Assembly: GCA_001940645.1 (NCBI GenBank)
Contig: MDVS01000131.1
Coordinates: forward strand, 1 to 64,000
Direction of reading: 5' to 3'
DNA: 64,000 nt
Source of the DNA: Candidatus Heimdallarchaeota archaeon LC_3
GTDB lineage: Archaea > Asgardarchaeota > Heimdallarchaeia > Hodarchaeales > LC-3
Of this stretch, positions 1-64,000 are shown piece after piece (the stretch's first letter is position 1; each line of letters starts with the position of its first letter). The notes beneath the pieces are model-generated. The model made no database searches, was not told the DNA's origin, and was given only the letters and a program-made list of their open reading frames with translations. The translations under genes were made by a program, and so were the position numbers.

Positions 1-1
1 A

Positions 2-310
2 TATAAAAATCCGAAATTTATCATGGTTAACCCTAAACGTAAGCATACGCCCGATCCACGAACCATTTATCGTGATTATACTTTTAGATGGATGATTGAA
101 GTATGCCACAGAGAAATCAAGCAACAATTCAATATTGGTAAATGTCAAAGCCGTGATTTATGGATTGTTAATGGTTTTCTCATGTTAATTGGATTTACAT
201 TTTCTGTTTGGAAAATAACACTCTTTTTTGACACACAAGAGGACGAAAGTCAAGTTGGATGTCCAACTTGGGCTAATTGGTTTCACGAACAATATATCAA
301 GAGTCATTAA
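2..310 (+). CDS. IS4-superfamily transposase, C-terminal fragment
   Basis: The frame is already open at the first bases of the window, so the gene begins upstream; an internal ATG lies at 23. Bases 77-121 encode Y-x2-R-x3-E-x6-K, the YREK signature of IS4-superfamily DDE transposases, whose E is the last catalytic acid. The residues after it (KQQFNIGKCQSRD) fit the usual C-terminal helix. A hydrophobic stretch and the stop at 308-310 follow. I saw no terminal inverted repeat in the next few hundred bases, so the element boundary is unknown. It sits at the edge of a zone full of gene fragments, which fits mobile-element activity. The family call rests on the motif only. Confidence 0.75.
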   Translation, partial: YKNPKFIMVNPKRKHTPDPRTIYRDYTFRWMIEVCHREIKQQFNIGKCQSRDLWIVNGFLMLIGFTFSVWKITLFFDTQEDESQVGCPTWANWFHEQYIKSH

Positions 311-431
311 GAGCTGATTTTTGTAAATAAGGTGATGAGAAAAATGTAAAAAAAGGATAATTTCAAGAGTTCAAAAAAAGCAACTCGAGTTAGTTATCAA
401 GAGAGTTTTTCAAAATAAGGAAGTGTGAAGT

Positions 432-560
432 ATGAAAACTATTGACTTTTTTGAAACTGTTGTTGAAAATATCAAAGGCCGAATAGAAGAGGGGAATATC
501 ATAACGAAAAATATTTGGTATATAGAAGACTACCAACAGATTATGACACAACTTCAGTAA
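432..560 (+). pseudogene. N-terminal fragment of the MKxIDFFETV membrane-protein family
   Basis: This 42-codon frame begins MKTIDFFETVVENI and is nearly identical for about 26 residues to the start of the membrane protein at 4069. After the shared ITK it runs into unrelated sequence and stops. It is therefore a 5' remnant of a family that has an intact member at 26556. No product is expected. It shows that pieces of this family are scattered over the first 27 kb. Confidence 0.7.
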
Positions 561-676
561 TTTCTCCAATAATGCGTATAGCTAATCCAGATTATTAACA
601 GAAATAAAGAAATTTCAAACTTATAATAACCCAGATATTAATCTTTTTTGGTATGGAAATTGTAATCAGGAAAATG

Positions 677-1015
677 TCAATTGTACTGTTTCACAAAATT
701 TACTGTTTCTGAGAAAACAATTTTAGTTCCTTGAAAATGATTTTCGGTATGATCTGTTATTTTAGAGATACATTGTTCTATGTCTTGACAAAATTCCTCA
801 ATAAATATCTTTTTTTGAACGAAGTAATCGCAAATATTAATGGAATAGTGTTTTTTTATTTCTGCATAGTCAAAAGAAGAAATAAGAATAAAAAGAGTTA
901 TTATAGACTTTGATTTGAGAAATTTATTAATTAACACTCCATCAATTGCGTCCATACGGTAATCAGATATTATTACATCATAATTATTAAGTTCTTCTTT
1001 GGCAATATCAATCAT
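677..1015 (-). pseudogene. Response-regulator receiver-like fragment
   Basis: The reading frame contains DVIISDYRMDAIDG, the beta-3 strand and loop of a CheY-like receiver domain with the phospho-accepting Asp and the usual MDG-like turn. A later ILISSF and FVQKK resemble beta-4 and the conserved Lys of beta-5. The N-terminal third of a receiver, with the acidic pair after beta-1, is missing: upstream in frame there are only about 11 codons before a stop. I read it as a 5'-truncated remnant rather than a working regulator. No output domain or kinase lies next to it. Confidence 0.5.
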
Positions 1016-1208
1016 GACTTTCTGGGCTCTGTCTTTTAGAAAAGAAGATTATAGAGATTAATTTGCGATAATAAATGAAACATCAAATATAAATAAACCC
1101 ATATTTCTCATTTGTAGTTTAATCACAACCTTTTTAAATGGGTTACGACCGTTAGAATGTAGAATCATAAGTCAAATTGAATAAAAAGTTATTACCTGAA
1201 ATAAAGAG

Positions 1209-1640
1209 TTAAAATAATCTAGCAATATGATTTTCAAATTCTTCATCAAATGATGCGATATAATCGATATTTGATTCTTTTGCATGAACTAATAAACTTG
1301 TATCTACGAAACTCATAAAATTTCTCTTTGATTTAATGTTTTCATTTATTTTCTTAAACAATTTCCATGTTTTCTTCTCATACTCAGTATTTGTGAATAA
1401 TTGAATTACAATTTTATCTTCTCCCCAAAGTAATTCTTCCAAATCGTTTAAAACTCCTTTGTTGCCATTGGTTCGAATATAAACTAAAGTAGTTACTTCA
1501 GAAAATACTAAATTAGTTGAATAAAGTAATCCATATTTCCCAGTACTAAGTTCCTTTAGAATTTCTCCTGCACGTAATGCATTCTCATCTGCAGGATGGA
1601 CTAATCCTAAATAGAATCCAGTATCTAATAGTACAGCCAT
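1209..1640 (-). CDS. PIN-domain ribonuclease toxin, VapC-like
   Basis: A protein of about 143 residues with PIN-domain hallmarks: an Asp right after the first strand (MAVLLDTG), a middle acidic patch, and the late motif FVDTSLLVHAKE followed by DYIASFDEEF, which supply the remaining metal-binding acids. PIN toxins of VapBC pairs cleave RNA, often tRNA or rRNA. I chose the ATG at 1640 rather than an upstream TTG at 1652 because the protein then starts directly on the first PIN strand and lies 15 nt after the stop of the antitoxin gene. The partner at 1655-1936 is encoded just upstream on the same strand. Confidence 0.8.
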   Translation of the reverse strand: MAVLLDTGFYLGLVHPADENALRAGEILKELSTGKYGLLYSTNLVFSEVTTLVYIRTNGNKGVLNDLEELLWGEDKIVIQLFTNTEYEKKTWKLFKKINENIKSKRNFMSFVDTSLLVHAKESNIDYIASFDEEFENHIARLF

Positions 1641-1654
1641 AAAAATTCCCAAAT

Positions 1655-1936
1655 TTATCCATAAATATCCTTATCATCCTTATTAAGACCGATGTTAGTG
1701 TAAATATAGGGAATTTCTTTTCTTTGATCTCTTTTTTTTAATATTCGATTAATCTTCTCTTCATTTAGAATTGGAGCTTGATCCAGCAGTCTTATAAAAT
1801 CATCGATGTTTTGACTACTATAATCGATACACAAATCCAGCAATTCTTGTTGAGTGGGTTTTCTACCCAGTCGAAGAGTAACTTTAGCCTGTAATTGATC
1901 AAGTTGACTTTTATTTTTAATTTTAACTACTGACAT
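1655..1936 (-). CDS. Putative antitoxin paired with the PIN toxin
   Basis: A 93-residue basic protein starting MSVVKIKNKSQLDQLQAKV. The short strand followed by helices (RKPTQQELLDLCIDYSSQ) suits the DNA-binding part of a small VapB-type antitoxin, and the C-terminal half would wrap the toxin. I see no diagnostic motif that assigns it to a named antitoxin family, so the call rests on size, position immediately upstream of a PIN toxin, and the absence of a gap between the genes. Such pairs normally repress their own promoter, which would lie in the AT-rich stretch 1937-2000. Confidence 0.6.
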   Translation of the reverse strand: MSVVKIKNKSQLDQLQAKVTLRLGRKPTQQELLDLCIDYSSQNIDDFIRLLDQAPILNEEKINRILKKRDQRKEIPYIYTNIGLNKDDKDIYG

Positions 1937-2004
1937 AACAAAATACCTTTATATCGCTGGTAGAAAAATATATTGTTAGTTTAAAAATATATTTATTATT
2001 TTTA

Positions 2005-2417
2005 AATTATTCATCAAATAACACCGTGATTAATAATACAGCAATAAATAACAGTCAATACAATTATAAAGTCGTTAATTCAGCTAACAATACTTTATAC
2101 AATAATAACGGAAGTTATAACAGTCCTTATGGATTCTCATTCATGTTATCAGACAACAATACCGTACAAAGTAATATTGCAAATAATAATACTGTAGGAA
2201 TTTCCCTAGTATCATCAAATAATAATTTGTTGAAAATAACACCGCTTTAATGAATTCTGAGAATAATTTTCTTGAAAAAACTTCCACTGGTAATGTATTA
2301 AGGGATAACATATTTACAGTCCCTCCACCAGAAACAAGCAATACTACTACAACAAATCCAGTAACATCAAGTTCAGAACCATTAATAATAATTTCTCTAA
2401 TACAAAACAACAACTAA
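2005..2417 (+). pseudogene. NosD-like beta-helix surface protein, C-terminal remnant with frameshift
   Basis: The frame open from about 2005 to 2250 encodes Asn-rich repeats of the type NNTxxNNxxxxN, as in right-handed beta-helix proteins of the NosD/CASH class. At about 2237 the coding sense jumps one frame and continues as ENNFLEKTSTGNVLRDN, then a Thr/Pro-rich linker and a short hydrophobic IIISLI end at 2417. Neither half has a proper start. This is the decayed C-terminal end of a secreted protein. The 808-bp duplication begins inside its last codons (2396), so duplication and decay may be linked. Confidence 0.6.
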
Positions 2418-3203
2418 TAAAAATTTGATATGACGATAAGAAAACCTTAAGGGGACATCCGTGTATTACCCAATTATGACCTATGGGAAAAAAATCGCTC
2501 TGGTTACTGGAGGCAATCGAGGACTGGGCCTTGGTATTTGTGGTGAGTTGGCTAAAAAGGGCATTAAAGTGATATTGACCGCGAGAGATGAGGCAAAGGG
2601 GAGACAAGCGGTTAATTCATTGCTTGAAATGAAAGGGGAAGTAATTTTTCATCAACTAGATGTGACAAATGAACAGAGCATTCTAACATTGACTGAATAT
2701 ATTGAAAAGAATCATGGATATATTGACATACTTGTAAACAATGCAGGAATGATAGTAGAAGAGGATTTCAGGCAACCTGGGAGTCAACTTTCGCTTGATG
2801 CAGTGAAACAAACCATGGAGTTGAACTTTTACGGCCCTTTGCGAGTGACCCAAGCTCTTATCCCACTGATTAAAAGAACCAAAGGCGGACGGATTATTAA
2901 CATTTCAGCTCGAAATAGCTTTCTCAGTTTTGCATTTTCAGGTTGGTTGGCTTATAAAGCTTCAAAAGCTTGTTTAAATGCAATGACCGTTGATTTAGCT
3001 AAAGAACTAGAAAAAGATAACATAGCAGTGAATGCAGTGCATCCAGGATGGGTAGATACTGATACTGGCAGATATGTGGGTGGTGGAAAAAAACCTACAT
3101 TAACTATACAGGAAGGTGCACAATCAACCATTTAGTTAGCTTTAGAGAGCCCCAAAGAGATAACAGGCAAGTTTATTATTGACAAAAAAATTGTAGACTG
3201 GTA
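2396..3203 (+). repeat. 808-bp direct duplication, copy A
   Basis: This segment matches 6576-7383 at a constant offset of 4,180 bases with only scattered substitutions. Both ends are sharp: homology starts at TCTAATACAAAAC and stops right after GACTGGTA. It contains the whole dehydrogenase gene and about 65 bases of leader with an AAGGGG ribosome-binding motif. No inverted repeats or target duplications were seen at the borders. Confidence 0.9.
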
Positions 3204-3204
3204 A
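2461..3204 (+). pseudogene. Short-chain dehydrogenase, copy A, interrupted by TAG
   Basis: A Rossmann-fold SDR with the cofactor motif TGGNRGLGLG, the NNAG motif and a YKASK catalytic Tyr/Lys pair. It reads cleanly until TAG at 3133-3135, where copy B has TGG (Trp). The frame then continues for 23 more codons identical or nearly so to copy B and ends with TAA at 3202. The nonsense change removes about a tenth of the protein, including the last strand. The start could be the GTG at 2461 or the ATG at 2476 next to the first strand. Family relatives are carbonyl-reductase-like SDRs; the substrate is unknown. Confidence 0.85.
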
Positions 3205-3342
3205 AAGGATCTCTGAAAGGAAAAATTAATTTTTCTACTCATTTAGAGTGAGTAAAACGCTAAAACGCTAAAGAAGATAAGGAAATAAAATTATTAAAAA
3301 GATAGAGAAAAAAGCAATGAGTCGGAGAAAAGTATAGTAGTA

Positions 3343-3402
3343 ATGATTGGATTGAGTGTTATCGCTATTACAGGACAGTTTGTTAGGAAAAAGAGAAGAT
3401 AA
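3343..3402 (+). pseudogene. Orphan C-terminal membrane anchor
   Basis: A short open stretch reads roughly SIVVMIGLSVIAITGQF followed by VRKKRR and a stop. This is the hydrophobic segment plus basic tail that ends the secreted proteins further along. No body of a gene precedes it in frame. It is most likely the last scrap of a surface-protein gene. The rest of 3205-3455 shows nothing recognisable. Confidence 0.4.
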
Positions 3403-3455
3403 AGGATTTGTATTAAAGAAGTTTGTCTACAATTTACAAATATTCGATTATTTGA

Positions 3456-3692
3456 TTATTTAGTAAGCATTGATTTCAGTTCTTCTATTGATAGATTTGC
3501 ATCATAAAGCAATGATTTCAAGAGCCCCTGTTTCAATTCTTTATGAAGTGGTACGGTCAAGGGTCTCCGATTTTTATTTCTAGGATGTTTAAGTCTGACA
3601 TGACTCCCGCGCTGCCTTGTTTGGACATATCCTATCTTTATGAATATTTTTATGACTTTTTTACCTGAAATTACTGGTAAATCACGCGTCAT
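3456..3692 (-). CDS. hicA: HicA mRNA-interferase toxin
   Basis: A 78-residue protein with the double-stranded-RNA-binding-like HicA fold: SGKKVIKIFIKIGY, then RQRGSHVRLKHP containing the conserved G-S-H catalytic His, and TVPLHKELKQGLLKSLL at the end. Length and motif order are typical of the family. HicA degrades mRNA when free of HicB. The gene lies downstream of hicB on the same strand and overlaps it by 11 bases, the reverse of the common hicA-hicB order but known in archaea. Confidence 0.9.
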   Translation of the reverse strand: MTRDLPVISGKKVIKIFIKIGYVQTRQRGSHVRLKHPRNKNRRPLTVPLHKELKQGLLKSLLYDANLSIEELKSMLTK

Positions 3693-3915
3693 ATTCTACT
3701 GCAACATTTTTAACGATTAATTCAACTGGTTCTGGTAATTTTTCTCCCTCATCTAAAATTTCTTCTATACAAAGTTCTATAGCTTCTTTGATATTCTTCA
3801 AGGCATCTTCAAAAGTATCACCTTGGGAATAACAGCCTTGAAAAGCAGGACAAGAAACACTATATCCACCAGAATCTTCGGGTCTTAAAAAAACAGGATA
3901 ATCAAGAATTTTCAT
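3682..3915 (-). CDS. hicB: HicB antitoxin
   Basis: A 77-residue protein with the partial RNase-H-like HicB fold: YPVFLRPEDSGGYSVSCPAF, then GCYSQGDTFEDALKNIKEAIE and a C-terminal LPEP. These are family signatures. It lacks the additional helix-turn-helix seen in longer bacterial HicB proteins, so self-regulation of the promoter is less certain. Its product should neutralise the HicA toxin encoded directly downstream. The start ATG at 3915 follows an AT-rich leader without a clear Shine-Dalgarno sequence. Confidence 0.9.
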   Translation of the reverse strand: MKILDYPVFLRPEDSGGYSVSCPAFQGCYSQGDTFEDALKNIKEAIELCIEEILDEGEKLPEPVELIVKNVAVEYDA

Positions 3916-4068
3916 AGTTGATCAATTAGAAAAATATATCAGATTTAAATACATTAACATTTTTTATGGATATAATTCCACTTTTAATATCACTAATTAT
4001 ACTTAGAAATTAAAGCATAAAAATACATCAAGTGTATTTCAAAATTTCTTCAAAGGGGATATAAAACA

Positions 4069-5126
4069 ATGAAGGATATAGATTTTTTTGAAACTGTTAT
4101 TGAAAACATCAAAAATCGAATAGAAGAAGGAAATATCATAACAAAAGTTATGTTAATAGTCCCTCTGCCCATTTGGATGGTAACAAATTCACGAGAACCA
4201 TTTAAAGTAAAATTATTTCTGGAACTAATAGCTTTCATAATATTACCAATCTATTTAGTCTTCTTAATATTGATATTTCCTCTGTTACTACTAGCTTCAA
4301 TATTTCTTGAGCTACGTGATATTACATTAAGAAAAATGATAGGTTTTCTATTGAATATGCTAATAATGATAGCAGGATTGATATTAATTAAATTTATAGG
4401 AATGATATATGCTTTTTCAGACACTGTAAATCAATTTTCCGGAACAGCAGTCGTATTGGATTTATTTGCAAATGTAGATACATTTTCTGATCTCTATAGA
4501 GAAGTGACAGATCTTTATTTACCATTACAAGTAGTATTAACTATAATAACAATAATTGGATATGTGATTGCATTTTTTCCTTTGTTTTTAGAAAAAGAGA
4601 AGAAGAATATTTGAGTTATGGAAAACAGGAAGGAGTAAAGAGTTTCATAAAAAAATCGTTTTATTATTTGCCGATATTACATATCTATACTTTTATATAG
4701 TTAGTGTTGTATATATTTCCACTTTTGATGGAAAACCAAGATAAGAGGACAGAATTCTATTTCATGCACTTTTTCACGTATTATTTACTGGTATGGGTGA
4801 CATTAGGATTAGTAATATTCATGGTGATATTAATAATAAGTGATAGATACGTGAAACGATGGTTTGAAGAAGAAGTGGTGGCGAAAGTGAAAAGGAAGGA
4901 AGAGAAGGTCGAACCAAGGGAGGTTGAAATAGAAGGAGAAGATGAGATTATTGAAGAAATAACGGATCCAAAAGAACAAGGATCCGTGTTATCAGATTCA
5001 GTGTTAACAGAACGGGCCGAAGAATAAGTTCAGGAAGAAATAGAAGAGAAAATTGGTGAGGAAGTAGAGAAAAAAGCTGAAGAGTTAGTTGAGGAGGAAA
5101 TGCATAAGGAGAACGAAGATAATTGA
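4069..5126 (+). pseudogene. Multi-pass membrane protein with acidic coiled-coil tail, broken copy
   Basis: The frame from 4069 matches the N-terminal half of the intact paralogue at 26556 (MKDIDFFETV start, then several transmembrane segments). Coding sense shifts frame near 4605, meets a TAG at 4698, continues from 4704 through QDKRTEFYFMHF and a transmembrane segment into an acidic Lys/Glu coiled coil, hits TAA at 5025, and reads on in frame to TGA at 5124 with VEKKAEELVEEE, a motif shared with the paralogue. Three lesions make function unlikely. An AAGGGG motif lies 12 bases before the ATG. Confidence 0.8.
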
Positions 5127-5216
5127 TAATAATCAATCCTTCACGTCTTAAAGAAAATTAATTATTTTCATGATCTTTTCAGGTAAAAAGAGTCTTAGAC
5201 TTAGTAAACATTTTAC

Positions 5217-5694
5217 TTAATCGACATTTTTTGCCCATTTTATAATTTCTTCACTAAGATAAAGATCCTTTCTTAGGTTATCCAACGAATCAAGATATTC
5301 CTGTTTATCAGAAAAGCATCCTTTGTGATAAGCTGTTTTACATAGGCCTAATGTCCCAATAAACTCAATATTATACTTATCACACAATTTCCTCATAGTG
5401 AGATCATCTGTAGCAATGGAATAACCTAGATCAATACTCCATAACAGACATTCCTGTTCTCCTTTACCTAAATATTGAAAAACTTTATCAGATATAATAT
5501 TGGGAATTGAATTAGGAGTGTTTTGGAAAAGAGTAAAAGGATAGGTACTTAGAATATTTTTTCACTTAAAACTGAATTCATTTTGAACCGCTAAAGGAAT
5601 AATTATCTTCTTGAAAAGACAGCTCAATAATTGTAGTTTGTTTATTTTATATAAAGCACTAAGGGAGCAATTATCTACAATAATCAGTCCAAAA
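5217..5694 (-). pseudogene. PIN-domain toxin (DUF3368-like), interrupted by TGA
   Basis: On the minus strand a single frame encodes a PIN-like protein: LIIVDNCSLSALYKI at the start, then KGEQECLLWSIDLGYSIATDD and a C-terminal LYLSEEIIKWA. These are the first and later acid-bearing motifs of DUF3368 PIN proteins. TGA at 5562-5564 breaks it after about 40 codons, and no conventional start codon is evident at the 5' end. It directly follows the UPF0175 antitoxin gene, the usual partner of this PIN class. It is therefore the dead toxin half of a toxin-antitoxin cassette. Confidence 0.7.
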
Positions 5695-5698
5695 TCCT

Positions 5699-5971
5699 CT
5701 ATTTAAAATGTTTTTTTATGTTCTGGATTTCTTTATCTATTTCAGTTGAGGAAACATAACCTTTTCTTTTAATATTTCTTTTAATTAATTCATCGTGGAA
5801 TTCATCAAATGATAGACCACTGACTTCAGCAGCTTTACCAATTGATATTTTTTCATCTAAATAAAGCTCAATAGATAATACCAATTGATTAAGTTTTTCT
5901 AATTCCTCCTTAGATAGACCTGATAAAACCTGAATATCTTTCGGAAGTTTAATATCAACAGATTCTGACAT
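5699..5971 (-). CDS. UPF0175-family antitoxin
   Basis: A 90-residue protein containing SIELYLDEKISIGKAAEVSGLSFDEF, which matches the UPF0175 pattern: a helix, the K-I-S-x-G-K-A-A-E turn, and a helix-turn-helix used for DNA binding and toxin neutralisation. The ATG at 5971 is followed by a short acidic N-terminus. The partner PIN gene lies 3' of it but carries a stop codon, so this antitoxin now appears to be without a functional toxin. It may still act as a repressor. Confidence 0.75.
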   Translation of the reverse strand: MSESVDIKLPKDIQVLSGLSKEELEKLNQLVLSIELYLDEKISIGKAAEVSGLSFDEFHDELIKRNIKRKGYVSSTEIDKEIQNIKKHFK

Positions 5972-6120
5972 ACTAATTCCTTTTAGAAATGGTGATTAAT
6001 TTAAGTTATTAAGTGATTTAAACTTTTCTAATACAAATCGATATATTTGTTAAATGAAAATATCCGTTTAATTAAACACACAAAGAGAAAATATTTTCCT
6101 TTTTATATTTACAATATAGT

Positions 6121-6303
6121 AATGTTTTTCTGATAACTAGAATCATAAATAATACTTATGACAATCCAAATAATGCTATTTATGATAGAGATAGTGATCT
6201 TGATCCAAATGATAACTCTGTATTTGAAATAGGTATAGCTACTATCATACTGGTATTAATAGGATCGAGTATTTATTTATTTACCAAAATTAGAAAGTTC
6301 TAA
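6121..6303 (+). pseudogene. C-terminal end of a membrane-anchored protein
   Basis: A 60-codon frame without a start reads through an Asp/Asn-rich linker (DRDSDLDPNDNS) into a transmembrane segment (GIATIILVLIGSSIYLF) and a short basic tail before TAA at 6301. It has the layout of a C-terminally anchored secreted protein whose body has been lost. No homologue in the window shares the linker. Confidence 0.45.
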
Positions 6304-6372
6304 ATTGTTTATGGCTATAGTAGCAATAACAGTCTATAAAAAGAAGAAAATTCAATAAATTCTATAATTCAA

Positions 6373-6456
6373 ATGAATATGAAGGATAAATTTGTTAAAA
6401 AAGTAGATGAACATGCAGAAAATTTAGTAGAAGAAGAAATGGAAGATATAGATTGA
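6373..6456 (+). pseudogene. Remnant of the acidic coiled-coil tail of the MKDIDF family
   Basis: A 27-codon frame reads KKVDEHAENLVEEEMEDID and stops. It resembles the last repeat of the acidic coiled-coil tail (KKAEELVEEQM) of the membrane protein ending at 27611. It is too short to be a working protein. Confidence 0.4.
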
Positions 6457-6575
6457 GAATGAGAGGAAAAAGATGAATAATTTAAGAAGAAGTCAATTAT
6501 TTCTATTTGATTTAAAGTTCAGAATTCTCAACTTTTTATTTCGTTTCTAATTATCATTTACGGAGTTAATGTGGT

Positions 6576-7383
6576 TCTAATACAAAACAACAACTAATAA
6601 AAATTTGATATAACGATAAGAAAACCTTAAGGGGACATCCATGCATTACTCAATTATGACCTATGGGAAAAAAATCGCTCTGGTTACTGGAGGCAATCGA
6701 GGACTGGGCCTTGGTATTTGTAGTGAGTTGGCTAAAAAGGGCATTAAAGTGATATTGACCGCGAGAGATGAGGCAAAGGGGAGACAAGCGGTTAATTCAT
6801 TACTTGAAATGAAAGGGGAAGTAATTTTTCATCAACTAGATGTGACAAATGAACAGAGCATTCTAACATTGACTGAATATATTGAAAAGAATCATGGATA
6901 TATTGACATACTTGTAAACAATGCAGGAATGATAGTAGAAGAGGATTTCAGGAAACCTGGGAGTCAACTTTCGCTTGATGCAGTGAAACAAACCATGGAG
7001 TTGAACTTTTACGGCCCTTTGCGAGTAACCCAAGCTCTTATCCCGCTGATTAAAAGAACCAGAGGCGGACGGATTATTAACATTTCAGCTCGAAATAGCT
7101 TTCCCAGTTTTGCATTTTCAGGTTGGTTGGCTTATAAAGCTTCAAAAGCTTGTTTAAATGTAATGACCGTTGATTTAGCTAAAGAACTAGAAAAAGATAA
7201 CATAACAGTGAATGCAGTCCATCCAGGATCGGTAGATACTGATACTGGCAGATATGTGGGTGGTGGAAAAAAACCTACATTAACTATACAGAAAGGTGCA
7301 CAATCAACCATTTGGTTAGCTTTAGAGAGCCCCAAAGAGATAACAGGTAAGTTTATTATTGACAAAAAAATTGTAGACTGGTA
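6576..7383 (+). repeat. 808-bp direct duplication, copy B
   Basis: The counterpart of 2396-3203 in the same orientation. This copy keeps the intact dehydrogenase. The two copies differ by a small number of substitutions, including the start region (GTG versus ATG) and the TGG/TAG difference, so the duplication is recent but not brand new. Confidence 0.9.
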
Positions 7384-7384
7384 G
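6641..7384 (+). CDS. Short-chain dehydrogenase/reductase, intact copy
   Basis: A 247-residue classical SDR. The nucleotide-binding TGGNRGLGLG is at residues 16-25, NNAG is at about 91-94, a Ser precedes YKASK at about 170, and the C-terminus carries GKFIIDKKIVDW. It should oxidise or reduce a carbonyl or alcohol with NAD(P). The layout is like carbonyl-reductase relatives. An AAGGGG ribosome-binding motif lies 8 bases before the ATG at 6641; an alternative ATG at 6656 begins right at the first strand. It is the surviving copy of an 808-bp duplication and stands alone, with no operon partner suggesting a substrate. Confidence 0.9.
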   Translation: MHYSIMTYGKKIALVTGGNRGLGLGICSELAKKGIKVILTARDEAKGRQAVNSLLEMKGEVIFHQLDVTNEQSILTLTEYIEKNHGYIDILVNNAGMIVEEDFRKPGSQLSLDAVKQTMELNFYGPLRVTQALIPLIKRTRGGRIINISARNSFPSFAFSGWLAYKASKACLNVMTVDLAKELEKDNITVNAVHPGSVDTDTGRYVGGGKKPTLTIQKGAQSTIWLALESPKEITGKFIIDKKIVDW

Positions 7385-7553
7385 ATTCAAAAATTCTAAA
7401 AAGTGATTAGTTTTCTATGTCATAAAGTTAAGGTTTCTAAGGTTTCTCAGTAACATTTATATCACATCTTCTTAAGAATTAAATTTATTCTGATAGACGA
7501 TTTTATTCCCATAAATGGTAAAAATCATAAAATTAAATGGAGATTAACAAAGA

Positions 7554-8276
7554 ATGCCATTAGAATTATTTTTTCTTGATATAAGCAATTTAGAGACTCT
7601 AGTAGTCCGAACACTTGCTATTTCAACCTATATAATTTTGGTAATAGGAGCATTTTCATTTGAAAAATTAAAAAAAGATGGAAAAGAATTCCAATACGTT
7701 AATCTTCTGTTGGTTGTGAGTATTCTCATATTACTTTTGAATATCTTACACTTATTCCTTCCAATAAGCAGATGGGTGGATTCTGGAATGTTTAGCTATC
7801 CAGAAGATGTACAAATCGGCTTCTATTATGACCTTACACGCGGTAGAACAATAGAAATTGCTCTTCTAATATTCCTCGGGATCAGTTTTATTGTTTTTGG
7901 ACGAGAAAACCGAAACCATTGGGAAAACTCTCATGGGAAATACATTATGGTCAGCGGAGGTATAATGGTTCTTACTTCTTTATTGGCATTGTTTAATAAT
8001 CTTATTAGATATCTCCTTGTTTGGTTCAAAAATCCTAATCCTAATTCCTTCGATATTCATTATGGTTTATTAGAAGCTGACATATATCAAACTAGTTATT
8101 ATTTCATCTTAGAATGGGTATTTTATTGGGGATTAGTGGTATTTGCACTAGTCTTTCTTTATTACAGCATCAAAACAAAAGAAAAATACTTTACTCTCTT
8201 TAGTACTTTATTTCTATTATTACAAGTCTATAGTATTGTAGTATTAAATGATACTCATGGTTTTCTCATACTCTAA
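7554..8276 (+). CDS. Multi-pass membrane protein, unknown function
   Basis: A 240-residue protein with six or seven hydrophobic segments spread over its length (for example LLVVSILILLLNILHLF and ALLIFLGISFIVF). It has no recognisable catalytic motif or signal peptide. It lies 40 bases upstream of an acyltransferase gene on the same strand, and an oxidoreductase follows, so the three could be one transcript. I do not recognise the family. Confidence 0.7.
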   Translation: MPLELFFLDISNLETLVVRTLAISTYIILVIGAFSFEKLKKDGKEFQYVNLLLVVSILILLLNILHLFLPISRWVDSGMFSYPEDVQIGFYYDLTRGRTIEIALLIFLGISFIVFGRENRNHWENSHGKYIMVSGGIMVLTSLLALFNNLIRYLLVWFKNPNPNSFDIHYGLLEADIYQTSYYFILEWVFYWGLVVFALVFLYYSIKTKEKYFTLFSTLFLLLQVYSIVVLNDTHGFLIL

Positions 8277-8316
8277 GTCTCATAATGGTCAAAATGTAAT
8301 TGTAGTGTGAAATTTA

Positions 8317-9579
8317 ATGAATTCTGAAGAAACAGATGCGACAGAAAAAAAGCTCTTTGAAAGGCGATATGACCTCGATTGGTTCCGAACAATTGCAGTT
8401 TTATTAGTATTTCTCTTTCATAGTATGCTGATCTTTTCCCTAGCCGGAATAGGAAATATATCTATTCTGAATAACGAATTTCACGTGTTACTGGATATCA
8501 TAGTTCTTTTACTTGTTTCAATTGGGATGCCTTTATTTTTTATCATTTCAGGCGCAGGAACTTATTATGCTTTAAAGATTATAAAAAACACGGATAATTT
8601 GGATAACAAACTGTTTATTAAAGCCCGTTTTGTTCGCTTGATGATTCCATTCTTCATAGCTATATTTACATATATTTCATTAATATCCTATGCCGGACGA
8701 ATTCGTCCCTATTATAACAATCAACCTTTTGAAGGAAATTTCATAGACCATTACTTCAATGGTTATCTATTTGGGGGATTAAGAGGTCTACAAGAGGGAG
8801 CAACTTTTCTATGGACTGGAGATCATCTTTGGTATTTGATCATCCTGTTCAGCTTCTCTTTAATATTTTTACCACTTTTTCTCTTATTTGAAAAAGAAAA
8901 GAATCGAGAAAGACTTTCTAAAATTGCTAAAAGGCTTGAAAAAACGGGGTTAATATATTTATTAATTATTCCACCAATTTTTTTTGTTGGTTTCGATCTT
9001 GGGATGGCTAACTTAGGAGGAGATATAAGCAAAATTTGGCGTTTTCTCTTTCCAATTACAGGAGGTTGGTCTGTTTTAATGTATATACCTTATTTTATTT
9101 ATGGTTACCTCTTTACCTCTCATGATAAACAATTCAAGAAATCTCTTGAAAAAAATTCTTTGCCTGCCTTGTATATTGCAATTCTAACAGCAATATTGGG
9201 ATTACCTCTCTTATTTAGCTTCTTACTCACGAGTCAGGGAGATCTTTCCTTACTTGGACTTTTTACATCACGTGCACTACTTCTCACTTTTGGTTGGAGC
9301 ATAATCATTATACTACTATCTCTCGTACGTAAATACTTATCATTTAACCATAAGTGGTTGAAATTTTTAAATGAGATTACATTACCATTCTATATTCTCC
9401 ATATGGTTGTTTTAATAGTCGTAGCTTACTTCATAGTCCAGCTAAACCTAGGAGTTTTCATGAAATTATTCCTTCTCATCTTTATATCCTTAATAATAAT
9501 TCTAAGCTTAGTATTAATCATCAGACAGGCGAACATCCTTCGATTCATATTTGGAATGAAACTAAAAAAGAAGACCTAA
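8317..9579 (+). CDS. Acyltransferase-3 family membrane protein
   Basis: A 420-residue integral membrane protein with about ten transmembrane segments. Near the N-terminus it has the family signature [20 protein letters not shown], with the conserved Arg and the putative catalytic His. It continues with [15 protein letters not shown], typical of the OafA/acyltransferase-3 family. These enzymes move acyl groups, often acetyl, onto sugars of surface glycans. The start ATG at 8317 follows a short spacer after the upstream membrane protein. In this archaeon it may modify surface-protein glycans or a lipid head group, which is inference from the family and the nearby surface-protein genes. Confidence 0.85.
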
Positions 9580-9604
9580 ATTCAAAAAATTAGGAGAAAT
9601 ACGA

Positions 9605-10531
9605 ATGAAAGCAATAATATGTGAAAAATACGGCCCGCCTGAAGTTCTCAAAATAAAAGAGATAGAGAAACCTACTCCCAAAGACAATGAAGTCCTCATA
9701 AAAATATTTGCAACAACTGTCCACAGAGGGGATTCAAGAATACGAGGTTTAAGCATTCCTGGACCTAAATGGCAAAAAATTTTAATGCGAGTATATTTGG
9801 GTATCAGGGGTCCAAGGAAAAAAATATTAGGAATGGAGCTTTCGGGAGAAATTGAAGAAATAGGTGAGAAAGTACAACATTTCAAGAAAGGTGATTTAAT
9901 CTTTGCGGCTACAGGTATGGGTTTCGGAGCTTATGCTGAATATAAGTGTATGTCGGAAAATGGCTTGATATCAATAAAACCTGCCAATATGTCTTTTGAA
10001 GAGGCTGCCACTATTCCTAATGGAGCTTTTACAGCTTTATGCATTATTAAGCAAGCAAATATCCAGAATGGACAAAAAATTCTTATCTACGGAGCATCCG
10101 GAAGTGTAGGTACATTCGCAGTCCAATTTGCTAAGAATTTAGGTGCAGAGGTAACTGGAGTTTGTAGTACATCTAATTTAGAAATGATTAGTTCTCTAGG
10201 GGCAGATAAAGTAATTGATTACACAAAAGAAGATTTCATGCTATTGGGTGAAACTTATGATGTTATCTTTGATGCGGTAGGTAAGATTTCATCTTCCCAA
10301 GGTAAAAAATTTCTGACAGAAAACGGAATCTATCTTGACGTTCACAAATCATCGGACAAATGCAAATTCAAGGCTAAAGCGTTAAATGAGCTCAAAGAAA
10401 TGATTGAGGAAGATAAGCTGAAAACAATTATTGATAGAACTTACTCATTTGAGGAAATAGTCGAAGCTCACCGATATGTAGATAAAGGGCACAAAAAAGG
10501 AAATATAGCAATAACAGTTAATAAAGGTTAG
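9605..10531 (+). CDS. Zinc-independent MDR oxidoreductase, quinone-reductase-like
   Basis: A 308-residue medium-chain dehydrogenase/reductase. It begins [15 protein letters not shown], has the GroES-like domain with [14 protein letters not shown], and a Rossmann domain with [20 protein letters not shown]. The cysteine ligands of the structural-zinc loop are absent, which points to the quinone oxidoreductase/enoyl-reductase side of the family. It should use NAD(P)H on an enone, quinone or similar acceptor. A GGAG motif precedes the ATG by about eight bases, and the gene follows the acyltransferase by 25 bases, perhaps in one operon. Confidence 0.85.
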
Positions 10532-10538
10532 AATAATA

Positions 10539-11135
10539 AGTCTGCTTCTTCTTATTCAAAAAATCTTCATCACTACTATAAATGCAGGAGTAAAAGTTTT
10601 TGATGTCAGCAATAATTCAAATCCTTTTGAAGTAGGATCCTATACAGGGACCGATGATCCTTCAATCATATCTGGAGAGATGACAATAATGGGAGATTTG
10701 CTATTTCTAGTCAATTATGAATTTGAGGCCAGAATATTAAATATATCTGATTTAGAAAACATCGTTGTAGTAGCAAAGGACTTTTTCAAAAGTGATTCAT
10801 TGGTGGGAGTAAATATCAGAAATGATTTGGCTTATTTCTCAGCAATAGAAGATGGATTAGCAATTTTCGAAATACAAGATCCTAAATCTCCAGTAAAAGT
10901 TGCTCATTAGAAAATAAATGAATCTCTTGTAACCAGAAAACCTTACAGAATATTTCTGGATGAAAAATATATCTATCTAACATTTCAGGACCTTGACTGG
11001 GGAATATTTGAAATAAAAGGAAATACTAACTCAGTTACTACCGATCAAGTAGAATCGTCTCTGAATTTTAGTCCATTATTGATTGTGATTCTATCATTAG
11101 TAGTCTTTAGTAAAAGGATTCGAAAAATTATTTAA
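10539..11135 (+). pseudogene. LVIVD-type beta-propeller surface protein remnant, interrupted by TAG
   Basis: The frame is open from 10539 with no start. It reads units such as NAGVKVFDVSNNSNPFEVGSY and DGLAIFEIQDPKSPV, the repeat style of LVIVD propeller proteins. TAG at 10908 interrupts it. The same frame then continues through YIYLTFQDLDWGIFEI into a C-terminal transmembrane segment with a basic tail, ending at 11133-11135. It is both 5'-truncated and nonsense-broken, so it is a decayed surface protein. Confidence 0.7.
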
Positions 11136-11277
11136 AAAAATAATTTTATGAACTTTAAAACAAAATTATTGAATAATTATTCAATTCTTAAAAGATCAAG
11201 ATAAAGAGGAATATTTTTGATCCAAGTTAAATTGGATCAAGAAAATTTAGAGAAAAAAAGTTAATTGGGTGTTATAT

Positions 11278-11496
11278 TTAATATGATTTATGTTTTTGAA
11301 AGCAATCTCTACAATAAACAGGTTTTCCTTGAGTTGGAACAAAGGGGACTTCGGCTTCATTTCCACAATCAGAACAGGTAACTTTATGCATTTCTCTTGG
11401 AGCTCTGTTAAAGCCTCCTCCTTGATTACCACCTGATCTTCTGTTTCCTCCATATCCACCACGTTGATTACTATTATTTTTACGTTTAAATGACAT
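11278..11496 (-). CDS. Small CxxC zinc-ribbon protein with Gly/Arg-rich N-terminus
   Basis: A 72-residue protein with an Arg/Gly/Asn-rich disordered N-terminus (RGGYGGNRRSGGN) and a C-terminal zinc ribbon, C-x2-C (CSDCG) then C-x2-C (CRDC), ending HKSY. Small proteins of this kind are common in archaea and are thought to bind nucleic acid through the RG-rich part. It is encoded 13 bases downstream of an OB-fold protein on the same strand. A joint role with single-stranded DNA or RNA is plausible inference. Confidence 0.75.
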   Translation of the reverse strand: MSFKRKNNSNQRGGYGGNRRSGGNQGGGFNRAPREMHKVTCSDCGNEAEVPFVPTQGKPVYCRDCFQKHKSY

Positions 11497-11509
11497 TATT
11501 TAATTCACC

Positions 11510-11908
11510 TTAATACTGATAACTGTTCCTTCTTTGTGGTCGTTCATGAACCTCATCACTTCTGTTATTAGAATCATTTGTTTCAAATTCTTCTTCTATA
11601 GGAGTGAAGTTACCGAACTTTCCACGTGCTAATCGTAAAGAGTCTCTGTAAATGTTAACATAACCATTTTCTATTTTGAAAAATTTTCCTTCTTCCAATA
11701 ATTCAATATCGTCATCCCAGGCTGATACTAAAATTGACCCGGTATCGTCAGATACGGTTATGTCACTAATACGATGGGTTTCATATTCATTATTTTTACT
11801 TGAAACTTCTCTTGTTTCTGATTTGTTCATTACTTTGAATAATAAACGAAATTTATTTTCCAAAGGTTTTAATTCACTAATTTTAGTGTCTTTTATTTCT
11901 GTTTCCAT
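11510..11908 (-). CDS. OB-fold single-stranded nucleic-acid-binding protein (SSB/RPA-like)
   Basis: About 132 residues with one OB-fold: ISELKPLENKFRLLFKVMNK, then RISDITVSDDTGSILVSAWDD and a last strand with NGYVNIYRDSLRLA. The acidic/Asn C-terminal tail (EEEFETNDSN) followed by Arg-rich residues fits a small archaeal SSB. It should coat single-stranded DNA, perhaps RNA. I chose the ATG at 11908 instead of the GTG at 11950 because the extra 14 residues do not belong to the fold. It forms a two-gene unit with the zinc-ribbon protein downstream. Confidence 0.8.
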   Translation of the reverse strand: METEIKDTKISELKPLENKFRLLFKVMNKSETREVSSKNNEYETHRISDITVSDDTGSILVSAWDDDIELLEEGKFFKIENGYVNIYRDSLRLARGKFGNFTPIEEEFETNDSNNRSDEVHERPQRRNSYQY

Positions 11909-12130
11909 GTTTGATCTACTTCTTATATTAAATAGAATTAAGGCTATCACGAATTGTTAAACCAAAAATTTACCCAAAACTAAAAAGGAAAATTGAAAAC
12001 GGTAAATTAATCGTTTTTCTTAATAATCGAAAGAGTAAAAAATAAAATTCTATTAATTTGAACTTTATTTTAGAGGTTATAACTGCGAGTGTTGTCGAGA
12101 TTTCTTTCTCAAATTTGGAAATATATCGAT

Positions 12131-12259
12131 ATGTGGACAATTGTGGTTTTTGCAGGCCAAGATGCAAGGACAGATTTCTATTTAATGCACTTTTCGGATC
12201 TGTGGATAAAAAACTTGGAGGAATTAAAAGCAATGAATTATAAAAGTACCAATCATTAG
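12131..12259 (+). other. Possible short coding remnant
   Basis: A 42-codon frame reads VVFAGQDARTDFYLMHFSDLW then LEELKAMNYKSTNH and a stop. QDARTDFYLMHF resembles QDKRTEFYFMHF in the broken membrane-protein gene at 4069, so it may be debris of the same family, but the match is short. The stretch 11951-12297 holds nothing else I can support. Confidence 0.25.
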
Positions 12260-12297
12260 AACAAAAATATAGGGGAAAAAATAATCTGATTCTGAAT

Positions 12298-15200
12298 CTA
12301 TTTTCTCCTTCTAGTAGAAACTATTATTAGAAAACCAAATAATAGAAGAATTTCTAACGAAAATCCAGGAATGGATACAGATGCCTGAGTTTCAGAACTA
12401 GTGGTCGATGGAATTGGTTTTGAGAGTGTTGGTTGTGAGAGTGTTGGTTGTGAGTTTGGATCAATAACTGGATTAACAGAACTACCTGAAATTTCATTTG
12501 AAAATAAACTTTCTCCATTTAAATTTTTAGCAGTAAGAACATAAAAGTATATTATTGTACTATCAAGACTTATTGATGTATCATTGTACTCAAAGATATC
12601 GACTGATAACGTGGCAATCAAATCAAAGGATTCTCCTGTAATCATCGATCTATATATTTTATAACCCGTAATTTGTGAACCACCATCGTCTATTGAGGAA
12701 CCCCAATAAATCATAATCCATCCATAACCGTCTATATGAGATGTATTCGATGGTGCCGCTGGTATCGTAGATGGTGTGACGGAAATTTCTGATGTAAAAG
12801 CACTTGAACCTAATTGGTTAACAGCTAATACTTTATAGTAGTATTGTTGTCCATTTATTAATCCAATATTTACATAAGTCGTGCTAGTTATGTTTGCGAG
12901 GATGAAAAACCCTGAACCAGGAGTTTGGCTTCTGTATATCCGATATTCAATAATAGAATACCCACCATCATTTGGTTCAGTCCATTCTAAGGTAATATTG
13001 GAATTTCCAGAAATACCTTTGAAATTTGTCGGAATTTCAGGCTTGGAGCCTGGTTTTATAGTTTTTTCAGCAGACGGTGTGCTTGCTCCAATGAAATTCA
13101 GACTCTTAATAACATAATAATAAGTAACTCCATTAGTTAAGCCATAGTCAATATAAAAAGTAGTTATTTCATTTACTGTCGTAATTAATGAGTACCCAGA
13201 ACCAGAGGTTATAGATCGATATATTTCAAAACCTGTTAATGGTGATCCACCATCATCAGCTGGAGCAATCCAATCTAATCTAGCTGAACTATTTCCTAAT
13301 ATTAAATCAAAAGATATTACTGGATTTGGATAGGTAGCAACGGTTGTTGAAACTTCTACTGAAGGAATACTTTCACCTTTAATATTTTTTGCAATAATGT
13401 AGTAATAATAAGTAGTTCCTACTAAAAGGTTCGAATCTACGTAACTCGTTGCATCTCCTATAACTGATTTTATTAGAATAAAACTTGTCCCTGAAGTTGT
13501 TGAGCGATAAATGAGATATTCAATTATTGGAAATCCATTATTATTAGATGCAATCCAATTTATTGAGATATTTTTATCTCCTATTGATAATAAAATATTT
13601 ATCGGGCTAGTTGGAACTGTTCCTGGAGTTTCAAAAACTTCAAAGGATGCTGTACCGTTGCCAATTGTAGTTTCTGCTACTACATAATAATAATATGTCT
13701 GGCCATTAATTAGATTCGAATCGAGATATCCATTAGTTGAAGTATTAGATCCTATATACGTATAATTTGATCCACTGGTTATCGATCTATAGATATGATA
13801 CCCATTTACAATATAGCCGCCATCATCTACGGGATACAACCAACTCAATGTAATGGTATTATTACTACCTATGGCTGATAGATTATCTACGGGTCTGGGT
13901 TTATTTGCTGGTATTCCAGTAATTTCCCCGGAATAAATAGATTCTCCTTTTACACTAACTGAGGATATAACATAGTAATAAATATTTCCGTTAACGACAT
14001 TTGTATCAATATAAGATGTTCCAGAGGTTACATTAGCTATACTAGTGTACGAACCACCTTGAATATTTGATCTATAAACTCTATATTCATAAACGGAAAA
14101 TCCCCCATTATCTATTGGTGAAGACCATGAGAGATCAACCTGGCCATTACTATTGGTTAAAATAATGTTTGAGGGAGGTTGAGGAATGGTAAATGGAATA
14201 GCTGTTTTTTCAACAGAGCTGAGTCCTTCACCAATAATATTGGTAGCTTTAACAATATAATAATAACTTACTCCATTAGTTAGAACTGAATCAGTATAAG
14301 TAGTGACAGCAAATCCCACACTATCAATTAAAGAATAGTTAGAACCAGAAGTGTTGGATCTATAAATATTATAATCAATGATATTTGACCCACCATTGCT
14401 TATTGGAACAGCCCAAATTATTGATATATTCTTGTCTCCTGCGACCACATTAAAAGTTTGTGGAGAGGAGGGAGTTGTGGCAGGGTTACTAATTATTTCA
14501 TTTGAATTAAGTGATTCCCCTTTACTATTCACAGCTGTAACTACGTAATAGTAAGTATTACCATTAGTTACTGATGAATCTAAGTAGATTGAAGATAATG
14601 AAGTACCAATCTGGGAATATCCTGAACCAGAAATAGTGGATCTATAAATACGAAACTCTATAATAGCTAAACCACCATTATTACTTGGAGCAATCCAAGA
14701 AATATTTACCAAATTATTTCCATTAGTACTTGTAAGGCTTTGCGGAATTGAAGGCACAAATCCAGGATTTGAACTATCTACATTTGAAAATAATCCTTCA
14801 CCACGAATATTGGAAGCTGATATTTTATAGTAATAGGTAACACCATTTGATACTGATGTATCATTATATTCTAATACAGAAACAGTGCTAATTTTTGTGT
14901 AAGGTCCATTACTTAACAAAGCTCTGTAAACATTATAACTATCAATTGAACTACCACCATCATCATTTGGAGCTGTCCAAGAAATGTTTAAGTATCCTAT
15001 GCTTGGAGTTGGAGATAACAAAACAGGTGCTGACGGAATGGTCGAAGGTGTAGCACTAATTTCTGTAGAATTAGCACTTGTGCCTACACTATTAATTGCA
15101 TTAATCATGTAATAATACATAACACCATTTGTTAATCCAGTGTCGTTATAGATATTGAAGGAGGATACTGATATTAAAGCATAATTTGAACCTGACGTAG

Positions 15201-16551
15201 TAGAACGAAGGATATTATAACTTGTTATAATATCTCCTCCATTTGACGGAATATCCCAGTTAAGGTTTATAGTCCTGTTTCCAGATGAAATAACTATATT
15301 GGTCGGAATAGAAGGAACTGTTGCAGGTTTTGCAGAAACCTCAGTAGAAAATTGACCTTCACCCTCGCTATTAGATGCTGTTAAAACATAATAGTATGTC
15401 ACTCCATTTGTCACAGTTGAATCATTATAGAAGGTAATTTCCGTAGTAGTCTCTGCTATATTAAGATAACCGCTACCACTACTAATAGAACGATATATTA
15501 TATAAATTGTAAGATCTGATGATCCGTTATTTGTTGGAGGAGTCCATGAAATGGAAACTAGACTATCGCCTTGAACGGCAATAAGATTAATTGGTGGGGA
15601 TGGAACATTCGCTGTAGTGACCTGAATTTCATTTGAATTTACACTTTCTCCTTTGACATTCCATGCAGTCACTACATAGAAATATTGTGTTCCTGAAGAA
15701 ACAGTATTATCTGTGTAATTTGTAATTCCTGTTATATTTACTATTCTTATATATGGTCCACCCCCAGTTATAGATCTATATATTGAATATTGAGTAATGG
15801 GAGAACCACCATTGTTAGAAGGAGTTATCCAAGTCAAATTTACATGATCAACTGCTGAAAGGCCGGACAATGATAAAGGCTGTGTCGGTGGTCCAAATGG
15901 CTGCATTTGTAATTCATTAGACGAGACGGATTCGCCTTTAACATTGAATGCCGTTATCACATAATGAAATGTTATACCATTTGTAACAGAATTATCTACA
16001 TAACTTAGTATTGTTACCGTTGCAATATTAGTATACGGTCCCCCACTTACGGTTCCACGATATACATTATACCCCAAAATAGCAGAACCACCATCGTTTG
16101 TTGGAATATCCCAAGATAAAGAGACTGAACTATCATCAGCTGTTCCATTTAAATTTTGTGGAGCAGTTGGTTTTTGCGAAGGAATTGATGATATTTCATT
16201 TGAAAAACCCGATTGACCAATGCTATTATTTGCTGTAACTTTATAATAGTAAGTAATTCCATTTGAAACAGCTAAATCAACATAATTTAATGAAACTAAG
16301 GTTGCTGTATTTACAAATCCTGTACCGCTAGTAGTCGATCGATATATTGTGTAACCAATTAATGGAGAACCACCATCTGAATTAGGCGAATTCCAAGATA
16401 AGGATACATTATTATCTCCACTAATTGCAGTCAAAACAGAAGGAGGATCAGGAATAGTGGCAGGTGTTCCAACAGCTTCACTTGATAGTATTCCTTCACC
16501 TTTAATATTGAGCGCTGAAACTTTATAATAATATGTAATACCATTAATCAC
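12298..16551 (-). CDS. Giant fibronectin-III surface protein, C-terminal part
   Basis: About 1,417 residues made almost entirely of fibronectin type III modules of about 95 residues, each with a pattern like P-x-x-P, a W-x-x-P strand, DGG, YxIYRS, TNGxxYYYxV and GES. I count fourteen complete modules here (modules 9-22). The C-terminus has a Thr/Ser/Pro linker, then IPGFSLEILLLFGFLIIVS and RRRK, a PGF-CTERM-like anchor. The reading frame is the same as that of the gene ending at 16633: the two are one gene split by a TAA. The codons between that stop and 16551 continue module 8 without a break. Cell-surface adhesion or an S-layer-associated role is inferred. Confidence 0.85.
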   Translation of the reverse strand: MINGITYYYKVSALNIKGEGILSSEAVGTPATIPDPPSVLTAISGDNNVSLSWNSPNSDGGSPLIGYTIYRSTTSGTGFVNTATLVSLNYVDLAVSNGITYYYKVTANNSIGQSGFSNEISSIPSQKPTAPQNLNGTADDSSVSLSWDIPTNDGGSAILGYNVYRGTVSGGPYTNIATVTILSYVDNSVTNGITFHYVITAFNVKGESVSSNELQMQPFGPPTQPLSLSGLSAVDHVNLTWITPSNNGGSPITQYSIYRSITGGGPYIRIVNITGITNYTDNTVSSGTQYFYVVTAWNVKGESVNSNEIQVTTANVPSPPINLIAVQGDSLVSISWTPPTNNGSSDLTIYIIYRSISSGSGYLNIAETTTEITFYNDSTVTNGVTYYYVLTASNSEGEGQFSTEVSAKPATVPSIPTNIVISSGNRTINLNWDIPSNGGDIITSYNILRSTTSGSNYALISVSSFNIYNDTGLTNGVMYYYMINAINSVGTSANSTEISATPSTIPSAPVLLSPTPSIGYLNISWTAPNDDGGSSIDSYNVYRALLSNGPYTKISTVSVLEYNDTSVSNGVTYYYKISASNIRGEGLFSNVDSSNPGFVPSIPQSLTSTNGNNLVNISWIAPSNNGGLAIIEFRIYRSTISGSGYSQIGTSLSSIYLDSSVTNGNTYYYVVTAVNSKGESLNSNEIISNPATTPSSPQTFNVVAGDKNISIIWAVPISNGGSNIIDYNIYRSNTSGSNYSLIDSVGFAVTTYTDSVLTNGVSYYYIVKATNIIGEGLSSVEKTAIPFTIPQPPSNIILTNSNGQVDLSWSSPIDNGGFSVYEYRVYRSNIQGGSYTSIANVTSGTSYIDTNVVNGNIYYYVISSVSVKGESIYSGEITGIPANKPRPVDNLSAIGSNNTITLSWLYPVDDGGYIVNGYHIYRSITSGSNYTYIGSNTSTNGYLDSNLINGQTYYYYVVAETTIGNGTASFEVFETPGTVPTSPINILLSIGDKNISINWIASNNNGFPIIEYLIYRSTTSGTSFILIKSVIGDATSYVDSNLLVGTTYYYYIIAKNIKGESIPSVEVSTTVATYPNPVISFDLILGNSSARLDWIAPADDGGSPLTGFEIYRSITSGSGYSLITTVNEITTFYIDYGLTNGVTYYYVIKSLNFIGASTPSAEKTIKPGSKPEIPTNFKGISGNSNITLEWTEPNDGGYSIIEYRIYRSQTPGSGFFILANITSTTYVNIGLINGQQYYYKVLAVNQLGSSAFTSEISVTPSTIPAAPSNTSHIDGYGWIMIYWGSSIDDGGSQITGYKIYRSMITGESFDLIATLSVDIFEYNDTSISLDSTIIYFYVLTAKNLNGESLFSNEISGSSVNPVIDPNSQPTLSQPTLSKPIPSTTSSETQASVSIPGFSLEILLLFGFLIIVSTRRRK

Positions 16552-16632
16552 CGAAAAGTCAACTATTGAAAAAAATGAAGTTGATGTAAGAAGAGAGTAA
16601 CCAGTGCCACTTGTAGTTGATTTATATACTTT

Positions 16633-19404
16633 TTATGCTGTAATATTTGATCCACCATCGTCACTTGGGGCAGTCCAGTTAACAATTACATATCCATCTC
16701 CTACAGCGATATTACTAATAAAAGGAGCTCCCGGTAATGTAGATGGTGTTGCAGATGCTTCGTTTGAAAATCCTCCTTCACCAATAGAATTATTTGCTGT
16801 GACTTTATAATAGTAAGCTTGACCATTTAAAGCAGTATTATCAACATAGGAGGTTGAAACCGATGTTGTTAGAAATGTAAAACCTGAGCCGCTAGTTGCT
16901 GATTTATAAATAGTATAATTAGTTATAGTTGATCCCCCATTTGAATTTGGTACATCCCATGAGAGTGATATACTATTATTTCCACTAATAGCGACTAATC
17001 CAGTCGTTATTCCGGGAGTGGTAGCTACTAAGGTTGAAATTTCTGCTGATTCTGTTCCTTCACCTTTAACATTAACTGCTGTTACGACCCAGAAATAAAC
17101 ATCGCCATTTTGAACATTAGTGTCAGTAAAATTGGTTAATGATGAAGTAGAGATTAAAGTATATGGTCCCCCACTTGCATCTCCCCTATAGATTTTATAA
17201 GAGGTTATGGCACTTCCACCATCTGAAGATGGTGTTGACCAACTTAGAATTGCACTGTTATCACCGGAAACAACGCTTAATGATTGGGGTGCTTCTGGGA
17301 TTGTAGAGGGAACTGAACTTGCTTCATTAGAATATGTCCCCTCTCCTATTGTATTATTAGCTGTAACTTTATAGTAATATACGACTCCGTTTGTAAGTCC
17401 GTTTGAATCTGTATAAGAAAGTCCCATTGAAGTGCCAATTTTTGTAAAACCAGAACCAGAACTTAATGATCTGTAAATATTATATCCTGTGATAGCTGAT
17501 CCACCGTTTAATAATGGTGTTGTCCATGTCAATCCTATTTGTTGATTACCTGAAGAAGCAGTTAATGATTGTGGGAACCCTGGAGTGGTAACGGGTATTG
17601 CTGAAATCTCAGAAGACTTTAATCCTTCCCCGTTAATATTTAACGCAGATATCACGTAGAAGTATTCATTTCCATTAATTAATCCGTTATCGACATATAA
17701 TGTAATACTTGAGGTCCCAATTAGTGAATATGGTCCCCCAGTACTACTACTTCTATAAATTTTATATGAAGTTATACCACTTCCTCCATTATTAGGTGCT
17801 ATCCATGTAAGATTTACTTGTGCATTTTCAACTGTTTTAAAGAGTCCTGTTGGTATGTCGGGAATTGTTGATGGTGTAGAACTCGCTTCGTTAGAAAATC
17901 CCCCTTCTCCTATAGAATTATTTGCAGAAACTTTATAAAAATAAGTTTGTCCGTTTGACAAGCTCAGATCTATATAATTAAGGGTTAAACTAGTATCTAT
18001 CTTAGAAAATCCTGAACCTGAAGTAGTTGATCTATAAATATTGTATCCAGTAACATTGGCCCCATTATTTGATGCTGGAGCACTCCAAGAAAGAGTTATG
18101 TTTTGATTTCCGTATTTAGCAGACATAGATTGGGGTGCTGAAGGCGGTGCTGCGGGAGTGGCAGAAGCTTCACTACTCTGAGCTCCTTCTCCATTACTAT
18201 TAATTGCAGATACTTTATAATAGTAAGTGTCGCCATTCGCTAATCCCGAATCGATATAAGAATTAGTTGTATTAGTGCCGATTGAAGAAAATCCTGAACC
18301 CGAAATTAAGCTTCTATATATTTTATACGATGAAATAGGATTACCACCATTATTTGGAATAGTCCATGATAAAGATATTTCTGAGTTGCCAGACGTGGCA
18401 ATAAGGCCTGAAGGGGTTGAAGGAATGGTTGATGGTGTTTCACTCGTTTCTGAGGATTTGGCTCCTTCATCTATTGAGTTTGTTGCACTAACTGCAAAAT
18501 AATACAGTTGACCATTGGTTAAACTCGTTGCAGTATAAGTTGTTCCAGTAGTTATTCCAATGTTTGTAGTCGCACCACCTGGAGTAATTCCTTGAAAAAT
18601 TGTATAATTACTGATAGAACTACCTCCATTATTTGCTGGTGCCGTCCAACTAAGGAAAACTTGCTCATTTCCGCTAGACGATGTTAATCCAGTTGGTTCA
18701 TCCGGTACTGTAGTAGCCTTAAATGTTAAAGAATAAAATCCTCTGGCTGAATTAGAATGCTTATTTGTAAAACTGTCTGAACTATGATGAGCCCAAATAA
18801 TCGTTGTTGCTTGTTCAGCTGTAATGATATTATCAGAACTAGTATCTCCAGTGTCTAATTGTCTTTTGAATTCAATAGTCGTCCATCCACCAGTCTCTGA
18901 CCCTGCAAATGCAGAAATATCGTTACTCCCACCATTACTTATATCAGCTAGATGACCCGTTCCACCATCCCCTATATCATCTCTAATATAAGTTGTACCA
19001 CTACTCACGTACCCAATAACTATATCAGCACCATCCATTCTATTAGCTTCAATTGCACCAAAACCTATAGCCACCCAACCGGTGTTTAATGCTTTTACGC
19101 CTACTGTTATCGAACTTGTGACCAAATCAATGGTATAATGTAATTCAAAAGTACCAGAAACAATAATTTCCGTGAAGGAATATTCTCCAACATTGATTGT
19201 ACCGTCTATAACATTTTGAATTTTTTGTGGTGTTTTAAAAGAGTTTTCCCCATCAGAAGAGTATCCGTATTTCCAAGGAATTTCAATTTCTTCAATAACA
19301 AGGTTTTGATCATAATTATTATTTTTTAGAATATTGAAATTACTCATCAAAATTAAAGGAATTAAAAAAGAAACAATAAGTAGAAAATTCACTTTTACCT
19401 TCAT
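16633..19404 (-). CDS. Giant surface protein, N-terminal part: signal peptide, DOMON, FN3 modules
   Basis: The preferred start is the ATG at 19404, which opens a signal peptide (KVKVNFLLIVSFLIPLILM). Residues of about 50-230 form a DOMON domain: GWVAIGFG, MDGADIVIGYV, and a late HHSSDS...ARG. DOMON domains bind haem or sugars at the cell surface. Seven complete fibronectin-III modules follow, and the eighth is cut by TAA at 16633-16635. At that position the module pattern calls for Tyr (ITxYKVYKS), a one-base change from TAT or TAC. Frame continuity into the downstream part shows an ancestral protein of about 2,370 residues. Confidence 0.85.
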   Translation of the reverse strand: MKVKVNFLLIVSFLIPLILMSNFNILKNNNYDQNLVIEEIEIPWKYGYSSDGENSFKTPQKIQNVIDGTINVGEYSFTEIIVSGTFELHYTIDLVTSSITVGVKALNTGWVAIGFGAIEANRMDGADIVIGYVSSGTTYIRDDIGDGGTGHLADISNGGSNDISAFAGSETGGWTTIEFKRQLDTGDTSSDNIITAEQATTIIWAHHSSDSFTNKHSNSARGFYSLTFKATTVPDEPTGLTSSSGNEQVFLSWTAPANNGGSSISNYTIFQGITPGGATTNIGITTGTTYTATSLTNGQLYYFAVSATNSIDEGAKSSETSETPSTIPSTPSGLIATSGNSEISLSWTIPNNGGNPISSYKIYRSLISGSGFSSIGTNTTNSYIDSGLANGDTYYYKVSAINSNGEGAQSSEASATPAAPPSAPQSMSAKYGNQNITLSWSAPASNNGANVTGYNIYRSTTSGSGFSKIDTSLTLNYIDLSLSNGQTYFYKVSANNSIGEGGFSNEASSTPSTIPDIPTGLFKTVENAQVNLTWIAPNNGGSGITSYKIYRSSSTGGPYSLIGTSSITLYVDNGLINGNEYFYVISALNINGEGLKSSEISAIPVTTPGFPQSLTASSGNQQIGLTWTTPLLNGGSAITGYNIYRSLSSGSGFTKIGTSMGLSYTDSNGLTNGVVYYYKVTANNTIGEGTYSNEASSVPSTIPEAPQSLSVVSGDNSAILSWSTPSSDGGSAITSYKIYRGDASGGPYTLISTSSLTNFTDTNVQNGDVYFWVVTAVNVKGEGTESAEISTLVATTPGITTGLVAISGNNSISLSWDVPNSNGGSTITNYTIYKSATSGSGFTFLTTSVSTSYVDNTALNGQAYYYKVTANNSIGEGGFSNEASATPSTLPGAPFISNIAVGDGYVIVNWTAPSDDGGSNITA

Positions 19405-20005
19405 AATATCACTATTATGCAATATTATAATGAAATAGTAAAAACGGTTTCCAAGCAAAGCCATTAAGCTAGCATGAGTAAGACGATTGAATTTTTAATC
19501 TAATCTTGGTGCTAAATGAGCATAGCTTAATTCGCTAAAAAATTTTGAAAATATAACAAATTATTGATTACAAAATGGAATTGTTCACAATAAATTCTAG
19601 ATTGTTTTAGAGGTTTACCTACTTTAAAAGATAAATTTTTTACATAGAATCATACCAAAAATTATTGCCTTGCATATTTTTCACAATTCCATAGCGTTTA
19701 ATGACTAATTTCACAACGAGATAATGGTTTCAAATAGCTAAAATCATTGAATTATTTTCTATTGAAGAATTAAATTTTGATTATTTATTGTCTTTTCTAT
19801 CCATTCAATCAAATATAATGTAATTATCATAAATTGAATTAAATGACGTTTATAATTAAAAAAAGTATCTGATTTCGATCTTTTGATACCTGCTCCAGAA
19901 AAAAAGGAATCAGTAGATAATTATATTAACTAGTTTTACCTACATTGGGCTTTATGAAAAAATATTATTTCTGTTTCAATCGACACAATATTTTGGTATT
20001 TCAAT
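19405..20005. other. Intergenic region between two divergent surface-protein genes
   Basis: About 600 AT-rich bases separate the minus-strand giant surface protein from the plus-strand LanC-like gene. Promoters for both must lie here. I see no reading frame, RNA gene or clear operator, only AT-rich TATA-like runs. Confidence 0.5.
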
Positions 20006-21562
20006 TTGATTAAGTTTAATTCGCTAACAATTGTTTTAATAATTTTCTTAACAGCTTTTAATCCATCTAGTTCAAATTCACAAGTTCCAGTATTATCTGA
20101 TTTTGATGAAAAAGTCTATTTCGGATACGAATATGGAACATCAGGAATAATAAATACACTACTAGAATTACAGAACGCGAAACTTCCTGATTTTAATCTT
20201 GATCTTATTCCATTAATAGAATTTACATTAGAGCAAGTATGGAACGATCGAATAAATTCAAATAGGACAAAATACGCTAGTTGGCCAAAAATGAAAGATT
20301 TTTATTCGATAATTTATCCTGGCCAAAAATATGGTCCAGCTGGCATATTTTTAACATTTATTAACTTATACAATACAACTGAAGATATAAAATGGCTCCA
20401 ACGTGCAGAAGAAGGATACTGGTTATTAGCATCACAAGCATTAAACTCGACCACTCAACCAAGATGGCCTTATTCATATAAATTTCCAAATGCAACGAGC
20501 GGAACTTCAACAACTGATCTTAAGTATGGAACATCGGGAATTTTATATTTCAATATGTTATTATATAAAATTACAAAAAATTCTTCTTATTTAGATCATG
20601 GTAGATTACTAATAAGTTCCTTGAAGGAAATGAGCACGAAAAAAATCATTGATGAACAAACATATTCAGTAATTCCCTGGTATTATCCTAATGGTGAAGA
20701 AACGATTATGACAGGATATAACTGGGGACTTACTGGAATAGCTCCCCTATTATATAGATACGCTAATATTTTAAATGATGAATCCTTAAAAACATGGTCA
20801 TTAGAACTTACTGATTTTATTCTAGCAATCCAAGAAAAAGATGGAGGCTGGAAAAATGAATATTTAGGAAAAGACTCAATTACGGGATTCGATGATGGAG
20901 TATCTGGAATTTTATATGGATTATATGAAATGCAACAACTCTCTGGACTTAAAAAATATTCTGATTCAATTATAAACGGTATTTCTTGGCTATTTTCCCA
21001 GTTTATTAATAATCAAACTCATAAAGGTTTTTTTTATGATAATTATAGAACAAATGTCTATACAAGTTTATATCGAGGTAGTATTGGAATTTTACGAATA
21101 TTAACAAGTATGAAGGAATATTTAAATGAAAATCAATATTCGAATGTTATTGATACCTATAAGTGGTTATTAACTAATGGTAGTATTGTAATTGAGGAAA
21201 ACAAAAAAGAATTGTTTTTATTATTATATAATCCAATGAATTACGAGTATATTGACTTTTCTTTTGCTGAGGGATTAGCAGGTTTATTAAGTGAATTAAT
21301 TCGGTTAAAACAAAATGAAAAGTTAGAAAACGATATTAATATTGATATAGACAAATTTTTGATATTAACCGTTGATACTTTATTGTATTTTCAAGATGAT
21401 TTTGGGTATTGGAATCGTCAAATATTAATTGATCAAAATTGGGATTTTTATAGGTTTAAAATCACATCTCAAGCAACGACACCAGTAAATGGAGCAGGAT
21501 TTGAGATATTAATGATAGGAATGGCGATTATTGGAATTTTCATTTATCGTAAAAGGAGATAA
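20006..21562 (+). CDS. Secreted, membrane-anchored LanC-like alpha/alpha-barrel protein
   Basis: 518 residues with a TTG start, a signal peptide (LTIVLIIFLTAFNPSSSNS), and repeated helical units each containing an aromatic-G-x-[AST]-G-I motif: EYGTSGI, KYGPAGI, KYGTSGI, NWGLTGI, DDGVSGI, YRGSIGI and FAEGLAGL. This seven-fold pattern is that of LanC-like proteins and glycan-active alpha/alpha-toroids. The Cys/Cys-His zinc ligands of true lanthionine cyclases are not visible, so cyclase activity is doubtful; a glycan-processing or binding role fits the extracellular setting. The C-terminus carries TPVNGAGFE, a hydrophobic segment and RKRR, the same anchor as the protein ending at 25731. Confidence 0.75.
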   Translation: MIKFNSLTIVLIIFLTAFNPSSSNSQVPVLSDFDEKVYFGYEYGTSGIINTLLELQNAKLPDFNLDLIPLIEFTLEQVWNDRINSNRTKYASWPKMKDFYSIIYPGQKYGPAGIFLTFINLYNTTEDIKWLQRAEEGYWLLASQALNSTTQPRWPYSYKFPNATSGTSTTDLKYGTSGILYFNMLLYKITKNSSYLDHGRLLISSLKEMSTKKIIDEQTYSVIPWYYPNGEETIMTGYNWGLTGIAPLLYRYANILNDESLKTWSLELTDFILAIQEKDGGWKNEYLGKDSITGFDDGVSGILYGLYEMQQLSGLKKYSDSIINGISWLFSQFINNQTHKGFFYDNYRTNVYTSLYRGSIGILRILTSMKEYLNENQYSNVIDTYKWLLTNGSIVIEENKKELFLLLYNPMNYEYIDFSFAEGLAGLLSELIRLKQNEKLENDINIDIDKFLILTVDTLLYFQDDFGYWNRQILIDQNWDFYRFKITSQATTPVNGAGFEILMIGMAIIGIFIYRKRR

Positions 21563-21563
21563 A

Positions 21564-21893
21564 GAAAATTTTACTTTTTATAATTTCTTTAGTAAATCGT
21601 TTAGTAAATCGACACATTTAATCCTGTCTGGACATGGATCAGATTTTCATGAAAAAATTCTTTTTCTTAATGGACCAGATTGGGATATGTGGATAGTAAA
21701 AACAGATGAAAAAGGAGTGCTAGAATGGAATGAAACTTATGGAGGAAGTGGAAACCAGATTATTCATTCAGCTATTCAAGTTTCAGATGGAGAAATAGTT
21801 GTTAGTTTAATAATGATTACTCATGAAACTCCTCAAAAAATATGTCTAATTTTTAAAAATAGTAGTAGACCTACGTTTTACGTTTTCTATTAA
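21564..21893 (+). pseudogene. Fragment of a delta-60/PQQ-like repeat surface protein
   Basis: The frame contains one repeat unit, DWDMWIVKTDEKGVLEWNET, followed by YGGSGNQIIHSA and a partial DGEIVV. This is the K-T-D-x-x-G-x-x-x-W-x-x-x-Y-G-G pattern of repeat proteins built as beta-propellers. Only a single unit remains and there is no start of its own. It lies between the LanC-like gene and a convergent protease gene, whose 3' end it overlaps. Confidence 0.5.
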
Positions 21894-22292
21894 GCACCAT
21901 TCCTGATGAATACCATCATATAACCATGATGCCAAGTTTAATATACTTCTTCCAATTACAGATCTCGGTGTTTCTATACCCACCCCTTTTATATCAGTGA
22001 ATTGCGTATTTGGTATCGAAAATTGTATTTTAAAGAATTTAACTATTCTTTCTCCACCGGCTGTTTTTACTACGGTAGATCCTTCGGATTTAATATTCAA
22101 TTCACTTAACTGGTTAGAAGTCAGTCCCACTACCCCATTAAATCCTGTATCAATTTTAGTTTCAATTGCTAAAAAATTTTTATTTTTGAAATTTCTGACG
22201 ATAATATTTAAGGAAGGATAAGGGACTTCTTCATCCTTTATAAAATTCCAACAGTGATAATCACTCTTACTATTATTCGATTTCATGATCAA
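21846..22292 (-). CDS. Retropepsin-like clan AA aspartic protease
   Basis: 148 residues. The core has the catalytic triad motif in ETKIDTGFNGVVGL, a flap-like TAGGERIVKFFKIQF, and the closing VIGRSILN. This single-domain layout matches small prokaryotic clan AA aspartic proteases that act as homodimers. The N-terminus up to about residue 30 is short and non-hydrophobic, so a cytoplasmic enzyme is likely. The gene overlaps the 3' end of the upstream helix-turn-helix-like gene by 20 bases, implying one transcript. The substrate is unknown. Confidence 0.75.
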   Translation of the reverse strand: MIMKSNNSKSDYHCWNFIKDEEVPYPSLNIIVRNFKNKNFLAIETKIDTGFNGVVGLTSNQLSELNIKSEGSTVVKTAGGERIVKFFKIQFSIPNTQFTDIKGVGIETPRSVIGRSILNLASWLYDGIHQEWCLIENVKRRSTTIFKN

Positions 22293-22705
22293 TTGTTAAA
22301 ACATCCCTTGTTGTTCCAATTGATAGATATACATAATCATCTGAAGGAGTTTTATCCCAATGACGTAAAATTAACTTATTTAAATTCGTGTCACTATCAA
22401 TAACTTCAAATTTATTAAGTAACACATGTTTTCCAGTATAATCTGATAGATTTAGATTGTTTATAATATCATAAATATCTTCATCTGGATTTTTAATTTT
22501 ATTTACGATAAATTTCCATTCAATAAAATAAAATTTCTTACGTTTATCATTAGAAAGGGTTTTACTTGAAATCATTCCAAGTTTCATAAGTTTAGAAAGT
22601 AGATTCCTTGCCGAAGTCGTTGATAAATTAGTTGTATCTACGAATTCGTCAAAAAAAAAACTCTTTAGATTTAAATTTTATCGAAATGTTTTTTGTCTGC
22701 GACAT
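22273..22705 (-). CDS. Winged-helix-like protein with a homopolymer frameshift
   Basis: The in-frame part from 22587 (MKLGMISSKTLSNDKRKK) continues upstream, without a start codon, as DEFVDTTNLSTTSARNLLSKL, a helix-turn-helix-like segment. A good ATG at 22705 (MSQTKNISIKFKSKEF) is one base out of frame, and the shift falls in a run of ten A on the plus strand (22651-22660). With nine, the two frames would join into a protein of about 144 residues with a winged-helix N-terminus. The run may be a sequencing error or a switch. The downstream aspartic protease gene overlaps by 20 bases. The later half (EWKFIVNKIKNPDEDIYDI) is not a family I recognise. Confidence 0.55.
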
Positions 22706-22760
22706 AAGTATAGCATTTATATCATATCTATAACATTATTAAAGTTATATATTTTCAAAC

Positions 22761-23042
22761 TTGGGAAATCATTTTAAAAAAATTAAAATGGATTATGATC
22801 CAAATAATCCAATTAATGTAGGAGATTTAATACCAATAGGAATAGTTCTCGTAACGGTATTAGGAGGAGGGGGAACATTAGCAATTAATGCTTATAATAA
22901 TAGAAAAAATAGACTGAAAAATAGTTTAGAAAAAGGATCAGATATTATTGACAAACGAAAACATTGTCCGAATTGTAGTTCAAGAATAGGAACAAGAGAT
23001 GAATTCTGTCCAAAATGTGGATATAAAATTGGTGAAATATAA
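22761..23042 (+). pseudogene. Truncated copy of the zinc-ribbon membrane protein
   Basis: From about 22788 the product matches the C-terminal third of the protein encoded at 25805: acidic linker, transmembrane GDLIPIGIVLVTVLGGGGT, NRKNRLKNSLEKGSDIIDKR, then a four-Cys zinc ribbon CPNC...CPKCGYKI. The signal peptide and extracellular domain of the intact copy are missing. It is followed 10 bases later by a truncated copy of the partner gene, as in the intact pair. A short anchored zinc ribbon could still be made. Confidence 0.6.
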
Positions 23043-23052
23043 TGTGTGAAGA

Positions 23053-23112
23053 ATGAAAGATATCGATTTTTTTGAAATTGTTGTTGAAATGATTTCCCAA
23101 CAATGTAATTGA
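23053..23112 (+). pseudogene. First 19 codons of the MKDIDF membrane-protein family
   Basis: A frame reading MKDIDFFEIVVEMIS and stopping soon after. It is the start of the partner membrane-protein gene, truncated, at the same 10-base distance from the zinc-ribbon gene as in the intact unit at 25805-27611. This shows that the two genes were copied together. Confidence 0.6.
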
Positions 23113-23238
23113 TAAAGTGGGATGGAGGGGTTAAAGGTAAAAAGAATACACCCGCAATGTAGGAAAGTATTTTTAATTTTAAGTAAGAAGAAATATAAAT
23201 ACAATTCATGAAAACCCATTTTTATAGGGGTTTTTGTC

Positions 23239-25731
23239 TTGAAATTAAAATCTAAAAAGAGTCTCAAATTTACTTTTGTTGTACCTATTGTTTTATTGAT
23301 TTCAGTCATTTCAGTTGGATTATCATCTGGAGTTATGAATCAAACTCAGTATTCTGAAAAAGTTGTTCCTATTCAATTCTTCCATGAAGAAGATTTTTCC
23401 AAGGATATACCAACCAATAAAATTGAAGCACCAGAATTCAATGCCTCAGATTTTCTTGATGAATTAACATCATTTAACGAAACAGGAATAGAAGTGTATC
23501 TGGGAACAGACCAAATACCAGGATTTACTGATACATTAACCTATTTAGTTATTAACATAACTGATGGGTATATTTATGATGACAAAGATAGCATCGGTGC
23601 GGGAGATATTTATCTTAAAGTATGGGCTAATGGAAATTTTACACGTTATCCAGAGAATGGAGACATTCAGGTGAATAGTAATAATCCAATAACGTTTAAT
23701 TTTGTAGCTTTTGAGGGCTGGACTTTCAATGATAGCGTCAAAGTTGAGGTCTGGGATGCCGATGTAACATTTGATCAGAGTTTAGGAAACGTCACTTACT
23801 CAACAGGTAGTCCTGCTTCTACAACACTTGAAATGAAGACTGGTAGCGGAGATGCTAATGTAACCATTCAATTTATAGCAACAGGGACAAAAAATACAAT
23901 TACTGCTGAAGAATTAATATCAGGATATAGACCATTTCTTTATATAGACGATGAAACCAGTGGAACAGAAGAACCGGACAATATTTATGGAAGAGTGGCG
24001 ATAGGATATGATGACAAATTTGCAAAAGATCTCTGGGCCTTACAGTATTTCTTTTTCTGGGAGAAAGAATCTTATGGGACTCCTTCAATACAATTGCATA
24101 AATATGATTACGAAGAATTTATTATATTTCTTGATCCAGCATCTGTGTCTTTACCTGTTAGGTATGTGTATGACCAAGCGAATAATCCATTATTACCAGA
24201 CCACGAATTTGTAATATATGAGGATAGTCCAACGCAGACAGGACAATTAACCGCAGATATCGAGTTTCCTGAGGAATTTCAACCGTTTTTAGGAACGAAT
24301 ATAACAATTCCATATACTGTATATAATCGAGGAGATATTTATGCTAATGGTGCTTATACAGATGCGTTATTAGGAACAGGTGGGTTAAAATTAACAGTAG
24401 ACACTTTTTACCATTCTTTTGATACCGGAGAAGGATCAAATGAAATAGGCTATAATTATACTGTTGAGGATTTTTCAGATCCAGTAATCAAAGATTGGTA
24501 TAGCCACATGAATGAATCTCTTCACGATACAATACATAATATACCAATAATTTCTTATACTACTCCAAAAGTGTCTCCATTCACCTTTTACGTATCCAAT
24601 CCATTTACCAAACCCTATATCATAAATGCATGGGATAACGTAATGGCTGATCTAAAAGCATTTGAGGAAGCCCAAAATCAGAAAGTAATCTATGAAGGAG
24701 GATTGAAAGTAAAAACAACTACTGGAATAGATTCAGTATTAACAGTGAAATATCCACAAACCGTCGATGCAGGACAAAGTTACACGGTAAATTACAGTAT
24801 AGATATGGATACAGATACACTAGTGTTACAGATTGAGTACGATTTTAAACTAAACATAACAACAAATTTCTGGTTTTTGGGAGGATCATTAGTACTCGAT
24901 CATAATGGATCCTATAGTTTTGACATACCGACACAAGTAATGCAAACTGGGTTAAAAGCAGTAGGAGTAGGATTAACAAAGGTAGCAGAAAATATTGCTG
25001 ACAATGTAAACGATGTTATTGATGCTCTGTATCTGGAAATAGATCACGTAATTATATCGCCAACGTTTTTCGGAACAATAGTAAATGCTTCACTGAGTCT
25101 CCATTTATGGGACATGATGGTGGATTTAATACCTCCAATCGTAGGAATAGTAGCTCCACAATATGAAACGTTTGTAGATATACTTTTCATTATCATGGAT
25201 TTAATAATCAACCATTTCGACCTACGATTAGAATTTCTAATTGATGCAGGAATAGTTGGAGCATTAGAAGTGGATAATACAATTGGAGGAGTAGATAAAA
25301 CAGAAATCGCCTTTACAGAATCAGGAGTAGAGGTACCAGTTGAATTGACCATTGATACTGATCCCGCGAAAACACCATTAGAATTAGTACTGAAAGATAT
25401 AGCAAACGCATTATTATTCTCAGTAGATTGGCACCTAAACGGAGGATTAGAATATCCATTTAGTAAATATATAAGTGATTGGGAGTTCGAATTAGGAACG
25501 TTTCCATCATTCAGTAAAGATCTACCAAGTGATTGGATAGGAGCAAATGTAACAGAAGTAAAAGCAGTAATGGATGTCGAAGGGGTAGTGGTACCAACAA
25601 CATCGACAAGCTCTACAACACCAACGACAACAACCAGTGGACCAACAACACCAGTAAATGGAGCAGGATTCGAACTACTAATTGTAGGAATAGCGATAAT
25701 TGGAATAGTAATTTACAGGAAAAAAAGGTAA
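23239..25731 (+). CDS. Large secreted, C-terminally anchored surface protein
   Basis: 830 residues. A TTG start opens a signal peptide (FVVPIVLLISVISVGLS). Residues of about 75-200 look like a C2-type beta-sandwich with strands such as YLVINITDGYIYDDKD and SVKVEVWDADVTFD, in which acidic loops could bind calcium. The central part is beta-rich, residues of about 560-650 include hydrophobic helices, and the end has a Thr/Ser linker, TPVNGAGFE, a hydrophobic segment and RKKR. The anchor is almost the same as that of the LanC-like protein. I do not recognise the whole protein. A GGGG motif lies 10 bases before the TTG. Confidence 0.75.
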   Translation: MKLKSKKSLKFTFVVPIVLLISVISVGLSSGVMNQTQYSEKVVPIQFFHEEDFSKDIPTNKIEAPEFNASDFLDELTSFNETGIEVYLGTDQIPGFTDTLTYLVINITDGYIYDDKDSIGAGDIYLKVWANGNFTRYPENGDIQVNSNNPITFNFVAFEGWTFNDSVKVEVWDADVTFDQSLGNVTYSTGSPASTTLEMKTGSGDANVTIQFIATGTKNTITAEELISGYRPFLYIDDETSGTEEPDNIYGRVAIGYDDKFAKDLWALQYFFFWEKESYGTPSIQLHKYDYEEFIIFLDPASVSLPVRYVYDQANNPLLPDHEFVIYEDSPTQTGQLTADIEFPEEFQPFLGTNITIPYTVYNRGDIYANGAYTDALLGTGGLKLTVDTFYHSFDTGEGSNEIGYNYTVEDFSDPVIKDWYSHMNESLHDTIHNIPIISYTTPKVSPFTFYVSNPFTKPYIINAWDNVMADLKAFEEAQNQKVIYEGGLKVKTTTGIDSVLTVKYPQTVDAGQSYTVNYSIDMDTDTLVLQIEYDFKLNITTNFWFLGGSLVLDHNGSYSFDIPTQVMQTGLKAVGVGLTKVAENIADNVNDVIDALYLEIDHVIISPTFFGTIVNASLSLHLWDMMVDLIPPIVGIVAPQYETFVDILFIIMDLIINHFDLRLEFLIDAGIVGALEVDNTIGGVDKTEIAFTESGVEVPVELTIDTDPAKTPLELVLKDIANALLFSVDWHLNGGLEYPFSKYISDWEFELGTFPSFSKDLPSDWIGANVTEVKAVMDVEGVVVPTTSTSSTTPTTTTSGPTTPVNGAGFELLIVGIAIIGIVIYRKKR

Positions 25732-25804
25732 AGTAAAATCTAAAATTATTTTCCTTACTCTTTTTCTTTTCGATTTCCTAAGCAAAAAAAAAAGGTCATG
25801 TGAT

Positions 25805-26545
25805 ATGAAATTTAATAAATTCTTTTCTTCACTATTGGTTATACAATTACTGTTATTAACTAACCATCAAGTGAGTGGACAAAAAGATTATAGTCGTATA
25901 TTGGAAAGTGGGAATGACTCAAAAATGAAAATAACAATTACATCAAACGACACATATAATCTGTTAGAAGAGAGCGATTATAGGTACTTTGTTGAAGTTG
26001 AAGCAATTGAATTTGCGACAAATCAAGATCGATTCCATTCAATGACAGTACAAATTCAATTAAGATTGACAAATCAAACATTGCAAAGTGAAGAAAATTT
26101 AGCAGACTTAAACGGAATAAATGAAACATCAAATACCTTGGTATCAATAGAATATACACCAATAGATAATTTAATATCAGGAGAAAACAATTGGACAGTA
26201 GAATTTAGGCTAATCTACAAAGAAGGGTTAATACTGCAAACAGATCCAACGATAACAACAGACTGGATGGATTTGGCTAAAGGAGGACTGATTTATGATC
26301 CAAGTGATCCATTATTTGAGGGAGATTTTATACCAATAGGAATTGTTCTCGTAATGCTATTAGGCGGAGGGGGAACAATAATATTTAATAGATATAACAG
26401 TAGAAAAAATAGGTTGAAAGATAAATTTGAGGAAGTATCAGATTTTATTGACAAAAGAGGGCAATGTCCAAATTGCAATGAAAAAACAAAAATAAAAGAT
26501 GAATTCTGTGCAACTTGTGGATATAAAATAAAATCAGGAGAATGA
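25805..26545 (+). CDS. Single-pass membrane protein with cytoplasmic zinc ribbon
   Basis: 246 residues: signal peptide (FFSSLLVIQLLLLTNHQVSG), an extracellular domain of about 140 residues that is beta-rich and Asn/Thr-rich, a transmembrane segment at about 175-197 (IPIGIVLVMLLGGGGTI), a basic stop-transfer NRYNSRKNRLK, a helix, and a C-terminal zinc ribbon C-x2-C...C-x2-C (CPNC, CATC). The order places the ribbon in the cytoplasm. The next gene starts 10 bases later and encodes a multi-pass membrane protein, so the two probably form a complex. A truncated copy of the pair lies at 22761-23112. Function unknown. Confidence 0.75.
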   Translation: MKFNKFFSSLLVIQLLLLTNHQVSGQKDYSRILESGNDSKMKITITSNDTYNLLEESDYRYFVEVEAIEFATNQDRFHSMTVQIQLRLTNQTLQSEENLADLNGINETSNTLVSIEYTPIDNLISGENNWTVEFRLIYKEGLILQTDPTITTDWMDLAKGGLIYDPSDPLFEGDFIPIGIVLVMLLGGGGTIIFNRYNSRKNRLKDKFEEVSDFIDKRGQCPNCNEKTKIKDEFCATCGYKIKSGE

Positions 26546-26555
26546 TTCTAGCCAT

Positions 26556-27611
26556 TTGAAAGATATTGACTTTTTAGAAACCGTGTTTCCAAAATTAAGA
26601 AATGAATTTGAGAAATCAAGTATTGAAAATAAGATACTACATATTGTATTGTTACCACTAATTGTAGTTAGTTATTCAGAAGAACCAAGAAAAGTAAAGT
26701 TTTTTCTATTTATTATTACATTAATTATATTTCCAGTTTATATTGGATTTTTAATAATCACCTTACCATTTCTCTTATTAGCATCTCTTGTTTTGGAATT
26801 ACATTTTTTAAAATTGAGGACAGTTTTATCATATTTTCCAAAGTTATTACTAATAATATTCATAATGTTTGTAATAAGCGGATTTGGATTAGGATACAGT
26901 TTAGTTACTGTAAGCAGTGATTTTGATGAATTGCCATTGGATGTTGATAATGGAAGTTGGAATAGAACATCTGAATTATTCAAAAGTGTTCATGACAGAT
27001 TTCTGGTTACCCAAGTTGTAACGTCGCTTGCAATGATTGGATTTTATATTCTAGCTTTTTATTTTGTATTTTTACACAAGAAGGAACATCCGTATCTGTT
27101 AGAAGAAGAAAAAGAAAATTTGATTATGTTTTTCAGGAAATCGTTCTTTTATATACCAATATATTTAACGTATTTGATAATACCAGCAACAGCAATACAT
27201 ATCGATTTAGGAGGAGAGAGAACAACATTATTCTATAATTATTACACTGAATTATTTGCTTGGATATGGTTGGAATTTGGGTTTGCAGTGTTTTATGGAA
27301 TATTCTTGTTGATACGATTGAGGATATATTTAAGGAAAAGAGGAGAGAAAGAAGGGCTAGCATTAGAAGATGACCCAAAAGAAACAGATAATTATTCAGA
27401 AGAAGGAGAACAAGAGGTTGAAGAAAGAGCACAAGAAGAGGAAGAACTTGGATTTAGTGATGAAGTAGAGCAAAAAGCCGAAGAACTAGTTAAAGATGAG
27501 ATGAATGAAAAATTTGAAGAAGAAGTAGAAAAAAAAGCTGAGGAGTTAGTGGAAGAACAGATGAAGAAAGAAGAAAACGACAGTAGCGTAACAAACGAAG
27601 ACGAAAATTAG
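26556..27611 (+). CDS. Multi-pass membrane protein with long acidic coiled-coil tail
   Basis: 351 residues starting at a TTG (MKDIDFLETVFPKL). It has five or six transmembrane segments between about residues 30 and 255, then an acidic tail of about 90 residues with near-repeats (EVEQKAEELVKDEM, EVEKKAEELVEEQM) predicted as coiled coil. The tail would be cytoplasmic and could contact the zinc ribbon of the partner encoded 10 bases upstream. Broken or partial copies lie at 432, 4069, 6373 and 23053, so the family has expanded and decayed locally. I know of no named family. Confidence 0.75.
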   Translation: MKDIDFLETVFPKLRNEFEKSSIENKILHIVLLPLIVVSYSEEPRKVKFFLFIITLIIFPVYIGFLIITLPFLLLASLVLELHFLKLRTVLSYFPKLLLIIFIMFVISGFGLGYSLVTVSSDFDELPLDVDNGSWNRTSELFKSVHDRFLVTQVVTSLAMIGFYILAFYFVFLHKKEHPYLLEEEKENLIMFFRKSFFYIPIYLTYLIIPATAIHIDLGGERTTLFYNYYTELFAWIWLEFGFAVFYGIFLLIRLRIYLRKRGEKEGLALEDDPKETDNYSEEGEQEVEERAQEEEELGFSDEVEQKAEELVKDEMNEKFEEEVEKKAEELVEEQMKKEENDSSVTNEDEN

Positions 27612-27817
27612 ATTTAAGATGAATTTAAAAAAGACTAAAAAAGAAAGATCTAAAGAATTTGTTTTTTGTATTATGTAATAAAATATTATAAGAAATTTGA
27701 ATAAAATAGAAAAACATTTATTGACAAGTTTTCATGGAATCCGTGTGTAAGAATTAGGTATCTTAAATAGCAAAGTATAATAAGAATCTTAGCAAAATAG
27801 AAAAGGAAAGGGAATCT

Positions 27818-28201
27818 ATGGAAAAAAAAAAGAAAAATTTAAATTTTAACGACATCATAGAATTGGGAATTAATACAATTATTCTTGGACCCAAAAAAGC
27901 TGCTGATGAACTTTATAAAAAAATGGAAAATAAACCCAAGAAAGAAGTGAAAATGAAAACCAATCCGACTCCTATAAAAAAAGAAATATCTCGAAAAATT
28001 GAAACAACACCAAATGAACCAATTTTCGATGATTTCGATGATGATTATGACGATTTTAGTGACCAAGAGCGTTCTTCGAACGATCAACGGTCGGATGTAA
28101 TGAATCCAAATAATGACGAAAATCAAATGGACAACGATAATCGATCAAACCAAATGAATCCAAATAACGATGCATATTGGTCATCGAGAGGGAGGAAATA
28201 A
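27818..28201 (+). CDS. Small charged, largely disordered protein, unknown
   Basis: 127 residues. A Lys-rich start (MEKKKKNLNF) precedes one amphipathic helix (DIIELGINTIILGPKKAADEL). An acidic patch (DDFDDDYDDFSD) follows, then a near-duplicated MNPNND segment. The second half looks disordered. A GGAAAGGGAA purine run precedes the ATG. It stands alone between the membrane-protein pair and the defence block. I do not recognise it. Confidence 0.55.
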   Translation: MEKKKKNLNFNDIIELGINTIILGPKKAADELYKKMENKPKKEVKMKTNPTPIKKEISRKIETTPNEPIFDDFDDDYDDFSDQERSSNDQRSDVMNPNNDENQMDNDNRSNQMNPNNDAYWSSRGRK

Positions 28202-28302
28202 GAAAAATTTAAATATTTAGATTACAAATTTGACTTCTAATTAATTGCAATAACAAAATTTATATTTATCAATATCTTTAAATTTTATTGGAATAACAAG
28301 AA

Positions 28303-31300
28303 TTATTTCAATTTTACATCTACAACTCTTAATTCTTTATAACAAAATCCAATTTGGAAATCTAGTGAATCTCCGGATTTGAATGTCTTCATTTGCTTAA
28401 AAGAATTGAAATTAACATCAGTAAAAAATCCCTTTTGAGTTATTCTAGCTTTTAGTAGGTTATTTTTAATAAAAACTTCACCATTGAATCTTCCCTGTGT
28501 AGTTTTGATTATTTTTCTTGAATCCTTATGTTTTAATGTTCTGTTTCTAAGTATTTCGTGAATTTTCCAATAATCATCAAACTCTTCTTTTTTAAAATGA
28601 AAAAAAGCAAGGTCAAGCAAATATTCATTGTTTAAATTGTCTTCTCTTGTTTTATTATACCATTGTACAAGTAAATCGTAACCAGATTTTTCGTACTCAA
28701 AGGGAAGATACTTTCTTAAAATAAAAATGTGTAAAACAATGCATTCATGATTTTTAGACACCGAATAAGATTTTTCTATTAGTGAAAGGATTTCTTTCTC
28801 CAATTTTTTTAGTAGGTTTATATTTTTCGCCTTTTTTTGATTCATTATTTCTATCTTTTTATGAATTAAATAATAAAAACCATTACTTGATTTTCTTTTC
28901 TGAGCTAAACGATAAGAAGCTCCTTCTATTTGTTTTAGTGAAAAATCATTCAATAAATAGAGAATTTCAGTTTTTTCATTTTCTAGGTCTTCAGAATCAA
29001 GCCAAGAAATTGAATGAATTCCTATATCCAATAATTTGATTGCTAATCCTAAATAAAATAGTTTATTGTCAATAAAAGTTTCTTTTTCGGCTTTTCTCTT
29101 CCAAAGCAAAGCAAAAACATTAAATGTGTGCTCCACAGATGGATTTATCAATTTCGCCTTTGATAATTTTTGCTCCGCCATATTAAAGTATAAATCTCTA
29201 TTTTTCTCGCTTTCAGTTTCATTTTCGGCCATTCTGATATATAATAAACCCCATGATGTATATAAATTTTCCCGGTTTTCTTTTCTGGACTCATAATAGT
29301 CTGTATCAATTAACTTATCAGAATTTTGAAAAACTTCATCAGCATCTCTGAAATGCTTCATCCTTAGGTTTACTAGCCCTAAGTGGTGTAATGTTACACT
29401 ATTTGGATTGTATTTATTAATTGCTTTAAAAATATTTAATATGTGTGGAAGCTTTAAATTTAAAAAGTTTCTTTTAGGTGTTAAATTATTTACAGCTACA
29501 TTAACGACTAAATCATTTTCATAAACAGTTTGTTTATTCGATGCTTCTAATAAATCAATAATAAACTTAATTTTCTCATTTTCTGTATCGAACCCTTTTT
29601 CAAAGACTGTTTCAGATATTATCCTATGTTTTAGCGAATAAACAACTGATTCGTCTTTTGTTTCACCGTCTAGAATTAACCCACCTTCTCTTGTTAAAAA
29701 ATCGTCCAAATCAATATGAGTCATTTGTGTAAACCTTAAAAGATATTCCATATTTATTTCTAGATTGAATTGATGAAAAAAAGAAATAACTTTGATAGCC
29801 AATTGGGATTTTGGTTCTAAATCTCTTACATAAGTATAAATTCTCTCTTTTAATCCTTCCTTTGCTCCTTCAATATATGAGTATAAAATTCCAAAAAAAG
29901 ATTCTTCTTCAATATTTTCAAAATCGATTTCTTCTCCTTTTTCTAAAACATTCAATTTTATTAAATGATCTAAGAATTTTTCTTTTTCCTTCTCTGTTTC
30001 AAACTCGAAATTTAAAGAGGAAACTTCTTCAATTGTTTGTTCCAGAATTCTTTGTTTAATATCCTTTTTTATCGATTGCCATACATTTTCCCTTTCTATA
30101 GCAATAACCATGATCGGTATACTTTGTTGTCGGCTGGCAAGGATTAAAGATGTTAAATTATTTATTATTGTTCCTGCATTATCAATAATAAGCAAGGTTT
30201 TTGATTCTTTAATAACATTAGAGAATAAATTTTGGAGATTTTGAAAAAGTTTGTAAATAGTGTCTCTCGAAGGATAAGATATGTAAAAAACAGGGTATCC
30301 TTTTTTATAAAAATCTAGAGCAATTCTATGCGCAAGAACTGTTTTTCCTATCCCAGGAATACCCTTTATTAAAAATATTTTATTCTCATTTGGATCTAAA
30401 ACATTAATGTTCGATATTAATTTATACAATAATCCTCCCTTTCCAGACTTAATTTGAATTTGATGATCAGTTAAGTAAATAGGAATTGATGTAGTACGGT
30501 AAAAAAATCTTATAAAATCTCTTTCTTCAGTATAATGATTCCAAGATTCAACATTACCTTTAAAGAATTCTTCTATTTGGTCTTTGTTTTCGGTTAAAAT
30601 CTCTTCATGTAAAACTAATCCTTTAAATTCTAAAAATCTTTTTTGTTCATATGATAGTTTAACAGTTCTTGATCCTAATCTTAAAGTTTGAATAATATCA
30701 TCTTTATTCCTTTTTTTAATCACGAAATTTCTAGCTCCCGATTCAAGACTTTTGCAAAAATCTTCAAAACTGCTTTGTACTGGATAAATGTTATCTTTTA
30801 TTAAGGAATTAACGAATCCGGTTTTTAGTTTTGATAAATCTCTAAAAATAGCATAAGATCTTGGAATATTTTCTTCTTTCATTAGACGTTTTAAATTTCT
30901 GACAACTACATTTGCTATTAAATCATCAAAAGAATAACCTATGTAAACAATTGTACATGTTGAAATATAACTTTGAAGAGTTTTAAATAGTTGAGGATGA
31001 TCTAAATAGCTTTCTTCAATTTCATCAGGGAGTAAAAGCATATGGCCCTCTTCAGACAGATCTCTTTCAGCACAACCATTTAATTTTATTATGTTAACAG
31101 TCTCTAAGTCGTTTTTTATATTATCTCTTTTATGTCTGATAACTCTTGGAGTAAAATTTGATTCTTTATTTTTTCTAAAGGCATTTTCTAATATATTGTC
31201 ATAGTTGGTGGTATAAATTACTGGCCATTTATAGTATGTAAGAATTTTGTGATATTCTGTAGGATCACAAGATAAAAAGATTTTCTTTAAATATTCATAA

Positions 31301-31557
31301 ATGTCTAATTTTGAACCTTTTTCTTGTAAAATTATTTCTTTACAAGCTGTGTTAAAGGTGGGAAATTGAATATTACCATCAATTGTATCATATTCAAAAT
31401 TAAATTTATCTCTTAATAATTCGACGAGATCCCATCCTATGGGGACTCCAGAGCATTTTGATGCTCCAGCTCCAAGAAACAAAACAATTTTCCCAGATTC
31501 TACCAATTTTATGATATTCTCAATTCTCTGATTATTAACTTCTTCTTCAAGATCCAA
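28303..31557 (-). CDS. SIR2-STAND NTPase, defence-type
   Basis: 1,084 residues. Residues of about 20-280 form a SIR2-like domain with GAGAS (29-33), TTNYD (116-120) and IVYIGYSFDD. The usual K-[LI]-H-G catalytic motif reads KLNGC (158-162), so the His that supports NAD hydrolysis is Asn. A P-loop NTPase follows, with GIPGIGKT (399-406) and LLIID (about 455-459), then helical repeats resembling TPRs from about 700 to 1000 and a small beta-rich C-terminal domain. In known SIR2-STAND proteins, phage sensing triggers NAD depletion and cell suicide. Whether this one can do so is unclear given the Asn. It is divergent from the helicase gene. Confidence 0.85.
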   Translation of the reverse strand: MDLEEEVNNQRIENIIKLVESGKIVLFLGAGASKCSGVPIGWDLVELLRDKFNFEYDTIDGNIQFPTFNTACKEIILQEKGSKLDIYEYLKKIFLSCDPTEYHKILTYYKWPVIYTTNYDNILENAFRKNKESNFTPRVIRHKRDNIKNDLETVNIIKLNGCAERDLSEEGHMLLLPDEIEESYLDHPQLFKTLQSYISTCTIVYIGYSFDDLIANVVVRNLKRLMKEENIPRSYAIFRDLSKLKTGFVNSLIKDNIYPVQSSFEDFCKSLESGARNFVIKKRNKDDIIQTLRLGSRTVKLSYEQKRFLEFKGLVLHEEILTENKDQIEEFFKGNVESWNHYTEERDFIRFFYRTTSIPIYLTDHQIQIKSGKGGLLYKLISNINVLDPNENKIFLIKGIPGIGKTVLAHRIALDFYKKGYPVFYISYPSRDTIYKLFQNLQNLFSNVIKESKTLLIIDNAGTIINNLTSLILASRQQSIPIMVIAIERENVWQSIKKDIKQRILEQTIEEVSSLNFEFETEKEKEKFLDHLIKLNVLEKGEEIDFENIEEESFFGILYSYIEGAKEGLKERIYTYVRDLEPKSQLAIKVISFFHQFNLEINMEYLLRFTQMTHIDLDDFLTREGGLILDGETKDESVVYSLKHRIISETVFEKGFDTENEKIKFIIDLLEASNKQTVYENDLVVNVAVNNLTPKRNFLNLKLPHILNIFKAINKYNPNSVTLHHLGLVNLRMKHFRDADEVFQNSDKLIDTDYYESRKENRENLYTSWGLLYIRMAENETESEKNRDLYFNMAEQKLSKAKLINPSVEHTFNVFALLWKRKAEKETFIDNKLFYLGLAIKLLDIGIHSISWLDSEDLENEKTEILYLLNDFSLKQIEGASYRLAQKRKSSNGFYYLIHKKIEIMNQKKAKNINLLKKLEKEILSLIEKSYSVSKNHECIVLHIFILRKYLPFEYEKSGYDLLVQWYNKTREDNLNNEYLLDLAFFHFKKEEFDDYWKIHEILRNRTLKHKDSRKIIKTTQGRFNGEVFIKNNLLKARITQKGFFTDVNFNSFKQMKTFKSGDSLDFQIGFCYKELRVVDVKLK

Positions 31558-31649
31558 ATTGAATACCCCTATTTTATTGACCAGTTTCTACTAATTTTTT
31601 TATAAAATCTATATTATTTTTTTACTTTCATTTTGGGTAATCAGTAGCC

Positions 31650-31664
31650 CACTTTAAAAAAGTG
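31650..31664. promoter_or_regulatory. Inverted repeat in a divergent promoter region
   Basis: CACTTT-AAA-AAAGTG, a perfect 6-bp inverted repeat, sits in the 158-base gap between the divergently transcribed SIR2-STAND and PLD-helicase genes. It could be an operator shared by both. No regulator gene lies adjacent, and a chance palindrome in AT-rich DNA cannot be excluded. Confidence 0.35.
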
Positions 31665-31715
31665 ATTAAGTAATATCAGATTAATTCATTTTTCATTTTG
31701 ATAAAATTTAATTTG

Positions 31716-34631
31716 ATGGAGTGGGTATTAATCTCTGATAAAGTCAGTTTTGACTTAATAACATCTGATCTCAAAGAAGAACTAGAATTAATAATTAAAA
31801 ATCAGTCCATCAAAGAGTTACAAATAGTTTCTGCATTCGTTACTCGATCTGGGGCATTACAATTACTTAATTGGTTAAAGACATACTTAAATCCTATTAG
31901 TTCAATTAAGGTAATAACTGGGACGTATACTGACTTTACTTCTCCAGATGCAATCCAATTATTACATGATGAAGCCTCTGTTGCTATTAGGGTACTTGAT
32001 AACCAAAATAAGAATTTACATGCTAAAGCATATCTTTTGGAAGATGAACAATCAAACGGTTATATTTTTATTGGATCATCAAACTTAACATCAACAGGTT
32101 TACAAGAAAATATTGAATGGAATGCAAAAATCTTCTCTTTTAATGATTATGATCAATATTTGATACAGAAACAGAAATATGAATCATTGTGGAACTTAGC
32201 TCAAGAAATTGATGATAAATGGATAGAACATTATCGATTACGTTATAAATATTCAAATGCATTTGATCGTGCACGAGAAGAACGAGATCTTCGTGGGGAT
32301 GTCCCAACTCCACGATATGCGCAAATAGAAGCTTTACAAGAGCTGGAACGGACAAGAAGATTGGGATACGATAAGGCATTAGCTGTTTTAGCTACTGGAT
32401 TAGGGAAAACACATCTTTCAGCTTTTGATTCCTTAAATTATAGAAAAGTATTGTTTATTGCACATAGACATGAAATATTAAAACAATCAGAACGAGTTTA
32501 CAATGAAGTGAGAAGATTTGGAAAAACAGGACAATTTGAAGAAGGATGGCACACCAAATCGGATTCTGATGTGTTATTTGCTACAGTACAGAAACTGAGT
32601 CGGACAAAAACGTTAGAACAATTTAATTCTGATGCATTTGATTATATTATTATTGACGAATTCCACCATGCACAAGCAAAAAGCTATAAAAGGATCTTAG
32701 ACTATTTTGATGCTCAATTTTTACTTGGATTAACAGCTACACCATTTAGAATGGATAGAAAAGATATTTCTGACTTATGTGATGGGAACGTTCCCTATAA
32801 TTGCACGATGAGACAAGCAATCGACCAGGAATGGTTGAGTACGTTCGAATATTTCGGGATTTATGATGATACAATAGATTACTCAGTGATTCCATGGAAA
32901 CGGACTCAAGGATATGATTCTAAGGAATTAACAACACAATTGATTAGAGAAGAACGTGCAAACAAAATATTAGAAGAATATTTAAGTCATCCAACTGATC
33001 CAACGGTAGGATTCTGTGTTTCAATAGAACACGCAGATTTTATGACAAAATTTTTTAATGAGAAAGGCATTCCATCAATTGCAGTGCATAGTGGAAAAGG
33101 AGCATTAACACCTGGATTAGCAAAAGGAAAAATAGAGAGCGAACAAGCAAAAATAATATTTGCAGTGGATACTTTTAATGAAGGAATAGATTTACCGAAT
33201 ATCCGAAAAATAATGTTACTAAGGCCAACCGAATCAATAACAATTTTTATTCAACAAATAGGAAGAGGACTAAGAAAAATGGAAGGGAAGAAGTTATTAA
33301 TACTGGATTTTGTAGGAAATTATAAAAAGTCGTATGTGATACCTGCACTCTTAACAGGACGAATAAATCCACACTTAGGAAGAGAGTTGTATTACGACAT
33401 TTTGCAAGACGCAAAAAAAGCTATTGAAGATCCAGAATATCAACGAGAATATGAATTACCAAAGGGTTGTGAAGTAAATTTTGATATAGAATTAATAGAT
33501 AATATGCTGGAGACAATAGGAGTAATAGATCCAATAAAGAAAGGATATATTGATAGATACCAGAAAATAAAAGACAAATTAGAACGAAGACCATCACTAG
33601 CTGATATGATGGATGAAGGAGAAAAAGTAGCAAATTATTTAGTAGCGTTCGAGTCATGGTGGAAGTTTTATAGAGATATTGGAGAGTTGGAAGAAGTAGA
33701 TCAAGGTTATCATAAGAAAGAAGTAGAAATGTTAACGTGGATAGAAAGAGTTTCAATATACTCTTCAGTAGAATATGAAATTATTAGATATGTGTTTTCT
33801 CAAGAGGTAACAAAAGTAGAGATTCAAGATGTTGAAGAGCATATAGAAAAATGGATAGGATATGCTTCTGAAAGGCAACAAGCATTGGAATTAGCATATA
33901 AGGAACATTTCAAAGATGAAACCCAAACAATAAAATTGTTGATAGAACGGATCTTTGAACAAAAATATAAACGATACAAATCCGGATGGGAGAAAAAAGA
34001 GGGATTAATAGTTCTAGATGAAGAAATTGCTTGGAAACACTTCAGAACGGAAATAAAAGATCGAATGAGACTACGAATACATGAATTCAATGAAATGCAT
34101 AATAAATTAACACATGGAGCATTATATACAAGAAGGGATGTGCTAGTATACTACAAAGAGCAGGGAGCAACGAATAATTTGACTGCGGTGTATGGATCGT
34201 TTGCACAAGGGTATGCATTTCTACATAACATAAAAACGGTACCGATATTTGTAACAATAGACAAGGGAAAATCATTTCATGAAGAAAAAAGAGCATACAA
34301 TGATGAACTAACAAGCAAGTTAACGATGGATTGGGAATCACAAAATAAGACGAAACAAGAATCAAGAGACGGAGAGATACTGACAGAAAAAGAACCAGGA
34401 TACAAAAAAGAGATGTTCATGAGATTAAGATCAAAAGATAAGCAGTATGGACATGCATTCTTCTATTTAGGGGAAGTAAAGATGAAAAAGTATGAGGGAG
34501 AGAAACCAATAAAGATAAAGTGGGAATTTGAGAAAATGGTACCAGAACCGATCTATGAATATTTGACGAAACCAGAATATCGTATGTATGAAAAATTAAA
34601 AGGAGAATTTGTGGTAGAGGGAATTGAATAA
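31716..34631 (+). CDS. PLD-nuclease / superfamily 2 helicase / DUF3427 protein
   Basis: About 971 residues. An N-terminal phospholipase-D-type nuclease domain has HAK (102-104) and GSSNLTSTG. A superfamily 2 helicase follows with ATGLGKT (226-232), the DEFH box in IIIDEFHHA, GLTATPFRMD, and motif VI QQIGRGLRK. The C-terminal 400 residues match the DUF3427 layout (ending near EFEKMVPEPIYEYL). I prefer the ATG at 31716 to the TTG at 31698 because it starts the first strand. Such proteins are frequent in defence islands and probably unwind and cut foreign DNA. Its place between SIR2-STAND and dndCDE supports this. Confidence 0.85.
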   Translation: MEWVLISDKVSFDLITSDLKEELELIIKNQSIKELQIVSAFVTRSGALQLLNWLKTYLNPISSIKVITGTYTDFTSPDAIQLLHDEASVAIRVLDNQNKNLHAKAYLLEDEQSNGYIFIGSSNLTSTGLQENIEWNAKIFSFNDYDQYLIQKQKYESLWNLAQEIDDKWIEHYRLRYKYSNAFDRAREERDLRGDVPTPRYAQIEALQELERTRRLGYDKALAVLATGLGKTHLSAFDSLNYRKVLFIAHRHEILKQSERVYNEVRRFGKTGQFEEGWHTKSDSDVLFATVQKLSRTKTLEQFNSDAFDYIIIDEFHHAQAKSYKRILDYFDAQFLLGLTATPFRMDRKDISDLCDGNVPYNCTMRQAIDQEWLSTFEYFGIYDDTIDYSVIPWKRTQGYDSKELTTQLIREERANKILEEYLSHPTDPTVGFCVSIEHADFMTKFFNEKGIPSIAVHSGKGALTPGLAKGKIESEQAKIIFAVDTFNEGIDLPNIRKIMLLRPTESITIFIQQIGRGLRKMEGKKLLILDFVGNYKKSYVIPALLTGRINPHLGRELYYDILQDAKKAIEDPEYQREYELPKGCEVNFDIELIDNMLETIGVIDPIKKGYIDRYQKIKDKLERRPSLADMMDEGEKVANYLVAFESWWKFYRDIGELEEVDQGYHKKEVEMLTWIERVSIYSSVEYEIIRYVFSQEVTKVEIQDVEEHIEKWIGYASERQQALELAYKEHFKDETQTIKLLIERIFEQKYKRYKSGWEKKEGLIVLDEEIAWKHFRTEIKDRMRLRIHEFNEMHNKLTHGALYTRRDVLVYYKEQGATNNLTAVYGSFAQGYAFLHNIKTVPIFVTIDKGKSFHEEKRAYNDELTSKLTMDWESQNKTKQESRDGEILTEKEPGYKKEMFMRLRSKDKQYGHAFFYLGEVKMKKYEGEKPIKIKWEFEKMVPEPIYEYLTKPEYRMYEKLKGEFVVEGIE

Positions 34632-34982
34632 GAAATAATTATTAAAATATATTATGTGGGAACCAATAACTTTTAGTTTTTTAAAATAAATTATCATAAA
34701 AAATATAATATACCGATATCCATTAAGGATTGTAAGATTAAATTCTTTTTTAATCAAAACTTATCATTTATTAGGTATTAAATACAAGTGTTACTTATTC
34801 ACATCAGGATTTAAATTCTGTTTACCAGGTTTAATTGGGCAATTAAAGATTTGAAATTTCTTATTTCTGGGATTTTATAAACCACAAAAAATTATTTCTA
34901 AAGAAAAATAAAAATAATATAAATAATCCTAAAAATTTATACATGTTTTTTGAAAATATTAATATTAAATGGAACATTAGTC
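34632..34982. other. Leader region upstream of dndC
   Basis: About 350 bases with no gene. It holds a TATA-like AT run near 34905-34925 (AAATAAAAATAATATAAATAA), within reach of an archaeal promoter for dndCDE. No operator or dndB-type regulator gene was seen. Confidence 0.4.
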
Positions 34983-36518
34983 ATGAAAAAAGAAAATTTC
35001 TCTTTAGACTTGCCAGTTGATGAAATTATTACATATCAAATGCCTTTAAATACCAAAACTAAGCCTTCTGATTCATTAATAGACTTAGAAAAAATAGAAT
35101 CGATTTATCAAGAAATAATTGATCTTTACACCAAAATGCAGTGTCCATGGGTAATAGGATATAGCGGTGGTAAAGATTCAACAGCTACTTTGCAAATGAT
35201 ATGGCATTCTTTAAAGTTACTTGAAGAAAAAGAAAGAAAATATAATATTTATGTGTTTGCATCCGATACGATGGTTGAGAATCCAACCATTTCATTTCGG
35301 ATAAATGAGGTAATTAAGAACATTAGGGAAGCTAGCAAAAAAGATAAATTACCTATTTTTTCCGAAATTGTTTATCCTGAAATAAATAACTCTTTTTGGG
35401 TAAATCTTATTGGAAAAGGATACCCCACTCCTTCTCAAAAATTTCGATGGTGTACGGATAGGTTAAAAATAAGACCTATAAATCGTGCCATAGAAAAAAA
35501 ACTAATAGATTCAGGACGTGTTGTTATTGCTTTAGGAACGCGTCTTAATGAAAGTCAATCAAGAAACTTAATTATGAAGAACAACAAGGTTAAGTCTAGC
35601 TTCAACAATAAAATAACATCACATCCACATTTACATGAGGCTTATATTTACTCTCCAATTCAGGATTTTGATGTTGATGATGTTTGGGGTTATTTATTGA
35701 AAGTAAAAGCACCTTGGAAAGCGAGTAGAAGTGTTAACAGTAAAATAGATTACACTGATTCTACTAATGACAACGAAATTTTGTACGACTTATATAGAGA
35801 TGCACATGGCGGGGAATGTCCTTTAGTTATTGATCAAAATACTGAACCCTGTGGAGGAAGTAGATTTGGATGTTGGACTTGTACATTAGTAACACATGAT
35901 AAAACCGCGGAAACTTTAATTAAAAATGGTCAAACTTGGTTGAAACCCCTTGTAGAAATTAGGAGACTATTGAAAAGAACTCAAAATCCGGAGAATAAGG
36001 AAATATATAGGGATTATAAGAGAAGAAATGGACAAATTTCCTTTAATTCCAATGAAAAAAGGAAAAATGAAGTTGTACCGGGATCCTATAAATTAGAGTT
36101 CAGGAAAAAATTATTAAGAAAAATATTAAAGGCACAAGAAGAGATATTAGTTAATTCACCTTATAAAGACATAAAATTGATCAGAGAGGAAGAACTTTTA
36201 GAAATTCGACGTCTTTGGAGAGTTGAAAAAGGAGATTGGGAAGATTCTGTGCCAAAAATTGTAAAAGAGGTATCTTCTTTAGAAATAGATTGGCTAATTG
36301 ATGATTTAGACATTTTTACCAAGGATGAAAAAACAATTCTAGAAAAATTTTGCAAAGAAGAAAACGTTCCAACCGAACTAGTTATTAAATTAATTGAAGC
36401 AGAGAGAGAAATGGATGGTATGCTTAAAAGAACAAATAAGTTAAAAAAAATCATTAAAATCTCTAAAGAAGAATGGAGATCTTTAAAAGAAGTCTTAGAA
36501 GAAAGAATTCATGAATAA
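34983..36518 (+). CDS. dndC: DndC, DNA phosphorothioation sulfurtransferase
   Basis: About 511 residues. It has the PP-loop SGGKDS (61-66) of PAPS-reductase-like enzymes, FRWCTDRLKIRP, and the cluster ECP...EPCGG...FGCWTC, cysteines that in DndC hold an iron-sulfur cluster. Length and the C-terminal helical part fit DndC, which activates DNA with ATP so that sulfur replaces a non-bridging phosphate oxygen. The start is uncertain: ATG at 34983 is preferred over TTG at 34950. The gene is followed 15 bases later by dndD. No dndA cysteine desulfurase lies nearby, so sulfur presumably comes from a housekeeping IscS/SufS. Confidence 0.93.
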   Translation: MKKENFSLDLPVDEIITYQMPLNTKTKPSDSLIDLEKIESIYQEIIDLYTKMQCPWVIGYSGGKDSTATLQMIWHSLKLLEEKERKYNIYVFASDTMVENPTISFRINEVIKNIREASKKDKLPIFSEIVYPEINNSFWVNLIGKGYPTPSQKFRWCTDRLKIRPINRAIEKKLIDSGRVVIALGTRLNESQSRNLIMKNNKVKSSFNNKITSHPHLHEAYIYSPIQDFDVDDVWGYLLKVKAPWKASRSVNSKIDYTDSTNDNEILYDLYRDAHGGECPLVIDQNTEPCGGSRFGCWTCTLVTHDKTAETLIKNGQTWLKPLVEIRRLLKRTQNPENKEIYRDYKRRNGQISFNSNEKRKNEVVPGSYKLEFRKKLLRKILKAQEEILVNSPYKDIKLIREEELLEIRRLWRVEKGDWEDSVPKIVKEVSSLEIDWLIDDLDIFTKDEKTILEKFCKEENVPTELVIKLIEAEREMDGMLKRTNKLKKIIKISKEEWRSLKEVLEERIHE

Positions 36519-36533
36519 AGTGAGAAATTTCAA

Positions 36534-38531
36534 ATGTACTTAATTGAATTACAAATCGAGAATTTTAAAGTTTTTGAAGGATATCATAAAATTAATTTTC
36601 AGACTAAACCAGATAAACCTTTAATTATTATAGGTGGAGACAATAGTAGTGGAAAATCTTCGATTTTTGAAGCTATTGGTATCTGTTTACTTGGTAAAAT
36701 TTTTTTTAAATCCCGAGGTTCGACTTCAAACTATTTTGTTGAGTTACGAAAAAGAACTACTAGAACTGATTCGAGAGAATATTCCTACACTAATTTAGAA
36801 ATGAAATTTAAAGTAACTCAAATGGGAAAAGAAAATACTTATCTGATAAAAAGAAATTGGAAAATTGATAATTTTAATTTAAGAGAAACGGTTTCAGTAT
36901 TCAAAAATGGGAATAACATCAATGAAAACAACGACAAATTATGGGAAATCCTCATTTCAGAAATGATTCCTCCAGAATTACCAGATTTATTCTTTTTTGA
37001 TGGAGAAAAGTACGAAAAATTTCTCGACTTTTCTAATAATGGAAAAATCATTACAGAAAGTTTTCAAAAACTAATTGGATACAAAATACTTAAGAGACTT
37101 GAAACTGACATTGATGAAGTGAGTGATCAATTAATAACAAAAAATGGCTCGAGAGATAATAAAAACAAATATTCAAAACTTATCAATGAAATCAGTAAAA
37201 ATAATAAAGATTTAACTCAAATCAAAAGAAAATCGAATAGTTTTTTGGCTTTAGTTGAAGAAAATGATCAAAAAATAAAGAAATTAAGAGAAATTCTCGA
37301 AAATAATAATACAGAATCAGGGAATAAAAAAAGAAAGCTAGAACAAGAAAAAATGGTAATTATAAATAATCAAGAATTAATTTTTAGTTCTATTTTAGAA
37401 AAGTTCAACAATTTGTTTCCTTTTCTTTTGGTTCAGGATTTAAATAAAAATTTAGTTCAGCAAATTAAGAAATCAAATGATGGACAATTTTTAGATGAAC
37501 AAATTGAATTCATCAAGGATGTAAAGTCTAAATATCTCCTTATTGATGAAAATAATTTATTCTGGGATAATTATCACTTAAAAACAGATGAAAAAGAAAA
37601 AATATCTAATCATATCTTTAATCATATAATTTCCTTTCTAAAAGAAAAAAAATTGAGTCATTCTCTAAAATTGGACCTCACACCCAAAAAATCAGCCAAT
37701 TTGATTAAAAAAATACAATCTGTAGACATAAATCTAGAAAAATCAGTTAAAAAACTGCTAAGTGATTACAAAACGAATGAAAAATCGAATGAAAAGATTA
37801 ATTCGAAACTTGAGATTACAAATAGTTCTAAAGAAACAAAGAATGTTTTAGATAACCTTGAAAAATTAATAATTAAACAAAATAGATTAGAAGATGGAAT
37901 GAAATTATTAAAAATCAAAGAAAATGAAATTACAATGAAACTTTCAAATTTATCAAAGAAAAAGGTAGAACTTAAAAAATTTGAAAGAATCAGTGGATAT
38001 CTAAATTCAGTACAAAGAGTGATTGATAAATATTCTAAAGACCTATTTTATAGAAAAAAGAAAATATTCATTAACAATTTGATTGAAATTTATCAATTAC
38101 TTTCAACAAATAGCAATATTATTCAAAGTGTCTTGTTAGATGAAGATTCTTTGGAATTCAAGTTATTTTCAAGAGAAAACTCTTTGAATAGCGAAAATAC
38201 TTTCTCTAGTGGTGAATCTCAAATATTCGCACTGTCAGCAATTTGGGCATTATTCAAAATGATTCGATGGCCGATGCCTCTTATTATTGATACACCATTA
38301 TCTAGACTAGATTCTCATCACAGGAAAAATTTAGTCAATTATTTTTTTCCAAATATTAGTAACCAACTAATATTGTTTTCAACAGACACGGAAATTGATA
38401 AACAACTATTTGAAATGGTTTTTTCTAAAACATCACAGTTTTATCATATTCAAAAGAGTCTTAGTTCTAATTCATCATCTATTAAAGAGGGATATTACTT
38501 TACAAAGGAGGAACTTTTCAATGAGCATTAA
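36534..38531 (+). CDS. dndD: DndD, SMC/Rad50-like ATPase of phosphorothioation
   Basis: 665 residues. Walker A GGDNSSGKS is at 34-42, and the DndD-typical LFFFDGEKYEKF follows at about 150. A Lys/Glu coiled coil occupies the middle, then the signature FSSGESQIFALS and Walker B PLIIDTPLSRLD. DndD is the ATPase of the DndCDE complex and is thought to open or nick the DNA for sulfur insertion. The stop of dndD overlaps the start of dndE by 11 bases, implying coupled translation. Confidence 0.93.
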   Translation: MYLIELQIENFKVFEGYHKINFQTKPDKPLIIIGGDNSSGKSSIFEAIGICLLGKIFFKSRGSTSNYFVELRKRTTRTDSREYSYTNLEMKFKVTQMGKENTYLIKRNWKIDNFNLRETVSVFKNGNNINENNDKLWEILISEMIPPELPDLFFFDGEKYEKFLDFSNNGKIITESFQKLIGYKILKRLETDIDEVSDQLITKNGSRDNKNKYSKLINEISKNNKDLTQIKRKSNSFLALVEENDQKIKKLREILENNNTESGNKKRKLEQEKMVIINNQELIFSSILEKFNNLFPFLLVQDLNKNLVQQIKKSNDGQFLDEQIEFIKDVKSKYLLIDENNLFWDNYHLKTDEKEKISNHIFNHIISFLKEKKLSHSLKLDLTPKKSANLIKKIQSVDINLEKSVKKLLSDYKTNEKSNEKINSKLEITNSSKETKNVLDNLEKLIIKQNRLEDGMKLLKIKENEITMKLSNLSKKKVELKKFERISGYLNSVQRVIDKYSKDLFYRKKKIFINNLIEIYQLLSTNSNIIQSVLLDEDSLEFKLFSRENSLNSENTFSSGESQIFALSAIWALFKMIRWPMPLIIDTPLSRLDSHHRKNLVNYFFPNISNQLILFSTDTEIDKQLFEMVFSKTSQFYHIQKSLSSNSSSIKEGYYFTKEELFNEH

Positions 38532-38892
38532 CAGACTTTATTTAGACAGTAAAGCGACCCATCGTTTAGGGAGTTTGAAAGCTAGGACAAAACTTAATAG
38601 AAATGTTATTGCTAGAGTTGCTTTATTGATCTCCTTGAAAGAAGATGTAATACCAGATTTTGGAAAATTTGATTCATCCGGTATGGAAATGAACCGGACC
38701 ACACTGACTGGTGATTTTGATGACTACATTATAAGCCTGATTAAAATTTGGTTATTAAATAATGATTTAGAAATATCTGATACTAATGTTAAAAATGTTC
38801 TAACATACCATGTTAATAATGGAGTTACAAAAATGATTTCAATAACCAAAAATGGTTTAATAGGTTTAGCAGAATATTTTTGCAATAATTAA
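38521..38892 (+). CDS. dndE: DndE, nicked-DNA-binding subunit
   Basis: 123 residues starting MSINRLYLDSKATHRL. It shows the DndE pattern: KARTKLNRNVIARVALLIS, MEMNRTTLTGDFDDYI and a late HVNNGVTKM. DndE is a small all-helical protein that binds nicked double-stranded DNA and completes the modification complex. A longer frame opening at 38395 exists, but the overlap with dndD makes the ATG at 38521 the natural start, preceded by GGAGG eight bases upstream. It ends 8 bases from the end of the convergent NurA-like gene. Confidence 0.93.
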   Translation: MSINRLYLDSKATHRLGSLKARTKLNRNVIARVALLISLKEDVIPDFGKFDSSGMEMNRTTLTGDFDDYIISLIKIWLLNNDLEISDTNVKNVLTYHVNNGVTKMISITKNGLIGLAEYFCNN

Positions 38893-38900
38893 AAACAAAT

Positions 38901-40157
38901 CTAGTTTATTATGGACTTCAATTTAAACGGACTATCTAAAGTAGATATTAACCATTTTTCAATCTGTTCAATTGGAAAAAGTTCTACTAAGGATCTATGA
39001 GAATTTTTTTGAGGATAAATCCATCTTTCTGATAAAATTGAACTTAAAACCTTCTTGAAATTGCTATTACAAAGATTGTTGCTTAATATTTCTTGTGATG
39101 TCAATGATAAAGATTCACATGAGTCCAAATCACTTTCTGGGGGAATTATAGCGGGAATGGGAATATCGAATCTTACCAAAGCCGAATAACCTGAGGAAAT
39201 ATCAGGTAAAATTGCTAGAAGCGATGGACGTAACTGAAATATTGCACTAAGAATCACACTACCTAAATGCCGTGAGAAATCACTAGTTACATCATTTAAA
39301 TTCCAAACAAATATATTTGAACATTCTCTTGTTGAATTAAGTAAATCTTGAGCTACTTTGTTTGGAAGACGAATAACAGTTTTAACCGATCCAATAATTG
39401 ATTTTAGAAATTGAAATTTTAATCTATAAGAGTTTAAAATTTTTAAATACTTTTTACTAACCAATCTTTTATATGTTTCTAAATTCACCAAAGGGCCATC
39501 AATTATTAATTTCTTAGAGGGATTTTCTGTAACAAATTCCATTGCTAAACCAAGTTCTAGTATTGTTCTTAATACTCGGACACGACTAAGAGCATTTGAC
39601 CTAATCAAGCCCATTTGACCTAAAACAGATGAATCAATTTTATTGTCATTCTGTGAAAATTTAAGGGAGGTATCACTTACAAAAAACGAATCTGGAGGTT
39701 GTTGAGTTATTTTAGTGTAAATATTACCACTGCTAGAAAAATTAAAGTCCTTATCAATTCTGAATCTTGTATTAGCTTTCTTTTCTAGAGTTCTAAATGG
39801 TCCAAGTAGTACACGGAAGCTCACTTTAGTTGTAGGTTCTAATAAGCCATTTTTGGGATTTCTAAACATAATTCCTGCTGCTATGTGGGCAAGATGCAAA
39901 GGAACTTTATATTCAGAAAATCTAATTAATTTAGTAATAACTGTTTGTTGAACACCATCAAGATAATAGTTATAATCGTATGAAGGGGGATAAGAAGGTG
40001 ATACTGGACTAAACCATATATGATCTCTTGTTATTGGCTTATCAGAGGATCCAATACCAAGATCTGGAGATTTTTCTTCAATACTATCAGTAATTTGAAT
40101 TTGCTCAATATCAAATTCTTCAACAAATTCAATTATATTTTCAAGACTCTGGTTCAT
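38901..40157 (-). CDS. NurA-like 5'-3' nuclease, divergent
   Basis: 418 residues, last gene of the ten-gene operon. YYLDGVQQT places a D-G pair at 67-68, and KKLIIDGPLV places a second D-G at 220-221. Both occur at the spacing seen in the undoubted NurA at 58656 (79-80 and 179-180), followed by a C-terminal stretch with conserved Arg/Asp-rich strands (LPDISSGYSALVRFDIPIP). NurA is the nuclease that works with HerA in end resection. The gene overlaps the HerA gene by 17 bases, the normal archaeal pairing. Overall similarity is low, so this is motif and context based. The gene itself is intact. Confidence 0.65.
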   Translation of the reverse strand: MNQSLENIIEFVEEFDIEQIQITDSIEEKSPDLGIGSSDKPITRDHIWFSPVSPSYPPSYDYNYYLDGVQQTVITKLIRFSEYKVPLHLAHIAAGIMFRNPKNGLLEPTTKVSFRVLLGPFRTLEKKANTRFRIDKDFNFSSSGNIYTKITQQPPDSFFVSDTSLKFSQNDNKIDSSVLGQMGLIRSNALSRVRVLRTILELGLAMEFVTENPSKKLIIDGPLVNLETYKRLVSKKYLKILNSYRLKFQFLKSIIGSVKTVIRLPNKVAQDLLNSTRECSNIFVWNLNDVTSDFSRHLGSVILSAIFQLRPSLLAILPDISSGYSALVRFDIPIPAIIPPESDLDSCESLSLTSQEILSNNLCNSNFKKVLSSILSERWIYPQKNSHRSLVELFPIEQIEKWLISTLDSPFKLKSIIN

Positions 40158-41814
40158 TAGGAATCACGATAAGCAAAGGTATAGGAAAATATACTATCAT
40201 TGGGCTAGGATAAGCTGGATGTCTCATTATCACTTGTCCTTTTTTCAAATATGGTACTAAAGCTCTCAATTCTCCAATTGGGTTATAAATTGAGTTTTTT
40301 ATTTCGGAAATCTCTGAATAACCTATCAATTTGGTCACGCTATTTCCAAAAACCTCATCGTCAATCTGAGAAGCAAATTGCTCAGCACCAATTAAAGTAA
40401 AATTCATAGCTCTTCCTCTCGCTACTAAATCTATGATTTGTCGTTTTACTGGGGCACTAGTTCTTTTGGGTGCAAATTTATTCAGTTCATCAAAAAACAC
40501 AACTACTCTCGAAAATATTGGATTTTGATCTTCCATGTTAGTAAAAATTTCTCTTATAACTGCATTACCAATTAAACGCATTTCCTCGTCTGTTAAACGG
40601 TTTAACTGAATTACATTTATACCTCTAACTAAATCCTCAGGCAAAATATTATTACCTAACGATTCGTTTCTTTATATTATGTGTCTTGACCTATTTAGAA
40701 ATGTATTGATTCTATTAAGAACCACTCTTACTGTTCCAGGCTGGAAGGTTCCTGTTCCATTTTCTACCCGGACTCTATTACTTTGTTGATTTGCTGCTTG
40801 TTGTAAATCTTGAATGAAATCAGTAAATGATGCATTTTGGTGATTTATTATATAATCCTGTATTAATTGCTCTTGTGGGGGAGAGCTAGCCTCATCATTT
40901 GCAAATAAAGACGCAAATAAATCAAGAAATGTTAAATTACCTAAACCATACGAATAATAATCAGGTGACTCCATTAAGTTTGCATCTGGATCTAATTCGT
41001 AAGTGAAATATTTAATTTCACTTGGAAATTCCATTGGATTGAGGCCATTTTCTATCAGTGATTGCCAAATAGCATAATTTTGGTTTGCAATATCGCTAGT
41101 TGAATTGGTTTGTCCTCAATTTTTTAGCCCGTTTACCAATTCCTCCAAAGAATTTGGAATTAGATGTAAATTTAAGAAGTCTTGTGCTTTAACATTGAAA
41201 ATAACAATAGAAAGATCTTCATTATTCCTATTTGCCCATTCATTCAGAGAATTTACAAGAAACATTGCGTAACTTGATTTTGTAGCCATCCCAGAAACAC
41301 CGGTGATATTTAAATGACCCGATTCAGGTCCTATCAGCATATTTGAATCAAAGAAAATAGGAGACCAACTTAGAGGACTGGTAACTTTATCATCTATCTT
41401 TAGCAAACCATCCAATATTTTTCTATTAATGGGTATGGATCTATGAAGTAAATTCAAATCTTCGGTAGTAGGTCTTCGAATCGCGTAAGAATCTCCAGGG
41501 GGAACAACGCTACTTATTGTTCTTGATAAAAGTACCAAACTGGCAATGCGGATAATGGGTGGTTTTGATGCTGGTACCTCATTTGGATTTCCAAACGAAT
41601 GTCCAAAAAATGCCTCGATATGACTTTTTGTTGAAGAAGTTGTCTTAATTGAATCAACCATAACCAAAATTCTGTCAGAGCGATCTTTATCTTCAGCAAT
41701 TAAAAATTGAGTTACTTCAACATTTGAATCAGTAATCCAAGCTTGAAAATGAAACGGATCTGCTTGCTCTCTTTGAGTAATTAATAGACGGCCAATTATG
41801 GGATTCAACGACAT
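40141..41814 (-). pseudogene. HerA-type hexameric ATPase with two in-frame stops
   Basis: One continuous minus-strand frame of 557 codons interrupted by TGA (41116-41118) and TAA (40672-40674). The first piece has a HAS-barrel-like N-terminus (GRLLITQREQAD, RILVMVDSIK) and a P-loop variant GVSGMATKS (172-180). The last has Walker B VVVFFDELNKFAP, the arginine-bearing LVARGRAMNFTLIGAEQF, and the closing strands of HerA/FtsK proteins. Protein sense runs straight through both stops (RHII-stop-RNESLG). HerA pumps DNA to NurA, encoded next with a 17-base overlap. The gene is probably inactivated in the sequenced strain, unless the stops are consensus errors. Confidence 0.8.
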
Positions 41815-41815
41815 G

Positions 41816-42691
41816 CTAAACTCCTCTATCTCTAATTAAATCTCTATTTCTGTAATTTTCTCTCTGATACTCAATAAACCTTGCTATTTCCGGATGAACA
41901 TAAAAAAAATCATCTTTCACATCAGCCAAAATATAGCTAGTCTGATTTAAATTCAATCCTAGTAATCGGTTCAGAATTCTATTTCGTCTATTGCTGTCAT
42001 GTCCAAAAAGAGCTGAAGAAATATCATTTTTACTAATTTTATCACTTTCATCATCTTCTTGTTTTGTATTTGCAATTATCGAAGAAATAATATTTAAGAT
42101 TCCTATTGCTGATTTCGGAATTCTTGTAGAATAGTTATCTAGATAGTGATTTATGAGTTCTAATGTTAAAGAAGCAGTTATTATTCCCCAATATTCATTT
42201 AAAGTCTGGGTAAATATTGAATCATTAATTGCAGTGTTTATTTCTCTTAAATTAATTAATCTAACAAGAACTTTTCCTGGAATGATATGAAGGCCATTAA
42301 ATGACAAAATTTGTGCTTTATTAAATGTTTTAAATGCTAAATCGAGTATTATATGAGAATTTTCTTTAAAAGTTAATTCCTCAAGAGGAAGTTGGTCAAG
42401 AAGGATGGAATTTTTTGGATTTGGATTCACAACAAATAAATTGATAATTTCTTGACCCAATTCTCTAATATTTGCAACCATCGGATCCACTAAAAATAAG
42501 CAGGAAAAATGTCTCATAACATCAGATATAATTGGAGTAACAATGCCATCAACAGATTTCTCGTATTCTCCAATTATATCATTTAAAAAATAAATTGTTA
42601 TATCATCAATCTGACAAAAGTAGTCATTAACCAGATTTTTTTTGTTACAAATCACACAACGTTTTTCCTGTCCGAATCCATTTATTTCCAT
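41816..42691 (-). CDS. Zinc-ribbon helical protein, third paralogue of the operon
   Basis: 291 residues. The N-terminus carries a C-x2-C (RCVICNKK) and a further Cys (DYFCQIDD) followed by a helix (TIYFLNDIIGEYEKS) that matches in position and style the two zinc-ribbon proteins encoded further upstream in the operon. The mid-region TASLTLELINHYLDNY corresponds to their L-x-T-L-Q-L-F-Y-D-Y segment. The C-terminal part differs. It overlaps the Rad50-like gene by 10 bases and ends 1 base before HerA, so it is co-translated with them. No known family; a structural or DNA-end adaptor role is a guess. Confidence 0.65.
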   Translation of the reverse strand: MEINGFGQEKRCVICNKKNLVNDYFCQIDDITIYFLNDIIGEYEKSVDGIVTPIISDVMRHFSCLFLVDPMVANIRELGQEIINLFVVNPNPKNSILLDQLPLEELTFKENSHIILDLAFKTFNKAQILSFNGLHIIPGKVLVRLINLREINTAINDSIFTQTLNEYWGIITASLTLELINHYLDNYSTRIPKSAIGILNIISSIIANTKQEDDESDKISKNDISSALFGHDSNRRNRILNRLLGLNLNQTSYILADVKDDFFYVHPEIARFIEYQRENYRNRDLIRDRGV

Positions 42692-44637
42692 GTATTTATA
42701 TCCAACCCCTTTACAGAAGGATCTAATAATGATAAAACTATTGAAATGTTTAGATTTTTTGCAATATCGCTAAGATAGCCAATGAATTTCTTTTGTTTAA
42801 CTCCATCTAAATCATTGTAAACATCATCTATTAGAAAAATAGGAATTTCTTTAAGGTAAATATTTTTCGCAGAAAGCAACAATATTAATGCAATGGTGAT
42901 TTTTTCTGAAAGAGCTAAAGATGAAATATTAGTGTCTTTAGGAATCTCAGGTAGTATTAAATCGAAACTGTTGCTCAATCTCATTCCTTTTAATCTAGAA
43001 AAACCAAGAAGTTCAGTAAATTCACTAGTATTCTTATTAAAATCTTCTATTATTTCTGTTTTCTGCTCTAATGATATTTTGTATAATTTAGAATCTAGCC
43101 AATTAAGTTCATTATTTATAATGGGCATTTTTGAGAGTAAAGTATCAATATAATGTTCTTTCCCTAAAAATTTATATTTATTTTTATCAGATTCTAATTT
43201 AGCTTTAACTTGACCTTTTTTGTCATTGATTTCATTATTTATTGATTTAAATTTCTTTAAAAGTTCTTCGCCTTTTTTGTTAGTAGAAAGAAGGTTGTTA
43301 TACAGGTTTTCATTTTTTTCAATATTATTTTTCTTTTCTCTTATTATCTGTTTTAGAGAATTTGATGCAAGTTGAAAATCAGCCATCTTTCTATTATTAT
43401 TACCGACTTCACTTGTTAAATTCCGGATTTCAGTAATCAATTCCTTTTTTTGAGCTTTAAGATCCCTTAGCAAATCGATTTTCTTTTTTAGGTCGGTAAG
43501 TTCACCTTCAAAAGCCTTTTTTTCCGATACAAGATCGTTGTTAAGGCTAGTTAATTCACTTTGATGATCTTTTAAATGGATGACTAGATTATCGAAATTA
43601 AAGGTTTCTGATTTACATAAAGGACAGGTGGGGGTTCCTTTTTTGAATGAATTTTGAGCTCTCTTAACTAATTCAATGTTAGCCTTTAATTCACCAATTC
43701 TTTCTGATTTCCTGATTCGAATATCTTGTAAACCAGTCCATTCTTCATTTTTTAAGTTTAATCGGGACTCAAGATTCTCCTTTTCAAATTTAATAATTGT
43801 TTCAGATATATTTTTTAGACGATCTTTATCGAGTTTGATTTGCTCTTCAATATTAGTCAAATTAGTTTGTAGCAAATCAATTTGTGAGTTAACATCATAA
43901 GAATCTTTTTCATTTGTTTTCAATGTTTCTTTGTCGCTTTTTATTCTCTTTACTAGATTTTTTAATTCTTTTTCTGTTGAAGGATCATAATTCAACTTAT
44001 CGAGTTCTTTTTGATTTTCACTTTTTACCCTTTCTAAATTTTCAATTTTTTTCTTAATTTCGTTTATATTTTCAATATTTTTTGATATTTTCGCTTTTTC
44101 GGAATTTATTTTGATCATTTCTTCATCTATTATTGATAAATATTTAGATAAAGCTTTTCTTGATATTTCATAATATTTAGCCTTTGATAACTCCTCTATT
44201 AGCCAATTATAACTAATTTTACCATCATCTAATTGTTTCAATGCAGTAGAAGATCTAGATAGCAGTCCAGCTATTAAAAGTTTCTCAGCTTGTGGTGATG
44301 AAATTATAAAAGAATTGTTAGATTTTTCTAATTTAATTGACCATTTTTGCTTGCGATAATTTGTGGAAATTTCAGCAATTTCCGTTTTATTGTGAATTAT
44401 TGTTTTTAGATCTATTTTACCCTCCTTAGACAGACCTATATTATCCGCAATATCTGAGTATTTAAAAACTCCATCTTCTGGAATAGCAAAAGCAAGTAAA
44501 ATAGCTTTTATTATAGAGGATTTTCCAGAAGCGTTGTTACCTCTGATACACGTTACAGTTCCTGGATTTAAAGACAAATTATATTCATCTAATAATCCAG
44601 CAAAATTCCTAACTTTAATTACTAAATTTGAGTTCAT
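42682..44637 (-). CDS. Rad50/SMC-like ATPase with C2H2-type element in the coiled coil
   Basis: 651 residues. Walker A GNNASGKS is at 33-40, and long Lys/Glu coiled coils run from about 160 to 330 and 360 to 500. Between them C338-x2-C341-x12-H354-x3-H358 has exact C2H2 zinc-finger spacing, at the place where Rad50 has its CxxC hook. The signature reads LALSEKITIALI, and Walker B IPIFLIDDVYNDLD has Asp in place of the usual catalytic Glu. It should bind DNA ends and dimerise through the coiled-coil tip. It starts by ATGA overlap with the 41-aa gene. Confidence 0.85.
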   Translation of the reverse strand: MNSNLVIKVRNFAGLLDEYNLSLNPGTVTCIRGNNASGKSSIIKAILLAFAIPEDGVFKYSDIADNIGLSKEGKIDLKTIIHNKTEIAEISTNYRKQKWSIKLEKSNNSFIISSPQAEKLLIAGLLSRSSTALKQLDDGKISYNWLIEELSKAKYYEISRKALSKYLSIIDEEMIKINSEKAKISKNIENINEIKKKIENLERVKSENQKELDKLNYDPSTEKELKNLVKRIKSDKETLKTNEKDSYDVNSQIDLLQTNLTNIEEQIKLDKDRLKNISETIIKFEKENLESRLNLKNEEWTGLQDIRIRKSERIGELKANIELVKRAQNSFKKGTPTCPLCKSETFNFDNLVIHLKDHQSELTSLNNDLVSEKKAFEGELTDLKKKIDLLRDLKAQKKELITEIRNLTSEVGNNNRKMADFQLASNSLKQIIREKKNNIEKNENLYNNLLSTNKKGEELLKKFKSINNEINDKKGQVKAKLESDKNKYKFLGKEHYIDTLLSKMPIINNELNWLDSKLYKISLEQKTEIIEDFNKNTSEFTELLGFSRLKGMRLSNSFDLILPEIPKDTNISSLALSEKITIALILLLSAKNIYLKEIPIFLIDDVYNDLDGVKQKKFIGYLSDIAKNLNISIVLSLLDPSVKGLDINTWK

Positions 44638-44759
44638 TGTTGATTATCCTCCATACTCAATAAAATCCATTTCAAAATCAATTCTTGGTATATTTTTTCG
44701 TTTATTATGCCAGAATCAGCTAGCTTCTTTATTTCTTCAAAAATTTCTTCTTTTTTCAT
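44634..44759 (-). CDS. 41-residue protein between two operon genes
   Basis: An open frame of 41 codons: Lys/Glu-rich start (MKKEEIFEEIKKLADSG) and a second helix (EKIYQELILKWILLSMEDN). Its ATG overlaps the TGA of the preceding gene and its TGA overlaps the ATG of the Rad50-like gene, so it fills the gap exactly. This double coupling supports a real gene. It looks like a two-helix subunit or adaptor that could bind the Rad50-like ATPase. No family recognised. Confidence 0.65.
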   Translation of the reverse strand: MKKEEIFEEIKKLADSGIINEKIYQELILKWILLSMEDNQQ

Positions 44760-45553
44760 CAATATTCCTCTAAAATGGTTGTTAAAATTCCAAAATAGTC
44801 CAATTTAAAAGCTTTGTGTTGATTGAACTTATTAGAAAAGGCTTTATAGACATCAGAAATATTATCTTTGCTCAATTTTTCTTTTGTAACTTCATATAAA
44901 TAGGAAGCACCTATAGATCGACCTTTTCTATTCTTAATACTTTTTAATTCTTGATATAACAATGAAAATTGAATAGGTTTTAATTCAATTATCGGTTTTA
45001 AATCCTTATTTATTTTTTTCTTGTCATCAAAAATAAAAATGTTTTGTTTAGCGTTTTTAGCTATACTCATAGTTCTTCCAACGTTTCCTGCATAATCCCC
45101 TCCTAATAAGAGTCTACTCCTTGCAGCTACTGTAGAAACTCTTCCAGATTCCTCTCTGTATTCAAATTTTATAATTACAAAAAATCCATCGCAAAACTCA
45201 AGCACTTCTTCATCAAAGGTTGAGTATAGTGAAGGAGACTCCAAACTATCATAATAAGGAATGATCCAATTGAATTGGAGATAATTTAATTCAATATGAG
45301 AAATTTCGTTCAATATTTCCTTTTTAAAGTCTTCTGGATCATTAAAATAAGTATTAAGACCCACTGTCAATCCAGTATTTATACCCACTCTTGAGAACCC
45401 AGAAGATCTTAATACACTTAGAAATCTTATGAAATACCCTCTGTTTGAAGTATTCAATATCTTCCAAAAATTCGAAGAATCAAAAAAGTCTAAAAACTTT
45501 TTGAAATCAGCAGGGACAATGCTAACAGATAAGGTACCTTTATCGAAATCCAT
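44759..45553 (-). CDS. Unknown operon protein, alpha/beta
   Basis: 264 residues with mixed strands and helices. It starts MDFDKGTLSVSIVPADFKKF, has a glycine-containing middle (RVGINTGLTVGLNTYF), an acidic stretch and a segment AARSRLLLGGDYAGNVGRTM that could be a nucleotide- or ligand-contact loop. A helical C-terminus follows. No Walker motif or nuclease signature is present. It lies between the AAA+ ATPase (9 bases upstream) and the 41-aa gene (overlap). It could be the substrate or adaptor of the AAA+ ATPase. I do not recognise it. Confidence 0.6.
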   Translation of the reverse strand: MDFDKGTLSVSIVPADFKKFLDFFDSSNFWKILNTSNRGYFIRFLSVLRSSGFSRVGINTGLTVGLNTYFNDPEDFKKEILNEISHIELNYLQFNWIIPYYDSLESPSLYSTFDEEVLEFCDGFFVIIKFEYREESGRVSTVAARSRLLLGGDYAGNVGRTMSIAKNAKQNIFIFDDKKKINKDLKPIIELKPIQFSLLYQELKSIKNRKGRSIGASYLYEVTKEKLSKDNISDVYKAFSNKFNQHKAFKLDYFGILTTILEEY

Positions 45554-45562
45554 TTAAAACAC

Positions 45563-46306
45563 CTAAATTTTATTAATGACAGTATCAGTTATCAAATGTT
45601 CAACATTTCTGATCGAGGGTTTCAAATCCTTTTTAAGGAGGTTTGAAATATGTTCTAGATCCCTCGAATCAAGATTGTATGCAATAGCATATTTTTGGGC
45701 AATATTCATCAAATCTTCGTGGTTTGGGAGGTCTAAAAAAAATGGATAAAATCTACTTTTCAATGCATCATCTACTAGATCTAATCTATTTGTTGTACCC
45801 ACAACGATATTTTTTGTGACATTTAGAGAGTCTAATTGGTGAAAAAATATGGAATTAAGAGAAAAATGCCATTCTTTAGCTAATCCTGCATTTCTACCTA
45901 AAATGAAAGTTTCTACATCATCAAATAGAATTAGGGTTTTTTCTTTATTTTGATTTGTGGAATTTACTTTAAAAATTTCTCTTAATTTTTGCTCCCCCTC
46001 ACCCCATTTAGGAGCAGCTATATCCCCACCATCTACAAATTGTAATTTTACCCTACCAGAGTTTGTTCTCTCGAAATCAATGTCTAAATCATAAACTAAT
46101 CTTTTAATTATTTCTGTTTTACCCGTACCTGGAGGACCATAAATTAGAAATCCACGAAAAGGCAAAAGAGCATCACCTTCATGTTTTGTAAAAAAATAAT
46201 TACAGATTCTCGTAATTTTAGATTTTAAGGTTTTCTGATTATTTAGTAATTTATGAAAAGGAATATTGGAATAAATATCTTTACCGTATTTTATTGATCC
46301 TACCAT
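45563..46306 (-). CDS. AAA+ ATPase, classic AAA type
   Basis: 247 residues. Walker A GPPGTGKT (57-64), Walker B ILFDDVETFILGR with D129-D130, then QLDSL, the sensor-1 NIVVGTTNRLDLV, and ALKSRFYPFFLDLP with the arginine finger. The lid domain follows. DDVETF plus a lone AAA module is reminiscent of Pch2/TRIP13-type remodelers, but I cannot confirm this. It lacks an N-terminal substrate domain beyond about 45 residues, so the neighbouring unknown protein may supply it. It begins after a one-base gap from the zinc-ribbon gene upstream. Confidence 0.8.
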   Translation of the reverse strand: MVGSIKYGKDIYSNIPFHKLLNNQKTLKSKITRICNYFFTKHEGDALLPFRGFLIYGPPGTGKTEIIKRLVYDLDIDFERTNSGRVKLQFVDGGDIAAPKWGEGEQKLREIFKVNSTNQNKEKTLILFDDVETFILGRNAGLAKEWHFSLNSIFFHQLDSLNVTKNIVVGTTNRLDLVDDALKSRFYPFFLDLPNHEDLMNIAQKYAIAYNLDSRDLEHISNLLKKDLKPSIRNVEHLITDTVINKI

Positions 46307-46307
46307 T

Positions 46308-47195
46308 TTAATTTTCCCTCTCCAAAGTTCTAACTAGAGTATAATCTCTTATTTGATTTATACCGTTTATAAATTCTCCAGTAAATTCAAAGAGTAGTTC
46401 TCCATCAATCATTCCCGGACCCTTTCTAATGTTTGTATCTTTTATCATCTTGTGATAGTAAGATGGATGAACATTTTTTAAAAGATCCTTAAATAATTCT
46501 CTTGCAGTTGGACTAATTTTCCTTTTTTTAAGGAATAAATCAATATTAGATTCATTAAAAGATGTATTCTTGAAATATACAGTGATAAAAAGAAATAGAT
46601 ATTTTATCCATGTAGTTCGAATTACTTTTGATTTATCATCATTAAAATCGTTTATATAATCATAAAACAATTGTAGGGTTATTAAACCTAAAAGTGTCCG
46701 AGCAGTTTTTTCATGTTCTTGATTTTCTAAATTAGAACCAGTATTGACTTGTTTGTTAAAGACATCAGAAAATTTCTGAAATAAGGGATTAAGAATAATT
46801 TTTCGCTCCACCGGATCTGTTTGAATTACAATTTCAAGAAGGTCAACATTTTTAAAAGGTTCTAAAATACTTGAAATTTTTTTCTCAGTTCTGGTTAATT
46901 TTTGTAATTCTGAAAATGTAAATTCCTTTTTTGGATTTTTATATGTTTTACTCAATAATCCTTTAACTAAATTATTATAAGGAGCTAGTAAGGGATTATT
47001 TGTAGATCCAAGTAATCCTAGCTCCCTAATTAGAAAAAATATATCATTACTATCAACAGAGATTATCTCAACTTTATTACATTCTTCCATTGCCTTTTCA
47101 TAAAACTTAGAAATAAAGTCTATCATATGCGTACATTCCTTACACCTCATTTCTTCATCTACTATCTTAACTTTGCAATATTTACACAATTTCAC
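46308..47195 (-). CDS. Zinc-ribbon helical protein, second paralogue
   Basis: 295 residues. A GTG start preceded by AAGGTG opens a zinc ribbon CKYC...CKEC followed by a helix (DFISKFYEKAMEE). The rest is helical and shares with the upstream paralogue a block of pattern RTLLG-LITLQLF, TTWIKYLFLF, ESNIDLFLKKRK and RKGPGMIDGELLFEF. The block near the C-terminus (PGxMxGEL) is the strongest link. No enzymatic motif is visible. It lies between paralogue one and the AAA+ ATPase. Probably a scaffold component. Confidence 0.7.
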   Translation of the reverse strand: MKLCKYCKVKIVDEEMRCKECTHMIDFISKFYEKAMEECNKVEIISVDSNDIFFLIRELGLLGSTNNPLLAPYNNLVKGLLSKTYKNPKKEFTFSELQKLTRTEKKISSILEPFKNVDLLEIVIQTDPVERKIILNPLFQKFSDVFNKQVNTGSNLENQEHEKTARTLLGLITLQLFYDYINDFNDDKSKVIRTTWIKYLFLFITVYFKNTSFNESNIDLFLKKRKISPTARELFKDLLKNVHPSYYHKMIKDTNIRKGPGMIDGELLFEFTGEFINGINQIRDYTLVRTLEREN

Positions 47196-47201
47196 TTTGA
47201 A

Positions 47202-48098
47202 TCACCTTTCCAAATTATACTCTCTAGAAATATCTCTTTTTAATTCTCTCAGTCGTAAATCGGTTCTAACGCGAGTTACTGAGTTGTTAAATTCTTCATT
47301 TAGATTTAGCTGTAGCTCACCTTCCATTTTACCAGGTCTTCTTTTTGGTTCTAGTTTTTCAATCATATTACTCCTGTTAAATGCATCTATCCCTTTTAAA
47401 TTATTAAGAAAATATTTTATTTGTTGTTTAGGTAATTTTCTACTTTTTAAAAATGATACCAATTCTGATTCGGTAAAATTACTTGTTTTCAGATATGGAT
47501 AGGAAAAAATTCCGATAAATTTTATCCAAGTGTTCTTTAAACTCATTTGTTTTGTTAGTTTTTGGCCTCTTGTGTATTGTTGAAATAAAATTAATGAAAT
47601 GTACCCAAAAAGTGTCCTAACACTAGTTAAATCATCAGTCAGGTCAATGTGTGATGAATCGGGATTAACTGCATCAATCAATTCGTCAAAAAATAGAAGA
47701 AGTTTTTCTTGAAATATATAAGAGTTATCGTCACTTATCAGGAGTCCGGAAATTTCAAATGGAAAAGCCAAAACTTTACTTACTGACAAATCTGAACTAC
47801 TTTTTATAAAAGAATTGAAATTTATCCGGTCTCTCTTGTATAAAATTTCGGATGCTATGGCATTACATGCCATTAGATAATATCTACAAGACCTTTCATT
47901 ATAGTTTAAAGAAGCTAAAACACTTAGTAAATCAAAAAAAGAATTTGATTGTGGATCTACTGTGGAAACTGACATTAATTCTAGCTCAACCAAAAATATA
48001 AATTTCTCGATAAAATCTACACCTATTAAACATTCCTTGCATAATTTTAAATTATCGATTTTGTTAGCATCGTGAAAACTACATAAATCACAAATCAT
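47202..48098 (-). CDS. Zinc-ribbon helical protein, first paralogue
   Basis: 298 residues from the ATG at 48098, two bases after the stop of the PIN gene and eight bases after a GAGGT ribosome-binding site; a longer frame to 48131 would overlap the PIN gene and is not needed. It starts MICDLCSFHDANKI with C-x2-C and a second CKEC. It shares RTLFGYISLILF, NTWIKFIGIF, ESELVSFLKSRK and RRPGKMEGELQL with the next gene, so the two arose by duplication. No catalytic motif. Presumably a hetero-oligomeric subunit of the system. Confidence 0.7.
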   Translation of the reverse strand: MICDLCSFHDANKIDNLKLCKECLIGVDFIEKFIFLVELELMSVSTVDPQSNSFFDLLSVLASLNYNERSCRYYLMACNAIASEILYKRDRINFNSFIKSSSDLSVSKVLAFPFEISGLLISDDNSYIFQEKLLLFFDELIDAVNPDSSHIDLTDDLTSVRTLFGYISLILFQQYTRGQKLTKQMSLKNTWIKFIGIFSYPYLKTSNFTESELVSFLKSRKLPKQQIKYFLNNLKGIDAFNRSNMIEKLEPKRRPGKMEGELQLNLNEEFNNSVTRVRTDLRLRELKRDISREYNLER

Positions 48099-48100
48099 AG

Positions 48101-48913
48101 TTAAATAACCTCTTCTGTAAGTTTTGGGCATAAAGGACCAAATAATTTACAATTAAGACAATCCATGTCGAGATTGGGTATTAATTCATCGTAATATGAA
48201 CACTCTATATGAATCATGGGTTGTAATGGCAATAATTCTTTTTTTTCAAATAAATCGGCTTCTAATTTTAGCGTTTTTCTTTTAAATCTTATTCTTGGGC
48301 GCTTCTCGGCTTCTATAAATTTGGTAAAACTTATATCTTCCTCATGCCTTATCTGATTTAGATCTATTACACGATCTTTAGTTACAGACCTAAATCTCAA
48401 TTGTTTGTCATGGAATTTTTGCCAAAAACGCTGATAATTTGTCGTTGTTGATTGTGTTGATAAAAACTTAAACAGCGAATAAGGGGTTAAAAATGGGATT
48501 GAATGAGTCATTAAAACATTTAATATCCCAGAATCTGAAGTTATCATCCAATAATCATTGTTCAGTGCAAGGAAGAGAAGATCTATATCATAGTGATCTT
48601 TTGCTTTGTTACTATATTCATGTAAATATCGTTTCCACGAACTAGATGACCTATTAACGTCTATAACGTTCAAAATTCCTTTATCGATCCAATCTTGAAC
48701 GGTTCTTTTATAATCCTTCCATTCTTTAGGTTGATCATACTTCCATTGGTTGCTGATAAACAAAACAAGCTTTTTTGAACAAAATTGAGAATATTTCTCC
48801 TTTAATTCTTCAAAAAAGGTTATAACAGCCTTTGACATGTCATGTTTCATGTCTAACACCATCATAATATCAAACAAAGCGTTTGTGTCTACTAATAATT
48901 TCACTGGGTTCAT
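48101..48913 (-). CDS. PIN-domain nuclease with C-terminal cysteine cluster
   Basis: 270 residues, first gene of the operon. VKLLVDTNALFDIM puts the first PIN acid at D9, DHYDIDLLFLALNN the middle acids near 117, and MITSDSGILNVLM the last near 135. The C-terminal third is basic (RIRFKRKTLKLEADL) and ends with CSYYDEL...CLNCKLFGPLCPKL, four Cys that could hold zinc or an iron-sulfur cluster. It is too long for a VapC toxin and has no antitoxin; the context suggests a nuclease subunit of a DNA- or RNA-targeting complex. GAGGT lies nine bases before the ATG. Confidence 0.75.
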   Translation of the reverse strand: MNPVKLLVDTNALFDIMMVLDMKHDMSKAVITFFEELKEKYSQFCSKKLVLFISNQWKYDQPKEWKDYKRTVQDWIDKGILNVIDVNRSSSSWKRYLHEYSNKAKDHYDIDLLFLALNNDYWMITSDSGILNVLMTHSIPFLTPYSLFKFLSTQSTTTNYQRFWQKFHDKQLRFRSVTKDRVIDLNQIRHEEDISFTKFIEAEKRPRIRFKRKTLKLEADLFEKKELLPLQPMIHIECSYYDELIPNLDMDCLNCKLFGPLCPKLTEEVI

Positions 48914-49246
48914 GACTGAAACCTCATTTTTCTATATCCACGAGTATTGAGTTTCGAGTTATGTTAAATAAGTTCGTACTTTAAAGTCATGAGTATATAA
49001 TTTATAGTTTTTAGTCGCAATCCCTTCTGTCTAAAATTCTTAGTTTAAATATTTTAACGAGTTTTATTGTGGTATAGTTGAAAATTTATATTGACAAAAT
49101 CTAATTAATTATTGGTTAATATTTCTTGGATTATTATTTGTTAAAATTAATTTGCTTATTATAGTAATTCAAAAAACATTTATTTATGTAATTTTAAAAA
49201 TCTTTCCAGTCTGATTTTGTTCTTTTTTTAGGTATTGGGTTTCAAA
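48914..49246. promoter_or_regulatory. Promoter region of the ten-gene operon
   Basis: About 330 AT-rich bases between the operon start and the small plus-strand gene. The minus-strand leader ends with GAGGT nine bases before the ATG. I could not single out one TATA box among many AT runs. No repeat or RNA gene was seen. Confidence 0.4.
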
Positions 49247-49522
49247 ATGGTCGTTATTGAATCTTCTACTATTATTGGATCTTTTTTAGCTAAACAAGCT
49301 TATGAGAGATTTATTAAAGAAAGAAATTTTAATAAAAAACGAGAAATTGTTGAAACAGAGTTTTCCAATGATGTGATTAAACAATTAGTCTAGAAATGGT
49401 TCAATGATCTCGATAGAACTAAATGTGAGCAACAACGTCTTGCATTAAAAGAATTCAATAATGCTATTAAAGATCTTAGGCTTTCCACTGACGATTTTTG
49501 GAAACTGAAACAAAAATTTTAA
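49247..49522 (+). pseudogene. Small helical protein, interrupted by TAG
   Basis: The frame reads MVVIESSTIIGSFLAKQAYE, then a basic helix (RFIKERNFNKKREIV). TAG occurs at 49391-49393, and the same frame continues for 42 more codons (KWFNDLDRTKCEQQRLALKEF) to TAA at 49520. Without the stop it is a 91-residue helical protein. It lies about 20 bases upstream of the nucleotidyltransferase gene on the same strand and could have been the first gene of that unit. No family recognised. Confidence 0.55.
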
Positions 49523-49540
49523 AATTTTAAATTGAATATC

Positions 49541-50098
49541 ATGAAAGAAAAATTTGGTGTTATTTTCGGTAGATTTCAACCTTTCCATAATGGTCATTTA
49601 GAGCATGTATTAACACCATTACATGAATGTGACTTTTTATATATAGGTATTACTAATCCTGATAACAAATTGATGCAATACGATGAATCTGATTCAAATA
49701 GATCTTTAAAATCATCAAATCCCTATAGTTATTTCCATCGACATGAAATGATTAAAAATACATTACTAGATTTAAACATCTCATTATCTAGGTTTGATAT
49801 TATACCATTCCCAATAAATTATCCAGGATTAATTTTAAATTATTCTCCAAAAGAAGCTATTTATTATATTACAGTATTGACAACTGATAGAAATAATAAT
49901 TGGAATTACAAAAAAAAAGAAATATTAGCTTCTTTGAATTTAAAAACAAAAATTATAAAAAATAAACGTTTAACATCAAGTTCAGAGATAAGAAAAAGAA
50001 TGAGAGAGGCTAAAAATTGGGCTGATTTAGTTCCTAACACAGTTTATAACTATATTTTGAAAAATAATCTTATATTAAGAGATGATGAAAATGAATAG
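49541..50098 (+). CDS. NadM/PPAT-like nucleotidyltransferase
   Basis: About 185 residues. It starts with VIFGRFQPFHNGH, the nucleotide-binding Gly-Arg-Phe and HxGH (16-19) of cytidylyltransferase-like enzymes, and ends with SSSEIRKRM, equivalent to the family's ISxTxIR phosphate-binding motif. The order matches archaeal nicotinamide-nucleotide adenylyltransferase (NadM), which makes NAD from NMN and ATP, but the middle region differs and the protein may use another nucleotide. The ATG at 49541 is preferred to the TTG at 49532. It overlaps the next gene by 17 bases, so both act together. Confidence 0.75.
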   Translation: MKEKFGVIFGRFQPFHNGHLEHVLTPLHECDFLYIGITNPDNKLMQYDESDSNRSLKSSNPYSYFHRHEMIKNTLLDLNISLSRFDIIPFPINYPGLILNYSPKEAIYYITVLTTDRNNNWNYKKKEILASLNLKTKIIKNKRLTSSSEIRKRMREAKNWADLVPNTVYNYILKNNLILRDDENE

Positions 50099-52004
50099 GA
50101 TTTTAACACTAAATGATGATGTTAATGCAAAAGAATATGGAAATAAAGCTCAATGGTTAAGGTGGTTGTTTAAAAATGGGTTTAATGTACCTAAATCATT
50201 TTTTCTTCCTCGGTCGCTTAATCTAAATAATGAACATGTAAAAACTGAATTATCTGATATCCTTAAACATTTCTTACATAATCAAAGTTTCGATATAGCT
50301 ATTAGAAGTTCTTCTACAAGTGAAGACTCTGTTGAAGAAAGTAAAGCAGGACATTTTAATACTGAAATCGGATTATTTTCTTTTGAGGAAGTAATGAAGA
50401 AAATCGAATCAGTTAGGGATAGTACAAATGCTATTAGTGATTCTCCTCCTATTGGTGTTATTTTACAGGAAAAAATTCATTCACATTATTCTGGAATAGC
50501 ATTTTCTTCTTCTCCTTTAACTGGAAGTAAATTAACTGGATTAATTACCTATACACAAGGATTAGGTGATAAATTAACTTCCGGAGAAATTGAGGGGAAC
50601 CAAATTGAACTACAATTTAATGAAAGTGAAGTAAATTTTGTTAAGACAATCATATTTGATGAAAAAATTAATGAGATTGGGGTAATATTGAAAAAATTAG
50701 AAAATTTACTTAATTTGCCTGTAGATATAGAATGGGCCTTAACTGAAAAAATGGATCTTTTTCTTTTACAATGCAGACCAATGACAGGAATTTTATATTC
50801 AGATAAACAAATATTTCAAATTAAGTTAGAAAATGAAAAATATATTCCTAATTTCGTTAAAAATAACGATAAGATTAAAATTAGGTTGCTTGCTGATAAG
50901 TATAAGGTACGATCCTCTCTTGCTCACCTTTTTTTGTTCAATAATGTAACAAAATTTCCTAACATTCCTAAAAATATTGAGATATTTAGAACTGAATATT
51001 GTATGGGTTATAGTACTGTTATTCTCTATCCATCTACACATCAAGGAAATATTCAACGTTTATTTGCTAGCAATGAATTAAATGATGAAAGTTTTCTACG
51101 ATATTGCCATAGATATGGAATTAGAGCTATAGATAATAAAAATTCTGTGAATGCTAGTCTCTATAAATTACTTGATTTGGTTAGAAATGATTATTGGACT
51201 ACTATTATTATTGTTCAAGAATTTTATGAATCAGATTATTCTGGTATCATAAAAAAAATTAACGATTCTTATATTATAGAAATTGTTAAAGGACAATTTA
51301 TTGCTAAAGGAGTACTATCCCCCTCATTTTATGTTCTAGATTTTGATACAAATATAATTTCAAAAAATGAAATATACCAGGATCAGGAAGTGAATATTTC
51401 AAATGGAAAAATTGTCGAGAATAAATATAAAGAAAAATTTTTTGTTTCATTCGATAAAAGTGCTCTAAAAATTATTATAAACGAATTTAGAGATTTGCTT
51501 GATAATCTTAATGCTGTAATTGAATTTGCTCTTTTACAAAATAAAGAAAATAAAATTATTCCTTATCTTTTCGATTTAATTGATGACGAATCCATAAGTA
51601 ATTTAACATTCGATGATATCAGCTCAGGTATTTTATCTCGGGGTGAGATCACAGGTAAATTAACTTATATCAAAGAATTAAATAGCATTAAAGAAAATGT
51701 GAACTTTCATTTTCACAATATTAGCACCAATGAGAAAAAAGAGCAAGAAAATTATATTTTTTATTGCCAAATGCCTAATATCAGTTTATTAAACTTGTTA
51801 AACAGAAATGACTCAGAAAAAATAGGCTTTATTTTTGAAAAAGGTTCAATTTTATCTCATTTCGCAATTATACTAAGAGAAAAGGGAATACCAGCAATTA
51901 TTCTCAATTCAGCTTTAAATATTGATGATAACAGTATTATAAGAATTGATGCAAATTCATCAAATCTCGAGCCAATACAAAGGGTTATAGCAACAAAAGA
52001 TTGA
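50082..52004 (+). CDS. Rph/PEP-synthase-like dikinase-type phosphotransferase
   Basis: 640 residues in three parts. An ATP-grasp domain spans about 1-235, with AIRSSSTSEDSVEESKAGHF and a closing IEWALTEK...LLQCRP. A middle domain of about 250 residues matches nothing I know. A swivelling phospho-His domain near the end has GSILSHFAIILREKGIPA, with the catalytic His in SHFAI. The TIM-barrel of PPDK and PEP synthase is missing, so the layout is that of rifampin-phosphotransferase-like enzymes, which move the beta-phosphate of ATP to a small molecule. The acceptor is unknown. It overlaps the nucleotidyltransferase gene and is convergent with viperin. Confidence 0.75.
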   Translation: MMKMNRILTLNDDVNAKEYGNKAQWLRWLFKNGFNVPKSFFLPRSLNLNNEHVKTELSDILKHFLHNQSFDIAIRSSSTSEDSVEESKAGHFNTEIGLFSFEEVMKKIESVRDSTNAISDSPPIGVILQEKIHSHYSGIAFSSSPLTGSKLTGLITYTQGLGDKLTSGEIEGNQIELQFNESEVNFVKTIIFDEKINEIGVILKKLENLLNLPVDIEWALTEKMDLFLLQCRPMTGILYSDKQIFQIKLENEKYIPNFVKNNDKIKIRLLADKYKVRSSLAHLFLFNNVTKFPNIPKNIEIFRTEYCMGYSTVILYPSTHQGNIQRLFASNELNDESFLRYCHRYGIRAIDNKNSVNASLYKLLDLVRNDYWTTIIIVQEFYESDYSGIIKKINDSYIIEIVKGQFIAKGVLSPSFYVLDFDTNIISKNEIYQDQEVNISNGKIVENKYKEKFFVSFDKSALKIIINEFRDLLDNLNAVIEFALLQNKENKIIPYLFDLIDDESISNLTFDDISSGILSRGEITGKLTYIKELNSIKENVNFHFHNISTNEKKEQENYIFYCQMPNISLLNLLNRNDSEKIGFIFEKGSILSHFAIILREKGIPAIILNSALNIDDNSIIRIDANSSNLEPIQRVIATKD

Positions 52005-52091
52005 AAAATAATAATATTTAATATTTTCTATTGTAAAGAAACTTAAACAATAATTGCCTTAGAGCTGTATATTCTAAAAAAGTATTTTTTA

Positions 52092-52940
52092 TCAATCCCA
52101 TTTATAATTACCCTCTCTCCCTAAAAAAGTCGAATAAGAAAATGTAGAAAATTCAAATGCTTTTTCGACACCAACATCTAAGATAGAAGGCCCATGGGTA
52201 AGAATTCCGGTATCATTATTGAAAAATCGACCTTCAGGATCTATCATGACATATCCACCTTTCATATTTTCATTTCTTTCAATAACTGGATTATTTTTCT
52301 TATGAACTTCTGTAAAATGGGTATATTGTTTAGGAGTGACAATCATATCCGCAGCATCGTCATTTTCTCCTAATATTGGAAGTATTTGGAAAACTTTCCA
52401 CCTTTTTGGGTTTACTTTGTCAACTAACCAATTCATGTCTTCATTCCATGTTAAAGAAGTTACAACAGTATTTAATTTTATTATTATATCATTTTTCTCT
52501 AATAAATCAGCAACACGTAGACTTCTCTCAACGTGGCCTCCTGTACCTCTTCCAAGACGTATATTAATTTCTTCAATACCAGAATCTATACTTAAACCGA
52601 CCCAATCTAATTTATTATCCATTAAATCTAAATAGGATTGAGTTATTTTGTATCCATTAGTAATCAAAACAGTTGTCATCCCTAAATTAGAAGCGTAGAT
52701 TATTAATTTTGGTAAATAATTAATAAGAGTAGGTTCTCCACCAGCAAAGGTAATTTTACGGGTGCCACTCTTATATAATAGATTTATTATTTTTTTCGCT
52801 TCTTTTTCGCTTAAGTGATTTTTTTCGACTTTATTAAAATGTGCATAACAAAATCTGCACTTAAAATTGCATACTTTTGTTAAATGATAACTAAGGCTAA
52901 GAATCTTATCCTGAAGTGTAATATTATTAGTAATACTCAA
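52092..52940 (-). CDS. Viperin-like radical SAM enzyme (prokaryotic viperin)
   Basis: 282 residues. The radical SAM cluster motif CNFKCRFC (C24-x3-C28-x2-C31) is followed by FAGGEP near 66-71. The C-terminal half is diagnostic of viperin rather than MoaA-like enzymes: NPKRWKVFQILPILGEN, then NENMKGGYVMIDPEGRFF, SILDVGVEKAFEFS and the ending EGNYKWD. Viperins convert CTP, GTP or UTP to ddhNTP chain terminators that block viral RNA synthesis. The membrane-binding N-terminal helix of animal viperin is absent. The TTG at 52940 is the only start seen. The gene is single, facing the phosphotransferase gene. Confidence 0.92.
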   Translation of the reverse strand: MSITNNITLQDKILSLSYHLTKVCNFKCRFCYAHFNKVEKNHLSEKEAKKIINLLYKSGTRKITFAGGEPTLINYLPKLIIYASNLGMTTVLITNGYKITQSYLDLMDNKLDWVGLSIDSGIEEINIRLGRGTGGHVERSLRVADLLEKNDIIIKLNTVVTSLTWNEDMNWLVDKVNPKRWKVFQILPILGENDDAADMIVTPKQYTHFTEVHKKNNPVIERNENMKGGYVMIDPEGRFFNNDTGILTHGPSILDVGVEKAFEFSTFSYSTFLGREGNYKWD

Positions 52941-53463
52941 CCACTCCGCTATATTTTAAATTTCGCACATAAAAAATAAAATTTAATATCAAAATAATTA
53001 ACTATTTTGTGAAATTACAAATTAGTTTAATTAATTGATTCTTTAGTACAAATCAATACAAATGAAAAATCAATCAAGAATAACAAAATCATAGCAATAT
53101 CAGGGAATTTAATTTCATTATAATCAAAATGAATTTCCTCTCTCCCCAAAACCCGGTAATCTAGAGATTGTTTGTCATATCAAGAGTATGTGTGTTTTTA
53201 CCAAAATTATTTATTCTCATCCTTATAACGCATCATTTCTAAAAATCCTTATTGTAAAATCATTTCTACTGAACCTTTGAAACCATTAAATGCTTTTTCT
53301 TTACTTTTTAATAAAGAAATTCAAATTGAGGAATTTTTTTTCCTCAGTCACTTTATTGGTGTTTTTTTAATTTTATTTGCTAAAAAATATTAGAATGTTC
53401 AACATTTATACTGAATTATTCTTTAAATCGCTTTCATCTCTAATATCAAGTTTTAAAGCAAGA
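52941..53463. promoter_or_regulatory. Viperin upstream region
   Basis: About 520 gene-free bases upstream of viperin. An AT run, TTTAAAATATA, lies close to the TTG start on the minus strand but too close for a normal archaeal TATA box, so the promoter is unresolved. Apart from the hairpin at 53327-53346 I see nothing definite. Confidence 0.4.
53327..53346. terminator. Perfect 7-bp hairpin with T-rich loop
   Basis: TGAGGAA and TTCCTCA flank a T6 loop. It lies 117 bases past the stop of the minus-strand frameshifted gene at 53464 and about 390 bases before viperin. It may end that transcript, or act as an operator. Confidence 0.4.
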
Positions 53464-53947
53464 TCATTTCATTTTCTCAATTTTATTTAGTAATAATGCT
53501 TCATGTTTCTCGTGTAACCACCGTGTTTTGAACATCTCTGGTTTCGTGTATCCTCCTCCTATCATCATGAACTCTTCTGGTTTTACTGTCATCACTTTTT
53601 TTACCATTCGTTGTGTTTCATGCCCATTAGGTTCCAGAAATGCTTTTACTTTTTCTATGCGTTGTTTTGTTGTTATTTTCCGGTTATCTCCTTCTTCCTT
53701 CCAATCTTGGATTATATGAATAGGATTCGATTTCTTCAACATAAACCACTCGAATTTTGAGATATCCTTTTGTTGCTTTGATTGACTCTTCAAAATGTTT
53801 GATTGCTTCATCTTTAGATTGATATTTTTTTCTGTCGTGATATTGCTCACAATCACCTCGACTACTTTGTTGAATGACAAAATATTTTTCGTTTTTTTCT
53901 TCTATCATTACCTTCTTTTCATTTTCAATAATAATTTCTCTTACCAT
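53464..53947 (-). pseudogene. Unknown basic protein, frameshifted
   Basis: Two overlapping frames appear to be halves of one gene. The first (from 53947) reads MVREIIIENEKKVMIEEKNE, QQSSRGDCEQYHDRKKY, and a strand LKIRVVYVEEIE. The second carries on from about 53740 as NPIHIIQDWKEEG, KAFLEPNGHETQRMVKK and GGYTKPEMFKTRWLHEK. A one-base shift near 53730 would join them into about 160 residues. I do not know the family. It lies 67 bases downstream of the RNase III fragment on the same strand. Confidence 0.5.
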
Positions 53948-54014
53948 TTAATTTTCACCATTGTTTTCTTAAATATTTTTTTTCCTCAATTAATATCACT
54001 TAATAGATCATTTT

Positions 54015-54293
54015 CTAATTTTTTTCTTTAATTATCGTTTTTGGTTTCCATCCTGCAACAATTTTTCTTACTACTTCTATTCCTCCGTCGAAATATACTG
54101 CTCCTAATATTGCTTCAATTATTGTTGCCTTCCAATGGTGATCAAAAGGAATTTTTTCTTTTTCAGTGATAACATGTTCGCTTATTCTTAGTTTATCAAA
54201 TATTTTGCTCATATAATCATTGGTTTCAAGTTTCGATCTTGATTCTGTTAATTCTCTTAACGTTACTTCCTCATAGCTTTGTTCAATCAACAT
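54015..54293 (-). pseudogene. RNase III domain, C-terminal half, catalytic residues lost
   Basis: 92 residues. ATIIEAILGAVYFDGGIEV matches the second conserved helix of RNase III (usual pattern A-D-x-F-E-A-L-x-G-A-x-Y-x-D-G-G), but the Asp two residues after the first Ala-equivalent is Thr here. The helix before it (LRELTESRSKLETND) fits the region just after the first catalytic motif, and that motif itself (E-R-x-E-F-L-G-D) is absent. There is no double-stranded-RNA-binding domain. It is either a remnant or a catalytically dead RNase-III-like protein. Confidence 0.55.
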
Positions 54294-54396
54294 GGAGCTT
54301 TATTAAGTGTCATTTAAGCTCAATAAGTCTAGTACGGTATAATTCTAAATAAAGTCTAACAAATCAAATATGATGAACTAAATATGTTACAAAACA

Positions 54397-55632
54397 CTAA
54401 ATTTGAGGAGGTACAGGTGGTTTGGTTCCTACATCGCCTGCAATTTGGGGATGATTTCGTAATTCGACGCAAAAAGTTTTAAAATCGCATAAAGTACAGT
54501 TTCGTTGGACGGGGAGAGCTGGCCAAACTTCTAAGGGGTGTTGCCCTTGGATTTCATCGATAATACAATCTTCAATTTGTCGAACTGTATTATCAAAGGC
54601 GAGCAGAGCATTTTGTTCGATATTCGGAGTGATCGGGATGATTTTAAGCGCACGCTTTCCCTTGAACCGATTGGTTATTGGGGGAATTTCATCGTGTCGT
54701 TGATAGTTGCTAATCGCATTAAAATCAGGACTTCCTTCAACAGGTGCAATATCTGTCAAATTGTTTGCAATTTCCTGTTTGAGAGTCCATAAATCCCGTT
54801 TAGATGGTACCAACTCATTCACATAAATTACAATCCCGGCTAACACCGGGATATTTCCTTGTTGTTGACGGCGTAACCACGCATAGTCAGCAATTTGCCA
54901 TTCATGATGTTGGGCAGTCGAATCGTCAAGGTCATTGGCCGGAGGACGACGCATACCCTTATAGTCAATAATGATTTCAAAATTTTGGATGGTGTCAGGA
55001 CCTCCTAGGATTTCTACTTCTTCTAAGGCTATCAATAATTGGCTATATGGATGAGCTTCAACTAAATTTACGGATGAAATAACATCCACCACTCCTGTCA
55101 ACCCATAAATAGGAGAACGATCAGTTTGCCTAGGAACAGGCATCGATCGGACTCCTTTTAATCGGCGTTCAACTTCGCTGATAAAAGGATAAATCATTTC
55201 GCCAATAATTTTAATAGACATTTCTGCCCGTTGACTGGCTAAAAGTTTATGAGGATGATGAGGATCATTCTCTTCACCACAACCACTGGTAGTTTCATTG
55301 TTTTCATTATACCAGCAGAATAAATCCGGGGTAGGCCGAATTCCTCGATTACTTAATTGGCGATAAATATCCATTTCCATAGGTCTGAGATCAGTTTGCC
55401 AAACCAATGCATTTAAGTTGAGATTCTTTATCTGTTGATAATGGTGGTATCCTGCAGCCATCATTTTGTGTAAAAATTCGCCAAACCAAATTTGGGTAGG
55501 ATTTGGACTCGTCCAATCAGCTTTGCGATGGTATCGATATTGTAGACCACAACGTAAAAAAGATAAAAAATCTCCAGTTAGTGAATATTCTGGAATTATT
55601 ATATCTGAATGTCTTCCTTGTAAAAGGGGCAT
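54397..55632 (-). CDS. PD-(D/E)xK nuclease with iron-sulfur cysteines (Cas4/AddB-like)
   Basis: 411 residues. An N-terminal Cys (C28 in FLRCGLQY) and a C-terminal cluster C379-x2-C382-x5-C388 form the four-Cys arrangement of AddB/Cas4-type nucleases with a 4Fe-4S cluster. The nuclease core has GLTGVVDVIS supplying the first Asp and FEIIIDYKG supplying the D-x-K. It should be a single-strand exonuclease. Its start directly abuts the stop of the UvrD-type helicase, a pairing that recalls AddAB/RecBCD or phage-defence helicase-nuclease pairs. By eye this pair is richer in G+C than its neighbours, which hints at separate transfer; this was not computed. Confidence 0.8.
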   Translation of the reverse strand: MPLLQGRHSDIIIPEYSLTGDFLSFLRCGLQYRYHRKADWTSPNPTQIWFGEFLHKMMAAGYHHYQQIKNLNLNALVWQTDLRPMEMDIYRQLSNRGIRPTPDLFCWYNENNETTSGCGEENDPHHPHKLLASQRAEMSIKIIGEMIYPFISEVERRLKGVRSMPVPRQTDRSPIYGLTGVVDVISSVNLVEAHPYSQLLIALEEVEILGGPDTIQNFEIIIDYKGMRRPPANDLDDSTAQHHEWQIADYAWLRRQQQGNIPVLAGIVIYVNELVPSKRDLWTLKQEIANNLTDIAPVEGSPDFNAISNYQRHDEIPPITNRFKGKRALKIIPITPNIEQNALLAFDNTVRQIEDCIIDEIQGQHPLEVWPALPVQRNCTLCDFKTFCVELRNHPQIAGDVGTKPPVPPQI

Positions 55633-58164
55633 TTAACGATACCTCCAATACGAATTAGGAGGAAATAAAATTGGTCGATTATCTGTGTGTTGATTAGGGG
55701 AGCCTACTTGCACCGCTTGAATGCGGGAGTTAGGTTCAGAATCAACCAAATGTCCAAGTACTCGACTCGTGCAAGCTAATACTAGCAAAGACTCTGCACG
55801 ACTATAGGCCACAAAAAACTTGCGGATCACATCCGCAAAGGAAGAATCTATCGGATCTTCTACAATCGGATCCATTGGTGAATACGGCCGGAGCCGTCTG
55901 GTAAGCCAAATGTTGGCTATACCATGGATAGGAAAGTAACGAGGACGCCAAGACTTATGATTCATCGTGATTTCAGAACCAATGTCAATAATAGTAATAG
56001 GAAATTCCAAACCCTTGGCGGTCCAAATTGTGCGAGCTACCATGCGATCTCGAGGAGCTGTTTCTAATAAGGTCTCATCCACATTAATACTACCTGATGC
56101 TAAGGGGATAAAAAAGCTCACAATGGCTGATCGAACAGATACTTGCCATTTGGTAGGATCTGCAGTATCGTTTACTAATTTTTCTCCCCACCCCCCGATA
56201 ATGGATAATTGATTGAGAAGGTTAACCATAGAGGAAAAGTAAACAATTCCTTCTTTATCATTAGTGAAATAAGGAAACCAACGAAGTAAGTCATAGAGAA
56301 TTCGGGAAATAGACATGGTTGACCGACCCTCCCTCCAATTCTCGACTAGTTGATTATGAGTCCAATTAACTTTTCGTTTCTGATGCCATGCCTCAACATA
56401 CAGACGTAAATCCGCTATATTCTCATGTAAATGTGCATCTTCTTCATGAGTATCTTGTAGAATTGCACGAGCTTCATTTCTCCATTGTTGAAGTCGATCT
56501 AATGAATCTTGGTCTACTCGTAATCTATCTTGAATTGTACTATCAGGATCTATCATTAAAAGCGTTAAGCCTAAAAGATTACGTGCAGAAGGAATATCAT
56601 TGTAGGAACGGCCTTGTGGATTGAAAATCGAATAATTATACTCACTCATCGCTTGACGTAAATGCCCTAAAAATTTAATGTTTTGACCCATGCTTTCTTG
56701 GATTGAATTGGCAATTATGGCGATATCACCACGATTAGGACATAAATAGGGGTCGTTTGGATCATCGATAACTAAACCCGGCTCTGCTGAAACTTGATGC
56801 ACAAATCGGGCTATTTCTCTAGCTAATTGCTGCGAATTTTCTGCCGTAATGAAAATAAGAGGGGGATTATAGGGTCGTCCTTCTAGATTAGCAAAAATTG
56901 TTGCAGGTTTATCTTCTACACGGAATTGTTCAAATTGGGGAAAAAGTGTTAAAAATCTGTTATAAAAGTCAATAATTCCTGCGGTAGACCGATAATTATT
57001 GGTTAAAAATCGAATTTGAATTTCTTCAGGAAAGACTCCGTCTATTTGATGAACAAGGCGATCAGGAAATTGAGTAAATAATTCGACCGTGGATCCACGA
57101 AACCGATATAACGATTGATCATCATCTCCCACTACTGAGATTGATGCTGAAGCATCAGTTTGTCGGATTATCCGAAAAATTTGGAAATATATCTGTTCCT
57201 GTAAAAAGTTAGTGTCTTGGTATTCATCAATAAGTAAATGGGCTAAGTTTTCTAATAACAACTGGACATTGACGTCAACGCCTAACTGCTCAGAAGAATA
57301 CACGGAATCTAAAATCGATTGAGGAATTGAATCCACATGAATTAAGTACGCGAAATATAATGCGAGAGTTGAAAAAGAGTATAAATTCCGTTGATGCATT
57401 TGATTCCAAAATTGTTGTATTACAGCAATGGTAAGATTGTGAGCTTCTTGTAACTCGGGGAGTTCAGGTTGCCAAGCTGTTATATCGACAAAATCTGCAA
57501 TTAGACGATCCGAAAGCGTAAGTAAACGATTTATTTGCTGAGCGAAGGAGTTTGCAAATCGATAATTTCGACTTTGACTTTCGGCTTCTTCCCAAGTGTC
57601 ATTTTCAAGAGTTAAAAGATAAAAACCTATTTGTTGTCTGTCTTGTTGTGGTAGACTTGAGTAAATTCTAGTGAGTAACACGCGTACACCTTGACTATCC
57701 AATAAAGTCCCTAATAATCCTTGACTAGCTTGGGCTTGGGTTAACATTTCTTGGAGAATACTATCCAATGTACCAACGATAATGGATGGATAATCAATGT
57801 CTATTTCAAATCCATTTTGATTTAAATGCTCAACAAGTTGAAGACCCCATCCTTGAATGCGGGATCGTAGTTCTTCTGCAGTTTTTTTTGTAAATGTAGT
57901 AATTAATATCGAATTCGGAGAATTTCCACACACAAATATTAAATAGAGAACTCTCAAGACTAAAACAGTTGTTTTACCACTTCCTGGACCAGCTACAATA
58001 AATTGAATTTGTTGCAATGGGTCAATTAATGTTTCACGTTGTGATACATTAATATTGGGATTATCATCATGAATTCTAAAATCTTTATCTAAAACAATTG
58101 CTAATATATCTAAAAATTCTTGTTCATCAATTATTTGAGCTGGAGGAATCTGATTATGAGCCAA
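55633..58164 (-). CDS. UvrD/Rep-type superfamily 1 helicase
   Basis: 843 residues. GPGSGKTT (59-66), LLIDEYQDTNF (Walker B), GDDDQSLYRFRGS, LTNNYRST, WTAKGLEF and VAYSRAESLLV are motifs I to VI of SF1A helicases in order. It should translocate 3'-5' on single-stranded DNA and unwind duplexes. There is no nuclease domain in the protein itself; the next gene supplies one with no gap between them (start 55632, stop 55633). Divergent from the NurA-HerA operon 490 bases away, suggesting one functional locus. Confidence 0.9.
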   Translation of the reverse strand: MAHNQIPPAQIIDEQEFLDILAIVLDKDFRIHDDNPNINVSQRETLIDPLQQIQFIVAGPGSGKTTVLVLRVLYLIFVCGNSPNSILITTFTKKTAEELRSRIQGWGLQLVEHLNQNGFEIDIDYPSIIVGTLDSILQEMLTQAQASQGLLGTLLDSQGVRVLLTRIYSSLPQQDRQQIGFYLLTLENDTWEEAESQSRNYRFANSFAQQINRLLTLSDRLIADFVDITAWQPELPELQEAHNLTIAVIQQFWNQMHQRNLYSFSTLALYFAYLIHVDSIPQSILDSVYSSEQLGVDVNVQLLLENLAHLLIDEYQDTNFLQEQIYFQIFRIIRQTDASASISVVGDDDQSLYRFRGSTVELFTQFPDRLVHQIDGVFPEEIQIRFLTNNYRSTAGIIDFYNRFLTLFPQFEQFRVEDKPATIFANLEGRPYNPPLIFITAENSQQLAREIARFVHQVSAEPGLVIDDPNDPYLCPNRGDIAIIANSIQESMGQNIKFLGHLRQAMSEYNYSIFNPQGRSYNDIPSARNLLGLTLLMIDPDSTIQDRLRVDQDSLDRLQQWRNEARAILQDTHEEDAHLHENIADLRLYVEAWHQKRKVNWTHNQLVENWREGRSTMSISRILYDLLRWFPYFTNDKEGIVYFSSMVNLLNQLSIIGGWGEKLVNDTADPTKWQVSVRSAIVSFFIPLASGSINVDETLLETAPRDRMVARTIWTAKGLEFPITIIDIGSEITMNHKSWRPRYFPIHGIANIWLTRRLRPYSPMDPIVEDPIDSSFADVIRKFFVAYSRAESLLVLACTSRVLGHLVDSEPNSRIQAVQVGSPNQHTDNRPILFPPNSYWRYR

Positions 58165-58655
58165 TTACCTACCCCATTAACTTATGAATAGAAACAGATT
58201 TGTTTCACTTGCTTTTATTTTTGTTTTTAATTCTTTTGATATTTTGAGCTGATTTAATTAATAAGTAATAAATATTAGGTAAATTCTTCTAACTAAAAAG
58301 ATCGATTTTTGGTATTAAATTCAAATTAATTTAATATGAATTGTTAAAACATAGTCATCCTTGGTTGAAAGAGTTATTTAAAAGTTCATTAAGACCACTA
58401 TTAATCCATGATATGGGATATTTGAAGAAAAAACGGTTTATATCACGAACAGAAAAAGAAATTTGTCTTATTTTTCCAGGGAGGTGTATTTATATTGTGA
58501 TGCCAAAGTATTATTTAATGACTCCAATAAAAACAAATAAATGTCTGATCGAATTTTTATTTTTTAAGCAAAAATTTAATTGCACAAACTCAGAATAAAT
58601 ATATATCAGTTTATATTTCTTTATTATATTCATTGATTTGATTAAGGGGAATCAT
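58165..58655. promoter_or_regulatory. Divergent promoter region, UvrD versus NurA
   Basis: About 490 AT-rich bases holding the promoters of both transcription units. An 85-codon plus-strand frame (58341-58598) reads LKHSHPWLKELF, RISRTEKEICLIFPG and a Cys/Phe-rich end. It has no known family, so I do not call it as a gene. AAGGGG lies seven bases before the NurA start at 58656. Confidence 0.45.
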
Positions 58656-59822
58656 TTGGCATATGACGAAAAAACTGTAAAAGAAAGACTTTCAGATTTT
58701 GAATTACCCTCAGAAGATTCAAATGCTCCAGTAGAGTTAATTAAAGATGCCATTGAAGGGGGTATGAAATATCAACAGAAAATTTTAGACAATATTAAGC
58801 AAATCCAATTATTAATAACAGCAGAGTCAAAAAATTGGCTAAGTTCCCCCAATTTAGATACACCTACCTATCAAATTGTGGGCGGAGTGGATGGGAGTTT
58901 TTTTCCTATTCCAAGTTTAGCCGGATATTGGTATACGCCATTTTCAATAGCCATGATCAGCTTTGAATCTTTACAAGACGCAACACATATTGGATTAAAT
59001 GTGAAATCCGAATCTGATTTTTTTCACCCTCCACCCAAAGCGACTCAAGTAGTTGAAGGATTTAGTTCCTATTTCGAAAGCATTCCAATGCTAATTAGAC
59101 GAAGAGCAGCCCAGTTGATGTTATACGGTGAAACAAGAGCCATCGAATTAATAACAGACAAATTACCGGCAAATAGTATGATTTTTATTGATGGTCCAGT
59201 TGTGGATCCTCCTGCAGGAGCGCCTTTGGATCTAATTAGTAAAAGAGTGGAAGCCATCAAGACAGCATGGGAAAAAAACATAATTATTGTCGGAATTGTC
59301 AAACGAATCCATGATTCCTACCTAAGTAAACGGTTATTTGAGGAAAGATGGGCCATCACTAATTGGTATTCATTTAATATGGGTGATCGCGTTCTTATGT
59401 CTCCATTATTTGACCAGTACCGTGAAGAATTTGATGGATTTGATCATAAACTATTTACTCCATGGATGGATACAAGTACGGAGACACAAGATGCTGTTTT
59501 ATATAATTTAAGAGGTCTCAAACGAATTTCTGGGTTATATCAAAGTGCACGAAACACAGGGCTCACCAGAATTGAAGTATTTGTCCGATCTTCTGTTAAC
59601 GATGATTTTATCAATACGATTTGGGATAAAGTTAAGATCGCAACTGGTAAATGGACCTATCCTGGACATTCTTGGCCGGTTCCGGTCATCGCAGCCCATG
59701 AAAATTGCAAAATTTCAAAAGAAATGGCCATCACATTGCATCAAGAATTTATTTCCAAATTAGTGGGTGGGGATCAACATGCATTTTCATCAATTTATTC
59801 ACTTATGTTAAATGAGGTTTAA
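58656..59822 (+). CDS. nurA: NurA nuclease
   Basis: About 388 residues from the TTG at 58656; AAGGGG sits seven bases upstream, which favours it over the TTG at 58638. The NurA domain shows GGVDGSFFPIPS (D79-G80), the second Asp-Gly in MIFIDGPVVDPP (D179-G180), and a C-terminal YPGHSWPVPVIAAHENCKIS. NurA is a 5'-3' single-strand and double-strand nuclease stimulated by HerA. HerA follows 3 bases after the stop, the usual archaeal order. It can serve in double-strand-break resection or, as here with UvrD and an extra ATPase, in a defence cassette. Confidence 0.88.
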   Translation: MAYDEKTVKERLSDFELPSEDSNAPVELIKDAIEGGMKYQQKILDNIKQIQLLITAESKNWLSSPNLDTPTYQIVGGVDGSFFPIPSLAGYWYTPFSIAMISFESLQDATHIGLNVKSESDFFHPPPKATQVVEGFSSYFESIPMLIRRRAAQLMLYGETRAIELITDKLPANSMIFIDGPVVDPPAGAPLDLISKRVEAIKTAWEKNIIIVGIVKRIHDSYLSKRLFEERWAITNWYSFNMGDRVLMSPLFDQYREEFDGFDHKLFTPWMDTSTETQDAVLYNLRGLKRISGLYQSARNTGLTRIEVFVRSSVNDDFINTIWDKVKIATGKWTYPGHSWPVPVIAAHENCKISKEMAITLHQEFISKLVGGDQHAFSSIYSLMLNEV

Positions 59823-59825
59823 TCA

Positions 59826-61505
59826 TTGAATAATAATTCGCTAGCTTTAATATTATCGGCACCAGATACGTCCTTAGTCCAAGCCCAAGTAATAAATGTT
59901 TCAAACTCATCCAATAATGGCTACAGACGTATTTTTGAAGGAAAATATGTTCAAATTAATAGGAGGACAAAAAATGATGAGATTTTAGGAAGAATTTCCA
60001 AGATAATTCCGTACAATTCTTTCTATAATGTGGGAGATGCTTGGACGGAAGCCAGAAAAAGAGGACTAACTCTACCGACTGGTATCTCACGCACATATAC
60101 AGTTATCGAAATTGATCTACTTAGAATTTTAAAAGGGGCATATTCTATTGATATTCCTCCCCTACCAGGTGATTTGGTTTACGAATTATCTGAAGACTCA
60201 CTACGAAGCATGTTCGGAGATTTCAATAATCAACCTTGGATCCCATTTGGACATATTATTGGTTATCCTAATGTCCAAATACCACTCTTAGTGAATAACA
60301 TAACGCAACATCTAGCAATTTTTGGTACCACGGGAAGTGGAAAATCTTTCAATGCCGGGATATTATTTCAAGAATTATCCAGAATACGATTTAAAAATCA
60401 TTTTGTCCCATTTCCAATATTATTAATTGATGCCCATGGTGATTATACAGCTTTTAAGGACCATTGTAAAATTCAGGCTACAGAAAATTTTGACGAAAAT
60501 AAGTCATTGCTTTTCGATGATGTCATCCGATTTAGTTTCCCTTTAGCTTTCGAAGGCAGTAACGAAGATCATTATGATAAAAAAATTGGATTAAATTTAG
60601 GTGAACTTGGTATTCGTAATGTCGCTGAAATCATTCTTATCTTTCATAGGGGAACCTTAGAGGGATCCGAACAACAAGTGGCAAGTTTAGAAATTGCATT
60701 AACAGGAATACTAGATAAAGAAGACATATCAGAAGAAAATATGAATAAATTCTTCACAAGTGACCAAAGATTTGATGATTTAGTAAATTTTATTGAAGAT
60801 TATGATTCTACAGTCATGCATTCCTCTTCAAAATCGGCAATTATTAGAGCATTAAGAAATTTTAGGCAAGAAATTGAAAGAACTCATAAGCTTTTGTCCG
60901 TTAACTCCGAATTAACTAAACAGGGATGGATCGACAAATTAGTAAACAAAGAAAATCCAAAGTTTTATATAATTGATTTTTCTTCTCAAGGAGCTCCTGG
61001 TGCCTCTCAACAAGTTAAACAATTAGTTGTTGCATATTTAGCTACGCGATTGTTTCGACAGTTTATGAATTATAGTGTTAAAAAGAAAAGAAAGTATATC
61101 TTATTTGCAATCGAAGAGGCTCAAATATTTTGTCCGTCACAACAGTTTTCGAGCTCAGCTAAACTGACTCATAAGATTTTATTTGATATTGCAACGCAAG
61201 GAAGAAAATTTGGTTTATCTTTATGTTTAATTTCACAAAGGCCCTCTTTTTTGGACTCTAATATTGTTTCAATGTGTAACTCATTTGTAATTCAAAGAAT
61301 AGCCCAAGATGATATACCGTTTGTATTAAAAGTAACTGGAGGATTACCGACTTCTGTGAAAAACAGATTGACTAATTTACCAACCGGTCAAGCTATTTTA
61401 ACTGGTCAATTAATTCCTACACCATACAGTTTAATCTGTAAAATACCAAAAAGCCAGCGCATAGTTTCTCATCAAACAGGAACTGTCAACATTATGGAGG
61501 AATAA
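59826..61505 (+). CDS. herA: HerA hexameric DNA translocase
   Basis: 559 residues. A HAS-barrel N-terminus is followed by Walker A FGTTGSGKS (about 166-174), LLIDAHGDYTAF, and Walker B with glutamate in ILFAIEEAQIFCP. Then come QGRKFGLSLCLISQRPS and a C-terminal region with AILTGQLIPTPYS. It should form a hexamer that pumps duplex DNA into the NurA nuclease. It begins with TTG three bases after nurA and ends two bases before the next gene, so the three are one operon. Unlike the HerA at 40141, it has a conventional P-loop and no stop codons. Confidence 0.9.
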   Translation: MNNNSLALILSAPDTSLVQAQVINVSNSSNNGYRRIFEGKYVQINRRTKNDEILGRISKIIPYNSFYNVGDAWTEARKRGLTLPTGISRTYTVIEIDLLRILKGAYSIDIPPLPGDLVYELSEDSLRSMFGDFNNQPWIPFGHIIGYPNVQIPLLVNNITQHLAIFGTTGSGKSFNAGILFQELSRIRFKNHFVPFPILLIDAHGDYTAFKDHCKIQATENFDENKSLLFDDVIRFSFPLAFEGSNEDHYDKKIGLNLGELGIRNVAEIILIFHRGTLEGSEQQVASLEIALTGILDKEDISEENMNKFFTSDQRFDDLVNFIEDYDSTVMHSSSKSAIIRALRNFRQEIERTHKLLSVNSELTKQGWIDKLVNKENPKFYIIDFSSQGAPGASQQVKQLVVAYLATRLFRQFMNYSVKKKRKYILFAIEEAQIFCPSQQFSSSAKLTHKILFDIATQGRKFGLSLCLISQRPSFLDSNIVSMCNSFVIQRIAQDDIPFVLKVTGGLPTSVKNRLTNLPTGQAILTGQLIPTPYSLICKIPKSQRIVSHQTGTVNIMEE

Positions 61506-61507
61506 TA

Positions 61508-64000
61508 ATGGTCACAACAACCGTATTTAAAATGTTACCAGACCGTTCTAGTACTACTCTTGGAGAATTTCCTCACATAAAATTACCTTCTCGTAAAAAT
61601 TTAGAAAATGAAATTGCTAATTATCTTAAAAAAACAATTCACCAAGGAACAAAACCCAGTGGTTTAATTGTTATTGGAGAATGGGGAGAAGGAAAAACTG
61701 AAATTTATGATTCTTATATAACAACGCACACTTCTCAAAGTAATGATATAAATTTAGTATTAAGTGGGCGGTCGTTTATTAATTCGTTAGTGTCAAATGA
61801 TGTTAAATCATTAATAGAAAATACTACTTTAGAAGCTGAAATATTTCTATTTACCATCATTTTCGCAATGCGAGACTATTCCCGAATTAAGAATTTACCA
61901 TTTCCAGAATTGCCTGATATTCAACGAATCCAAAAACCACATGAATTTATTAACTCATGGTTGGAAAGATTATTTAACAACAATACTGACCAAAATCTAA
62001 TTATATTTTTTGATGAATTTGAAGATTTACTACAAGAAGAAGAAGCACTTAAACGCGCAACAAAAGGCCTAAAAAGTGTTTTAAATAATGCAATCGAATT
62101 AGGAGAAAATCAAAAATATCAGAAAAATGTTCATTTTATTTTAGCTTGTTCTCCTAGTGCATATTATAGAATAACTAAATCAAAAACTGAAAAAGAAAAA
62201 TACGGTGATTTTTCGAGTCGTTTAATTGAGAAACGATTTCCACAAGTACCGGAAGTAGAATCGTTAGATTTTCTTAATGAAACGTTAAAAGCTTGTTGGA
62301 AAGATGAAGTACCGGTTCCTCATCCTTTGATATCAGTTGGATGTTTAAATACTATTGCAAGGGTATCACAAGGAAATCCAAGAAAAATGAAGGATTTACT
62401 AAGTAATGTGTTAAGTCAATCTGCAGAGGATGGTGTGTTTCATCAAATTACTGGCGAAAAAATCTTAAATTCGCTAAAAAATGAAAGTGTTTCCGTTTAT
62501 GGTGCAGATGTTGATGCTTTAAATAAAGAGTTCTGGGATCGCTTGACTATTATTATTGAAAGGAAGAAAGATGATTTAACATTAGTTAAAAATTTATTCA
62601 AACTAATTTCGGCCCTATTTGGCGAATTAAATGCATATCCCGTTGAGGATTTAAGGGAAAGGTTAAATCTATCATCGATTGATGAATTCATTAAAGTAAT
62701 AACTAGTTTAAAGTATTTATTGATTGATAATTTTGGTAAAGAGTTTGAAATTTATAATTATTATAAATCTGATTTTGAATCAGTTGAAGACTTGATAACC
62801 AATGTTTTCTTAGAAGGAATGAGTGGAAAACTAGAAAAAACTGAATCTTATGAAAATGCAATCATATTTGGGAAAATTTCTATTCCTAAAACTCAGATAC
62901 TAGCAATCTTTAGTTATTATACATTTGATGAAAATCAAAACGTAAAATCAAATTGCATCATTCCAGATCTAGATTTGTTACCAAAGCTCTTGTCAGATTT
63001 AAAAACTTTTGAATTAAACAATCTCAAAAGATTACTTGAAAATCACATAATTAAAGAACAGGAGTTCTATAAAATTTCGGATACTATAGCGTTAAGATTA
63101 TATCCATCTCCTATTCCTATTGGCCTTGATTTTATAGAAGATAAAGAATTAAGACTAAGCGTATCAAGGCAAATAATGTCTAAGCTTGATGAACTTTCAA
63201 GAGAATATCTTCCAGAATATTTTGCTAAATATTTTGGTGAAATTGATGAGTACCAATGGATAATAAAAGATATCCTCAATGTTGATGGTATCTGGGAGGC
63301 AACAATGATATTAAATGATAAATCAGAACCATTTGATATTAGATTTATTTTCAAGTCTGGAGAAATTGATGAAGATGATTTTTCTCAGATATACCATAGG
63401 GAAAAACCGAGTTTTTTACTTCATGCTTCCCACTTATCGGAAGAAACTGTAAATACAATTGATAAATTTAATCAAAAACTTGAAATTGGGTCAATCATCC
63501 CAATTTATATGAATCCAGGAGATGTAAGACGATTAATTAGCTTTGCTTTCTGTGATGATAAATATTTTAGTTCAGAGGATCATAGGGAAAAAATCAATAT
63601 TGAAATTTTTACAGCGGAAAAACGAATTTTTTTCCGAGATGAATTAGAAATTCAACAATACTTGGCGGATTGGATTATTCAGTGTAAAGATGTAGGGAAA
63701 ATCATACCTGAAATTAGTTTTAAATCATCATCAAAAAATCTCTATTTAGCGCTAAACTATTTATTCACTGGAACCACTTTATTGGAAAATAAAAGACAAT
63801 ACACAATTGCTGAATGTTTTAATGCAGTCAGGGATGATTGGCAGGATGGTTTTACAAATTGGGGAGATTCAGGTATCAGTGGTGCAGACTGGACTGTCAC
63901 TCCGATTAGTGACCAGTTAAATTCATTAGTACAAGCTAATTTAATTGAACTATCTGAAGATGAGGATCCTCAAAACAAGCAAGTTTCTTTTTTCTTACAC
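61508..64000 (+). CDS. Large P-loop ATPase of the NurA-HerA operon, partial
   Basis: The frame is open for 831 codons to the window edge. Walker A GEWGEGKT is at 57-64, Walker B LIIFFDEFEDLL near 164-175. A sensor-1-like FILACSPSAYYRI and GNPRKMKDLLSN (a sensor-2-like Arg) follow. It therefore resembles Orc/STAND-type AAA ATPases. The rest, residues 310-831, is helical and mixed, with a winged-helix-like look in places and no nuclease motif so far. Its ATG overlaps nothing and follows HerA by two bases. Probably the sensing or loading subunit of the cassette. It has some formal likeness to BrxC-like ATPases, but this is not established. Confidence 0.75.
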   Translation, partial: MVTTTVFKMLPDRSSTTLGEFPHIKLPSRKNLENEIANYLKKTIHQGTKPSGLIVIGEWGEGKTEIYDSYITTHTSQSNDINLVLSGRSFINSLVSNDVKSLIENTTLEAEIFLFTIIFAMRDYSRIKNLPFPELPDIQRIQKPHEFINSWLERLFNNNTDQNLIIFFDEFEDLLQEEEALKRATKGLKSVLNNAIELGENQKYQKNVHFILACSPSAYYRITKSKTEKEKYGDFSSRLIEKRFPQVPEVESLDFLNETLKACWKDEVPVPHPLISVGCLNTIARVSQGNPRKMKDLLSNVLSQSAEDGVFHQITGEKILNSLKNESVSVYGADVDALNKEFWDRLTIIIERKKDDLTLVKNLFKLISALFGELNAYPVEDLRERLNLSSIDEFIKVITSLKYLLIDNFGKEFEIYNYYKSDFESVEDLITNVFLEGMSGKLEKTESYENAIIFGKISIPKTQILAIFSYYTFDENQNVKSNCIIPDLDLLPKLLSDLKTFELNNLKRLLENHIIKEQEFYKISDTIALRLYPSPIPIGLDFIEDKELRLSVSRQIMSKLDELSREYLPEYFAKYFGEIDEYQWIIKDILNVDGIWEATMILNDKSEPFDIRFIFKSGEIDEDDFSQIYHREKPSFLLHASHLSEETVNTIDKFNQKLEIGSIIPIYMNPGDVRRLISFAFCDDKYFSSEDHREKINIEIFTAEKRIFFRDELEIQQYLADWIIQCKDVGKIIPEISFKSSSKNLYLALNYLFTGTTLLENKRQYTIAECFNAVRDDWQDGFTNWGDSGISGADWTVTPISDQLNSLVQANLIELSEDEDPQNKQVSFFLH

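Follow-up and report, generated by a model that had tools for sequence, protein, structure and literature searches.

In Candidatus Heimdallarchaeota archaeon LC_3, the Dnd modification genes dndCDE are faced by a ten-gene operon encoding, among others, relatives of HerA and NurA, which raises the question whether operon and modification genes form one defence system. A preliminary description, made from the sequence alone, proposed a new phosphorothioation-linked restriction or DNA-end surveillance complex. The window analysed here is the whole stretch of 64,000 nt (contig MDVS01000131.1, positions 1 to 64,000).

Layout of the operon and its Dnd neighbours

The operon is real: ten genes, all co-directional on the minus strand, occupy positions 38901-48913, and the ORF coordinates agree with the tight packing described before. 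From the PIN to the NurA gene, the nine junctions are an overlap of 31 bp (with the first ATG as start), gaps of 6, 1 and 9 bp, overlaps of 4, 4 and 10 bp, a gap of 1 bp and an overlap of 17 bp. Between the ends of dndE (38892) and the NurA gene (38901) lies the 8-bp gap already described; operon and dndCDE are convergent in the window and not co-transcribed. An Rfam scan of the window gave no match. The genes concerned are the following.

31698..34631, plus strand: PLD–ResIII–helicase–DUF3427 protein, restriction candidate directly before dndC (PADLOC mREase_IV 284.3 bits; PbeA models up to 94.1 bits)
34950..36518, plus strand: dndC (TIGR03183, 467.6 bits, cut-off 290.4)
36534..38531, plus strand: dndD (TIGR03185, 305.2 bits, cut-off 245.85)
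38518..38892, plus strand: dndE (PF08870, 72.9 bits, cut-off 25), start picked by eye within ORF 38395-38892
48101..48913, minus strand: putative PIN-like nuclease, 270 aa, first gene of the operon (PF08745, E 0.044, under the cut-off; acidic motifs by eye)
47202..48131, minus strand: zinc-ribbon protein 1, 309 aa, CxxC at 14-17 and 31-34, paralogue of protein 2 (BLASTP E 3e-24)
46308..47195, minus strand: zinc-ribbon protein 2, 295 aa, CxxC at 4-7 and 18-21, paralogue of protein 1; weak partial LmuA match (19.4 bits)
45563..46306, minus strand: AAA+ ATPase of the classical AAA clade, 247 aa (PF00004, 66.6 bits, cut-off 21.2)
44759..45553, minus strand: 264-aa protein, no family in Pfam, PADLOC, NCBIfam or PHROGs at the limits used
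44634..44762, minus strand: small protein, 41-42 aa, seen as an ORF only, with a 4-bp overlap at either side
42682..44637, minus strand: ASRP, archaea-specific SMC-related protein (NF045487, 352.1 bits, cut-off 300)
41816..42691, minus strand: third cysteine-rich protein, 291 aa, with a partial zinc-ribbon-like start (CxxC and one Cys) by sequence comparison and cysteine positions
40141..41814, minus strand: HerA, bacterial (Deinococcus) type by family, frame broken by two in-frame stops, coding scores below
41116..41118, minus strand: in-frame TGA stop within HerA
40672..40674, minus strand: in-frame TAA stop within HerA
38901..40157, minus strand: NurA-like nuclease, 418 aa, D67, E201 and D220 conserved (bacterial NurA profile E 1.1e-11, hhalign probability 99.65%)

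All three Dnd modification genes, recognised as such in the preliminary description, pass curated cut-offs; dndD also matches PbeC models (375.1 bits versus 379.1 for DndD in PADLOC). The operon had been taken to fill the place of an otherwise missing restriction module, but that place is not empty, as the PLD-SF2-helicase gene already precedes dndC; HKD-SF2 (PLD-SF2-helicase) proteins are treated as Dnd-associated restriction candidates in section 17 of Rakesh et al. (PMC10853773). Other neighbours of defence type, besides the PLD-helicase, are viperin (281.5 bits, cut-off 180) and the SIR2-STAND protein of the window.

Among named Dnd systems, Dnd with DndFGH has dndCDE in common with the window. 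DndH carries a HerA/FtsK ATPase (PMC10853773), whereas in the window HerA is encoded on its own and paired with NurA, and DndF, DndG and DndH found no match among the operon proteins scanned (PADLOC, E up to 1). DndCDEA-PbeABCD (PMC6459918) resembles the locus in the PLD-Res-helicase gene before dndC with its PbeA matches; however, the window gene matches mREase_IV best and the ten-gene operon has no counterpart there. Separate PbeB, PbeC and PbeD were not recognised among the proteins scanned.

The HerA-NurA pair and its relatives

The assignment of the ninth gene to HerA stands: a family alignment that includes it, for which the frame was read through the stops, matches Deinococcus-type HerA (PDB 7F6D, 7WRW, 7WRX) with E 2.3e-72, a P-loop and Walker B are present, and a NurA homologue adjoins as in the bacterial pairs. 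HerA is not a single open frame, however; it is interrupted by an in-frame TGA and TAA, while that of the nearest HerA relative (P0007, 62%) runs uninterrupted. All three pieces are coding-like by codon score (0.18, 0.25 and 0.22; 28 other genes of the window range from 0.06 to 0.34). An altered genetic code was considered, but recoding is no simple reading because TGA and TAA terminate other genes of the window; decay or sequencing error is preferred, with no choice made between these two. Because HerA is interrupted, the operon's HerA-NurA system is probably inactive in LC_3 unless the stops are sequencing errors, and a working complex in this genome is not supported.

The NurA-like nuclease, correctly named before, is a profile-level homologue (hhalign) of bacterial NurA genes adjoining the Deinococcus-type HerA family. 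D67, E201 and D220 are conserved in 57, 58 and 58 of 58 bacterial rows, respectively; by analogy to the RNase-H-like family they are predicted to be catalytic. Another NurA-HerA pair, with Pfam NurA and HerA domains, is encoded at 58638-61505, so that the operon carries a second pair, of bacterial (Deinococcus) type. Neither the pair at 58638-61505 nor the PLD-ResIII-helicase-DUF3427 gene figures in the preliminary description.

The HerA family match and the NurA homology liken the operon pair to bacterial HerA-NurA, from which it differs in its interrupted HerA, the order HerA then NurA, and its place in a defence island, where it closes a ten-gene operon. A HerA ring and a nuclease likewise make up the two-gene modules known as DUF4297-HerA and other HerA-nuclease defence pairs (PMC11291478); this likeness concerns the way of working only, the window nuclease being of the NurA family rather than DUF4297 and its HerA of Deinococcus type.

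In a quick tree, for which the program warned of long branches, the window HerA forms one clade (SH-aLRT 99) with P0007, the HerA of genome G121 (Thermomicrobiaceae) and P0008, the last on a long branch. G121 is the nearest relative with readable surroundings; there, a three-gene operon (4-bp overlap, then 4-bp gap) encodes a DndC-like protein of 370 aa, HerA and NurA, that is, the last two genes of the LC_3 operon preceded only by the DndC-like gene. The best named model for the DndC-like protein is DndC (187 bits, below the cut-off of 290.4). Phosphorothioation in G121 is unproven because searches of its genome turned up neither DndD nor DndE; the search controls gave no match there either. 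The order HerA then NurA is common to the window and G121; of 80 other loci among the matches listed, 54 have NurA directly upstream of HerA and none has it directly downstream. DndC-like proteins occur near HerA at 0 of 85 other family loci, among the matches listed, and the DndC link is therefore particular to the clade of the window and G121. Adjacency of the HerA-NurA family to modification genes is nevertheless recurrent: an N6/Eco57I-type methyltransferase adjoins the pair at 8 of 89 family loci among the matches listed (its domains were checked at two of the eight). SbcC and/or SbcD are encoded no more than four ORFs from HerA in 23 of 80 family loci, again among the matches listed, which is a pointer to repair. 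These counts describe a sample, 80 of 565 relatives from a scan of genome contigs.

Surveys with the NurA alignment gave matches in 1 of 158 genomes of the class, 1 of 400 of the phylum, 0 of 8 and, weakly, 2 of 6, and surveys with the HerA alignment at E 1e-70 in 26 of 251, 1 of 294 and 4 of 400; the gene sets of the 158- and 400-genome NurA surveys and the 400-genome HerA survey overlap partly. The G121 HerA scored 838.7 bits and all other HerA-survey matches 329 bits or less, which places them in the wider family; at four of the best loci among the 26, a DndC-like gene was found at none and a methyltransferase at one.

No second ten-gene set was found in the genome, plasmid and viral-contig collections reached. 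Viral contigs held no relative of NurA, the zinc ribbons, ASRP or the 264-aa protein. Plasmids held none of ASRP, zinc-ribbon protein 2 or the 264-aa protein; their AAA+ matches were generic AAA proteins (123 records) and those to HerA six records, each covering at most 73% of the query. In the literature searched, DndC, HerA and NurA appear together in no paper; three papers mention HerA and NurA along with phosphorothioation. The closest NurA and HerA relatives (P0002 and P0007) are encoded on a 12,470-bp contig on which an ASRP search gave no match, although the contig end could have cut ASRP off. Together with G121, the other nearest relative, this contig suggests that HerA-NurA can be separated from the part made up of PIN, zinc ribbons, AAA+ and ASRP.

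The upstream genes

The PIN nuclease named in the preliminary description is a weak call by profile (13.7 bits, cut-off 27); its identity is accepted as probable from the motifs seen by eye. Of three zinc-ribbon proteins described as related, proteins 1 and 2 share 27% identity as paralogues, while the third, which carries three of the four ribbon cysteines, has no detectable kinship to either by sequence comparison. For protein 1 no family was found in Pfam, PADLOC, NCBIfam or PHROGs, and structure prediction of protein 2, with protein 1 as its sole aligned partner, reached a mean pLDDT of 38.1; AlphaFold2 gave 45.4 for the 264-aa protein. The small protein had no Pfam match, and PHROGs matched 0 of 7 operon proteins. 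The AAA+ ATPase, confirmed as such, scores about 40 bits each with the TRIP13 and IetA models of PADLOC; TRIP13-HORMA (CBASS) was rejected, the TRIP13 score (40.6 bits) being equal to that of IetA and no HORMA or nucleotidyltransferase match being found in the operon.

The protein described as Rad50/SMC-like is not Rad50 but belongs to the ASRP (coalescin, Sph) family, its four matches to Rad50 models scoring at most 24 bits. Mre11 is absent as had been observed, with no match to its family among the operon proteins, and Rad50-Mre11 was rejected on both grounds. ASRPs are members of the SMC superfamily (PMC9389158), and haloarchaeal relatives are paired with RdfA in 42 of 50 cases (PMC10869688); here the neighbours are instead the 42-aa and the cysteine-rich protein, and no RdfA-named match was found near ASRP in NCBIfam at E 0.01.

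A proposed modification-linked role and its rivals

The last two genes of the operon, the second HerA-NurA pair of bacterial type, may act as translocase and nuclease, the restriction arm, in a defence tied to modification, a reading whose chances we put at somewhat less than even. The modification link is supported because a member of the same clade, in G121, forms the DndC-like–HerA–NurA operon, and the defence role because the neighbours are defence genes; against it stands that a single other locus joins a DndC-like gene to the window HerA clade. We infer the following course, including the coupling of the two halves. DndCDE would put phosphorothioate marks on host DNA, and a HerA hexamer would load onto foreign DNA, unmarked or broken, and thread it into a NurA dimer, which would degrade it. 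PIN, the two zinc ribbons, AAA+, the 264-aa protein, ASRP and the third cysteine-rich protein might constitute an archaeal accessory or sensing part, in which ASRP would clamp DNA, AAA+ would remodel or arm the complex and the PIN protein could be an RNA-cutting back-up effector. Of the phosphorothioation-linked system proposed earlier, the link between this HerA-NurA clade and Dnd is thus retained; one conserved ten-gene complex is not, there being no second copy among the collections reached, only two of the genes with a DndC-like partner in G121, and no ASRP match on the 12,470-bp contig. Uniqueness of the neighbourhood had been named as speaking against the proposal, and within the collections searched the ten-gene unit is unique while its HerA-NurA–DndC part is not.

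It is also quite conceivable, if clearly short of even, that a defence island has brought two or three unrelated modules next to one another: dndCDE with the PLD-helicase as restriction partner, an independent defence or chromosome-related operon of PIN, zinc ribbons, AAA+ and ASRP, and a captured bacterial HerA-NurA. The restriction candidate directly before dndC (PMC10853773), the convergence of dndE and the operon, and the upstream genes not seen with the two nearest HerA-NurA relatives agree with such an arrangement, but it leaves the DndC-like operon partner of the nearest readable relative unexplained, the ten genes are packed as a single transcription unit, and ASRP could have been lost at the contig end. 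An operon for end resection and repair of DNA double-strand breaks, as a variant of archaeal HerA-NurA-Mre11-Rad50, is improbable. HerA-NurA does act in end resection in Deinococcus and archaea (PMC9960219), and the SbcC and SbcD neighbours and the SMC kinship of ASRPs point the same way; however, Pfam gave no Mre11 family match (nine operon proteins scanned whole, HerA as three pieces), the SMC-like protein is not Rad50, the surrounding genes are those of defence, and another NurA-HerA pair with Pfam domains is at hand. A broken HerA should not be tolerated in repair, though this second pair could compensate.

We consider it very improbable that the operon represents a diverged form of a named defence, whether SMC-based (Lamassu) or MADS. 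In PADLOC, whose models have no curated cut-off here, ASRP aligns with LmuB over nearly the full length (46.7 bits) and also hits mad3 (33.3 bits); part of zinc-ribbon protein 2 resembles LmuA, and the C-terminal HerA piece resembles mad8 (34.5 bits). These matches are weak, and the mad8 model, which picks up the window's SIR2-STAND protein (23 bits) and other HerA proteins as well, reports a generic P-loop ATPase. MADS is a set of mad1-mad8 with methylation genes; the operon proteins gave no match to a methyltransferase, LmuC or any further component. MADS membership was rejected, and membership in Lamassu is disfavoured.

Returning to the restriction arm, a broader proposal is rather doubtful: a phosphorothioation-linked archaeal defence not described before, whose ASRP, AAA+, zinc ribbons and PIN would license a captured bacterial HerA-NurA to destroy DNA without sulfur marks, with DndC-like–HerA–NurA as its bacterial minimal form and the methyltransferase–NurA–HerA loci as the methylation counterpart. 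The LC_3 contig alone carries less weight because its HerA is broken and no second full ten-gene set was found. If the restriction-arm reading is right, HerA-NurA, known from DNA-end resection, would have been joined to modification at least two times, with DndC-like proteins and with methyltransferases, as a restriction arm, in systems of two to three genes that are small enough for direct testing; and ASRP, whose known roles so far concern chromosome organisation and cell shape, would be placed in an apparent antiviral operon.

The ten-gene operon and its proteins

38901-48913, minus strand: ten-gene operon (PIN, two zinc-ribbon proteins, AAA+, 264-aa and 41-42-aa proteins, ASRP, a third cysteine-rich protein, HerA, NurA)

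The ten genes are packed as a single transcription unit, as the preliminary description had stated; the ORF coordinates place all of them on the minus strand with nine junctions, the largest overlap being 31 bp and the widest gap 9 bp, and they confirm that NurA, the final gene, lies 8 bp from the oppositely oriented, convergent dndE. In profile searches, dndC, dndD and dndE of the window all score above the curated cut-offs, and dndC is directly preceded by a PLD-ResIII-helicase-DUF3427 protein whose top match is mREase_IV (284.3 bits; the next, PbeA, 94.1 bits); HKD-SF2-helicase proteins are named as Dnd-associated restriction candidates by Rakesh et al. (PMC10853773). Neither a tRNA (ARAGORN) nor an Rfam family was found in the window. 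An archaeal, perhaps Asgard, host is suggested by the ASRP, by the viperin and by the additional NurA-HerA pair described below.

Some of the proteins had to be renamed. The one initially called Rad50-like is an archaea-specific SMC-related protein (ASRP), matching NF045487 with 352.1 bits (cut-off 300) and Rad50 models with at most 24 bits; the ASRP family takes in coalescin and Sph, according to PMC9389158. Three related zinc-ribbon proteins had been proposed; two are indeed paralogues (E 3e-24), but the third bears no kinship to them detectable by sequence comparison. The HerA gene does encode a HerA homologue, but its frame is interrupted by two in-frame stops. The three pieces have codon scores in line with the window's other genes, and the frame of P0007, the nearest HerA relative (62% identity), is uninterrupted. 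Because of the two stops the window copy is probably inactive, unless they are errors.

HerA-NurA and its proposed link to DNA modification

By sequence comparison, the operon's HerA-NurA is of the bacterial type. The HerA family profile matches the Deinococcus HerA structures (7f6d, 7wrw, 7wrx) with E 2.3e-72, the next-best solved HerA with E 6.2e-9. The family was sampled as 80 of 565 relatives from a genome scan plus five from viral contigs; at the 80 loci, NurA is directly upstream of HerA in 54, farther off in two and not recognised in 24. A profile built from the bacterial NurA genes adjoining HerA picks up the window NurA (E 1.1e-11; hhalign 99.65%), which retains the putative catalytic residues D67, E201 and D220; of 58 bacterial rows, 57, 58 and 58, respectively, share them.

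The NurA search matched four proteins, the query among them. One relative is encoded on a 714,300-bp contig of "Thermomicrobiaceae bacterium CFH 74404", and the same protein is present in G121, a Thermomicrobiaceae genome in which genes for a DndC-like protein (370 aa), HerA and NurA follow each other in a single direction, with a 4-bp overlap and then a 4-bp gap. The DndC-like protein scores 187 bits with the DndC model, below the 290.4 cut-off, and aligns with the window DndC over 369 positions at 31% identity. Searches of G121 for DndD and DndE, which lacked a positive control and so do not prove absence, recovered neither. A quick 93-row tree groups window HerA with P0007, G121 HerA and P0008, a further relative (SH-aLRT 99); the program flagged long branches, P0008 included. 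Proteins of a sister group (P0009-P0013) are some 130 residues longer at the N terminus. Because no DndC-like protein was found at the 85 other sampled family loci, its pairing with HerA-NurA is particular to the clade of the window's HerA, with one genome besides the window as its example.

A link between HerA-NurA and modification has independent support in the three-gene operon of G121, and seems undescribed in the literature searched; the larger proposal, a phosphorothioation-linked complex of all ten proteins, is a single-contig hypothesis. The collections searched yielded no further copy of the full set of ten genes. P0007 and P0002, the closest NurA relative, each come from a 12,470-bp contig, presumably one and the same. 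The ASRP search, expected to pick up easily any relative as close as these two, returned nothing but the query and a 24% relative encoded on a contig of 5,025 bp; the 12,470-bp contig either lacks ASRP or ends before it. None of the operon's upstream genes lies beside the G121 HerA-NurA. These two results argue for two joined modules, that is, a HerA-NurA pair travelling with modification genes and an archaeal PIN–zinc-ribbon–AAA+–ASRP part. The operon itself is real, unusual and partly re-identified.

Other features of the window

2461-3135 and 6641-7384, plus strand: two short-chain-dehydrogenase-like ORFs
10908-10910, plus strand: in-frame TAG with a coding-like stretch on either side (131 and 74 codons)
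28303-31557, minus strand: SIR2–STAND ATPase protein, 1084 aa (ThsA models 62 bits)
52092-52940, minus strand: prokaryotic viperin (NF038283, 281.5 bits, cut-off 180)
54397-58164, minus strand: UvrD-type helicase, then PD-(D/E)XK nuclease, an AddAB-like pair
58638-61505, plus strand: NurA-HerA pair besides the operon's (Pfam NurA 35.6 bits over 21, HerA 86.7 over 23.2)
At 61508: 831-aa protein following this pair

The dehydrogenase-like ORFs, which begin with 60 almost identical residues, represent a duplication at a distance of about 4.2 kb; the TAG possibly marks another interrupted gene. The SIR2–STAND protein is likely an antiviral NAD-consuming sensor. HerA of the additional pair falls below the NCBIfam HerA cut-offs; the 831-aa protein has no match in Pfam, NCBIfam or PHROGs.

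Proposed mechanism and settings of the HerA family

From anatomy alone, a mechanism is proposed in which phosphorothioate would be the self mark, and unmarked or broken DNA would be pumped by HerA into NurA and degraded there; ASRP, AAA+ and the zinc-ribbon proteins might load or license the HerA pump, and the PIN protein might serve as a back-up by cutting RNA. A comparable mode of action is reasonable because HerA with the nuclease DUF4297, in place of the window's NurA, is a proven anti-phage complex, according to PMC11291478.

Elsewhere in the family the neighbours vary. When the survey was extended to 89 loci (the 85 and four later ones), a protein of about 1,100 aa gave profile matches at eight (L002, L003, L005, L006, L013, L014, L083 and L102; partial in L014, at a contig edge); in L083, a viral contig, and L102, the two scanned, it carries N6-methylase and Eco57I-type methyltransferase domains. 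This methyltransferase-type gene immediately precedes NurA in L002, L006, L013, L014, L083 and L102; in L005 it follows HerA, and in L003, where no NurA is among the called ORFs, it lies upstream of HerA. All but one of the eight loci fall into one ten-row tree group, whose other three rows come from contigs starting too near the pair to reveal an upstream gene; the eighth, L102, is outside the tree sampling. It is possible that the gene and NurA-HerA form a methylation-linked HerA-NurA restriction system.

Other branches have SbcC or SbcD as neighbours (23 of the 80 loci), or an HSP90-type ATPase and a further conserved protein (26 of 80). A cassette in the order NurA–HerA–HSP90-type ATPase–conserved protein of about 620 aa is present within four ORFs of HerA in 25 of 80 (for example L008, L009, L011, L019, L023, L024 and L026-L028), mostly in Bacillota and Bacteroidota, and also on the viral contigs L081, L082, L084 and L085; the last protein has no Pfam match, and its CxxxCxxC motif is, by eye, radical SAM-like. 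The cassette appears to be a candidate multi-gene defence that is as yet undescribed. Given these varied neighbours, the HerA family is employed in several settings, repair among them.
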